Source: Bacteroidota bacterium (GTDB lineage: Bacteria; Bacteroidota; Ignavibacteria; Ignavibacteriales; Melioribacteraceae). From it: 42,899 nucleotides of DNA. Each line of letters begins with the position of its first letter. The stretch's first letter is position 1. Location of the stretch: contig JAHISP010000058.1 in the NCBI GenBank assembly GCA_018818165.1, forward strand, positions 1 through 42,899, in the 5' to 3' direction. Below, one piece after another: positions 1 through 42,899 of the stretch. The notes under the pieces are model-generated. The model searched no databases. It was not told where the DNA came from and saw only the letters and a program-made list of their open reading frames with translations. A program made the translations under genes and the position numbers.

Positions 1-175
1 TTAATCTATATAAAAAATCCGTTACGGTTTGTCTATTATCTAAATTTTTGGTTGTTGTTGAAATAAATTTTGTGGAAAAAAGAAAAAATGTTATTAAAAC
101 AGTTAGAAGTATAAAACCCATATTTATACCAACAATTATCTCTATTAATGTAAAACCGCTATTAGAAATTTTCAT
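1..175 (-). CDS. Prepilin-like protein, N-terminal part (runs off the window)
   Basis: On the minus strand an ATG at 173-175 opens a frame that stays open to base 1, giving 58 residues beginning MKISNSGFTLIEIIVGINMG. This is a textbook type IV prepilin/pseudopilin leader: a short leader ending in Gly, then Phe at +1 and Glu at +5, then a hydrophobic helix. A PilD-type prepilin peptidase would cut after Gly7. The start overlaps the stop of the upstream gene (ATGA, 172-175), so the two are probably translationally coupled. The C-terminal globular domain lies outside the window, so the subtype (major or minor pilin, GspH/I/J-like) cannot be decided. The frame is too short to have been listed as an ORF but is well supported. 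Confidence 0.82.
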   Translation of the reverse strand, partial: MKISNSGFTLIEIIVGINMGFILLTVLITFFLFSTKFISTTTKNLDNRQTVTDFLYRL

Positions 176-516
176 TTTTTATAAAGTGAGGATAATGATA
201 AAATAATTTGCTTATTTGATTTTGAAAAAACACTAATTTTCACTTTAGTTAAATTGTTGTCGCTTGAAATTTTTCTTTCTACCAATATATTCCCATTATT
301 ATTTGTGTAGGATGTATCTCGTGAAACTTTATTGTTAAGTGAATTCTCAATTTCTTGATCAGCCAAATATAATGCTTCGCTTCTTAAAAGAATTTTTGGA
401 TTACTAAACACTAGATTAAAAAAAAACGCAAACAATGTAATTGTTAAACCAAGTATTATAATACCCACTAGTGCTTCAGTAATGGTATATCCATCTTCTA
501 ATTTTAATTTATCCAT
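172..516 (-). CDS. Minor pilin / pseudopilin (PilV/GspI-like)
   Basis: A 114-aa protein with N-terminus MDKLKLEDGYTITEALVGII. Gly9 followed by Tyr-Thr-Ile-Thr-Glu gives a prepilin cleavage site with the conserved Glu at +5, then a hydrophobic helix of about 20 residues (ALVGIIILGLTITLFAFFF). The remainder is a small polar domain with no recognisable motif. The length fits minor pseudopilins of type II secretion or type IV pili. It sits in the middle of a three-gene minus-strand operon: it overlaps the 459-aa gene upstream by 13 nt and the next prepilin downstream by 4 nt. It would act in the inner membrane or periplasm as part of a pilus or pseudopilus tip. The exact subtype is inferred from size and order only. 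Confidence 0.75.
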   Translation of the reverse strand: MDKLKLEDGYTITEALVGIIILGLTITLFAFFFNLVFSNPKILLRSEALYLADQEIENSLNNKVSRDTSYTNNNGNILVERKISSDNNLTKVKISVFSKSNKQIILSLSSLYKK

Positions 517-1883
517 TTTTCATTAAGAATAGATAGTCTATTATTATCTTCAAAACCTATTGGCAATAAAAATGTACTATCTAATTTTACTCGATTAATT
601 TTCAAATCAACAAGCCAATTAATATACTCTGTTGGTTCCTTGTAATACCAAAAATTATTTGTATAAATTACTCCACTAACTTGCCCTGAAATATTCACAT
701 TATTCTCAGAATAAATTAGACCTTGTATTTTTGAGCTGTTATCAATTGTTATTATGTTTTTATTATTACTTAAACCTACGTTTGAATTTACTAAAATTAT
801 TGATCCATTTACAATGCTTGAGTTTATTTCTATACTATTATTAAGGTTTGAAACTTCCTCCGTTTTAGAATATAAAACAATTGTTGAAGGGTATTCCAAA
901 ATGCAATTATTTATTAAAATACTTTTCTTAGAAAACAACTGAATGTTTTTCAAATAGGAATTACCATTAATTTCTATTCCAGTATTAACAGCTATAATAA
1001 TATTTTCTATTTTTACATTTTCTTCAATAGTTAAGGAATCACACATTATGTTCAAATCCAACTCCGATATGGTTCCTTCTTTTATAATAGTTTCACCCAT
1101 TACAACCAATGATATTTGATTTTGAGAACCATGTTTCTCAATTATTCCAGATAGAACAAAATCTCCATTTATAATGTTTATCTTGTCATGTGAAAGCTGC
1201 TTTAACGTTAATTGATTTAGTTCAAAATCGCTATCCAAATAATTTGAATTATCGAATAAGTTATTGTTCTCAAATAAAGCATTTACAAAATTTTCGTTGA
1301 AAAATTTAATAGTTATATCCTCTTTCTTAATTAAGTTTCCTACTATATAATTGTTTGAAGCTGTAGGTTTGCCAGAAATTCGACCTCGCTTAATTTTATC
1401 AGAAGTTCCGAGAATATTTCCAACAATTGTTGTTTCACCAGATACACTTGCTCGTAAATTTGGTTTTGAAATTATTATTGCATTATCAAATGGAACTTCT
1501 GGTTTAGCAGCCAAATAGTAATTTACACTGGAAGAGTCAAATTTGTTATATGCAGTTGTGTTAACCTTTAAGTAAAGTCCATCCATTTTTGGTACTAGTT
1601 TAACTTTTATGGAATCAATAAGCATAAACCTTTCATTTACTAAATATTCATTGTTATCAGTCATGAATAATTGTATTGCCGAAAAACATGCAAGATCTAA
1701 TTCTTTTTTTTTAGTCAGCTGTATTGAATAAGCATTATAAAAAAAAATAATAGAAACAATTCCCAACAGCAGTGTAGTTACCAATAAAGATATCATAAGT
1801 ACAGAAGGGAGAATAAAGCCCCCGTTGCAATTAATAGTTATCCTTTTTAGGTGTCTATAATTGTTTTTATATGTTTGTTTCAT
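504..1883 (-). CDS. Large PilX/GspK-position prepilin-like protein with repetitive beta-rich body
   Basis: A 459-aa protein, first gene of the minus-strand pilin operon. After a basic leader, residues 21-27 read GGFILPS, followed by a strong hydrophobic helix (LMISLLVTTLLLGIVSIIFF). This resembles a prepilin N-terminus in which the usual Glu at +5 is replaced by Ser. Loss of Glu5 is known in the GspK/PilX class, which initiates the pseudopilus. The body (about residues 130-410) is Ile/Asn-rich with short repeated strands (for example VSGETTIVGNILG, SIEINSSIVNGSIILVN), suggesting a beta-helical or bactofilin-like fold. That fold is inferred and is unusual for a pilin. The next gene starts inside its 3' end. 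It is probably a tip-located minor pilin or adhesin. Confidence 0.6.
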   Translation of the reverse strand: MKQTYKNNYRHLKRITINCNGGFILPSVLMISLLVTTLLLGIVSIIFFYNAYSIQLTKKKELDLACFSAIQLFMTDNNEYLVNERFMLIDSIKVKLVPKMDGLYLKVNTTAYNKFDSSSVNYYLAAKPEVPFDNAIIISKPNLRASVSGETTIVGNILGTSDKIKRGRISGKPTASNNYIVGNLIKKEDITIKFFNENFVNALFENNNLFDNSNYLDSDFELNQLTLKQLSHDKINIINGDFVLSGIIEKHGSQNQISLVVMGETIIKEGTISELDLNIMCDSLTIEENVKIENIIIAVNTGIEINGNSYLKNIQLFSKKSILINNCILEYPSTIVLYSKTEEVSNLNNSIEINSSIVNGSIILVNSNVGLSNNKNIITIDNSSKIQGLIYSENNVNISGQVSGVIYTNNFWYYKEPTEYINWLVDLKINRVKLDSTFLLPIGFEDNNRLSILNEKWIN

Positions 1884-2243
1884 ATATCTATATTTTTTGA
1901 TAAAATAGCATCTAGTGATATGGTTAATAATAATCTAACTAATTTTAAGACAAACCATCCGCTAAAGCACAACATTAAATTAAGTGTAAATAATAAAAGT
2001 AAGTATTAATATAAGAAATTTAAAATAAATTAAATTATACTTGACAATAAAAATATAAATAATTAATTTCGAACCATAAAATTATTGTAGCAGAGTTGCA
2101 ACTCTGAGAAGGGCACTTTCCAATCGTCTAATCAATTATTTTGCAACCAATAAGTTTAATTTATAAGATATTAAGTTTCACAAAATTGTAAAGGATTCAT
2201 CTAAAAAATAAGAATTAACAAACAAAATTAAGGGATTCTAGCA
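1884..2243. other. Divergent intergenic region with a 16-bp palindrome
   Basis: This 360-bp AT-rich stretch separates the minus-strand pilin operon from the plus-strand surface-protein island and must carry promoters for both. I see no gene. The only strong structure is a perfect 16-bp palindrome at 2091-2106 (CAGAGTTGCAACTCTG), GC-rich compared with its surroundings. It could be an operator or a dispersed REP-like element. Confidence 0.5.
2091..2106. repeat. Perfect 16-bp palindrome (operator or REP-like)
   Basis: The sequence CAGAGTTGCAACTCTG equals its own reverse complement. It lies about 140 bp upstream of the 81-aa ORF, in a divergent intergenic region. Confidence 0.5.
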
Positions 2244-2489
2244 ATGGCTATGAATAATTTCTACTTGTTACAAATTACAATATTCTTTTTTGCGAATTTG
2301 CTTTCCGCTCAAATTCACGTTGATGCAAATGGAAACACAGCTATTGGTGCAGATAATACAACTTTCGATAAAATTCATAAAACAAAATTAAAAATCACAT
2401 CAGATGGTATGACTGGTGATACATGGAAATATAAAGTCTATTCATATGATTATCGCTGTCAAGTAAAAACAATTTTAATAAATGAATAA
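2244..2489 (+). CDS. Short secreted fragment of a tail-fibre-type surface protein
   Basis: An 81-aa ORF. The N-terminus is a signal peptide (hydrophobic stretch ending LLSAQ), followed by IHVDANGNTAIGADN. That resembles the 'VDANGNVGIG'-type opening of Bacteroidota surface proteins whose C-termini carry the module seen in the 1275-aa and 153-aa neighbours. The protein then stops after about 60 mature residues without that module, so it looks like a truncated or degenerate relative rather than a full gene. A second Met lies at codon 3 (2250) and either could be the start. No catalytic motif is visible. Function unknown. Confidence 0.45.
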   Translation: MAMNNFYLLQITIFFFANLLSAQIHVDANGNTAIGADNTTFDKIHKTKLKITSDGMTGDTWKYKVYSYDYRCQVKTILINE

Positions 2490-2584
2490 TAACTAATGGT
2501 ATATAATTGTTCAAATATATTATGTGAAATGATATTAAAACCATTGTTAAATACATTATAACAAATTATCAAATTGGAGATATA

Positions 2585-5500
2585 ATGAAAAGCTTATTAA
2601 AAATTATATTATTACTGTGCTTTGTTTTTAGTAATTCAGTTTTAGCAAGAACAAATTATGGTGGTGGTGATTTAACAGTTTCACCAACAAGCATATCTGC
2701 GCCGTATAGTGCAGGAAACACGACTGTAACTATTGCTGGTGATATGTGGTTTATAACAAGTAAACCAAGTTGGGTTACTACATCTCATTCTTCTGGAGGT
2801 GGTGGAGAACCCGTAGCAGTTACAGTTAGTTGGACTGCTAACACAGGCTCGGTTCGTAGCGGAACAATAGCTGTATTTGATGATATGAGTGGAACATTTA
2901 CAAATATTTCAATTACACAAGCGGCTCCACCACCACCACATTTATCAGTAAGTCCAACATCATTATCTGCAACAAGTAGTAGCGGTTCTAAAACAATAAC
3001 AGTTACTAATGATGGTGGTGGCTCAATAGGGTGGTCAAGTATGGGAGCGGCAAGTTGGATAACTTCCATTAGTCCAAGTTCTGGAACTCTAAGTGCAGGC
3101 CAATCTCAAACAGTTACAATTAATTATTCAGCTAATTCTGGTGCAAGCCGGTCTGATGATATTATAATATTGGATAATAACGAGATTTATATATATCAGG
3201 TTTATTTAACTCAATCTTCAGCGCCAGCAGTCTTAAATGTGAGCACAACCAGTGCAAGTTTTGGATATAGCGGGGGCAGCAGCGCATTTAGTATAACCAA
3301 TAGTGGATATAATACACTTACATGGTCAGTAAGTGATAATGCAAGTTGGCTATCCGTAAGTCCAACCAGCGGAACAAATGGTGGAAGTGTAACCATAAGC
3401 TGTACTGCCAATAGTGGCGCATCAAGAAGTGGGACTGTGACAGTAAGTTCTAATGTAGGAAGTAAAACCATAAGTGTAAGCCAATCCTCAGGACCAGCAA
3501 TTTTATCTTTGAGTACAACGAGTACAAGTTTTGGATATAGCGGGGGCAGCAGCGCATTTAGTATAACCAATAGTGGATATAATACACTGACCTGGACAGT
3601 AAGTGATAATGCAATTTGGCTATCCGTAAGTCCAACCAGCGGAACAAATGGTGGAAGTGTAACCATAAGCTGTACTGCCAATAGTGGAGCATCAAGAAGT
3701 GGGACTGTGACAGTAAATTCAAATGTTGGAAGTAAAACCATAAGCGTAAGCCAATCCGCAGCACCAGCAGTTTTATCTGTGAGTACAACCAGTGTAAGTA
3801 TTGGATATAGTGGAGGCAGCAGCAGTGGATTTGCCATAACCAATAGCGGATATAATACACTTACATGGTCGGTAAGTGATAATGTAAATTGGTTATCAGT
3901 GAGTCCATCAAGTGGTGGTGATGATGATTATGTAGTAATACACTGTGATCCCAATAGTGGAGCTTCAAGAAGTGGGACTGTGACAGTAAGTTCCAATGTA
4001 GGAAGTAAAACCATAAGCGTAAGTCAATCCTCTGCACCAGCAGTTTTATCTGTGAGTACAACCAGTGTAAGTATTGGATATAGTGGAGGCAGCAGCAGTG
4101 GATTTGCCATAACAAATAGTGGATATGATCCACTAACATGGTCTGTAAGTGATAATGTAAATTGGCTATCAGTGAGTCCATCAAGTGGTGGTGATGATGA
4201 TTATGTAGTAATACACTGTGACCCCAATAGTGGCGCATCAAGAAGCGGGACTGTGACAGTAAATTCCAATGTAGGAAGTAAAACCATAAGCGTTAGCCAA
4301 TCCGCGGCACCAGCAGTTTTATCTGTTAGTACAACCAGTGTAAGTATTGGATATAGTGGAGGCAGCAGCAGTGGATTTGCCATAACTAATAGCGGATATA
4401 GTGCACTTACATGGTCGGTAAGTGATGATGTAAATTGGCTATCAGTGAGTCCATCAAGTGGTGGTGATGATGATTATGTAGTAATAAACTGTGACCCCAA
4501 TAGTGGAGCTTCAAGAAGCGGCACAATAACAGTAAGTTCCAATGTAGGTAGCAAAACCATAAGCGTAAGCCAAACCTCAGAACCAGCGGTATTATCTTTG
4601 AGTACAACAAGTATAAGTATTGGATATAGTGGAGGTAGCAGCAGTGGATTTGCCATAACAAATAGCGGATATGATCCACTAACATGGTCTGTAAGCGATA
4701 ATGTAAGTTGGCTATCAGTGAGTCCATCAAGTGGTGGTGATGATGATTATGTAGTAATACACTGTGACCCCAATGGTGAAGCTTCAAGAAGTGGCACAAT
4801 AACAGTAAGTACCAATGGAGGGACTTCAACCATAAGTGTAAACCAATCCTCAGCACCGCCACATTTATCCGTTAGTCCTACATCATTAACGGCTTCAAGT
4901 AGTAGTGGTTCAAAAACTATAACTGTAACTAATGACGGTGTTGGTTCAATAGAGTGGTTAAGTACAGGAGCGGCAAGTTGGATAACTTCCATTAGTCCAA
5001 TGTCCGGAACTCTAAGTACAGGACAATCTCAAACAGTTACAATTAATTATTCAGCTAATTATGGTGCAAGCCAGTCTGATGATTTTATTATAAGGGATAT
5101 TGACGCTATTTTTGTATATCAGATTAATTTGACTCAATCCGCAGCACCAGCTGTTTTATCTGTGAGCACAACACATTTAGGTTTTGAATCTAGTGGAGGC
5201 AGTAGTACATTTAACATAACAAATAGTGGATATGATCCACTAATATGGTCAGTAATTGATATTCCAAGTTGGCTATCCATAAGTCCCTTAAGTGGTAGTG
5301 TTAGTGGTGGTGGTACTACTAATGTAACTGTAAACTGTACCTCAAATAGCGGAGCTTCAAAAAGTGCCACAATAACTGTAAGTTCCAATGGAGGGACTGA
5401 AACCATAAGTGTTAGCCAATCCTCAGTGCCTCCCCCTACTTTGCCAGATAGGGTATCGGCCTTCGTTGTATCCAGCAGTGAAATAACAGTAAGCTGGGAT

Positions 5501-6412
5501 GATGAGACTAGCAACGAGGATGGATTTAAAATATATCGTTCAACAAGTTCAGGTGGTAGTTATACTCAGATTGGAACAGTTGGCGCCAACGTAACAACTT
5601 ATAGTAGTATAGGTTTGGCAGCAAGTACAACTTATTATTATCAGGTATCAGCATATAATGCAGGCGGAGATTCACCAATAGATGTTGGTATATATGGTTT
5701 TGATACAACATTACCTAATCCCCCTAGTTTGCCAGATATGGTATCCGCCAGTGCTGTATCCAGCAGTGAAATAACAGTAAGCTGGAATGATGAGAGTACC
5801 AACGAGGATGGATTTAAAATATATCGTTCAACAAGTTCAGGTGGTAGTTATCCTCAGATTGGAACAGTTGGTGCTAACGTAACAAGTTATAGTAATACAG
5901 GTTTGGCAGCAAATACAACATATTATTATCAGGTATCCGCATATAATGCAGGCGGAGATTCACCAATAGATGTTGGTATATATGCTTCAGCCACAACTTT
6001 ATCTAATTCACTTTGGGCTAGCAATGGAACCGATATTTCATATAATGATGGTAACGTAGGTATTGGGACTTCAATACCCAATAGGAAACTGACAGTAAAA
6101 GGCAAAATCCATGCTAGTGAAATTAAGGTAGACAGTAATGTTCCACATCCCGACTATGTGTTTGAAGATGATTATGAACTTATGTCGTTAACCGAAATTG
6201 ATAAATATGTTAGTAAATATAAACACTTGCCTGAGATACCATCAGCGTTAGAAGTTAAGAGTAACGGGCTAAGTGTTGGTGAGATGCAATCAAAATTGCT
6301 TACAAAAATTGAAGAGCTAACCTTATATATAATTGAGCAGAATAAAAGAATTCAAAAATTAAAAAAAGAATATGTCACTAAAGATAAACTTGAAGATAGA
6401 TTAAAAAAATAA
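2585..6412 (+). CDS. Secreted multi-BACON, two-FN3 surface protein with C-terminal trimerisation-type module
   Basis: 1275 aa. The start is the ATG preceded by TTGGAGATATA, a ribosome site shared with its neighbours. A signal peptide ends near residue 22 (SNSVLA). About residues 30-945 hold ten repeats of about 90 aa with the BACON-like pattern 'LSVSTTS...WLSVSPSSG...SGASRSGTVTVSS...ISVSQS'. BACON modules are often carbohydrate- or mucin-binding in Bacteroidota. Two FN3 domains follow (about 953-1045 and 1049-1140), ending in Y-x-V-SAYN. From about 1143 comes VGIGT..KLTVKGKIHASEI, then DYVFEDDYELMSL, HLPEIPSA and a coiled coil (KIEELTLYIIEQNKR). That C-terminal module resembles tail-fibre-like Bacteroidota surface proteins and probably trimerises. 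No T9SS sorting domain is seen. It is probably an adhesin or cell-surface fibre; the ligand is unknown. Confidence 0.75.
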   Translation: MKSLLKIILLLCFVFSNSVLARTNYGGGDLTVSPTSISAPYSAGNTTVTIAGDMWFITSKPSWVTTSHSSGGGGEPVAVTVSWTANTGSVRSGTIAVFDDMSGTFTNISITQAAPPPPHLSVSPTSLSATSSSGSKTITVTNDGGGSIGWSSMGAASWITSISPSSGTLSAGQSQTVTINYSANSGASRSDDIIILDNNEIYIYQVYLTQSSAPAVLNVSTTSASFGYSGGSSAFSITNSGYNTLTWSVSDNASWLSVSPTSGTNGGSVTISCTANSGASRSGTVTVSSNVGSKTISVSQSSGPAILSLSTTSTSFGYSGGSSAFSITNSGYNTLTWTVSDNAIWLSVSPTSGTNGGSVTISCTANSGASRSGTVTVNSNVGSKTISVSQSAAPAVLSVSTTSVSIGYSGGSSSGFAITNSGYNTLTWSVSDNVNWLSVSPSSGGDDDYVVIHCDPNSGASRSGTVTVSSNVGSKTISVSQSSAPAVLSVSTTSVSIGYSGGSSSGFAITNSGYDPLTWSVSDNVNWLSVSPSSGGDDDYVVIHCDPNSGASRSGTVTVNSNVGSKTISVSQSAAPAVLSVSTTSVSIGYSGGSSSGFAITNSGYSALTWSVSDDVNWLSVSPSSGGDDDYVVINCDPNSGASRSGTITVSSNVGSKTISVSQTSEPAVLSLSTTSISIGYSGGSSSGFAITNSGYDPLTWSVSDNVSWLSVSPSSGGDDDYVVIHCDPNGEASRSGTITVSTNGGTSTISVNQSSAPPHLSVSPTSLTASSSSGSKTITVTNDGVGSIEWLSTGAASWITSISPMSGTLSTGQSQTVTINYSANYGASQSDDFIIRDIDAIFVYQINLTQSAAPAVLSVSTTHLGFESSGGSSTFNITNSGYDPLIWSVIDIPSWLSISPLSGSVSGGGTTNVTVNCTSNSGASKSATITVSSNGGTETISVSQSSVPPPTLPDRVSAFVVSSSEITVSWDDETSNEDGFKIYRSTSSGGSYTQIGTVGANVTTYSSIGLAASTTYYYQVSAYNAGGDSPIDVGIYGFDTTLPNPPSLPDMVSASAVSSSEITVSWNDESTNEDGFKIYRSTSSGGSYPQIGTVGANVTSYSNTGLAANTTYYYQVSAYNAGGDSPIDVGIYASATTLSNSLWASNGTDISYNDGNVGIGTSIPNRKLTVKGKIHASEIKVDSNVPHPDYVFEDDYELMSLTEIDKYVSKYKHLPEIPSALEVKSNGLSVGEMQSKLLTKIEELTLYIIEQNKRIQKLKKEYVTKDKLEDRLKK
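3233..4864 (+). repeat. Six tandem 270/273-bp coding repeats within the BACON protein
   Basis: Six units start at about 3233, 3503, 3773, 4046, 4319 and 4592. The first two are 270 bp and the rest 273 bp. They are nearly identical at the DNA level, including synonymous positions, which points to recent duplication or gene conversion. Units from 3773 onward share a variant with a GGDDDYVV segment in place of the GTNGGSVT segment of the first two. More diverged units flank the block on both sides. Confidence 0.85.
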
Positions 6413-6498
6413 AGCAATTTAAATTATAATTATTGGTGAATATTAAGTGATAATTAAGGAATGAAATATTTAAGTAATATTTAATAGGAGATAACAAA

Positions 6499-6960
6499 AT
6501 GTCAAGACAAAAAAAGATAACATTAGTATTTGTTTTATTGTTTACATCTACCGTTTTTAGTCAAACTATTTGGACGAGCACTGGTACTAGTACTGATATA
6601 TCATATGATGGAAAAGTCGGTATTGGAACTGGGACTTCAACCCTGAGTGAAAAACTTACTGTAAATGGTACAGTTTATGCTAAAGAAATTATAATTGATC
6701 TTAATGTACCAGTTCCAGACTATGTTTTTGAAGATGATTATAAACTAATGTCATTAATGGAAATTGAAGAATTTGTAAAAAAGCATAAACATTTACCAGA
6801 GATACCTTCTGCTGCAGAAGTTGAGAGTAATGGTCTATCTATTGGTGAGATGCAAACAAACCTGCTTAAAAAAATTGAAGAGCTTACTTTGTACATGATT
6901 GAACAGGAAAAAACACTTGAAAAATTGGAAAGTGAAATTAGTTCGAAAAAGACTAATTGA
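6499..6960 (+). CDS. Small secreted protein with the same C-terminal module as the BACON protein
   Basis: 153 aa preceded by AGGAGATAACAAA. A signal peptide (VFVLLFTSTVFSQ) is followed by TIWTSTGTSTDISYDGKVGIGTG, then the module KLTVNGTVYAKEI, DYVFEDDYKLMSL, KHLPEIPSAAEV, LSIGEMQ and a terminal helical segment with heptad character (LKKIEELTLYMIEQEKTLEKL). It is essentially the last 130 residues of the 1275-aa protein with its own signal peptide. It may be a free subunit that co-trimerises with the larger protein, or a duplicate left after loss of the repeat region. The high similarity and shared order support a tandem paralogue. Function unknown beyond probable surface assembly. Confidence 0.7.
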   Translation: MSRQKKITLVFVLLFTSTVFSQTIWTSTGTSTDISYDGKVGIGTGTSTLSEKLTVNGTVYAKEIIIDLNVPVPDYVFEDDYKLMSLMEIEEFVKKHKHLPEIPSAAEVESNGLSIGEMQTNLLKKIEELTLYMIEQEKTLEKLESEISSKKTN

Positions 6961-7075
6961 ATCAAAGATCAAAAATAAAATTATAGTGGAATAGTAGAAG
7001 TAAAATTATAAAAATCTAATAATAATTTGCTGTTTTGTAAAGAGGATTTACATTTTCAATGAGTTGGAGATAAAA

Positions 7076-10000
7076 ATGAAAAATGAAAAAATATTGTTTT
7101 ATTTACTGATATTATTTATTGGTTTGTTCAAATATCAGACAATTTTATGTCAGGTAAATAATTCTAATTTTATACCAGAAGGAATGAATATGGAGAGCCG
7201 AATTCCTGATGGTTCTATTCCGATGTCAGTAATGGATTTAACAAAAAACCAAGCATTTACAGGCAGCGTATCTATTCCAATTAAACTTCTAAGTTTAGGT
7301 GGTGTTGAAATAATAATGAATTATAATAGTAACGATATATTAAGCAAAATTGGTGAAAGTAATAATTTTGCACCATCAGGAGCAGTTGGTTTTGGTTGGG
7401 ATTTATCTTATGGGTCAATATCAGCCGAAATAAATAATACAACAGACATAAATGATGATAGATATTATTATAATGGACCAGACCAAAGTTTTGAAATTCA
7501 AGTAAAAAGTGACGGGACTTTTAACATTCCAGACTATAAACCTTGGAAATTCAATAGAATAGTAGTTAATAATATTATTGTTGGTTGGGAAATTATAAAA
7601 GAAGATGGAACAATATATAGATATGGGAATTATGATAAAGATTCTGGAAGTACTATAAAATTTGTGAAAGATTACTACCCAACTTATGCTACAAGATTTA
7701 TGCTTGGTTATAATGGTGTAGTTACAAGTCCTGGAACAGCTTTGTTTAATTCGCTTGAATATGTTCCTTACCAATGGGATATTTCGAATGTTGAAGACCT
7801 TAATGGTAATCAAACCACAATTACATATCAGCAGGAAAATCTCAATTTAAGCTTAGGGGCTTCAACAAGCAGTCTCGCTTATACTAGGCAATCTTTTTTA
7901 CATAAAATAAATGATAATAGAGGGGGAGAAGTAGAATTTGTATTAGGTAATATGCTCTCAGATGAATATTACAATTACTCACAGACATATATACAAAATA
8001 GAGTTGAAAGTAAATATTTAGATTCGATATACATTAAAGGTAATGATGTGATTTTTAAGAAAATAGACTTTGAATATATTCCTCTTGATATCAAAAATAT
8101 TGGAATCAAAAAAAGATATTTAACAAATATTACATACATGGATAATGGAGGGAATTCTTTACCATCTTACAAGTTTGACTATTATACTCAATCATCAGAT
8201 TTAAATAAAGGTGCTCTAAAATCTTTAACAGATCTAAATGGTGGTATATCAACTTACACTTATAAAACGCAACAACTTGCGGACGTAATTTTAGACAAAG
8301 AGGTACAAGTGCCTTATATTGATTACTACAATAACCTTGAACTTAAACCAAATGATGATGGATTTGTTGGAAAAGACTTTGTTGTAGTCCATGGAACTGA
8401 TCATACATTGCAAGTTTATGTGAAAGGAGCAAATGGCTGGTATATTGATAATTCTTTCCCTTATTCAACAAATATTTTGACTTGTAAGGTCTCAAATGAT
8501 TTTATGATACTTGATAATGGAACATATTTAATAGCAGTTAAGAAAACAGAAGGTGGGTGGAAGCAATATATTGTTGATAATTATATTTCTCCAAATAATT
8601 ACCCTTACTTTATAGTTGGAATGGGTTCAAATTATTTTGTTGTGGAACATAATCAACAAGGTAACTTCAACGTGGATCCAACTTGGGATGTTTCTATTTT
8701 AAGATTTAGTAATAATGATTTAGAAACGTATAAATTAGTTGAAGGAGGAGATGATGGATTATTTAATGATGGATATGCTTTTATTTATGACGATCAGTGT
8801 GAGGAATTTAGTCATCGTTATGTATCTATGAGAGCATTTTGTGGTGAGAATTACATGGTTTTAGTTAGTAGAAATTCATATCACTCAGAATCATTATTTT
8901 CACATTTTCAATTCTCATCAATAACACATGAGTGGGACTTAATAGGTGAAACCTCTTATGATGATTATAATGTCAGTTTTGATTTAAATTCAGTCAATCC
9001 TCATAAAGTATATATAGGCAAAAACGTTGTCCTTGTAGTTAGAAATGAAGGTGCACCTTGCACGGGTAGTATGTTCCGCTCAATTATATATGAATATAGA
9101 AGAAATAATACAAATAGCGGACTAACTCTGATTGATTCTGTTGAAACATCGAGAGGGATGAGCGATATTATTCTAACAGATGATTATTATGCGTATACAT
9201 ATAAAAGTGATATAACGAATTATAATCAGATGGCTATAAGAGTTTGGAATGGAACAAGTTTTTCATCTGATAACCCAATATTTATTTCTAATATAAATAC
9301 AAGTACACAGGCAGATTTAGAAAGTATTAAATTAGCTACAGTAGGTAATAGATTGGTAATAAGTTGGGTAAATGATAATACAATAAATGTTGGGAGTATT
9401 GAATACAATCCAACAACTTCCCAATGGATTAATGGACAAACTTTTAATCAATTAGCTGGCATTAATCCAGTAGAAAATGCAATTTTACCATTAAATAATA
9501 ATACCTTTTTAGAATTTAATTATATATCAACCATTTATGGATGGGGAAACCAAACAATAAGAATAAATGCTTACCAATATCAGGGAAGTTCTTTTGTTCA
9601 TACAGCCATTGATACTATAAAATCTCAAAGATATGAGCGGAGTCAATTTATTTGGCAAGCCGGAAATGATTTTTTAGCATTCGGAACTATTGGTGGCACA
9701 AATCTTGGCTTTGGTCCTATCCCTGATTCATTAAGAATCTACAATCTCAATGATTTGAATGAAGGAGAATTGCAATTTAGAGGTTCACCAACAAAAATAG
9801 TCTTGGATCATAAATCTTATAATGATGGCATGGGTAATGTTGTGGAATACGATTATACTTTTGATAATGGTATACTGAATGAAAATAACAATCAGCAGTT
9901 TGGAATTGTAACAAAATCTTTACCCGGATCCAATGGAAGTATAGAAACAAAATATTATACGTGTAAAGATTCAATAGTAAGTGGTATAAATTATAAATTT

Positions 10001-13000
10001 TTAGCAGGTACTACGTATAATGTAAAAGAAAAAAACAGTTCAAATTCTGTTGTAAGAGAGACTCAAAAAAGTTGGACCCTAACACCAATCGATGAAATCA
10101 ATGGAGTATACTATGATAAGTTAGAATCTGAATCAGTGATAATGGATGGAGTTACAAATACAAGTAGTTTTGATTATAATAGTGCTCCATATTGTCTATT
10201 AACTAAAAAGACAGAGACAAACAGTAACAATTTACAGAGGATAACAGATTATAAGTATGCATATGAGAAATACCCTGCAATGGATGCCTCAGCAAGCGGA
10301 AAACACATGTTGTCGCAACTCTACTCAAAAACAATTAATAAAGGGACGAGCGATGTAGAAGCAAAAAACTGGACAATCTGGAGTAACTCTGATAGCTATT
10401 GGAGACCAAGAGAAGAATGGCTATGGAAAGGAGACGGAAGCAGCAACGATTTAACTGCGAGTGTAGATCCAGATGGAGAAGCAATAACAATTAAAACTTA
10501 TAATGTATATGATGATTTTGGCAATATTAAGCAAACAACAGATGGAAACTTAAATTCTACTACAACAAAGTGGGCTTATAATAATCTTAGGCCAACAGCC
10601 GTAATAAAAAATGCAAATACAAATGAATGCGGTTATGCAAGTCTTGAAGATGGATGGGAAGACTGGGAATCCGGAGGTAGTTCAATTTCCACATCAGCTG
10701 TACATTCTGGAATAAGTTCTTCCTATAGCAATAATGACTACGGTCCAACAAAATATTTCTATGTAACTAACGGTATTGATAAAAATAAAACCTACATATT
10801 CGAGGCTTGGGTTAAAAATTCATCTGGCAATGCAACTATAAATATTGTAACTAGGAATAGTGCGGATCAGGATATTGTTAGTAAGTCCGCAGTATCTGAT
10901 GGAGTTAGTGGTTGGCAGCACATTTCTGTTGAAATCACACCGGAAGATATGACTAGCTTACCAAGTGATGGGCATTTAAGAGTTTTTTGTGGATTTATTG
11001 GTGCTGGAAATTCTGGTTATATTGACGATATTCGTTTCTATCCGGCTGATGCTGAAATGGTATCATTTACCTATAATCCAATTACGTTGCAACCAACAAG
11101 TAGCATGGATGCCAATAGTATTCCAATCTATTATACTTTTGATGAATTTCAACGGTTGTCTTCAATAAAAGATCATAATTATAATTTATTAGAAAAATAT
11201 GAGTATTATTATTCAAGGTTAGGAAATAATGATGATTATATCTTATCTGATCCAAACTATGTTCAAACAAAAAAGTATTTAGATGGAAGTACCTATTCAA
11301 CAACAAAAGTATTTACCGATGGATTAGGACAACAAATTCAAACAAGATTATCCAATGGAAGTGGTTCGTATGATCAAGTTAGCTTCCAGCAATTCGATGA
11401 ATTAAACAGAGTACAAAAAGCATACAAACCATATTTCGATGTGTTGGGAAGTTATACTAGTTTTAGTCCATATACTCAAGCAGTAACAGAAGTAAATAAC
11501 TGGTACAATGGAACAAACGGTGCAAACTGCAGCTCATATCCATATACTCAAACAGAGTATTACCCCGATCCATTAAATAGAGTGAGCAAAATAGGAAATC
11601 CGGGTAATGTTTACAGAATGGGTGCTGGTAAAGAAATTGAATTTGTTTATAACACTAACAGTTCGGATGAAGTTCCCGGATACAAAGCAAATACCGGATA
11701 CGCAGCAAATGCATTATATAAAAAAATGATAACTGATGAAAACGGTAATGTTACCTATGAGTTTACTGACAAGTTTGGACAGAAAGTACTCAATAGAACA
11801 GTGATAGAAAGCGAAAATCTGGATACCTATTTTGAGTATGATGTTTTAGGGAACCTTACAAAGACCGTACCTCCAAATGGTGAAGGATTTAACACAACAT
11901 ATGCATATAATACACTTGGTCAGTTGATTAAAAAATCAACACCGGATGAAGATGGAAACGGAGATGGATTTTCAACAGATGAAGTATCTACATCCGGAAC
12001 ACCGGATTATGAGTATAAGTACGATAAAGTAGGAAATTTAAGATTTGTTCTAGATCCAAATGGCAGAAATGCGGGATATTTTACATATAATAAATATGAT
12101 GCCCAAAATAGAATAATAGAAACCGGTAAAAAGACTAATAGTGCATATTTTACTGAAACAAATGCCTTAAACAAAGATTTTCCTACAGATGGAGAAATAA
12201 TAACTGCAAACTGTTATGATGCTGAGCCAACATACGGAAACGAAGTATGGATAAATGCTGTAGACCCGGGAACAATGAATAACCTACACGGAAAATTATC
12301 AGCATCAGCCTATAAAGATATGAATACCGAGGAATACGGATATACATATTACTCATACAATCAAAAAGGAAACATAGAGTTAGTAGTGCAAGATATACCC
12401 GGAAGTGCAATAGGAGTAAAGAAAATAGCCTATGAATATGATCTATCAAACAACTTAACAAAAGTATTATACCAAAGCGGTCAAAGTGATCAATTCCATA
12501 GTTGGTATGAATATGATGCCGCTGGAAGACTGCAATACATTTATACAAATACAAGTAATAATAGAAGCATTGCAACAAGAAATGCAGAATATGTATATAA
12601 TCCAACGGGACAATTTAAGAGAATAGTATATGGCGAAACAGCCCAAGGAGTAGATTACCTATACAACACAAGAGATTGGGTAACACAAATAAACCATCAA
12701 AACCTAAATTCAACTGATGATTTGGGACATGATGGCGGTGCGAACGGAGTAACGGTTGATAGATTCGGTATGGTAATTGGATATGATAATACTGATCCTT
12801 TTGGCTCAATATTAAATCCAGTTCAACAATACAATGGAAACATCTCCTGGATGATGTGGACCAATTTTGGCTTAACATCACCAAATTCATTAGTGGGATA
12901 TTCACTAGGATATGATAAAGCCAACAGATTATTATCATCTGATTATGCATATTGGACAACTAGTTGGCAAAATTCAACTGCGGGTGATGTAAATAATCTA

Positions 13001-14599
13001 ACTTATGATAAAAATGGAAACATTCAGTCTCTAACAAGATACGGTTTAACAAGCGGATTAATGGATCAATTTACATATCGATATGATGGAACAAACTTAG
13101 GCAATAAATTAAAGTTTGTAGATGATGCATCACCATCATCCAATTTCGAAACAGATATTGATGATCAATCAGTAGGTAATTATACTTATGATGGAAATGG
13201 AAACCTAAAGACTGATTTACAGAAAAATATTACCTCGTTGGATTATGACATCCGAAACTTACAGAATAAAATGAACTTCGGGTTATTGCGTGTATTAAAA
13301 TTAAGCGCAGTTGATATAGACAATACTGCAGAATACAAAGCTAAAGATACATTAAAGACAGAAAATAATGTAACAATAGCTTCTGGAGCAAATGTAACCT
13401 TTAAGGCTGGAGCAGCAATAACACTAAAACCTGGGTTTAGTGTAGCAAGTGGGGCAGTATTTACGGCAGTAATAGATGCAAATTTACAAAACCAAACTAT
13501 TGGCTCTACTGTAAAATATGTATATGATGCACAAGGTAACCGCGTAAAGAAAGATTACTCAGATTATAGTAGCGAAAAATATTATATTAGAGATGCTAGT
13601 GGAAATGTAATAGCAGTTTATGACGAAAATGGAAACCAAAGTTACATGAACTTATTTGGAGCAGATGGATTTGGAAAATATGTACCGAATGAAGGATATT
13701 CTTACTACATAAAAGACCACTTAGGCAGCACAAGAGTGGTTGTAGATGAAACCGGAACAGTAATGGAAGCATATGAATATTACCCATTTGGAAGAATATC
13801 AAGGTCATATATAAATGGAACTGGTGCAGATGAGAAATTTACTGGCAAAGAACTGGATAATGATAACGATGAAAGAATGTACTACTTTGGTGCTAGATAT
13901 TTGGATAGTGATTTAGGTAAATGGTTAAGTGTTGATCCGTTAGCGGATAAGTATCCTGGGTTGAGCTCGTATAGCTATGCAGGGTGTAATCCGATAAATA
14001 GATATGACCCTGATGGTAAAGCATTTAATCTTATAACTGGTGCTATAGGTGCTGGTGTTGGCTTATTAATAGGGGCAGGGGCTGAAGCAGGTAGGCAATA
14101 TTTTTCTAACGAAGAAATAAATTTCCAAAAAATTAGTGCGGCAGGGTTAGGTGGTGGACTAGCTGGAGGTTTGGCTGGGCTCACCTTAGGGGGTAGTCTA
14201 GTTGCTAGTGGTGGCATTGTTGGTGCAACAGAATTAGTTGGGGGTGCACTTATTTCAGGTGCTGCTACGGGTACAGGAGGAATAGTTGAACGAGCATTAG
14301 ATGGTGACGCAAGGACAGAGGCTTTTGATGGTACAGAAATAGTTACAGATGTTGCTGTCGGCACATTTACCAGTTTTTTAGGCCCTTTAGCTGGAGCACC
14401 TACTAAAACAGCTGCAAAAGAAACTGAAAAATTAGCGTATAAACAGTTTAGTAAGAATATTTCTGGGTTTTCTAGTAAAGCAACAGCTCAAGGTGTTGCT
14501 ATTCAAAAAGGAGCTAATAAAATTATGGCAAAAACAGCATTATCAAGCAGTTCTGTCGAAAATGCTACTCAAGAAATTATTAAGGAAGTAATTGATTAA
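7076..14599 (+). CDS. Giant RHS/YD-repeat protein with variable C-terminal tip (polymorphic toxin-like)
   Basis: The ATG at 7076, after GGAGATAAAA, is preferred to an upstream TTG at 7064; it gives 2507 aa with a signal peptide (LFYLLILFIGLF..ILCQ). Residues about 20-380 resemble an SpvB-like N-terminal plug (SIPIKLLSLGG, GFGWDLSYG). About 380-870 may be a beta-propeller. About 1190-1325 is a jelly-roll, carbohydrate-binding-like insert (YIFEAWVKNSSGNATI, GYIDDIRFYPAD). YD repeats follow (YEYDVLGNLTK, YDKNGNIQSL). About 2080-2135 is a '3-coathanger'-like insert (NNVTIASGANVTFKAGAAIT). The RHS core is at about 2210-2315 (KDHLGSTRVVVDE, YYFGARYLDSDLGKW, NRYDPDGK). After DPDG the last 190 residues are a Gly/Ala-rich, partly hydrophobic tip unlike the core. 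In RHS toxins this position holds the toxin, but no catalytic motif is visible here. The next gene is placed like an immunity gene. Confidence 0.8.
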   Translation: MKNEKILFYLLILFIGLFKYQTILCQVNNSNFIPEGMNMESRIPDGSIPMSVMDLTKNQAFTGSVSIPIKLLSLGGVEIIMNYNSNDILSKIGESNNFAPSGAVGFGWDLSYGSISAEINNTTDINDDRYYYNGPDQSFEIQVKSDGTFNIPDYKPWKFNRIVVNNIIVGWEIIKEDGTIYRYGNYDKDSGSTIKFVKDYYPTYATRFMLGYNGVVTSPGTALFNSLEYVPYQWDISNVEDLNGNQTTITYQQENLNLSLGASTSSLAYTRQSFLHKINDNRGGEVEFVLGNMLSDEYYNYSQTYIQNRVESKYLDSIYIKGNDVIFKKIDFEYIPLDIKNIGIKKRYLTNITYMDNGGNSLPSYKFDYYTQSSDLNKGALKSLTDLNGGISTYTYKTQQLADVILDKEVQVPYIDYYNNLELKPNDDGFVGKDFVVVHGTDHTLQVYVKGANGWYIDNSFPYSTNILTCKVSNDFMILDNGTYLIAVKKTEGGWKQYIVDNYISPNNYPYFIVGMGSNYFVVEHNQQGNFNVDPTWDVSILRFSNNDLETYKLVEGGDDGLFNDGYAFIYDDQCEEFSHRYVSMRAFCGENYMVLVSRNSYHSESLFSHFQFSSITHEWDLIGETSYDDYNVSFDLNSVNPHKVYIGKNVVLVVRNEGAPCTGSMFRSIIYEYRRNNTNSGLTLIDSVETSRGMSDIILTDDYYAYTYKSDITNYNQMAIRVWNGTSFSSDNPIFISNINTSTQADLESIKLATVGNRLVISWVNDNTINVGSIEYNPTTSQWINGQTFNQLAGINPVENAILPLNNNTFLEFNYISTIYGWGNQTIRINAYQYQGSSFVHTAIDTIKSQRYERSQFIWQAGNDFLAFGTIGGTNLGFGPIPDSLRIYNLNDLNEGELQFRGSPTKIVLDHKSYNDGMGNVVEYDYTFDNGILNENNNQQFGIVTKSLPGSNGSIETKYYTCKDSIVSGINYKFLAGTTYNVKEKNSSNSVVRETQKSWTLTPIDEINGVYYDKLESESVIMDGVTNTSSFDYNSAPYCLLTKKTETNSNNLQRITDYKYAYEKYPAMDASASGKHMLSQLYSKTINKGTSDVEAKNWTIWSNSDSYWRPREEWLWKGDGSSNDLTASVDPDGEAITIKTYNVYDDFGNIKQTTDGNLNSTTTKWAYNNLRPTAVIKNANTNECGYASLEDGWEDWESGGSSISTSAVHSGISSSYSNNDYGPTKYFYVTNGIDKNKTYIFEAWVKNSSGNATINIVTRNSADQDIVSKSAVSDGVSGWQHISVEITPEDMTSLPSDGHLRVFCGFIGAGNSGYIDDIRFYPADAEMVSFTYNPITLQPTSSMDANSIPIYYTFDEFQRLSSIKDHNYNLLEKYEYYYSRLGNNDDYILSDPNYVQTKKYLDGSTYSTTKVFTDGLGQQIQTRLSNGSGSYDQVSFQQFDELNRVQKAYKPYFDVLGSYTSFSPYTQAVTEVNNWYNGTNGANCSSYPYTQTEYYPDPLNRVSKIGNPGNVYRMGAGKEIEFVYNTNSSDEVPGYKANTGYAANALYKKMITDENGNVTYEFTDKFGQKVLNRTVIESENLDTYFEYDVLGNLTKTVPPNGEGFNTTYAYNTLGQLIKKSTPDEDGNGDGFSTDEVSTSGTPDYEYKYDKVGNLRFVLDPNGRNAGYFTYNKYDAQNRIIETGKKTNSAYFTETNALNKDFPTDGEIITANCYDAEPTYGNEVWINAVDPGTMNNLHGKLSASAYKDMNTEEYGYTYYSYNQKGNIELVVQDIPGSAIGVKKIAYEYDLSNNLTKVLYQSGQSDQFHSWYEYDAAGRLQYIYTNTSNNRSIATRNAEYVYNPTGQFKRIVYGETAQGVDYLYNTRDWVTQINHQNLNSTDDLGHDGGANGVTVDRFGMVIGYDNTDPFGSILNPVQQYNGNISWMMWTNFGLTSPNSLVGYSLGYDKANRLLSSDYAYWTTSWQNSTAGDVNNLTYDKNGNIQSLTRYGLTSGLMDQFTYRYDGTNLGNKLKFVDDASPSSNFETDIDDQSVGNYTYDGNGNLKTDLQKNITSLDYDIRNLQNKMNFGLLRVLKLSAVDIDNTAEYKAKDTLKTENNVTIASGANVTFKAGAAITLKPGFSVASGAVFTAVIDANLQNQTIGSTVKYVYDAQGNRVKKDYSDYSSEKYYIRDASGNVIAVYDENGNQSYMNLFGADGFGKYVPNEGYSYYIKDHLGSTRVVVDETGTVMEAYEYYPFGRISRSYINGTGADEKFTGKELDNDNDERMYYFGARYLDSDLGKWLSVDPLADKYPGLSSYSYAGCNPINRYDPDGKAFNLITGAIGAGVGLLIGAGAEAGRQYFSNEEINFQKISAAGLGGGLAGGLAGLTLGGSLVASGGIVGATELVGGALISGAATGTGGIVERALDGDARTEAFDGTEIVTDVAVGTFTSFLGPLAGAPTKTAAKETEKLAYKQFSKNISGFSSKATAQGVAIQKGANKIMAKTALSSSSVENATQEIIKEVID

Positions 14600-14630
14600 A
14601 TTAATAGAAAATATAATTAGGTAATTAAAA

Positions 14631-15128
14631 ATGGATATTGTTAAAATACTAATTGTTTCACCTATTTGTCTTAGCTTTGTTCTTATGATATTTAAACCAT
14701 TTAGATTGGAATATAATTTGTTGAAGTTTAGTAAATGGGCTAAACTATTTGCTTTATTTACTTTTTTGTTTCTATTATTTCTTATCCTAAAATCCAATAT
14801 TGGTAATAAAGGATTAAATGAAAAAGAAATGATATGGGCTTTTTCAATTCTGTTTGCTGTCGGTTATGTTGTATATTTCTTTTTTAACTTTGGGTATGAA
14901 TTTAAAGGGAATACGTTTATCTGGTTTCATTTTTTCCTAAAAAACAGTGTTGTTGCTGATGAAATTATTGAAATTGCTTTCCTTGAAGAAAAAAGTGCTA
15001 TTGTGAAAGTGAATATTAAAACGAACTTAAAAGAATATAAAATTCGAAATGACCTAAAAGTTAGTGACATGGTTTTTTGTTTTGCAAAAGAGAATAAAAT
15101 AAAACTTATTACACGAAAGTTAGGATAA
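14631..15128 (+). CDS. Three-helix membrane protein, candidate immunity protein for the RHS tip
   Basis: 165 aa, beginning 32 nt after the RHS stop and preceded by TTAGGTAATTAAAA. Three hydrophobic segments are visible: about 4-22 (VKILIVSPICLSFVLMIF), 39-54 (ALFTFLFLLFLI) and 67-87 (IWAFSILFAVGYVVYFFF). A charged C-terminal domain of about 75 residues with beta character follows (IIEIAFLEEKSAIVKVNI, YKIRNDLKV). I do not recognise the family; the layout resembles small PH-like membrane proteins. Its position directly behind an RHS variable tip is where immunity genes sit, and membrane immunity proteins usually counter membrane-acting toxins. That role is inferred from position only. Confidence 0.6.
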   Translation: MDIVKILIVSPICLSFVLMIFKPFRLEYNLLKFSKWAKLFALFTFLFLLFLILKSNIGNKGLNEKEMIWAFSILFAVGYVVYFFFNFGYEFKGNTFIWFHFFLKNSVVADEIIEIAFLEEKSAIVKVNIKTNLKEYKIRNDLKVSDMVFCFAKENKIKLITRKLG

Positions 15129-15547
15129 GCTATTATTAAACTACTGAAAACAAGCTATTTGTAGCTAATGGTGATGTAACAAAATTAAAATTATTACTTA
15201 ACAAATTAAGAGAGAAAGTATAAAAAAATAGATAATGAATATTTGACAGCGAGCTTACATAATGCTACATAGCCCCTACGTTACTGATTATGGTAACTTA
15301 GGGGCTGTTAAATAAACGCATTATATATCTTGCCGCAATGTTTTTATACCGGGTAAACTTTGCACAAAAGCAGTAATTAATTAAACAGTTATAGAATAAG
15401 AACTTGTTTTTAATTAAAATATTTATCCCTTTTTACTTGTGTTTTTTGTATTTTTAGCAAAGTGGTTTACTTAGTCTTTAGTTTCTTAGGGTATGGTTTA
15501 CTCCTAAAGATTCCTTTTACTTATATGTTAAAATTGAGAAATATCTT
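15129..15547. other. Intergenic region upstream of the secretin
   Basis: 419 bp with no supported gene. It holds a GC-rich stem-loop (15271-15306) and, nearer the secretin, a GTAAACTTTGC segment (15353-15363) with an imperfect inverted partner GCAAAGTGGTTTAC (about 15460-15473). The secretin promoter and leader must lie in the last 100 bp. Confidence 0.5.
15271..15306. terminator. GC-rich stem-loop, possible terminator of the RHS operon
   Basis: The arms AGCCCCTACGTTAC (15271-15284) and GTAACTTAGGGGCT (15293-15306) pair with one mismatch around an 8-nt loop. There is no long T-run after it, so it may be a factor-dependent terminator or mRNA 3'-end hairpin rather than a classic intrinsic terminator. 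Confidence 0.45.
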
Positions 15548-17473
15548 ATGAATAAATTATTTGCAAAACTTATTTTTACTTCTCTATTATTACCATTAAT
15601 TCTGTTTCAGAATAATATTTCCGCTCAAGTTGTAGATAGCTCAAGCTATCCGCCTAACTCGTATGAAAAAATTCAAGCAATTAATTTTAAAAATATTGAT
15701 ATCAAGGATTTGTTAAGGGGTTTAGCTCTCGAATATAAGACCAACATAGTAATTGAAAATAAAATTAACCAAAATGTCTCTGTTGCACTTTTTGATGTTA
15801 ATGTTTACCAAGCAGTTGAGATGATAGCAAAGGATAATGGATTGATTTTTTCGTTTGATAAAAATCGATTCTATCTAAAAACCCCGGAAGAAAAGGGCCC
15901 AGCACCTAAAATGGAGAAGGAGCCATATGTGGCTTATCATCCCGATACTGATAAAATAGATTTAGTTCTTGATGATGTGTTACTTTCTACACTTGCCCAA
16001 AAACTGCGTGATGAAACAAAATTAAATTTTCTAATTTCAAATGGCTCGTCCGGCAGAGTTTCCGGAACATTAACCAATGTTAATACTATAATTGGATTAA
16101 GAAATGTTTTACAGAATAGTGGTTTTTATATCCATTTAGTCGATTCAATATATTACATTACTCGTTCAGCGTATTATTCAAGCGATAATGGTTCTGAACA
16201 AAACAAATCGCAATATTGGGTTAGTGTAAAAAATAACAAAGTTACACTAGATGTAAAGGATGGTGATGTTGATAAAGTTATTGAGGATATTGTTATTCAA
16301 TCAAATTTACAAATGATTAAACTAGCCCCCGCAACTGCAAAGGTTACAGTTAAATGTGCCAGTGTCCCTCTTGAAAAGGCTCTTTACTATATTCTTAAAA
16401 ATACCGGATATAGTTATAAAATGGATGGTGATGTATTCATCTTTGGCAAAGCTATTGATAAAGAGATAGAAGATGTTAAACTTATTCGTTTAAAATATCT
16501 TAAAGCAGAACTTGTTTATAAAAAATTACCAAAGTTGTTTGGTACCCAGCTTTCTATTGAGGTTTCACCAGAACATAATGCGCTAATTGTAAAAGGAGAT
16601 CTCGATAACATCATTGAACTAGGTGAATATATTGAAGAAATTGATCATCCAGTTCCGCAAGTTCTTATAGAGGCTTTAGTTGTTGATTACAATATTGATG
16701 ATATTTATGATTTTGGTATAACTGCTGGCATTGGTGATTCTACAACAGCATCTCGTAAAGATCAATGGTTGCCAGGCTTGGATGTTACTGCAAGTGGAAA
16801 GAAATTAAATAATTTGCTAAATGATATAGGAACAGTTAATCTTTTTGGTACTGATGTTAACATAGGTAATTTGGGACAGTTGCCGGACAACTTTTATGTT
16901 AACATAAGAGCTCTTGAAGAAAATGGTTTAGCAAATGTTAAATCGAGACCAATTCTTTCAACTTTAAATGGAAATAAAGCTAGCTTATCAATAGGTACTA
17001 CTCAAAACTATGTTTTTACTGATGTAATGCCAATCCAAAATCAAATAAGTTCTTCTTATATTCAGCAAGAACGAATTCAGAAAATTGAAGCTAGTATCTC
17101 TTTTGAAATTACACCATGGGTCGGCCCAAATAATCAATTAACTTTGGAGATATCCCCCGATTTTCAAACTCCAGTCGGTGAATTTTCTCCAGATAAAAAT
17201 CTGATACCAGCAATCAATACACGAAAATTAGAATCAACAATTCGTCTTAATGATGGTGAAACAATAGTTATTGGAGGCTTAATACAAGAGATAGAATCGG
17301 AAACGCAGTCCAAAATTCCTATATTAGGAGATATTCCTTGGCTAGGCAAACTTTTTACAAGCACACATAAGCAAACAAAAAAATCAGAAATGTTGATATA
17401 TGTTACACCTCACATATTTTACGAACAAGAAGCTGGATATGCTCACTTTAATTATTCGGAAGAAGAATTGTAG
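15548..17473 (+). CDS. Secretin (GspD/PilQ family outer-membrane channel)
   Basis: 641 aa with a signal peptide (LIFTSLLLPLILFQNNISAQ). Residues about 40-110 form an N0/STN-like domain (INFKNIDIKDLLRGLALEYK). Two further repeats of similar pattern follow (about 130-205, 230-310), then an N3-like ring-building domain (about 315-370, LKAELVYKKLPKLFG, VSPEHNALIVKGD). The C-terminal 270 residues are the beta-barrel gate, with the signature SKIPILGDIPWLGKLF near residue 590 followed by the LIYVTPHI strand. Secretins form the outer-membrane pore for type II secretion or type IV pili. With three prepilin genes at the left edge of the window, this probably belongs to the same machine, although no PilM/N/O/P genes are adjacent. 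The order here is therefore dispersed. Confidence 0.88.
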   Translation: MNKLFAKLIFTSLLLPLILFQNNISAQVVDSSSYPPNSYEKIQAINFKNIDIKDLLRGLALEYKTNIVIENKINQNVSVALFDVNVYQAVEMIAKDNGLIFSFDKNRFYLKTPEEKGPAPKMEKEPYVAYHPDTDKIDLVLDDVLLSTLAQKLRDETKLNFLISNGSSGRVSGTLTNVNTIIGLRNVLQNSGFYIHLVDSIYYITRSAYYSSDNGSEQNKSQYWVSVKNNKVTLDVKDGDVDKVIEDIVIQSNLQMIKLAPATAKVTVKCASVPLEKALYYILKNTGYSYKMDGDVFIFGKAIDKEIEDVKLIRLKYLKAELVYKKLPKLFGTQLSIEVSPEHNALIVKGDLDNIIELGEYIEEIDHPVPQVLIEALVVDYNIDDIYDFGITAGIGDSTTASRKDQWLPGLDVTASGKKLNNLLNDIGTVNLFGTDVNIGNLGQLPDNFYVNIRALEENGLANVKSRPILSTLNGNKASLSIGTTQNYVFTDVMPIQNQISSSYIQQERIQKIEASISFEITPWVGPNNQLTLEISPDFQTPVGEFSPDKNLIPAINTRKLESTIRLNDGETIVIGGLIQEIESETQSKIPILGDIPWLGKLFTSTHKQTKKSEMLIYVTPHIFYEQEAGYAHFNYSEEEL

Positions 17474-17764
17474 AAGGGGAGACAAAATAATAGTTGAAAT
17501 ATTCATTTTTATTACTGTGTTTTATTACTGAGGCATTCACACTAACTGTTATAATTATGTTTTAGTAATTCTGATATAGATTTAAGATTAACAATACAAC
17601 ATATTTTGACAAAATATCCACAGCCTTCAAAGCAACTTAAAAAACAACTATCACTAAAACAAGTTTTCCGAAACAGAAGTATTTTATAACACAATTGATT
17701 TTTGTCTAACTCTTTACTCTATACGCTTAAGAGGTTTCAAAGAATCAGAAGATACAAATATTTT
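17474..17764. other. Gene-free stretch between secretin and ATPase operon
   Basis: About 290 bp lie between the secretin stop and the end of the minus-strand operon. The plus strand has short open pieces interrupted by stops (about 17600-17770) that might be a decayed gene. I could not recognise any family. No strong hairpin was seen. Confidence 0.35.
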
Positions 17765-17917
17765 TTAAAATGGAAATCGCAGATTAAGTTGCCATGTTTT
17801 ATTAACATTAAAAATCTTGGATTGAAATGTATGTGTAAATCTGACTAAATTGTCTTGCCATATTTCTATTGGAATTAACATAGGTTGATGTTTAAGTAAA
17901 TTATTTAGTTTGTTCAT
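17765..17917 (-). CDS. Possible 50-aa third gene of the ATPase operon
   Basis: The minus-strand frame starts at the ATG at 17915-17917, inside the last codons of the 751-aa ATPase. The overlap reads ATGAACAAACTAAATAA, where the last TAA is the ATPase stop. It runs to a TAA at 17765-17767 and encodes 50 residues, including IPIEIWQDNLVRFTHTFQSK and NKTWQLNLRFPF. A 17-nt overlap is typical of translational coupling. No known family or motif is seen. It could equally be a chance frame or the out-of-frame tail of a once-longer ATPase. Confidence 0.35.
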   Translation of the reverse strand: MNKLNNLLKHQPMLIPIEIWQDNLVRFTHTFQSKIFNVNKTWQLNLRFPF

Positions 17918-20156
17918 TTAATTCAATCGCATATTCAAATAAAAGTTTGTTATAGTCACTATCTTTATAACAAGTATCAATCATTTTTTCGATTGATTCT
18001 GACAATTTTGAAAAATCGATAGGTAATTGGAATAAGTTTGAATCTTTCTCCCCAATATTTCTAAATTTAGGATCATAATTATTTAGTTGTGTAAGTAATA
18101 TTAGAAAAGATACGCCTGTCATTAGAGAATTTATAGGATAAAATCTTTTTTTAATTGGGGATTTTGTATAATTATATGGAGACACTTTAATTTTATCTAG
18201 AAATGATTCAGGTAAAGCAGTATTTAGACATGAATAGTATAAATAATCTAAATTAGAATAGAATATATTTAATGCGAACTTTCCCTTTGAAGAAATTAGA
18301 AATTTTTGTTTCTCCCTCACATCTGGGGAATATGTAGATTTAATAAGACCTTCAGAAATCAATTTATCTAAACAGATATCAATGTCAACACGCTGGTATT
18401 TGAGCTTTTCAAATACATCATATAATTCAACTTCAAAAATATTCGGTTTTTTTAGTATTAATTGCAATAACCTTGTGTAAATAAAATAACTTGGTTGATT
18501 TGAATCTTTCTCAATATAACCGAACAGATTAAAGAGATTATGTCCTTTATTAGAAATTGGAGTGCATGTTTGTTCATTTACAAAGAGTTCGCCATTAAGA
18601 AGGAAATTGATATCTTCAAAAGTATTAATTTGCTCTTGAATATCAAAATTAGTTGGTTGGTCAGCAAAATAATATCTAAAAGTAATTAATTTTGCTAAAG
18701 TAAGATGATTATGCATAAAACATCGAATATTTGCATTCCATCTTGATTCATCAGGAATATTATGAAAACTTAACATTAATTCCATAACTTTTTGCATATA
18801 GCAATCATCACATTTCTTTATTCTTAAAACATGTTTAACTCTTTTATCAAACGCTAGTTTCTGTATACCAGCTGAATCTTGTCTAATCCTATAAAATGTC
18901 TCTATGTCTTTATATCGGAGAACATCTATGTATTTACTTTCGTTTTTTAATTTCTTTAGCGATTCATAAGTAGTATCGCGTAAGGAAATTATTACCATTT
19001 CGTTAGGATGACTAGTTCTCCTTTTTAAAGGAAAAGAATACAGATGCCTTAATATTCTATCAATATAATTACGAGATTTATTGTGCAGATAATTTACATT
19101 ATCAATACCATCAACAATGTATAAGATGTAGTAATCATTTGCCAAAATAAAATTTTTTAAAATTTCTCCAAGGATTACCCATTCTATTTTACTACCCTTA
19201 TATCTATCATTTGCAAAGTTTTGGGAATCTAGTAAAACTTTTTCCAACAAAAAACCTCTATCCATATGTGGTCTACAATTAATCTCTTTTCTTCCTTTCT
19301 CACCATCAAAATAATATTCATCCGTTGCTATTTGTCGTTCTAATTCTTTTAGATAATCGATTATTGTAGTAATACCTTTTTTATTTGCTTTGTAAGTAAA
19401 AAGATCATACGGTAAAATTGAGTCATTTGTTGCACTTTTTGTTTCTAAAGCGGATTTTGGGATCTCATTTGTCACACTATTTTTAAGTTTTTTAGCAATT
19501 TCAACAAATAATTCATTGCTCCCGGGAAACTCGTCAATAAAATGCTTAGAAAAGACATAAACCAGTTGGCCAAGAAAATACTCTTCTGTTGTTGTTAAGT
19601 TTGCATTTTGATAATCAGCAGATTCCTGCCAAATATCAACTAATTTGGAGGCATCCAATCTAACCCAGAATATTTTATTTTTTTTTAATATTTCTTTGTT
19701 TTCATATAACCAAACATTTTGTGAAAAAGTTTTGCCAGAACCTTTTTCCCCAATATGTAATATCCCATCTCTTTCTCTACAAAATTCTATGAGATTTAAT
19801 AAATTACTATTATTATACTTTAATAAATTATTCAATTCATCGATATGAGTTAAATATCTTTCTTCAATTTTATCAACGAAATAATCTCTGGGGGGATATG
19901 GTTTTATATGGGGATTCATGCTATCAGAAGGTAATATCTTTTTCATAAAAGAGTTATAAAAATTCATTTCCCTTTTGTTTAGTGAATCTAAGTATTCATC
20001 AATGTTTGAAAAATCTCGCCCATTTGAGTGAACCATCAATTTTTCAATTACTTCGTCTTTCTCAGTAGGTCTAATATAATTTCCGTTTAATGGATAATAC
20101 TTTCTTTTAGTACTTATGGATTTAAAAATATTTTCCATAATTTCTTTTTTAATCAT
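17901..20156 (-). CDS. Large P-loop ATPase (STAND/KAP-like) with winged-helix-like C-terminus
   Basis: 751 aa. The start is preceded by AGGATAGTTA. The first 130 residues are helical and polar. Walker A is GEKGSGKT at 136-143, within GILHIGEKGSGKT. Walker B is ILYIVDGIDN at about 344-353, and a strand of the type that follows it (MVIISLRDTT, 387-396) ends in Arg-Asp. Around 415-470 there is a Cys pair (KKCDDCYMQKV). Residues about 545-620 look like a winged helix (LLQLILKKPNIFEVELYDVF, DKLISEGLIKS). This ATPase plus winged-helix layout is seen in STAND-type signalling or defence NTPases; the exact family is not recognised. It lies 38 nt after a small membrane-protein gene in the same operon, next to a prophage. 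A role in phage defence or membrane stress is inferred. Confidence 0.6.
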   Translation of the reverse strand: MIKKEIMENIFKSISTKRKYYPLNGNYIRPTEKDEVIEKLMVHSNGRDFSNIDEYLDSLNKREMNFYNSFMKKILPSDSMNPHIKPYPPRDYFVDKIEERYLTHIDELNNLLKYNNSNLLNLIEFCRERDGILHIGEKGSGKTFSQNVWLYENKEILKKNKIFWVRLDASKLVDIWQESADYQNANLTTTEEYFLGQLVYVFSKHFIDEFPGSNELFVEIAKKLKNSVTNEIPKSALETKSATNDSILPYDLFTYKANKKGITTIIDYLKELERQIATDEYYFDGEKGRKEINCRPHMDRGFLLEKVLLDSQNFANDRYKGSKIEWVILGEILKNFILANDYYILYIVDGIDNVNYLHNKSRNYIDRILRHLYSFPLKRRTSHPNEMVIISLRDTTYESLKKLKNESKYIDVLRYKDIETFYRIRQDSAGIQKLAFDKRVKHVLRIKKCDDCYMQKVMELMLSFHNIPDESRWNANIRCFMHNHLTLAKLITFRYYFADQPTNFDIQEQINTFEDINFLLNGELFVNEQTCTPISNKGHNLFNLFGYIEKDSNQPSYFIYTRLLQLILKKPNIFEVELYDVFEKLKYQRVDIDICLDKLISEGLIKSTYSPDVREKQKFLISSKGKFALNIFYSNLDYLYYSCLNTALPESFLDKIKVSPYNYTKSPIKKRFYPINSLMTGVSFLILLTQLNNYDPKFRNIGEKDSNLFQLPIDFSKLSESIEKMIDTCYKDSDYNKLLFEYAIELNEQTK

Positions 20157-20194
20157 TAACTATCCTACTTTATTTAGCAAAAATATCGTGCGAT

Positions 20195-20809
20195 CTATAT
20201 GTTTGATTCTATTAGTTTAGTCTCTTCAAGAATTATTTTTTGAGTTAGTGTAATAATTAACCGACTATATTCATCAATATTTTTACATCCATCCATTGAT
20301 TCATTAAATAATTCATTTAAATGTTGTATAAGTTCTTTCTGTTGGGAAATTTCGGGGTCTAACAATAGAATTAATTTGTGCATACATATATCTGATTTTT
20401 GTGTAAAAATTGAAATATTTTCCTCATGACTTTTAGTCTGTGGTAGAATGCTGAACTTTGCAAGAAGTTTTTTATAATAACATACATTTTTTAAATTTAC
20501 TATAATTTCACTTACGAGATTATTTATTTCACTAATCCATAGTTGCTTGTTTTTGCTTATGATATCGGCAGATATTTGTTTGTGCGAGACAGCGAATTGG
20601 CTCTCTATTTGTTTTTTCCCAATAATTAACTGAACTATCGGGCCAGTTAAAACAGCAAAAAATGCAATGAGCAATGATATCCAGACAGTAATGTCAGATG
20701 AATTATCTTTTGACGAGATAATAAAATCGTTTAATGTTTTAGAAACAATATTTAACGAATCAATCTCTGTTTTTAATGTGTTCAAAACAATATTAAGAGA
20801 GTCTTCCAT
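20195..20809 (-). CDS. Small membrane protein, partner of the P-loop ATPase
   Basis: 204 aa, start preceded by AAGGTAGTT. Residues about 38-60 form one strong transmembrane segment (ITVWISLLIAFFAVLTGPIV). A cytoplasmic helix follows with the pattern QFAVSHKQISADIISKNKQLWISEINNLVSE. 'Kxx..I..KNRQxWIxxLR'-like helices right after a single membrane span recur in small membrane proteins of defence islands (from general knowledge of such islands). The C-terminal 110 residues are helical, with no enzyme motif. It is the first gene of the minus-strand operon. It could be the membrane effector or anchor of the ATPase. Confidence 0.6.
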   Translation of the reverse strand: MEDSLNIVLNTLKTEIDSLNIVSKTLNDFIISSKDNSSDITVWISLLIAFFAVLTGPIVQLIIGKKQIESQFAVSHKQISADIISKNKQLWISEINNLVSEIIVNLKNVCYYKKLLAKFSILPQTKSHEENISIFTQKSDICMHKLILLLDPEISQQKELIQHLNELFNESMDGCKNIDEYSRLIITLTQKIILEETKLIESNI

Positions 20810-21103
20810 AACTACCTTTGTATTATACTATATTTTAGTCCCAACGTTTTTCAGCATACTGTAATTAACTTTACTTTATACTGAGGTCAAACGACATGGT
20901 GCATTTTTGTTGTTAGTATATTTAATTTGCAATTTAACAATATATTCATTCTAATAATTTTAATATTCTAAGAAACGTATCTTCACAAATACCCTACAAA
21001 TTTCCCACAAAACAACTTATCTTCTGCTTTTCTTTAATTTAAAATTAAAGAAATAAATTTATAAATACAAAACATTTAATAACAATTATTAAATGTATTA
21101 ATA
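20810..21103. other. Boundary region between ATPase operon and prophage, with two palindromes
   Basis: About 290 bp with no gene. It holds an A/T palindrome with 12-bp arms TTTCTTTAATTT and AAATTAAAGAAA (21029-21053) and a perfect 11-bp hairpin, ACATTTAATAA / TTATTAAATGT with a CAA loop (21072-21096). The left prophage end is likely here. I found no copy of the tRNA-like sequence present at the right end. Confidence 0.45.
21072..21096. terminator. Perfect 11-bp hairpin downstream of the portal transcript
   Basis: The arms ACATTTAATAA (21072-21082) and TTATTAAATGT (21086-21096) pair perfectly around a CAA loop, just beyond the end of the minus-strand portal/terminase operon. It is AT-only, so it would be a weak intrinsic terminator; it could instead mark the element's end. 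Confidence 0.35.
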
Positions 21104-21232
21104 TTACTTAATATCATTTACAATGACTATAAATGTTATTAATTCCACTTTCCATTGTCCGTGAAATGCTTTGGTTTTTGGTCACCATTCCACGATTAAA
21201 GCTCCTTCGTACTTTTTGCCTTTGTGACACAT
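21104..21232 (-). pseudogene. Small phage ORF interrupted by an in-frame TGA
   Basis: Just downstream of the portal on the minus strand, an ATG at 21230-21232 begins MCHKGKKYEGALIVEW, then TGA at 21182-21184. The same frame continues PKTKAFHGQWKVELI... to TAA at 21104-21106. Both halves look protein-like in composition. It may be the last piece of a larger phage gene or a small ORF broken by a nonsense change. No family recognised. Confidence 0.35.
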
Positions 21233-21235
21233 TCT

Positions 21236-22477
21236 TTATTTTACAATTTCGTTTTCTGTTTTTTGTTTTATTCTTAATTCAGATGTCTCTAGTTCAAAAT
21301 CTCCACTACTTAAATTATACTTCTTCATAAAGTATTCTTTCGTAAACTTAACACCAATTTCACTTAACATTTTATCCCTATTCGCTGTCTCTTCCGTTAT
21401 CTGCTCTTTCTTAGTCAACTTAACACGAATCTTCTTATCGTGGTTGCTGAGCGAAGTGGTCATTGAGCTTTGTCGAAATGTCGAAGTGTGGTCACTGAGC
21501 GGAGTCGAAGTGCCATAGTTCAACTCTACATAATAATCAAACATTTGATTTATGCAGCTCTCTATAAGTTTTTTGTCGCTTACTCCAATGTACTCTAACA
21601 TCGACCTATGTACGTCACTTGCTTTATAACTTCCAGATGTACCAACATCAACAGTTAAGGTAACAGAAAGGACAGCTTTCGATATTTCTTTGTTCTGGAA
21701 TTCGCTCATCTTTTCAAACAATTGACCGACTTCATAACTCGTTTGCTCTTTTATTTCTATTGTTTCAGATATTTTTCTCGTAGCTACATTACTATCAATC
21801 ATTTCAAGTAAATTATTTATTACTGCTTCTCTTTCTATTTCTGTTGCTGAATCTGAAACGACTCCAATCAAATAGGGAATACCGAATTTTTCAATCAACT
21901 GCATCCAGCTTTCAACTGTTGTTTGTTTTATTTTTACTGGCCAGTAACATTTACTCAATATTTTTTCACCATATGGATTATCAAACGTTGGCTTATGTTG
22001 TGCTAACAAAAATTTATATTTCGGTATTTCTAATAACTTACCTTTTTGCTTCGCTCCTTCTATTATCTTTAGATTATTATCACCATCAAATGCAAACCAT
22101 TCTAATGGCTTCGCTTGTATTTTTATTGGTACTAACTTACCGCCTTTTTTCTCCCAGATTATTTCACTTACATTGTAACCAAACAAGATTGAATCAAGAA
22201 TTTGACTCCCCACTATCTGCAGCGGAATGCCTCTCATTATTTCTATCCCTTCTTTTCGAAGTTCATCATTCTCGCTTTCAACTTCCCATCCCATTTGGAG
22301 GACTTGCATTTTCCTTTGCAATATCGTTGCTGTTAAATGAGGATCAATCAACAAATCTTTATATGCAGATATTCCTCCTCTCTCCGCCAATATTTTATCA
22401 GGATCCGGAAGGATTCCACCAATCATATTAAAAAATGTATTCTCCCTTTTCAAATACTCCCCAAATAACTTACTCAT
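21236..22477 (-). CDS. Phage portal protein, Mu gp29-like (DUF935 family)
   Basis: 413 aa, preceded by AGGAGTTTTT. The sequence matches the Mu gp29/DUF935 portal pattern: an early SAYKDLLIDPHLTATILQRK segment, LQMGWEVE, then the core FGYNVSEIIWEKKGGKLVPI and a GIPYLIGV segment. Portals form the dodecameric ring at the capsid vertex through which DNA is packaged and ejected. Near residues 322-345 an odd segment (TPLSDHTSTFRQSSMTTSLSNH) is encoded antisense by three copies of the 24-bp dispersed repeat. It is therefore an in-frame insertion near the C-terminus. Downstream of the terminase on the minus strand, the order terS-terL-portal is normal for Mu-type heads. The C-terminus may be slightly shortened. 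Confidence 0.85.
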   Translation of the reverse strand: MSKLFGEYLKRENTFFNMIGGILPDPDKILAERGGISAYKDLLIDPHLTATILQRKMQVLQMGWEVESENDELRKEGIEIMRGIPLQIVGSQILDSILFGYNVSEIIWEKKGGKLVPIKIQAKPLEWFAFDGDNNLKIIEGAKQKGKLLEIPKYKFLLAQHKPTFDNPYGEKILSKCYWPVKIKQTTVESWMQLIEKFGIPYLIGVVSDSATEIEREAVINNLLEMIDSNVATRKISETIEIKEQTSYEVGQLFEKMSEFQNKEISKAVLSVTLTVDVGTSGSYKASDVHRSMLEYIGVSDKKLIESCINQMFDYYVELNYGTSTPLSDHTSTFRQSSMTTSLSNHDKKIRVKLTKKEQITEETANRDKMLSEIGVKFTKEYFMKKYNLSSGDFELETSELRIKQKTENEIVK

Positions 22478-22529
22478 AAAAACTCCTATATTATTTCAAA
22501 ACATTTTATTCAATTTCTTTTCTAAATCC

Positions 22530-22690
22530 GACCTTGAAAATATTTCGTTAAGAAATTTGAGTAGTGAAGCGTTAAGCAGAAAATGCTGTTTGAGTATCCC
22601 AGTCTTTTTTGGGATACGAGTTCATTTTCTGTAGCGTAACGAATCAAATTTTAGAAATATTTTCGTAGTCTTGAACTTTTGCTTCTTTTC
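22530..22690. repeat. Long imperfect palindrome, copy 1 (about 160 bp)
   Basis: Lies between portal and terminase. The first half (GACCTTGAAAATATTTCG...GCAGAAAATG) pairs imperfectly with the second half (CATTTTCTGTAGCGTAACG...AAATATTTTCGTAGTC). A nested hairpin at the apex has GTATCCCA and TGGGATAC. A near-identical copy in the same orientation is at 30131-30290, so it is a dispersed element rather than a local terminator. It is a candidate MITE-like or structured RNA element. Confidence 0.75.
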
Positions 22691-22708
22691 TTTCAAGAGA
22701 AAAGAAGA
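22689..22708. repeat. Simple CTTTTCT hairpin (uninserted form)
   Basis: TTTTCTTTCAAGAGAAAAGA forms a short hairpin at the end of long-palindrome copy 1, with flanking CTTC and AG extending the stem. At 30281-30334 and 30346-30394 the same outer stem carries an extra internal hairpin, so this copy represents the simpler form. Confidence 0.5.
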
Positions 22709-22713
22709 TATAA

Positions 22714-24006
22714 CTAATAAATTTTCCTCCTAACATATTTCTTCACCGTCAATTTCGGAATCTCCACTTGTGGACGATTCCTCAAATATTCTAATGCTTG
22801 ACTCATTGAGTCCACCATATCGTCAAACTCACCATTAGGAAAATCTTCACACTCATTCAAGAATTCATTTACATGATCCATCAAAACATATAATGTCACA
22901 TTCCCGCTTTCTATGATTGGCGTAATACTATGCACACGACTAACCTTATCACTACTTACTTTAATAGCTTTTATCGGCAATGTCGTTTCTCTATTCAATT
23001 CTTGAATTAAACTAATCCCGCTTGCTTTGTCCTCTATGATTATTTCATTGGGCTTGAATTCATTATTCAACTCAATTACTTTTCGCTTTAGTTCCGGGAA
23101 TTCTAATCTCTCTCTGAATATATTTATCAATTGATACCTATCTCTGAATACTTGCCATGTCGTACACACAGAATAATCATTCTCCTCATTCTTCTTAAAT
23201 GCTGTATCCCAACTTTGCAAAACATAAGGCTTGTTTTGTCCGTTACTTAAACTTGATGTTACATCAAACCATTCTCTTTTTATTATCCTATCGGTGTTAG
23301 CATCTACAAACAAACCATATATTTCTTGGTCTCTAAGTGCTGGTGATATTTCACTTGCCAATTCATCAATCTCATCTTTATCCAACATGGGATTATCATA
23401 ACTGGAGAAGTTTAACGTACACCAGTTTGATTCAATTTCATCTGCTTCTGGAAATAAATCACCTTTCTTTGCAAGTGTATAGAATAAATGTTCTTTCCCT
23501 TTGTACTTTTTGCCTTTTGGTGTTCCACCAATTATCGCTTCTGCTTTGTAATCCAGCATCATTGGTCTAATTGTTTCCAACCATAGACTGGGGTTCCGCA
23601 AAATAATTCCAGCTTCATTCAAAATTACTAACGTGTAACCAAATCCCTCAATATTCTCCGGTCAGTCAGCACTCCTAAAATCTATTATTGATTCTATTTC
23701 TGTTATAATACTTATTTCATTATTTGTCTTGTTCCATTGGTATGTTCTTTGGGGAAGTCTACTAAGTATTGGCATCCCATATCGCTTAATGTATCTCTGA
23801 ATATTTGAATAAGTTGTGTCAACCCACAATATCTTTTCTCCATTTGGATTCTTTGGATTCCAAGCCCTGTCAATTGCATATTTCATCATCCCATGAGTTA
23901 AACCAAAACGCCTTCCTTTATGAATTACCTTAAATCTTTTTTTTGTTCTGAAAAATATTTCTCTTTGGTTTTCATGATATTCCAGATTTAAAGGTATTTT
24001 AGCCAT
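22714..24006 (-). pseudogene. Phage terminase large subunit broken by an in-frame TGA
   Basis: The start is taken at the ATG 24004-24006 (MAKIPLNLEYHENQ), overlapping the terS stop by 8 nt. The frame reads to codon 115, where TGA (23662-23664) interrupts IDFRSAD/PENIEGFGYTLV, then continues unbroken to 22714; total 430 positions. Motifs are a Walker-A-like GRRFGLT in the first part, and in the second part Walker-B-like LVILNEAG and the RNase-H nuclease acidic residues QSWDTAF, IIIEDKASG and GEFDDMVDSMSQAL. Related terminases often have Arg in this ADRPEN position, so CGA to TGA is the simplest change. The stop separates Walker A from Walker B, so neither product alone could package DNA. TGA is a normal stop in nearby phage genes (29324-29326, 30668-30670), arguing against recoding. 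A TTG at 23620-23622 could restart only the C-terminal part. Confidence 0.85.
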
Positions 24007-24367
24007 TTTTTTTAACCACTTTCTTTTTAGTTTTTTGTTTATCTGGTTTGTCATTTTCAAATTCTTTAATACTTCTGGTAAATATAATCTCGTCTGTATT
24101 ATGTGTTTCTACCTTATCCGTTTGCCCCAATAAGTTCTTTCCTAACCATATTTGCATTACAAAACTTCCATTCAAAGCAGATCGATATTGTGCTCTCTTC
24201 AATGAGGTTTTGACGTACTCTTTCCCTTTTGTAATCTCATCGGCATAATTACGTTGTAAAGTTCTTTCACTTATCTTAACTATTCTTGATATTTCTTCAA
24301 GACTACAGTTCAAACCTGCCAATTCCATTATTAATTCCTTATCTGCTGTTTTCTTCGGCCGTGCCAT
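23999..24367 (-). CDS. Phage small terminase / helix-turn-helix packaging protein
   Basis: 122 aa. The N-terminus MARPKKTADKELIMELAGLN and CSLEEISRIVKISERTLQRNY form a helix-turn-helix of the kind found in small terminases of Mu-like and Bacteroidota prophages. It is followed by the typical SLKRAQYRSALNGSFVMQIWLGKNLLGQTDK stretch and a Lys-rich tail. It would recognise the packaging site and recruit the large subunit, whose ATG overlaps this stop (ATGGCTAA). It is first in the minus-strand head operon; the start has a weak ribosome site. Confident as to class. Confidence 0.78.
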   Translation of the reverse strand: MARPKKTADKELIMELAGLNCSLEEISRIVKISERTLQRNYADEITKGKEYVKTSLKRAQYRSALNGSFVMQIWLGKNLLGQTDKVETHNTDEIIFTRSIKEFENDKPDKQKTKKKVVKKNG

Positions 24368-24695
24368 AAACTCAATAATATTTTATGTTATATCTTTTAT
24401 CTTCCATCTTTTAACCTGGCCTCAAGAAATCAGCGATCCTTTGTTTTTTTTCATCTTTTCTTCCTAAAAATATCATCAGCGTTCCTATGCTCTTAATCCT
24501 TAACCTCAACCTTAGCCTTTATCTCAACCTCAATCCGTTAAATCCGCGTGCTATTTATGTTTACATAACATTACTTATTCTTTACTTTGTAATATATAAC
24601 ACTTGACAAAACAATACAATTACTTTATTTTTAATTGCAACTGATATTATTATTGTGATTCTATAAATTATTTAAAAATCATATCCGGGGGGATT
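24368..24695. other. Divergent promoter region between the two halves of the head module
   Basis: 328 bp with no gene. It must drive terS to the left and the protease to the right. It contains a C/T-rich track of near-repeats of CTTAACCTCAACC (about 24496-24536), a related one of which occurs inside the membrane-protein gene at about 29078-29100, and a sigma70-like promoter at 24603-24631. Confidence 0.5.
24603..24631 (+). promoter_or_regulatory. Putative sigma70-type promoter for the capsid operon
   Basis: TTGACA (24603-24608), a 17-nt spacer, then TATTTT (24626-24631), 64 bp before the protease ATG. It is a near-consensus -35 with a weaker -10. The start codon itself follows a G-run ribosome site (CCGGGGGGATT). 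Confidence 0.5.
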
Positions 24696-25730
24696 ATGGA
24701 ACTAGAAATATTTAAAGTCGGAAAACATACTTCATCAAACGGTCTTACTAAGGATTATACTTTAGACGACTTAAACTCAATTATCCTTAATCACACTGAA
24801 CCGACTCCTATTGTTGTTGGGCATCCTAAAAACAATTCGCCAGCTTTTGGGTGGATTAAAAATCTTTTCCTAAAAGGTGAATCTCTTTTCGCTGAAGCAA
24901 GCGATCTCGTTCCCGAGTTCTTGGATTTAGTAAAGCAAAAGATGTATAAAAACCGCTCCGTTTCTCTTTCACAATTGGAAGATGGAACGCTTGCTTTAAA
25001 TCATGTCGGTTTTCTTGGTGGTGCTATGCCAGCCGTTAAAGGTCTTGAAGAATTAAATCTTAATGCAGATGAAGATGCTCAAATCATTCACGAATTTGCT
25101 TTGAGTGTTGAACTTGATGATACAAAAGAAACAGTCTCCCCCTTACCTAGGGGGACGGAAGGTGGTTCAGAAACACAAAAAGAAAAAGAAAAAGAAAAAA
25201 CTTTTTCATTAGAACAGTTTAATTCTTTAAAGTCCGATGTAGCTAAGATTGTTGAATTTATAGAATCTTATCCAGTTCAAAATGTTCAAATTCCTCAATC
25301 TGATTTGCAAGCAAAAATTGATGAGCTTAATCTTAAAATTGATTTAGCTTATTTTCAAAAAAATATCGTTGATAAATTACAACTGGATAATTTAACACCA
25401 GCTATTAAAAATAAAATAATAGCTATTCTCAATTATTTCCAAACACTCGATTTTGCACAGGACCAACAAAGTAAAATAGTTTCCGATTTTCAAGAGCTTG
25501 CTGATTTAATCCAACCTTTTCAAACAGAAGAAATTCTTAAAAAAGTTGTAAAAGTCTCCCCCTTTTCAAGGGGGACGGAAGGTGGTTCCGGGGGTTCCGA
25601 ATTCGACTTGATGAATGTTGACAAAGAATCAATGCAGCTTTTCAATGAAGCTACTCAACTTTCAGAAGAAGAATCTATTTCTTTTAACGAAGCATTAAAC
25701 ATTTTAATCAACAAAAATAGCGAGGTATAA
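24696..25730 (+). CDS. Mu I-like phage protease/scaffold protein
   Basis: 344 aa. The first 125 residues match Mu-type prohead protease N-termini (GLTKDYTLDDLNSIILNH, TPIVVGHPKNNSPAFGWIK, KNRSVSLSQLEDGTLALNHV). Residues 180-290 are charged and coiled-coil-like, as expected for a scaffold domain. Such proteins assemble the procapsid and then cleave it during maturation. Two in-frame insertions of a hairpin repeat give the peptides VSPLPRGTEGGS and VSPFSRGTEGGSGG (25134-25168, 25554-25588), 420 bp apart. They flank the coiled-coil part. It is first of the rightward head operon; the major capsid gene starts 2 bp after its stop. The active-site assignment is not certain. Confidence 0.75.
   Translation: MELEIFKVGKHTSSNGLTKDYTLDDLNSIILNHTEPTPIVVGHPKNNSPAFGWIKNLFLKGESLFAEASDLVPEFLDLVKQKMYKNRSVSLSQLEDGTLALNHVGFLGGAMPAVKGLEELNLNADEDAQIIHEFALSVELDDTKETVSPLPRGTEGGSETQKEKEKEKTFSLEQFNSLKSDVAKIVEFIESYPVQNVQIPQSDLQAKIDELNLKIDLAYFQKNIVDKLQLDNLTPAIKNKIIAILNYFQTLDFAQDQQSKIVSDFQELADLIQPFQTEEILKKVVKVSPFSRGTEGGSGGSEFDLMNVDKESMQLFNEATQLSEEESISFNEALNILINKNSEV
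25134..25168 (+). repeat. Intragenic GTCTCCCCC hairpin repeat, copy 1
   Basis: GTCTCCCCCTT...AGGGGGACGG followed by AAGGTGGTTC lies inside the protease gene in frame. The same sequence with a TTTTCAAG loop recurs at 25554. The CCCCCTT/AGGGGG arms form a small hairpin. Confidence 0.75.
25554..25588 (+). repeat. Intragenic GTCTCCCCC hairpin repeat, copy 2
   Basis: Second copy, 420 bp after the first, read in the same frame (SPFSRGTEGGS). It is followed by an extra GGGGGTTCCG. It differs from the first mainly in the loop, as expected of a mobile hairpin element. Confidence 0.75.
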
Positions 25731-25732
25731 TC

Positions 25733-26668
25733 ATGCCTGGAACATTAGATGCAAGAAGAATCGTTGACCCAGTTCTAACTCAGTTAGCGCGTGGTTATTC
25801 AAATTCTGGCTTAGTAGCCAACTACTTATTCCCTTTAGTTTCTGTTAGTAAAGAGGCTGGTAAAATACCTCAGTTTACTAAAGAAGCTTTCAAAATCTAT
25901 AACACAGAAAGAGCTATTAGAGCTAATTCTAATCGCATCAATCCAACCGTTAATACTTCAATAGAATTTGTTCTTTCTGAACATGATTTGGAATATCCTC
26001 TCGATTATCGAGAAATTAACGAGGATATGCTAAATCTTAAAATGCGTGCGACTAACGTAGTTACTGATGCTATCGCACTGCGTAAGGAAAAAATTTGCGC
26101 TAATATGGCTCAAGACCCAACTAATTTTGCTACGACAAATAAAGTTATTTTAGCAGCCGCTGATCAATTTAATGTTGCTACCTCCGACCCAATAACAATT
26201 ATCGATGCAGCTCGTTCTTCTGTCCGTTCGCAAATTGCTAAAAATCCTAACGTTATTGTAATTTCTAATGATGTTTTTGTTGCTCTCAAAAATCATCCTT
26301 CAATTACTGATAAGGTTAAATATACTCAACATGCTGTCATCACTGCTGATTTGCTTCGCCTACTTTTACAGTTCGATGCTCTTTATGTAGCTTCCGCTGT
26401 TTATGAGGATGATAACGGAGTTCTTCAAGATGTTTGGAATGATACTGTTGTTCTCGCTTATGTGCCCGAAGCTCGCTCTTCTAACGGTTTACAAAAAAGG
26501 ACTTTCTACGAACCAAGTTTTGGCTACACTTTGCAAATGAAAAATTTCCCAATCGTTGATACTTATGATGAAAAAGGAAAAGTTAAAATCGTTCGTAATA
26601 CAGATTTATTCGTTCCTAAAATCGTTGGTGCTGATGCTGGTTTTTTAATAATTGATTGTTTGGCATAA
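25733..26668 (+). CDS. Phage major capsid protein
   Basis: 311 aa, preceded by GAGGTATAATC. The sequence follows the pattern of HK97-fold major capsid proteins of the Mu/lambda-E-related group. An N-terminal arm (MPGTLDARRIVDPVLTQLAR) is followed by LFPLVSVSKEAGKIPQFTKE, then ANSNRINPTV, and later the P/A-domain segments KNPNVIVISNDVFVALKNHP and VWNDTVVLAYVPE. The C-terminal part (YEPSFGYTLQMKNFPIVD) is also typical. It follows the protease/scaffold gene directly and precedes decoration-type proteins, the standard head-gene order. Coding sequence is intact and carries no dispersed repeat, unlike its neighbours. Confidence 0.8.
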   Translation: MPGTLDARRIVDPVLTQLARGYSNSGLVANYLFPLVSVSKEAGKIPQFTKEAFKIYNTERAIRANSNRINPTVNTSIEFVLSEHDLEYPLDYREINEDMLNLKMRATNVVTDAIALRKEKICANMAQDPTNFATTNKVILAAADQFNVATSDPITIIDAARSSVRSQIAKNPNVIVISNDVFVALKNHPSITDKVKYTQHAVITADLLRLLLQFDALYVASAVYEDDNGVLQDVWNDTVVLAYVPEARSSNGLQKRTFYEPSFGYTLQMKNFPIVDTYDEKGKVKIVRNTDLFVPKIVGADAGFLIIDCLA

Positions 26669-26680
26669 AGGAGGTAGTGA

Positions 26681-26953
26681 ATGTATATCGTTAAAAGCAC
26701 TCCAATTTATTCAAACAAAAAACTTTACAGAGTAGGGGAGATATTCCCTTACTCAGATAAAGAAAAACATTTACTTTGGAATCTTGAAGAGGTCACTGAG
26801 CGCAGCCGAAGTGAAACAACTCCAAATTTATCCGCCAAATCTTCTAAGGCGGGAGAAAAAGTTTCTGAAAATCAAGAAACTACACGGTCACTGAGCGGAG
26901 CCGAAGTGAAAAAAACTAAACGGTTACTGAGCGTAACTGAAGTAAAAAAATAA
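26681..26953 (+). CDS. Small phage head protein with a C-terminus made largely of repeat-derived peptide
   Basis: 90 aa behind a strong ribosome site (AAGGAGGTAGTGA). Residues 1-37 (MYIVKSTPIYSNKKLYRVGE...) look like a genuine small phage protein. The rest contains three copies of the 24-bp dispersed repeat (26791-26813, 26886-26908, 26922-26944), which encode VTERSRSE, SLSGAEV and LLSVTEV. The last runs almost to the stop codon. Roughly a third of the protein is thus repeat-derived. Function unknown; its place between capsid and decoration genes suggests a minor head role. Confidence 0.6.
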   Translation: MYIVKSTPIYSNKKLYRVGEIFPYSDKEKHLLWNLEEVTERSRSETTPNLSAKSSKAGEKVSENQETTRSLSGAEVKKTKRLLSVTEVKK

Positions 26954-26971
26954 TTTAAGGAATTTATAATT

Positions 26972-27337
26972 ATGAAAACTGAACAAATTGGTATCGTAAC
27001 TTCAATTAAAAATGAATCCGGCGACACTATATTAAAAGGTTATTTTGTCAACATGCAAGGTGTACTTGGTAATTCTGAGGAAAATAATAATGAAATGATT
27101 GGTGTTTGCATTGCAGATACAAATGATGGCGAAATGATGCCCGTAGCAGTTACTGGTATAGTCCTTTGCGTAACTGGTGGTATAATATACAAAGGTAATC
27201 CAGTCTCTTGTGATGGTAAAATTTACAAAGTGAATTTTACAGATCCTCCAACAACATCTGAATTGCAAAGAGTTGTTGGTAAAGCTCTTGATGCCGCAAC
27301 TGCAGCAGATCAACTTGTTCGCGTACTTCTAAAATAA
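26972..27337 (+). CDS. Capsid decoration-like protein (DUF2190-type)
   Basis: 121 aa, strongly beta and small-residue-rich (MKTEQIGIVTSIKNESGDTI, MMPVAVTGIVLCVTGG, YKGNPVSCDGKIYKV, LQRVVGKALDAATAADQLVR). The 'v..G.v...g.i..G.pv..d..G' pattern and the terminal 'GxAldaa.agdlvrV' are those of DUF2190-type capsid cement proteins, which sit on the outside of the head. It follows the capsid and precedes an uncharacterised gene, in the expected position. Confidence 0.65.
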   Translation: MKTEQIGIVTSIKNESGDTILKGYFVNMQGVLGNSEENNNEMIGVCIADTNDGEMMPVAVTGIVLCVTGGIIYKGNPVSCDGKIYKVNFTDPPTTSELQRVVGKALDAATAADQLVRVLLK

Positions 27338-27368
27338 TATTTCCGTCCATTAAGGGAAGGAGGACTAA

Positions 27369-28169
27369 ATGAGAAAGTTTAAAGAATATTTGAAAATGTT
27401 CCACCCAAGCGGTTTGGTGGATAAAGATTATTTACAAGAAAATGCTGCCCCCTCAATCGTTCCTAATACAATTGTAATCTATACTCTTTTAGGTGCTGTA
27501 ATTTCTTTAACAGATTTAACAGAAGTTTATGAAAATACTGTTTCTGGCGATCTTGTAACCGTTAATCCCGGTACTTATAATATTGGCAATAATTCTATTC
27601 AATTAAAAGACGGTGTTAATTGGAACTTTATTGGTGTCCCAACTATTTCAAGTGATTCTGCCAATGGAACATTCATAGATGCTGGGATTGCTGTAGATGT
27701 TAATTTTAATGGCAAATTAGTAATAGTAAATACTAATTTATTTTATAATAGAATCAACTTAACAACTAATGATTCAGAAGTCCATGGCTTTACCTTAAAA
27801 TATTATATTGATTTTATCGTATCATCTGCTGGTGTTGAAATAATTTCAACAAATGTAAATGAACTAGGCTTTCCTGCACCTATTCCTACGTGGGTTTCTA
27901 AAGCTATTTTAACATTCCCTGTAAATGTTAAAACGAATCTATATTATAGTTCGCGCTTTAGAGCAAAAGTTCTCGGTAGCTATTCGGGATTTTATACATA
28001 TTTATTGCAAGACGATGCAACTCTTTTATTCTCTCGTCCTTCATTTCCGTCGCAATCTGTATTAAATATTGTCTTCACTAATATTTTAACGGGCGCTCTA
28101 CATACTGTACTTTCTGATGAATTTAGTGCTTCATTGCTCTTGGAACAAATTTTTGATAAAGCTCATTAA
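27369..28169 (+). CDS. Uncharacterised phage protein, beta-helix-like N-terminal half
   Basis: 266 aa behind AAGGAGGACTAA. Residues about 60-145 (VYENTVSGDLVTVNPGTYNI, LKDGVNWNFIGVPTISSDS, NFNGKLVIVNTNLFYNRINL) have the short repeated strands of a right-handed beta-helix, as in phage tail-spike or head-fibre proteins. The C-terminal half is a mixed domain I do not recognise. Position after the decoration gene suggests a head fibre or appendage. Function inferred. Confidence 0.5.
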   Translation: MRKFKEYLKMFHPSGLVDKDYLQENAAPSIVPNTIVIYTLLGAVISLTDLTEVYENTVSGDLVTVNPGTYNIGNNSIQLKDGVNWNFIGVPTISSDSANGTFIDAGIAVDVNFNGKLVIVNTNLFYNRINLTTNDSEVHGFTLKYYIDFIVSSAGVEIISTNVNELGFPAPIPTWVSKAILTFPVNVKTNLYYSSRFRAKVLGSYSGFYTYLLQDDATLLFSRPSFPSQSVLNIVFTNILTGALHTVLSDEFSASLLLEQIFDKAH

Positions 28170-28208
28170 CAAAATTATTAACTATTTAATTCAAAAACGG
28201 TGCTTAAC

Positions 28209-28254
28209 GGTTGCTGAGCGTGGTTACCGAGCGGAGTCGAGGTAGAGCCGAAGC
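28209..28254 (+). repeat. 24-bp repeat copy interrupted by a second 24-bp copy
   Basis: GGTTGCTGAGCG (28209-28220) and GAGCCGAAGC (28245-28254) are the two halves of one repeat unit. Between them, 28221-28244 is exactly 24 bp of a different variant (TGGTTACC...CGAGGTA). Removing it restores a perfect unit. Confidence 0.85.
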
Positions 28255-28422
28255 ATGGTTGCTGAGCGAAGCCGAAGCATGGTTGCTGAGCGAAGCCGAA
28301 GCATGGTTGCTGAGCGAAGCCGAAGCATGGTTGCTGAGCGGAGCCGAAGCATGGTTGCTGAGCGGAGCCGAAGCATGGTTGCTGAGCGGAGCCGAAGCAT
28401 GGTTGCTGAGCGGAGCCGAAGC
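28255..28422 (+). repeat. Perfect seven-unit tandem array of the 24-bp repeat
   Basis: Units start at 28255, 28279, 28303, 28327, 28351, 28375 and 28399, each 24 bp (ATGGT + TGCTGAGCGRAGCCGAAGC). The first three have GCGAAGCC, the last four GCGGAGCC; there is no other variation. The array lies in the leader of the 123-aa gene, ending 26 bp before its ATG. It has no spacers, so it is not CRISPR. Confidence 0.95.
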
Positions 28423-28448
28423 ACCGTTTCTTAAATTGTGATTTTATT

Positions 28449-28820
28449 ATGTCTGATACCGAATATAAACTTAAAAGTGGAATTATCGTTGACATCAACA
28501 ATCTTAGTAATCTTAATGCTGAAGATAGGATTGAATTATTCGAAACTCCGTTTAATCTTTACGAAGGATTACTTCTTAAAAATGATTTATCTGAAATTAA
28601 AGTTTCTCTTTCTGATGCACTTGCTTTTATCAAAAACCACGACTCAATTTGTCCAGTTTCTAAATCTTCGATTATTAGTACAATTGATTCACGCTTAAAG
28701 ACTAACATTAAGGAATCTATTCTTACATCTGGTAATATCGCAAAAGCTATTACTGCAATATTTTTCCTTGTCGCTGGTTTTGGTGCGCTTTTTTTTTTAA
28801 TCATTCAGCAATTAAAATGA
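28449..28820 (+). CDS. Small phage membrane protein, function unknown
   Basis: 123 aa with a weak ribosome site. The N-terminal 90 residues are soluble (MSDTEYKLKSGIIVDINNLS, ...SLSDALAFIKNHDSI). A single membrane segment lies near the C-terminus (AKAITAIFFLVAGFGALFFLI). The C-terminal anchor suggests a peripheral inner-membrane protein, possibly related to lysis because an endolysin follows two genes later. The 24-bp tandem array sits immediately upstream. Confidence 0.5.
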   Translation: MSDTEYKLKSGIIVDINNLSNLNAEDRIELFETPFNLYEGLLLKNDLSEIKVSLSDALAFIKNHDSICPVSKSSIISTIDSRLKTNIKESILTSGNIAKAITAIFFLVAGFGALFFLIIQQLK

Positions 28821-28849
28821 ATCTCTTTTTTTTATAACTTGGATTTGAA

Positions 28850-29326
28850 ATGATAACTCTATTGCTTTACATTTTGTTTTGGTTCGTTGTTTACTTCATT
28901 GAGGGAACTCATGACGCATACATAACAAAAGAAACAAATGAACATCCGCCCGCAAAAAATTCTTATCTTGCAAACTACTATAAAGACAAATGGCATACTT
29001 GGGATTCTTACCAATTCGCTATTTGGCATACTGTAATTGCTTCACTCCTTGCTATCGCAATGTCGTGTTCGCAATTCTTAACCTTAACCTTATCCTTAAT
29101 CTTTGTTTCCGTTTCAATAAGAATAGTTGCACACGATTTATTTTATGATTTAGGAATGAATCGCTCAATTTTTACAATCCCTACTAGTGAGGGCAAATGG
29201 GACTGGTGGGACCGCTTCATTTCTTGGCTCGATAAAAAATGTTTTATCCATCCGTTTTATTTACGATTCATCCCGCTTTTTTTCTCAATCTCTTTCCATT
29301 ATTTATTTTTCTTGAGTGATTTATGA
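28850..29326 (+). CDS. Polytopic membrane protein upstream of the endolysin
   Basis: 158 aa with about four hydrophobic segments: ITLLLYILFWFVVYFI at the N-terminus, WHTVIASLLAIAMSC, FLTLTLSLIFVSVSIRIV, and a C-terminal FIPLFFSISFHYLFFL. The loops contain many Trp and His (KDKWHTWDSYQ, EGKWDWWDRFISW). Its TGA overlaps the ATG of the GH108 endolysin gene (ATGA). That coupling suggests a lysis-related role, possibly holin-like, but it is longer than most holins and I recognise no family. Confidence 0.5.
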   Translation: MITLLLYILFWFVVYFIEGTHDAYITKETNEHPPAKNSYLANYYKDKWHTWDSYQFAIWHTVIASLLAIAMSCSQFLTLTLSLIFVSVSIRIVAHDLFYDLGMNRSIFTIPTSEGKWDWWDRFISWLDKKCFIHPFYLRFIPLFFSISFHYLFFLSDL

Positions 29327-29907
29327 ATGAATTATTTTTAATTTCTCTTGCAATACTTCTTAAATTCGAAGGCTTTTATTCAAATGATCCAGTCGATAAA
29401 GGCGGTGAAACTTATCGCGGAATTTCTCGTAATAACTTTCCTAATTGGTTAGGCTGGTTTATAGTCGATTCAGCAAAAGATTCAAAACAATTTCTTGCAA
29501 TACTAAAAGCTAACTTAAAACTTGAACAGCTGGTCCTTGATTTTTATTACGCTGAATTTTGGCTTAAAATGAATTGTGATTTGATTGCTGACCAAAGTCA
29601 AAGCATCGCATCAGAACTTTTCGAGCTTTCTGTTCATGCTGGTATTGCTCGAGCTACAATCATTTTACAAACTACTCTTAATATTCTTAATAATAATCAA
29701 AAGCTTTATCCAGATATTGACACGGACGGAATCTTTGGGAATGATACACTTGCAGTTTTGCAAACTGCTTTTTCTAAACAGTCTTTCAAAAGAATTTTTA
29801 ATGTCATTAACATTTTACAAGGTGCTTTTTATTCCGAGCTTATGCTTAACAATCCAGTTTATGAAAAATACATTGGCTGGTTCGATAGAGTGGTTATTGA
29901 GCGTTAA
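29323..29907 (+). CDS. Phage endolysin, glycoside hydrolase family 108 with peptidoglycan-binding C-terminus
   Basis: 194 aa. The N-terminal motif FEGFYSNDPVDKGGETYRGIS is diagnostic of GH108 (zliS/secretion-activator type) lysozymes: the Glu in FEG is the catalytic acid, followed by D-P-x-D-x-GGET-x-GI. The central part (ELSVHAGIARATIILQTTLN) and the DTDGIFGNDTLAVLQT segment match the helical C-terminal peptidoglycan-binding domain. It cleaves the glycan chain of peptidoglycan to release virions. It lacks a signal peptide, so a holin is needed to export it, probably one of the small membrane proteins around it. Confidence 0.88.
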   Translation: MNELFLISLAILLKFEGFYSNDPVDKGGETYRGISRNNFPNWLGWFIVDSAKDSKQFLAILKANLKLEQLVLDFYYAEFWLKMNCDLIADQSQSIASELFELSVHAGIARATIILQTTLNILNNNQKLYPDIDTDGIFGNDTLAVLQTAFSKQSFKRIFNVINILQGAFYSELMLNNPVYEKYIGWFDRVVIER

Positions 29908-30032
29908 TCGAAATATTGAGATAATTAAATAATGTTCAAAAGTGAAAAATATCGCAAATATAAAATTTCCATTTTATTGAACCAATTTTATGTTTTGTTT
30001 AACAATGCTCTATCTTTTTGCTCTTTAAAATT

Positions 30033-30091
30033 AACCTTGAAAATATTTTGTTAATACATTTGAGTAGGGAAGCGTTAAGCAGAAAAAGCAT
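30033..30091. repeat. Partial copy of the long palindrome (left arm only)
   Basis: AACCTTGAAAATATTTTGTTAA through AGCGTTAAGCAGAAAAAGCA matches the left arm of the element at 22530 and 30131, then diverges into TCTTTTGG. It is a truncated copy. Confidence 0.7.
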
Positions 30092-30130
30092 CTTTTGGTT
30101 CGTTTTTCTTTCTCTTTTGCTCTTTAAAAT

Positions 30131-30290
30131 TGACCTTGAAAATATTTCGTTAAGAAATTTGAGTAGTGTAGCGTTAAACAGAAAAAGCTGTTTGAGTATC
30201 CCAGTCTTTTGGGGATACGAGTTCTTTTTCTGTAGCGTAACGAATCAAATTTTAGAAATATTTTCGCAGTCTTGACCTTTTGCTTCTTTT
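30131..30290. repeat. Long imperfect palindrome, copy 2 (about 160 bp)
   Basis: Matches 22530-22690 almost throughout in the same orientation, with small differences in the apical loop (CAGTCTTTTGGGGATACG against a T-richer version). It preserves both arms and the nested apical GTATCCCA hairpin. Confidence 0.8.
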
Positions 30291-30394
30291 CTGTCAAAGC
30301 TTGTCCCGAACGCTTTCGGGAAGAAAAGAAGAGATAAACAATTGCTACTTTTCTTTCAAAGTTTATCCCGAACGCCTTCGGGAAGAAAAGAAGA
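30281..30394. repeat. Two nested hairpins (CTTTTCT outer stem with TCCCGAA inner stem)
   Basis: At 30281-30334 and 30346-30394, outer arms CTTTTCT and AGAAAAG enclose an inner TCCCGAACGC(C/T)TTCGGGA stem. The copy at 22689 has the outer stem alone, so the inner piece looks inserted. Confidence 0.65.
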
Positions 30395-30451
30395 GTAATA
30401 AAAGAAAGTATAAACAAATATTTAATAAAAATAATCGGAGTTTCTAAAACA

Positions 30452-30670
30452 ATGCTCAAAAGCAGAAAATATATCGTTTGGCTTTCTTCGCTTTTTGTTT
30501 TCGTTTTTATCGTTTGCCTCGAATTATTCTTGAAGCGTGAAAATCTTTTCATTTCTGAATTAGGTGTTGCTCTTGGTATTATCAGTGGAACTTACCAGAC
30601 TTCAAACATATTTCAAAAGAAATTTACTAATGATGAGAATATCGATAACACCAGGTTACCCAAACCTTGA
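30452..30670 (+). CDS. Small two-helix phage membrane protein (holin candidate)
   Basis: 72 aa with CGGAG about 12 nt before its start. Two hydrophobic segments are visible: IVWLSSLFVFVFIVCLELFL and LGVALGIISGTYQTSNIF. Its TGA overlaps the TTG start of the following gene (30667). The size, two helices and place downstream of an endolysin resemble class II holins. No signature motif is present, so this is a candidate only. Confidence 0.45.
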   Translation: MLKSRKYIVWLSSLFVFVFIVCLELFLKRENLFISELGVALGIISGTYQTSNIFQKKFTNDENIDNTRLPKP

Positions 30671-31155
30671 AAAACTTAAATTACATATTAATTCTGCTTT
30701 TGGCTGTCGCAATATTTTATCATTTGTTTTTCCCAAATGTTGTTGTTGATGATCAAAGAGTTTTAATTCCCGGCGACACTATCACAACTGTAATAAATCA
30801 AAAACAATTTGATTCACTTACTTACCATTTCAAAGCAGAAATTGAAAGAATAAAAAAAACAAAAACCGTTTACCGTGTCGGTAAAACCGACACGTTGAAA
30901 GATACAACTTACATTTTTTATTCAACTCGTTTTAATCTTGGTGATTCAACTCTCGGAACTTCTGGTAAGGTTATTTTCGATTTTTCTGAATTTACTTTCG
31001 ATTCAATTCAATATCGTTATCCCGAAAAAATAAATTCTACAATCGATACTCTCAAAATAATAAAAACGGTTGCTGAGCCTGCCGAAGCATTTTATTTGGA
31101 TGAATGGTTTTATTCAACGCTTGCTCTTTTTGTTTTACTTTTATCTTCAATTTAA
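30667..31155 (+). CDS. Membrane-anchored phage protein, possible spanin-like
   Basis: 162 aa starting at TTG 30667, overlapping the previous stop (TTGA). An N-terminal membrane segment (LNYILILLLAVAIFYHLFF) is followed by a periplasmic-type region with a short charged helix (FKAEIERIKKTKTVYRVGKT) and beta strands, and a C-terminal hydrophobic end (WFYSTLALFVLLLSSI). The coding sequence carries a perfect 9-bp hairpin (30874-30894: CGTGTCGGT/ACCGACACG) and one 24-bp repeat (31068-31089, encoding AEPAEA). Rz-like topology makes a spanin possible, but no lipobox partner is seen. Confidence 0.45.
   Translation: MKNLNYILILLLAVAIFYHLFFPNVVVDDQRVLIPGDTITTVINQKQFDSLTYHFKAEIERIKKTKTVYRVGKTDTLKDTTYIFYSTRFNLGDSTLGTSGKVIFDFSEFTFDSIQYRYPEKINSTIDTLKIIKTVAEPAEAFYLDEWFYSTLALFVLLLSSI
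31068..31089 (+). repeat. 24-bp repeat copy inside the spanin-like gene
   Basis: GGTTGCTGAGCCTGCCGAAGCA, a diverged copy read in frame as VAEPAEA. The terminal TGC and GCA triplets are complementary as in other copies. Confidence 0.8.
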
Positions 31156-31223
31156 TCTTAAATTTTCTTCTTTTCGTTCTGTTTTTCTTATGTTGTTTCC
31201 ATGTTTTTTCTTAGGATTATTTT

Positions 31224-31402
31224 ATGTCAGATCTCTTAATTAATATTGCTTTTTTATGGTTGCAATCCTTATTGCTCTTTGGTTCAGTTCTCTCTTCTGT
31301 TTTTGGTTCAAATAAATAGATGATTCAACTTTCGATACGATTTACAAATCTAAAGAAGAATTCACTTCTTATCGTAAAAAACATAATATTAAGATTGACT
31401 AG
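31224..31402 (+). pseudogene. Tiny frameshifted membrane peptide gene
   Basis: ATG at 31224 (after TTAGGATTATTTT) opens 31 residues with one hydrophobic helix (IAFLWLQSLLLFGSVLSSVF) ending at TAG 31317-31319. A -1 shift continues as DDSTFDTIYKSKEEFTSYRK to TAG 31400-31402. The second part has protein-like composition. It may be a broken small gene; low confidence. Confidence 0.3.
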
Positions 31403-31486
31403 TTTTTGAAGCTCTGTAATCGTTTCTAAACAACTTATATTTATTTTGATAGGACTTTCGGGCGTTTTAACGGGCTTTCCAGCTCC

Positions 31487-31579
31487 AACACGTGTAATAG
31501 CGTCTTAAATTTCCATAATTTCTTTATATCCCATTGCTTTACTCTTGTCATTGCTAACAAGGAGATTATTACACGTGTT
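31487..31579. repeat. Perfect 13-bp inverted repeat
   Basis: AACACGTGTAATA (31487-31499) and TATTACACGTGTT (31567-31579) are exact reverse complements, separated by 67 bp. Each arm contains the palindromic ACACGTGT core. Confidence 0.8.
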
Positions 31580-31615
31580 CCCGCTTCAATCCCTAACGCA
31601 AGGTCAAGAGCATAA

Positions 31616-32180
31616 AAACAATTGTTGTGGAAACACAAATGTTTTTACTAAAACAAAACATCAAAGGCAGCACACATATTTTTTGAGGAACAAAAATAAG
31701 TGCGATTTTTTATTATCTTTCTGCAATTCCGTTTCGTTTCCTCTTTCCGTTAAATTGTTCAGCGCAGTTTCAAAACTGGTAGCAACGGATAAAACCATTC
31801 CGCCGCTTCTCAGTTTCTCAACTAAACACGCTTCACAAATAAACTCTTAATATTGTCTTGTTGGTCTATGTTCTTAAAACAAAAAGGCACCCAAAAGTTT
31901 TGTTGAGGAACACAAAACCTTTCAGCTTTTCCAATTTACAAGAGCATAAAAAACATCTTAACAACAATGTTTTTTTACAACACATAAAACCACAGTTGCA
32001 CCCGAAGGCTTTTACGCTTTGGAAGGCTAAGCCTTCGGTTTTGAATTATTTGCAAAACAAATCATTTTTTCAAATCTCTATTAAGAACATAAAAACAATT
32101 GTTGAGGAAACACAAATGTTTTTACAAACACAAAAGCACAATGCCAAAACAAACATTTGCTAAGGAACACAAATAATTGT
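31616..32180. repeat. Array of hairpins with conserved T(G/A)AGGAA(A)C loop and covarying stems
   Basis: Five members: near 31620 (stem AAAACAATTGT, loop TGTGGAAAC), 31675 (TATTTTT, loop TGAGGAAC), 31890 (AAAGTTTTGT, TGAGGAAC), 32095 (AAAACAATTGT, TGAGGAAAC) and 32145 (AAAACAAACATTTG, TAAGGAAC). In each, the right arm complements the left although stems differ. Linkers such as CAAGAGCATA and AAAACAAAA..GGCA recur between hairpins. Confidence 0.65.
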
Positions 32181-32574
32181 TTTGCCTTTTAATTACTGCT
32201 CGCTCCATTGTTTCGTGATTGCTCCGTGCATCTCTTCCATTCGTTCACCTCAATTTATTTGTAGGAAATATAATAAATTGGGATTCTCTCATTCCCGCAG
32301 TGCTCTCCGCAAATAGACTCAACAACTCCGCTCGCCACTTCCCCGACCACCACCCAAAAATCAAGAACAAGGTCAAAAGATGGGCGTAATGCTTAGCATT
32401 CCGCGTTTATCGTTGTTACTTAATTATTATGCTAATTTACCGTTCGGCGTGGCGTTCGCTCCGCTCCTTGCCCTTGCCTCACTTTGTGGTAGTCCTAGCC
32501 AAAAAAGTGCAAAACCAAAAACACCAAAACAAAAATTCAAAAAAGAACTACCAAAAGCTAAAAAAAAGGGTCAA

Positions 32575-32640
32575 AAAAGCAAGGGTATACAAGCGGTGCA
32601 AAAACCGCACCGCCCTTGCTTTTCCGCTTCCTTTTTTTTT
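32575..32640 (+). terminator. Strong double hairpin followed by a T-run
   Basis: Outer arms AAAAGCAAGGG (32575-32585) and CCCTTGCTTTT (32613-32623) enclose an inner stem GCGGTGC/GCACCGC (32593-32599, 32607-32613). A run of T follows at 32632-32640. It is the best intrinsic-terminator candidate in the prophage and closes the structured region. Confidence 0.65.
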
Positions 32641-32732
32641 AAGGCGCTTTCAGTTCTTTTTTTAATTTTTTGTTGTTTTCGTTTTTTTCTTTTTTTTTGT
32701 TGGCGGCGGCGGTCGTGGCAAAATCAAAAACA

Positions 32733-32978
32733 ATGCAAAAGGTAAAAGCAATGGTTATCGCAAATTTCAAAAATATCAGCTCTAAAAAACTTGGGTTCAT
32801 TTGTTCGCTTGTTGTTTTCAATCATTCAAAAAGTTTTTCTGTTTCGGTCTGGTCTGCTAAAGGTCTTTTTGGCAAAACAGCTTTTAAAACAAAAGAGCAA
32901 GCTTTTAATTTTTGCGCTTTTCTTGGTGTTTCTAAATCTAAAATAAATTTAACAAATCAACTTCCACTTTTTAAATAA
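32733..32978 (+). CDS. Small phage accessory protein, unknown
   Basis: The credible coding part begins at ATG 32733 or, with a better ribosome site (AAAAGGTAAAAGCA), at 32751; it ends at 32978. The 75-81 residues (MVIANFKNISSKKLGFICSL..., SVWSAKGLFGKTAFKTKEQA) show alternating strands and helices like a small DNA- or RNA-binding fold. The upstream extension of the frame reads through the T-rich terminator and is rejected. Its stop overlaps the next ATG by one base. Family not recognised. Confidence 0.5.
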   Translation: MQKVKAMVIANFKNISSKKLGFICSLVVFNHSKSFSVSVWSAKGLFGKTAFKTKEQAFNFCAFLGVSKSKINLTNQLPLFK

Positions 32979-33319
32979 TGGGGTCTATTATGTTAACTCT
33001 AAATCATGTTTCTGTTGCTTCTTATGCTCTTAAAAATCATTGCTCTTTTATCGGTGGTATTCCTTATAATTCTGTTATTAAAGGTGTTAACGGTAAACTT
33101 GTTTTTATGTTCAAACCTCAGCATTTCGGGAATGAATTTTTTCAATGGATTAGGATGAATTTTGATTCTAACCTTTACGAGGAAAAAGCTTTGCAATATA
33201 AAGGCATTACATACCGCTCAATTTTCTTAACCGTTCCGCAAAAAGTACAAACAAAATTCCTTCTCTCTTTTCGCCAGTTCTCTAAAAACTCAAATCAATT
33301 AGTAACATTTTTTAATTAA
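32978..33319 (+). CDS. Small phage accessory protein, unknown
   Basis: 113 aa starting at ATG 32978 (overlapping the preceding TAA by one base) or at ATG 32990. Mixed alpha/beta sequence (MLTLNHVSVASYALKNHCSF, YKGITYRSIFLTVPQKVQTK) with no catalytic motif. It belongs to a plus-strand run of small genes before the Sak4-like ATPase, probably early or replication-accessory genes. Function unknown. Confidence 0.5.
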   Translation: MGSIMLTLNHVSVASYALKNHCSFIGGIPYNSVIKGVNGKLVFMFKPQHFGNEFFQWIRMNFDSNLYEEKALQYKGITYRSIFLTVPQKVQTKFLLSFRQFSKNSNQLVTFFN

Positions 33320-33334
33320 ATAAAAGGTGATAAA

Positions 33335-33682
33335 ATGGAAGCGACTAAAAAACCTATTTCTTTACTTGATGCTTTATTTCAAGTCTTCAACGCTCAAGTA
33401 GTTTCTTTAAATGATAATGCAAATATATTAAAGCATCAAAAAACTATTTCTGATTCTGTAGAAAAACAAAGAAACATTAAAAAAAGTTCAATTGTTGCTT
33501 TGGTTAATTTTTTAGGCTGCTCAACAGAAAATGAATTTCAAGAAATTTATGGTGAGTCTCTCGGCTCTCATCTTTGGGCAAAATTCTACAATAACGGCAA
33601 ATACTCCTACAACTTCTTAACCGAAGTTTCAAACCACAACTTAATAATTTTGGAAAACTATCTTAAAAAAGGAGATTACTAA
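33335..33682 (+). CDS. Small phage accessory protein, unknown
   Basis: 115 aa behind AAGGTGATAAA. Mostly helical (SLLDALFQVFNAQVVSLNDN, KKSSIVALVNFLGCSTENEF). No motif recognised. Tightly spaced with the ArdC-like gene downstream (1 bp between stop and next ATG). Confidence 0.5.
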   Translation: MEATKKPISLLDALFQVFNAQVVSLNDNANILKHQKTISDSVEKQRNIKKSSIVALVNFLGCSTENEFQEIYGESLGSHLWAKFYNNGKYSYNFLTEVSNHNLIILENYLKKGDY

Positions 33683-33683
33683 A

Positions 33684-34064
33684 ATGGAAGACGCAAAAAA
33701 ACAAAAAATCCAAGCGATTTATCAAAGTGTTAAGGATTTAACACTAGAGCAAAAAGATTTTTTAAGCAAAAATTTAATTGTCAAAAATCCAGAAGGTCAT
33801 TTTTTATCTTGCCACAATTGCATAATGCTTGAACGCCAAGCAGCTATGTATAATCCAAATATTTCATTTTCTGTTGTCGGTGGCTTTCAACAATGGCAGA
33901 AACACAACCGACAAGTAAAAAAAGGGGAAAGCGGATTTTATATCGCTATTCCATCTAAAAAAGAAAACGAGCAAAACTCAGAGAATAACGAAGAGGTTTT
34001 CTTTTTTTTCAAAGCCGTTTTTGATATTTCACAAACTGAGGAAATATCTACAGCCGTTCACTGA
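33684..34064 (+). CDS. ArdC-like N-terminal domain, C-terminally cut at a 24-bp repeat
   Basis: 126 aa behind AGGAGATTACTAAA. The segment FSVVGGFQQWQKHNRQVKKG...GFYIAIPSKK and FKAVFDISQTEE is characteristic of the ArdC/DUF1738 N-terminal ssDNA-binding domain found on phages and plasmids. Full ArdC proteins continue with a metalloprotease domain that is absent. The frame ends in a TGA supplied by a 24-bp repeat at 34056-34078 (the residues before the stop are TAVH). The repeat may therefore have truncated the protein or replaced its natural end. It could still bind ssDNA near the Sak4-like protein gene. Confidence 0.65.
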   Translation: MEDAKKQKIQAIYQSVKDLTLEQKDFLSKNLIVKNPEGHFLSCHNCIMLERQAAMYNPNISFSVVGGFQQWQKHNRQVKKGESGFYIAIPSKKENEQNSENNEEVFFFFKAVFDISQTEEISTAVH

Positions 34065-34078
34065 GCGGAGCCGAAGTG
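34056..34078 (+). repeat. 24-bp repeat copy that supplies the ArdC-like stop codon
   Basis: GTTCACTGAGCGGAGCCGAAGTG, with complementary CAC/GTG ends. Its TGA stops the ArdC-like frame. Confidence 0.85.
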
Positions 34079-34103
34079 TAACTAAATATTTATTGTGGTG
34101 TGT

Positions 34104-34126
34104 GGTTGCTGAGCGGAGCCGAAGCA
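34104..34126 (+). repeat. 24-bp repeat copy flanked by an 8-bp inverted repeat
   Basis: The repeat core lies between GTGGTGTG on the left and CACACCAC on the right, which are reverse complements and overlap the repeat ends. It sits between the ArdC-like gene and the 62-aa gene. Confidence 0.75.
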
Positions 34127-34156
34127 CACCACTTCATTTTTTTATGAGGTACTCTA

Positions 34157-34345
34157 ATGGAAAAGGATTTATTAATGCAGAACTTCTTTCTTTTGCTCGA
34201 ACTTATTGAGGACAAAAACTATATCGCTGAAATTATTGGAAATTTATTCACTTATCTAACAGATAAAGAGCAGGAAAACTTTGTCGCGTTCTCTATTGAT
34301 GATATGGTTGAAAACTATGATTTACATAATATTATTAATTCTTAA
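34157..34345 (+). CDS. Small acidic phage protein, unknown
   Basis: 62 aa behind GAGGTACTCTA. Helical and acidic (FLLLELIEDKNYIAEIIGNL, FTYLTDKEQENFVAFSIDDM). It lies 15 bp before the Sak4-like gene and probably shares its transcript. No family recognised. Confidence 0.5.
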   Translation: MEKDLLMQNFFLLLELIEDKNYIAEIIGNLFTYLTDKEQENFVAFSIDDMVENYDLHNIINS

Positions 34346-34360
34346 CTAACGAGGTATAAA

Positions 34361-35467
34361 ATGAACTTAAAACAATTTGCAACTGAACTAAAATCAGAAA
34401 ACCACTTTATCAAAGCGAGCTTTGGAGGTTTCCAAGGCTCTGGAAAAACTAGAACTGCGACCGAGTTTATTATCGGTGCTTATAAAGATTTTAAATGCGC
34501 AAAACCAATTCTTTGTCTGGATAACGAAAAAGGAAGCCGTTTCTTAATTCCAATATTCAAAAAAGCAAATATTCCAGTATTGGTTAAAGATACAACTTCC
34601 TTAAGCGATGTTTTGCAAGCTTTTGATTTTCTTGCTAAAGGTGAAATCGATTTTCTATTTATTGATTCACTTACTAAAATCTATTATCAATTTGTTAAGG
34701 ATTACAAAATTAAAAACCGTCGCTCTTTTATGTCGCTTATGGATTGGGGAAAACTCCTTCCAGCTTGGCAAGAAGAATTTAGTGATAAATTTGTTAACAC
34801 TGAAGGTAATATCGTTTTTACTGGAAGAGGTGGTTTTGAGTATGCTAAAGAGGACGATCAAAAAGATGATAACGGAAACGTAACAGAAAAAGGCTCTTTT
34901 GTTAAAAGTGGTGTTAAAATGAAAATAGCTGGTGAAACTCCTTTTGAAACAGACCTAAATGTTTGGATGCAGTTGGAAAAAGAACTCTCAAAGGATAATA
35001 AACCAGTTCAAACAAATGTAGCCTATATCCTAAAAGATAGAAGCGATTCAATAAATGGAAAATCCTATTCATTCCCTAATTACAGAAACTTCCGTCCAAT
35101 TATTAGATTTATTCAAGGTCTGCCAATTGGAGATATTGCAAAAGAATCGGACCATAAAAACATGACTCCTGGAAGCGATAAAGATTATTTTGAGTGGAAG
35201 CAGAATCAAAAGATTGAACTTGAAAAAATACAAGCAATCTTTGATTTGCACGAACTCGGTTCACCTCGTTCTGCAGATGACAAAAAAATTAAGGCTCTTA
35301 TAATTCAAAAAATATTTGGAACAACTTCATACACAGAAATAGAAAAATTAGATGCTCCAAAACTTTCATTCAAAAGAGCCGAACTTCAAGAACTTTTTGA
35401 TGAACTAAAGGGGAGTGATAATTCAATTGAAACAATAGAAAAATATGGAAATATTATTGCAGCTTGA
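34361..35467 (+). CDS. Phage RecA-like ATPase, Sak4-type
   Basis: 368 aa behind GAGGTATAAA. Walker A is FGGFQGSGKTRTA near residues 21-33, Walker B is IDFLFIDSLTK near 95-105, and the segment GNIVFTGRGGFEY looks like the following strand/sensor. This matches the 'AAA family/Sak4-like' nucleotide-binding proteins of phages, which bind ssDNA and aid annealing or recombination. The C-terminal 130 residues are helical. Located next to the right prophage boundary with small accessory genes, it is the only recognised DNA-metabolism gene of the element. No integrase or transposase is near it. Confidence 0.75.
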   Translation: MNLKQFATELKSENHFIKASFGGFQGSGKTRTATEFIIGAYKDFKCAKPILCLDNEKGSRFLIPIFKKANIPVLVKDTTSLSDVLQAFDFLAKGEIDFLFIDSLTKIYYQFVKDYKIKNRRSFMSLMDWGKLLPAWQEEFSDKFVNTEGNIVFTGRGGFEYAKEDDQKDDNGNVTEKGSFVKSGVKMKIAGETPFETDLNVWMQLEKELSKDNKPVQTNVAYILKDRSDSINGKSYSFPNYRNFRPIIRFIQGLPIGDIAKESDHKNMTPGSDKDYFEWKQNQKIELEKIQAIFDLHELGSPRSADDKKIKALIIQKIFGTTSYTEIEKLDAPKLSFKRAELQELFDELKGSDNSIETIEKYGNIIAA

Positions 35468-35655
35468 AAAGAAACCAAAGAATCTTTAATGAAGTAAAAA
35501 GATAAAAATAGTTATAAAAAAATGTTAAATAAACTAAATTAGTGTAAAAACACTATAACACTATTATAACACCTTTTGTAAACGAATAGCAAAAATACAG
35601 AAATAAAGCTCAAATATAGTGCAAAAACAGCACAAATACGCACTGGTAGCTTACT
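35468..35655. other. Right prophage flank
   Basis: About 190 bp AT-rich, without a gene. It contains short repeats of GTGTAAAAACACTATAACACT type (TAGTGTAAAAACACTA, about 35541-35556, is a hairpin) and GTGCAAAAACAGCAC (35620-35634). Both are short stem-loops just before the tRNA-like sequence, as expected of an attachment region. Confidence 0.4.
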
Positions 35656-35695
35656 GGCAGTCAAGAGGTCGTCGGTTCGAACCCGTCTAGCTCCA
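35656..35695 (+). tRNA. tRNA 3'-half-like fragment (possible attachment-site core)
   Basis: AGAGGTCGTCGGTTCGAACC followed by CGTCTAGCTCCA has the variable loop, T-arm (GGTTCGAACC with TTCGAA loop) and 3' acceptor strand of a tRNA, but no D-arm, plausible anticodon stem or matching 5' acceptor strand (GGAGCTA) upstream. The expected pairing GTCGG/CCGTC has one mismatch. A terminator follows. This is what remains when an element integrates in a tRNA gene and only the 3' part is duplicated. A second copy was not found in the window. Confidence 0.55.
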
Positions 35696-35701
35696 CAAAA
35701 T

Positions 35702-35735
35702 AAAAGCTCATTATTACCTAAATAATGGGCTTTTT
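35702..35735 (+). terminator. Intrinsic terminator after the tRNA-like fragment
   Basis: AAAAGCTCATTATT (35702-35715) pairs with AATAATGGGCTTTT, one wobble, loop ACCTA, ending in TTTTT. Confidence 0.75.
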
Positions 35736-35780
35736 GCATATAAACGAAGGATGATAAAATTATGAAGTTAATCTATTTCT

Positions 35781-35885
35781 ATGCTTTTTGTCCTATTTTG
35801 TCCTATTGTAGCATCTGGAGTTAATCTTTACAGAATAGTCGCTGACGGATTTACTGATGTTAAAAAACTAGTTTTGATTAAATAG
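35781..35885 (+). pseudogene. Remnant of a T9SS C-terminal sorting domain
   Basis: A frame from ATG 35781 to TAG 35883-35885 encodes 34 aa. Its last 25 residues, VASGVNLYRI...FTDVKKLVLIK, match the end of type A T9SS sorting domains ('LASGVYFYRL..GDFxxxKKLVLLK'). The 9 residues before it do not look like a signal peptide, so this is the tail of a lost gene. It shows that the host is likely to use type IX secretion. Confidence 0.6.
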
Positions 35886-36175
35886 AAGAAAGTAAAAATA
35901 TATTAAATGTCCTTTTTACAAATGATTCCGTGATTATAGATTTCACTAACTAGCTAAGGCTCTTATTGCGAAAAATAATTCCTAAATGTTAAGTGCATTT
36001 TTAGTATTAAGCTAATTAAATTGTTCATCAATATTAGAATATTTGTAATTTTGATATGCGCATACTTAACTTAGTTTAAAAATTTCGAATATTGTGTAAT
36101 GTATCTTTTGTAATAAAAATAACATAATAAAAAAAGTAGAGCTCTAATATTTTGGAGCGCATTTAAATAAAACTG
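35886..36175. other. AT-rich leader of the histidine kinase gene
   Basis: 290 bp with no gene or strong structure. It holds the kinase promoter. A GGAG lies 21 nt before the GTG start, too far for a normal ribosome site. Confidence 0.4.
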
Positions 36176-38200
36176 GTGACAAATTTGAAAATATTTAAGC
36201 AAATAATAATAATGTACACCATTGTGATTGCTTTAATAATAAACGACAGCTTCACTCAAGTAGTTTATAGCGAAGATAGCTTGAAACAGGTATTAGTTAC
36301 TACTTATGATGATTCAAGCAAAGCTGTAATATTTATGCAGCTTGCAAGTTCTGTTGGCGTTTTTAATAGAGAAAAATCAATTGAATATTATTCTGAAGCA
36401 TTAAAATATGCAAAAAATAAATCCGACATAGCTTTAATATTAGATAAAATTGGTCTTTATAACTGGCAATTAGGAAATTTTGAAGAAGCAATTGGATACT
36501 TAAATAAATCTTTGATTTTATTTACTGAATTAGAAGATAGCTTATGGCTCGGAAAAGTGTACAATAATCTAGCCGTCGTAAATTGGGAATTAGGCAACAC
36601 AATTGAAGCTTTGGAATATTATCATTCAGGATTGAAAATTAGAAGAGCTATTAAAGATCAAAAAGGTGTATCAAATATTTTAAATAATATTGGACTCATT
36701 TATCAAGACTGGGGTCTTTACGATGAAGCATTTAAATGGCATAATGATGCTTTAAAAATTGCATTTGAAATAAAGGAATTTAATGCAATAGCATATTCTT
36801 ATATTAACATTGGAAAATGTTACGAACAAAAAAACAGCTACACAGAAGCTCTAGAGTATTATCAACTAGGATATGAAAACCTATCAAAAGAAGAAAACAA
36901 CCACTCTCTTCCACTTTTTTTATCAAATATTGGTAGTGTTTATAGTAAAATGGGAAAGTTGGATTCCGCACTTTTTTATTACAATAAATCATTAATCCAA
37001 TCCGAAAAAGTTAATAATAAAAACAGAATTGCATTGGCTGAATACTTCATTGGGAAAACTTATTTTTCAATGAACAAAATAGATTTGGCAAATAAATTTG
37101 TTTCTAACAGTTATGCACATTCAGTGCAATATAATTACAATAATTTGATTAGAGATAATCTTTTCGTCCTTTCTGGAATTGAAGAAAAAAAGGGAAATAT
37201 TTCACAAGCATTTCAATATTATAAAAAAGCTTCAGATTTAAAGGATAGTACATTTAACAAAGAAAAAATTGCAAAATTTACAAAACTTCAAATAAAGTAT
37301 AATTTGGATAACAATTTAAAAGAAAATATGCTCTTACGAAAAAATAATGAAATTCAAGAGCTAACAATTAGTAATGAAAAAATAATTAGAGTTATATTAA
37401 TTATTAGTAGTATTTCTATTCTAATTGTCCTTCTAATAATTACAAAAAGTCATTCTTCTGTTAAAAAATTAAACATGAAGTTAACAAAATCTGAAAAAGA
37501 TTTAATAAAAACTAATGCAAATAAAGATAAATTCTTTTCAATAATTTCGCATGACCTTAAAAGTCCATTTAGTGGAATTTTAGGTTTATCTGAGTTGTTG
37601 GTTGAGGATTATGATGACCTTTCTTCAAAAGAAAGAAAAGAGATGATTCAATTACTCAATAATCTGTCCGAAAAAGTATATGCTTTGCTTGAAGATTTAT
37701 TGCAATGGGCTCAAACTCAAAATGATAGTATCAAATATGTTTTTGAAAAAATTGATATTCATGAAAAAAGTTCTGAGGTTATTGAACTTCTTAAGACAAA
37801 TGCTTCAAATAAAAATATATCTCTTGAAAACAAAGTAATTATTGGAACTTTTGCCTTTGCTGATACCAAAGCTACTGAAACTGTTTTAAGAAATTTAGTT
37901 ACTAATGCTATAAAATTTACTAAACCATCTGGTGTTGTAAAAATAGAGGCTGAAAAAGGAGAAACTGAAATAGCTATTTCAGTTACTGATAGCGGTATTG
38001 GAATGAGCGAGCAAAACAAAAATAAATTATTTAAAATTGAAATAAACCATTCTACAATAGGTACAAACGACGAATTGGGCACAGGGGTTGGACTAATTCT
38101 TTGTAAAGAATTAGTGGAAAAGCAAGGTGGAAAAATTTGGGTGGAAAGTGAATTAAATAAGGGAAGTAAATTTGTTTTTACCCTACCTATTGAGCAATAG
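36176..38200 (+). CDS. TPR-containing membrane histidine kinase
   Basis: 674 aa from a GTG start (an ATG at 36212 is the alternative). Residues 1-27 are a signal peptide or anchor. Residues 50-380 are about seven tetratricopeptide repeats (WQLGNFEEAIGYLNKSL, WELGNTIEALEYYHSGL and similar). A membrane segment at 403-423 (IIRVILIISSISILIVLLII) is followed by the kinase: H box SHDLKSPF with His459, N box LRNLVTNAIKFT (573-577), G1 DSGIGM (605-610), G2 GTGVGL (635-640). Such kinases sense signals through periplasmic TPRs and phosphorylate a response regulator, which is not encoded nearby. The gene is complete. Confidence 0.88.
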   Translation: MTNLKIFKQIIIMYTIVIALIINDSFTQVVYSEDSLKQVLVTTYDDSSKAVIFMQLASSVGVFNREKSIEYYSEALKYAKNKSDIALILDKIGLYNWQLGNFEEAIGYLNKSLILFTELEDSLWLGKVYNNLAVVNWELGNTIEALEYYHSGLKIRRAIKDQKGVSNILNNIGLIYQDWGLYDEAFKWHNDALKIAFEIKEFNAIAYSYINIGKCYEQKNSYTEALEYYQLGYENLSKEENNHSLPLFLSNIGSVYSKMGKLDSALFYYNKSLIQSEKVNNKNRIALAEYFIGKTYFSMNKIDLANKFVSNSYAHSVQYNYNNLIRDNLFVLSGIEEKKGNISQAFQYYKKASDLKDSTFNKEKIAKFTKLQIKYNLDNNLKENMLLRKNNEIQELTISNEKIIRVILIISSISILIVLLIITKSHSSVKKLNMKLTKSEKDLIKTNANKDKFFSIISHDLKSPFSGILGLSELLVEDYDDLSSKERKEMIQLLNNLSEKVYALLEDLLQWAQTQNDSIKYVFEKIDIHEKSSEVIELLKTNASNKNISLENKVIIGTFAFADTKATETVLRNLVTNAIKFTKPSGVVKIEAEKGETEIAISVTDSGIGMSEQNKNKLFKIEINHSTIGTNDELGTGVGLILCKELVEKQGGKIWVESELNKGSKFVFTLPIEQ

Positions 38201-38218
38201 TTTATAGCAAACTATTGC
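38194..38218. terminator. Hairpin at the end of the histidine kinase gene
   Basis: GCAATAGTTT (38194-38203, including the TAG stop) pairs perfectly with AAACTATTGC (38209-38218), loop ATAGC. It lies between convergent kinase and htrA genes and could end transcription, though it has no T-run. Confidence 0.5.
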
Positions 38219-38330
38219 CACTTGAGTTATGTTTTAAATTATTCCTTTATGTAAAATACCACTACTAAGGCTCTACACCTTTTTACAATTAATGAAATAA
38301 AAGAACTTTTGAACTCAATATTGCTTACTA

Positions 38331-39515
38331 TTATTTCCTTTTTTCCAACTTCATTCTTTTTGTTAATTCATTATTATTTCTAATAATTCTAATTTCAATA
38401 GTTTCTCCAGTTTTATAATTTTGAAGAACACCCTTTAGAGTTTCGTAATTATCAATTCTAAAATCGTTTATTTGTTTAATAATATCACCGGGTTCAAGAT
38501 TAGCAGATTTTGCTGGTGAATTATCAATTACATCAGTTATAATTACTCCACGAGTATTTGTCAATTTGTAATATTTTGCTATTCCTTCATCAATAGAGTG
38601 GATGCGTAATCCAGTCCAATAATCTCTTTCAAAAATACCATACTCTTTTAGTTCATTTAATACTTTACTTAGTTTATTGGATGGAATTGCAAAACTGACA
38701 CCAACATTACCACTTGAACCTTGTGCGGTTACAATAAGAGTATTCATTCCAATTAGTTCACCCATGCTGTTTACTAATGGACCACCAGAATTTCCTTGAT
38801 TTATTGAAGCATCAGTTTGAATCATATCAATATAATATCTATTATCAACAGGGCTCAAATTCATATTTGATGCACTAATAACACCAACTGTAACCGTTGG
38901 ATGATCTGACACATCAAACAATCCAAAAGGATTTCCAAGAGCAATTACCCATTCACCAATTAAAATATCATCCGAATTGCCAAATGGAATATAGGGAAGA
39001 TTATTTGCATTAATTTTAAGTAAACAAATATCAGAAGTTAAATCGGTACCAACTTTTTGTGCTTTATAATGTTTGCCATTTGACATTGTTACTGTAATTT
39101 CATCAGCTGTACCTGCAACATGGTCATTTGTTAGAATATATCCATCAGAAGAAATTATTGCGCCAGAGCCTAGCCCAGAAATTTCCTTATTAAAAACTTG
39201 GTTACCAAAAAAACGACCCCAAAAAGGATGATTATTTAAAGGTGAATTGTATTGATATTGTCTAATTTCTTTAACAGAAATTCCAACCACTGCAGGACTA
39301 ACAGTCTTAACTGTATTGGTTATAATTGTATTTCTGGATTTATTAATTGCTTCGTTTGAATTTTCTTTGTCAACTTTGTTAACATAAATTGTGTCATTGT
39401 TTAATAATTCTGAAGTTTTATAATTAAATAAATCTCTTTCAGATAAATAAAAAAATGCAGCAACAATTGTGGTTGTTATAATAATATTTGATAAAATAAT
39501 TTCGAACTTTGTCAT
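38331..39515 (-). CDS. HtrA/DegP-family serine protease
   Basis: 394 aa with an N-terminal membrane anchor (IILSNIIITTTIVAAFFYL). Catalytic triad His132 (TNDHVA), Asp162 (SDICLLKI) and Ser243 (NQGNSGGPL). One PDZ domain occupies about 300-390 (GVIITDVIDNSPAKSANLEPGD). This is the DegS-like form, one PDZ and membrane-anchored, that degrades or senses misfolded periplasmic proteins. It is monocistronic and convergent with the kinase gene; the name degP/degS/degQ cannot be settled from this. Confidence 0.88.
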   Translation of the reverse strand: MTKFEIILSNIIITTTIVAAFFYLSERDLFNYKTSELLNNDTIYVNKVDKENSNEAINKSRNTIITNTVKTVSPAVVGISVKEIRQYQYNSPLNNHPFWGRFFGNQVFNKEISGLGSGAIISSDGYILTNDHVAGTADEITVTMSNGKHYKAQKVGTDLTSDICLLKINANNLPYIPFGNSDDILIGEWVIALGNPFGLFDVSDHPTVTVGVISASNMNLSPVDNRYYIDMIQTDASINQGNSGGPLVNSMGELIGMNTLIVTAQGSSGNVGVSFAIPSNKLSKVLNELKEYGIFERDYWTGLRIHSIDEGIAKYYKLTNTRGVIITDVIDNSPAKSANLEPGDIIKQINDFRIDNYETLKGVLQNYKTGETIEIRIIRNNNELTKRMKLEKRK

Positions 39516-39698
39516 TATTTCCCCATATTAGGACTAGTATTTCATTAAACATTTATATATTTAAAATTTTAAACACAAAAATATATATCTAAACATAAAT
39601 TTACAGTAAAAATTGTAGAGAAAAATCAAATTTGTTTTTAAATGATTTATCTATAAAATAGGGAATACAATTTAATTTTTAATTATGAGGTTTTCAAA

Positions 39699-42269
39699 AT
39701 GATTGACTATGTTGGAAAATTCACAGTGGTTCCAGCTTTGCCTAAAGAATTAGAGCCATTAAGATATATTGCAAAAAATTTGTATTGGACATGGAATCAA
39801 GATGCAATTGCACTATTCAGAAGATTAGATAAAGGTTTATGGGAATCGACATACCACAATCCCGTTCAATTGCTTGGTGAAATTAAGCAACAAAGACTTG
39901 AGGAAGTCTCTAAGGATTCGGGCTTTTTATCTCATCTTCAACGTGTAGACGATGATTTGAAGTCATACCTCAAAAATCCATCATGGTTTCAAAATAAACA
40001 TGGCAAAGATGAAGAAAGAAACATAGCATATTTTTCTGCAGAATTCGGTTTAACAGAATGCTTACAAATCTATTCTGGTGGACTTGGTATTTTGGCTGGT
40101 GACCACTTGAAATCTGCCAGTGATCTTGGTATTCCTTTAGTTGCGGTTGGCTTAAACTATAAAGAAGGTTATTTTCAACAATATTTAAATAATGATGGTT
40201 GGCAGCAAGAAAAATATGAAACTATTGACTACCATAACCAACCGATGGAATTAGAAGTTGACGAAAATGGAAAACCAATTAAAATATCAGTCGATTTTCC
40301 AAAACGCAAAGTTTATGCTCAAATTTGGAGGATTGAAGTTGGGAGAGTTAAACTCTTTGTCTTAGATACAAATATAACGGACAATAACCATAGCGACAGG
40401 CAAATTACACATGGTTTATATAGTGGCACAATTGAAACAAGAATTCAACAAGAAATTCTTTTGGGAATTGGCGGCATTAGAGCATTGCTTGCACTTGGAA
40501 TGGAACCTCATATTTGCCATATGAATGAAGGGCATTCAGCATTTTTGTCTTTAGAAAGAATTAGACATTTGCAACAACGTGACGGACTTTCTTTTGAAGA
40601 AGCTAAAGATATTGGTTTTTATACAAGTTTGTTTACTACTCATACTCCTGTACCAGCTGGAATTGATATTTTCCCAAATGAATTAGTGGAAAAATATTTT
40701 GGAAATTATTATCGTAATGAACTAAAAATATCAGATAAAGATTTCTATCGTTTAGGAACTATTTTAGATGAAACGAATCCACCTAATTTTAATATGGCAC
40801 ATCTTGCTATGAATATGGCAGGATTTGTTAATGGTGTTAGTAAACTTCATGGTGAAGTTTCAAGAAAAATGTGGGTAGATGGATTTAAAGGAGTTCCATT
40901 TAATGAAATTCCAATAGATTATGTTACTAATGGTATTCATATTCGCTCTCACATTTCTTCTGAGATGGAAAGCTTGTTATACAGATATTTAGGTGATGGT
41001 TTTATAAACAACGTAAGTGATAAAAATGTATGGAGTTCTGTTAACGAAATCCCAGATGAAGAATTGTGGAGAACACATGTTAGAAGAAGGGAAAGACTTG
41101 TTGCATTTGCTCGTAAAAGATTACGGAAGCAAATTACATCGCAAGGTGGTTCTCAAGCCGAAATTGAAAGTGCTGGTGAAGTCTTAGATTCAACTGTACT
41201 TACAATTGGTTTTGCTCGAAGATTTGCTACATATAAAAGAGCTACACTGTTATTTCGTGATCTTCAAAGATTAATAAGTATTTTGAATGATATAGATGGA
41301 CCAGTTCAAATTATTATTGCAGGTAAAGCTCATCCACATGATGAGGCTGGCAAGAAATTTATTCAAGAAATTTTTGAACATGCTAAAACGCCTTTATTAA
41401 GAAAAAGAATTGTATTTCTTGAAAATTATGATATGAATGTTGCACGCTATATGGTTCAGGGCTGCGATATGTGGTTAAACAACCCAAGAAGACCTCTTGA
41501 AGCAAGTGGTACTTCAGGCATGAAAATTATTGCTAATGGAGGATTAAACTTTAGTGTGCTTGATGGTTGGTGGGATGAAGCTTATACTCATGATGTTGGT
41601 TGGAAAATTGGAAGCAGAGAAGAATATAGAGATTTAGATTATCAAGATGAAGTTGAAGCAAATATGTTATACAAAACTCTAGAAAATAATATTACTCCGT
41701 TATTTTATAACGTTGGCAGGGATGGACTACCTCGTGAATGGATTAAAAAAATGAAAAATTCTATGAGTCAATTAGCTCCAGTGTTTAATACACATCGTAT
41801 GGTACAAGAATACACGGAAAAATTCTATCTTAAAGCAAATAAAAACAGAAATGAATTATTAGAAGATAACTGGAAAAAAGGTAGAGATTTCACAGTATGG
41901 AAAGCTAATTTATTAGGGAATTGGGATAAATTGAAATTTATTTCTGTAACAGATTCTAGCAACGATGATGAATTAAAAATTGGCGCTAAGTATAAAATAA
42001 GTGCTGAAGTTAGTGTGGGCTCTTTAACTAATGATGATATTGAAGTACAAATATATTATGGCAAACTCGATAATGTAGATTTTGCAAATGAAAATTCATA
42101 TGAAACAATGAAATGTGTTGATTGTAATAAATCAATTGGAACTTTTAAATACGAAGGAAGTATCAGTTGTAATTCAACAGGTGAATTTGGGTATACTCTT
42201 AGAATATTGCCTAAAAATTCACTTTTAATAAATCAATTTGAGCTTGGTGTAATTAAATGGGTTTCATAA
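39699..42269 (+). CDS. glgP: Alpha-glucan phosphorylase (GT35, DUF3417-type)
   Basis: 856 aa behind a TTATGAGGTTTTCAAA ribosome site. Residues about 10-120 match the DUF3417 N-terminal domain (PALPKELEPLRYIAKNLYWT). The catalytic core has YFSAEFGLTECLQIYSGGLG, GLNYKEGYFQQYLNNDGWQ and the pyridoxal-phosphate loop EASGTSGMKIIANGG with the cofactor lysine at 609. It phosphorolyses alpha-1,4-glucans to glucose 1-phosphate in the cytoplasm. This short, unregulated form is typical of bacteria that store glycogen. It carries a C-terminal extension of about 100 residues with a beta-sandwich appearance. Another ORF starts 15 bp downstream. Confidence 0.9.
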   Translation: MIDYVGKFTVVPALPKELEPLRYIAKNLYWTWNQDAIALFRRLDKGLWESTYHNPVQLLGEIKQQRLEEVSKDSGFLSHLQRVDDDLKSYLKNPSWFQNKHGKDEERNIAYFSAEFGLTECLQIYSGGLGILAGDHLKSASDLGIPLVAVGLNYKEGYFQQYLNNDGWQQEKYETIDYHNQPMELEVDENGKPIKISVDFPKRKVYAQIWRIEVGRVKLFVLDTNITDNNHSDRQITHGLYSGTIETRIQQEILLGIGGIRALLALGMEPHICHMNEGHSAFLSLERIRHLQQRDGLSFEEAKDIGFYTSLFTTHTPVPAGIDIFPNELVEKYFGNYYRNELKISDKDFYRLGTILDETNPPNFNMAHLAMNMAGFVNGVSKLHGEVSRKMWVDGFKGVPFNEIPIDYVTNGIHIRSHISSEMESLLYRYLGDGFINNVSDKNVWSSVNEIPDEELWRTHVRRRERLVAFARKRLRKQITSQGGSQAEIESAGEVLDSTVLTIGFARRFATYKRATLLFRDLQRLISILNDIDGPVQIIIAGKAHPHDEAGKKFIQEIFEHAKTPLLRKRIVFLENYDMNVARYMVQGCDMWLNNPRRPLEASGTSGMKIIANGGLNFSVLDGWWDEAYTHDVGWKIGSREEYRDLDYQDEVEANMLYKTLENNITPLFYNVGRDGLPREWIKKMKNSMSQLAPVFNTHRMVQEYTEKFYLKANKNRNELLEDNWKKGRDFTVWKANLLGNWDKLKFISVTDSSNDDELKIGAKYKISAEVSVGSLTNDDIEVQIYYGKLDNVDFANENSYETMKCVDCNKSIGTFKYEGSISCNSTGEFGYTLRILPKNSLLINQFELGVIKWVS

Positions 42270-42284
42270 TTTTAGGAACACATA

Positions 42285-42899
42285 ATGCTAATTGAATCAT
42301 ATGATAATAATAATTTTGGAACAATTATTTATTCGGAAAATAAATTTGATTTTCTAACAAATTTTACAAGAATAAATAGGAATGAACCAGAAATTCATGA
42401 GCTTATCGATTTCAAGGAAGTTAGTGCATATATTAGTAAGCCTGTAAAGAAAAATTTAATTCTTTACAGGTTACTTACTAACGATGAAAATTTAGACCCA
42501 TTTTCAACTAAACTAGGTTTTTTTGTTAAATTAAAAAATAAAATTGAAGTTGTTTATTTTGACCCAATTTTTATAATTAAGGATATTGATAATCTTCGAC
42601 TAACTATTCCAAAGAGTGAATTCAAATATATAATTCAACAAGTAGGTTATAGAACAAAAGCTTTAACTGAAGATACTGCTATTTATGAAGAGAGTTTCTC
42701 TATTGAAATGAGTGAAGAAGAAGCAGAAAATCAGAATGATTCTGTTTTTGCAGAATCAATGTTATCACTAAATGGAAGTGCAAAAAAGAAGAATTTAAAT
42801 TATAATTCTGAAGCTGATATTAATACTTTTCGAAATATTGCTTCTGAGTTAAATAAATTAGACAAACAGTTTAAGTCACAGAATAATGAAGATATTAAA
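42285..42899 (+). CDS. Uncharacterised protein, N-terminal part (runs off the window)
   Basis: The ATG at 42285, preceded by TTTAGGAACACATA, opens a frame that continues to the end of the window (205 residues). It begins MLIESYDNNNFGTIIYSENK and contains IDFKEVSAYISKPVKKNLIL, then an acidic stretch (SEEEAENQN). No family recognised. It probably shares a transcript with glgP, 15 bp after its stop. Confidence 0.65.
   Translation, partial: MLIESYDNNNFGTIIYSENKFDFLTNFTRINRNEPEIHELIDFKEVSAYISKPVKKNLILYRLLTNDENLDPFSTKLGFFVKLKNKIEVVYFDPIFIIKDIDNLRLTIPKSEFKYIIQQVGYRTKALTEDTAIYEESFSIEMSEEEAENQNDSVFAESMLSLNGSAKKKNLNYNSEADINTFRNIASELNKLDKQFKSQNNEDIK

Follow-up and report, generated by a model that had tools for sequence, protein, structure and literature searches.

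A 24-nt unit that lies complete inside another copy of itself, in a prophage-like block of a Bacteroidota genome, is probably a very small non-autonomous mobile repeat that inserts precisely and prefers the apices of hairpins, including the hairpins of its own copies. The unit is exact, its stem covaries, and nesting in its loop is recurrent; in addition, we found an empty form of the terminator that holds the focal array, as well as a 72-nt filled/empty pair of sites elsewhere in the same genome.

A 24-nt unit nested within its own copy

The window, i.e., the whole stretch of 42,899 nt that was analyzed, corresponds to contig C7 in an assembly of 4.88 Mb and 105 contigs and has a GC content of 31.8%. 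The focal array lies within a prophage-like block of the window, in which the following genes could be assigned:

21236-22477, minus strand, portal gene
22714-24367, minus strand, terminase fragments
24696-25730, head protease
25733-26668, major capsid protein
26972-27337, cement protein
29323-29907, endolysin

The array is bracketed by ORFs 27369-28169 and 28449-28820, for neither of which a family search found a family. The terminase large subunit is distributed over two ORFs (22714-23622 and 23662-24060), accompanied by a small-subunit-like ORF (23999-24367), and since the large subunit is split, the prophage may have decayed at that point. Repeats of other kinds are present in the same contig. 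The head protease gene holds another in-frame repeat (25130-25168 and 25550-25588, 89.7% over 39 nt), a region that encodes SPLPRGTEGGS and SPFSRGTEGGS. A 167-nt repeat with 94.6% identity is found beside the terminase (22530-22696) and past the endolysin (30132-30297); it overlaps a tandem at 30009-30188 and is partial in two relatives (L050 and L060). A 1275-aa ORF contains six tandem repeats of 273 bp (3212-4857). A search of positions 20000-36000 against Rfam returned nothing at the repeats and two sub-threshold matches elsewhere, at approximately 32530-32700.

The copies of the 24-nt unit in the window, together with the hairpin that holds the array, are as follows:

21441..21512, plus strand, second nest, in frame in the portal gene; insert at 21457-21480, tandem unit at 21489-21512
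26790..26813, plus strand, in-frame unit within ORF 26681-26953
26885..26908, plus strand, in-frame unit within ORF 26681-26953
26921..26944, plus strand, diverged in-frame unit at the end of ORF 26681-26953
28198..28203, plus strand, terminator hairpin with the array in its loop, 5' arm CGGTGC
28209..28220, plus strand, left half of the interrupted host unit, GGTTGCTGAGCG
28221..28244, plus strand, inserted 24-nt unit TGGT-TACC-GAGCGGAGTCGA-GGTA, full letters TGGTTACCGAGCGGAGTCGAGGTA
28245..28255, plus strand, right half of the interrupted host unit, GAGCCGAAGCA
28256..28423, plus strand, seven in-phase tandem 24-nt units, TGGTTGCTGAGCGRAGCCGAAGCA
28421..28426, plus strand, 3' arm GCACCG of the terminator hairpin, then TTTCTT
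34055..34078, plus strand, single unit that overlaps the end of ORF 33684-34064
34103..34126, plus strand, single unit in a terminator-like hairpin; arms at 34095-34102 and 34125-34132, then TTCATTTTTTT

The focal host unit is broken at GGTTGCTGAGCG|GAGCCGAAGC. An initial annotation of this DNA had claimed that deletion of exactly 24 nt restores the host, which was borne out, as the joined halves give the unit that is repeated in phase at 28256-28423. It had also placed a complete unit at 28221-28244, which stands, with the ends TAC..GTA, which do not: the insert reads TGG...GTA, with TACC and GGTA forming the stem arms inside it. The arms of the terminator enclose 217 nt, corresponding to 25 + 8 x 24, and in the predicted fold of the array the outer stem of the terminator is kept. 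With at most two mismatches allowed, the core GAGCGGAGNCGA occurs 16 times in the window, compared to 1.18 expected and to 5 in the largest of 100 shuffles. The whole assembly contains 42 core matches, and the reversed control of that search gives 3.

The seven in-phase units directly 3' of the nest are likely to have originated by slippage. That tandem slippage alone is the source of both the array and the nested appearance is hardly credible, as it would keep the phase and would not produce half a unit, a different unit and then the other half, and as the focal insert is unlike its host in stem and loop.

The stem of the unit covaries

The insert consists of YGGT followed by NNNY-GAGCGNAGNCGA-RNNN, i.e., a 4-nt 5' tag, a 4-bp stem and a 12-nt loop. 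We investigated covariation in 307 distinct copies from 157 sources, comprising the window and fetched loci. The stem arms (positions 5-8 and 21-24) are fully paired, with G-T allowed, in 261 of the 307 copies, compared to a mean of 54 and a maximum of 75 in 1000 shuffles; because the copies are related by descent, the shuffles overstate the significance and this comparison is not a probability, and the nest searches and the Y-R condition of the pattern select copies, a selection that shuffling leaves in place. Several pair types are seen at every stem position: the first pair is C-G in 118, T-A in 107, G-C in 42 and A-T in 7 of the 307 copies, and the second is G-C in 108 and A-T in 97. The loop is mostly GAGCGNAGNCGA (183 tagged copies) and the tag is TGGT or CGGT in 190 of 307, while GTCA precedes the stem in 14 of 307, a minority that may be closer to the CGTC REPs discussed below.

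Folded as DNA, the common unit forms its 4-bp stem plus two pairs further in, closed by an apex of three bases; this structure is weak and no better than those of shuffles. Folded as RNA, the common unit prefers another structure and the nested insert forms the stem. Folding energies were not significant for single units, for the 48-nt composite or for the array, and the case for the putative hairpin is therefore covariation among copies, not energy.

Nesting recurs in other genomes and in viral contigs

Across the 4.88 Mb of the assembly, the nested pattern turned up four times and its reversed control never, compared to a chance expectation of approximately 0.002 nests for 42 copies inserted randomly with 6-bp targets; one insert type, with a CATT/AATG stem, accounts for three of these four, so the independent events may number only two. 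In a sample of the phylum, 10 nests including our own four were detected in 6 of 395 genomes (reversed control 0), and searches of named genome contigs and of viral contigs gave at least 117 and 5 nested stretches, respectively. By our reading of their titles, 64 of the 80 nest-bearing contigs listed are of Bacteroidota type; also among the matches listed are Treponema/Spirochaetaceae, Chlorobiota and Calditrichia, and one nest in Nostoc (L133). Cyclobacterium qasimii and Winogradskyella psychrotolerans are examples of culturable carriers among them. An array type unlike the 24-nt tandem was seen in genome G035 (contig C1, 598477-599270 and 602421-602808), in which copies of the core motif are mostly 74-75 bp apart.

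The search for further self-nested copies, as suggested in the initial annotation, thus yielded four in the genome itself and 133 distinct matches in the fetched loci. The pattern left the gaps free and allowed lengths of 34-45; 77 of the 133 matches have a length of 39 and 39 a length of 38, so that 116 correspond to a 15- or 14-nt host (TGAGC...CGAAG) plus 24. In some of the 38-nt matches the host letters differ from GAGCYTGTCGA, and the 133 include irregular lengths (e.g., L096, L105 and L106, high-GC actinobacterial matches of length 35) that are probably due to chance. Counts of 123 and 128 nests given elsewhere in this text come from patterns that differ from the 133-match search. Removal of 24 nt leaves a 12- or 11-nt loop in 107 of 123 tagged nests, and without the insert the host stem is fully paired in 103 of 128 (shuffles: mean 35.7, maximum 51). 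The proposal of a precise 24-nt module is supported by both these restored stems and the match lengths.

Host and insert stems are unlike each other in 113 of 128 nests, and slippage therefore offers no explanation of nesting. The same count bears on whether nesting took place only a few times, long ago, with the composites subsequently carried from repeat to repeat by homologous recombination or gene conversion. The composite with the CATT-stem insert does recur, being present in the portal gene, twice on contig C73, in genome G002 and in L049, as such spread would have it; given the many combinations of host and insert stems and their occurrence in several phyla, we consider this origin of the nests quite improbable.

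Loop insertion is a preference rather than a rule

We then compared the nests with 117 isolated copies. Eight of these lie in an outer perfect stem of at least 6 bp (300 shuffles: mean 2.1, maximum 6) and 17 in one of at least 5 bp (mean 7.9, maximum 18). The cases with at least 6 bp include palindromes in L083 and L148, which we take to be REP types, as well as the hairpin at 34095-34132, which resembles a terminator. With 8 of 117 in such stems, most isolated insertions are not in such loops, and universal hairpin targeting for isolated copies was rejected. The unit prefers loops strongly where its own copies are the target, and weakly elsewhere. The earlier claim that the element targets its own sequence holds insofar as nesting is far above chance, but isolated copies, the terminator loop and the loops of other palindromes are occupied too. 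No preference for T runs was seen around the 117 isolated copies (T5 in the right 25 nt in 14, in the left in 13). The next letters are CC in 8 and ACC in 10 of 63 isolated tagged copies, and in 12 and 0, respectively, of 123 nested ones.

Insertion had been suggested always to follow TGAGCG, which did not hold. In 71 hosts with a 12-nt loop, the break is located at GAGCGN|AG in 49, at GAGCG| in 12, at GAGCGNAG| in 9 and at GAGC| in 1, with the proviso that a shift of the break by one base to the left is possible where the insert ends in the same base that precedes the break. Of 36 hosts whose middle has four bases, 26 are broken past the third (e.g., GAGCCTG|T). Since the nest pattern was restricted to the loop by design, separate arm controls were run, using stricter patterns from which few matches were to be expected. 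The left-arm control gave no left-arm break in 395 genomes (two matches, both the already counted GAGC-junction nest); in viral contigs it gave two matches, one a true nest at G|AGC inside the 12-nt loop (L225) and the other not a nest. The right-arm control, run on viral contigs only, gave four matches. Three of them do not represent nests, and the fourth, L228, is a doubtful case in which GAG follows the insert, as expected of a broken right arm, but the arms pair at only two of four positions. Apart from this doubtful case, no clear stem break was detected by the left-arm control in the 395 genomes and viral contigs or by the right-arm control in viral contigs.

The machinery might instead read a short sequence such as GCGN|AG, which is present in most copies, and not the loop as such. 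We regard such sequence-specific insertion as unlikely, even though 49 of the 71 breaks occupy the single position GAGCGN|AG, because other breaks occur at GAGCG| and GAGCGNAG| and, in shorter loops, are of the GAGCCTG|T type (26 of 36), because GCGN|AG is missing from the TTAA(Y)C loop of the terminator and from the palindromes around the L083 and L148 copies, and because no clear left-flank consensus was found in the 63 isolated tagged copies.

Empty and filled sites

The initial annotation had named, as the finding that would speak against it, orthologs that all carry the composite with no empty form. For the array, empty forms exist. At the array site, a plain hairpin (CGGAGC-TTAACC-GCTCCG, then CTTTTTTT; folding z -2.87) is found in the phage contig L050, and the IMG/VR sequence L052 has an empty terminator, CGGTGC-TTAATC-GCACCG (folding z -3.40), the same letters as in contig C101 of our genome (46336-46357). 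As L052 and C101 agree at the terminator, the genome holds an empty and a filled terminator in two related prophages, which share 76% identity over their matched part. Counted by eye, the one-unit form of the terminator exceeds the empty loop by 19 nt and not by 24. A viral scan for the terminator string returned 18 stretches, two of which are phages already in the comparison (L209 and L214); six of the other 16 were read, and none of these shows this site's hairpin with its tail. No sequence searched had the focal host unit free of its insert: the only other carrier found (IMG/VR 3300014656_006080) is 100% identical over 11.9 kb, and the region downstream of the array has no match in the genus's other four genomes.

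The portal site lacks the unit in L053, in L054 and in four aligned relatives that are more distant, contains a single unit in L052 and is nested in the window and in L049, where it is read through without a break; at the first portal site, the one-unit form has a net gain of 18 nt over the empty form, not 24, again counted by eye. A further pair is present within the genome itself, where contig C73 has 72 nt (host, nested and tandem unit, 3 x 24) at the place where C101 reads TCTAATCCG|TTCAATCCGCGTGCTAT; in genome G001, the matching place is filled with 24 nt exactly. Since a repeated phrase flanks both members of the C73/C101 pair, these are paralogous sites; the tags of their host units are CCCG or CTTG, not YGGT. 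From filled and empty forms such as these, i.e., from sequence comparison, we infer that the unit moves.

Candidate enzymes and a proposed mechanism

None of the nine Y1_Tnp loci of the genome contains the element core (flanks of at most 1.5 kb, less where a contig ends); one weak match with two substitutions in L035 was judged not to be an element. Across 58 genomes, copy number does not track the Y1 count (Spearman 0.21, p 0.11), and mobilization by a RAYT was rejected on these two grounds. The Y1 genes of L035 and L038 (contigs C52 and C103 of the genome) are surrounded by other short palindromes that are distinct from the 24-nt element, e.g., CAGTTCACTTTCGTGAACTG and GGCTTTAGCC, and by a GCTCC-TAGGAGCGACATTATG type.

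We propose that the 24-nt unit would insert precisely, without evident target duplication, and that its preferred target would be a hairpin apex, its own hairpins included, giving rise to self-nested copies; tandem growth in steps of 24 nt might follow by slippage or by repeated insertion. The exact ends, the lack of evident duplication, the apex targets and the absence of a linked Y1 transposase suggest that the unit is probably moved by an enzyme acting in trans, via a single-stranded intermediate (RNA or ssDNA). A more tentative possibility is that structure and not sequence is recognized, so that apex insertion in own hairpins, terminators and palindromic repeats of other kinds, across Bacteroidota, Spirochaetes and one or more cyanobacteria, would be the work of a trans enzyme on folded single strands, possibly of RNA with reverse transcription.

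Relation to known repeat families

The SDRs of Nostoc are reportedly 21-27 nt long, dispersed in the genome and precisely inserted. Hairpins with compensatory changes are said to occur in SDR4-6, SDR1 and SDR4 are reportedly nested within themselves, and the eight families are said to be confined to a cyanobacterial subgroup. The unit described here resembles the SDRs in its length of 24 nt, its dispersal (42 core matches in 4.88 Mb), its compensatory stem changes (261 of 307 paired, at most 75 in shuffles) and its self-nesting, both in its own genome and in fetched loci, but has carriers beyond cyanobacteria (64 of 80 listed Bacteroidota-type, one Nostoc), the comparison with the families being one of described features. 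SDR5 is mentioned in PMC4390886, with Elhai et al. 2008 cited.

The CGTC REPs, as described by Di Nocera et al. 2013 (PMC3733652), are short palindromes with an unpaired 5' tetranucleotide CGTC (TGTC, CCTC), A-T pairs at the first and second stem positions, a stem of 8-9 bp, a loop of 4-5 and a CCA tail. They form head-head dimers, with head-tail dimers negligible, their hosts include Bacteroidetes, Chlorobi and Spirochaetes, they have no dedicated transposase, and some are located in genes or within larger palindromes. The 24-nt unit is likewise a short palindrome with a 5' tetranucleotide, has overlapping host phyla and some copies in genes or larger palindromes, and is without a dedicated transposase among the Y1 transposases examined. 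In contrast, its tag is mostly YGGT (TGGT or CGGT in 190 of 307), its stem does not start with A-T (first pair A-T in 7 of 307) and its focal array is head-to-tail. The covarying stem has 4 bp and the conserved loop 12 nt, but the inner loop pairs could count as stem. The unit is also self-nesting, and the word 'nested' occurs 0 times in the text of PMC3733652.

In GTAG REPs (PMC6006769), a GT[AG]G tag stands at the hairpin foot and RAYT/TnpAREP genes are flanked by the repeat; REPINs are treated in PMC3116915. With these, the unit would share a tag with a hairpin and single-strand processing, but has no GT[AG]G tag and does not lie beside any of the nine Y1 transposase genes. Rickettsia palindromic elements, which are mentioned in PMC3733652, insert in frame into genes, a feature common to both, whereas the unit here is 24 nt long and self-nesting. 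As it departs from each of them in one or more defining features, we do not file the 24-nt family under the SDRs or the CGTC REPs; by analogy, it would work like both. Literature searches by motif string returned nothing, and broader ones, judged by titles and the openings of abstracts, turned up no account of the family, a result that makes no claim of absence from print, the original SDR report being outside the comparison.

With more than 100 natural filled sites, it becomes possible to read exactly where a very small mobile sequence begins and ends, outside the group in which such sequences were originally described. What moves tag-and-hairpin repeats that have no transposase also becomes testable, by comparing loop with linear targets. 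Very small mobile repeats like the cyanobacterial ones, it appears, also occur outside that group and nest in hairpin loops there.
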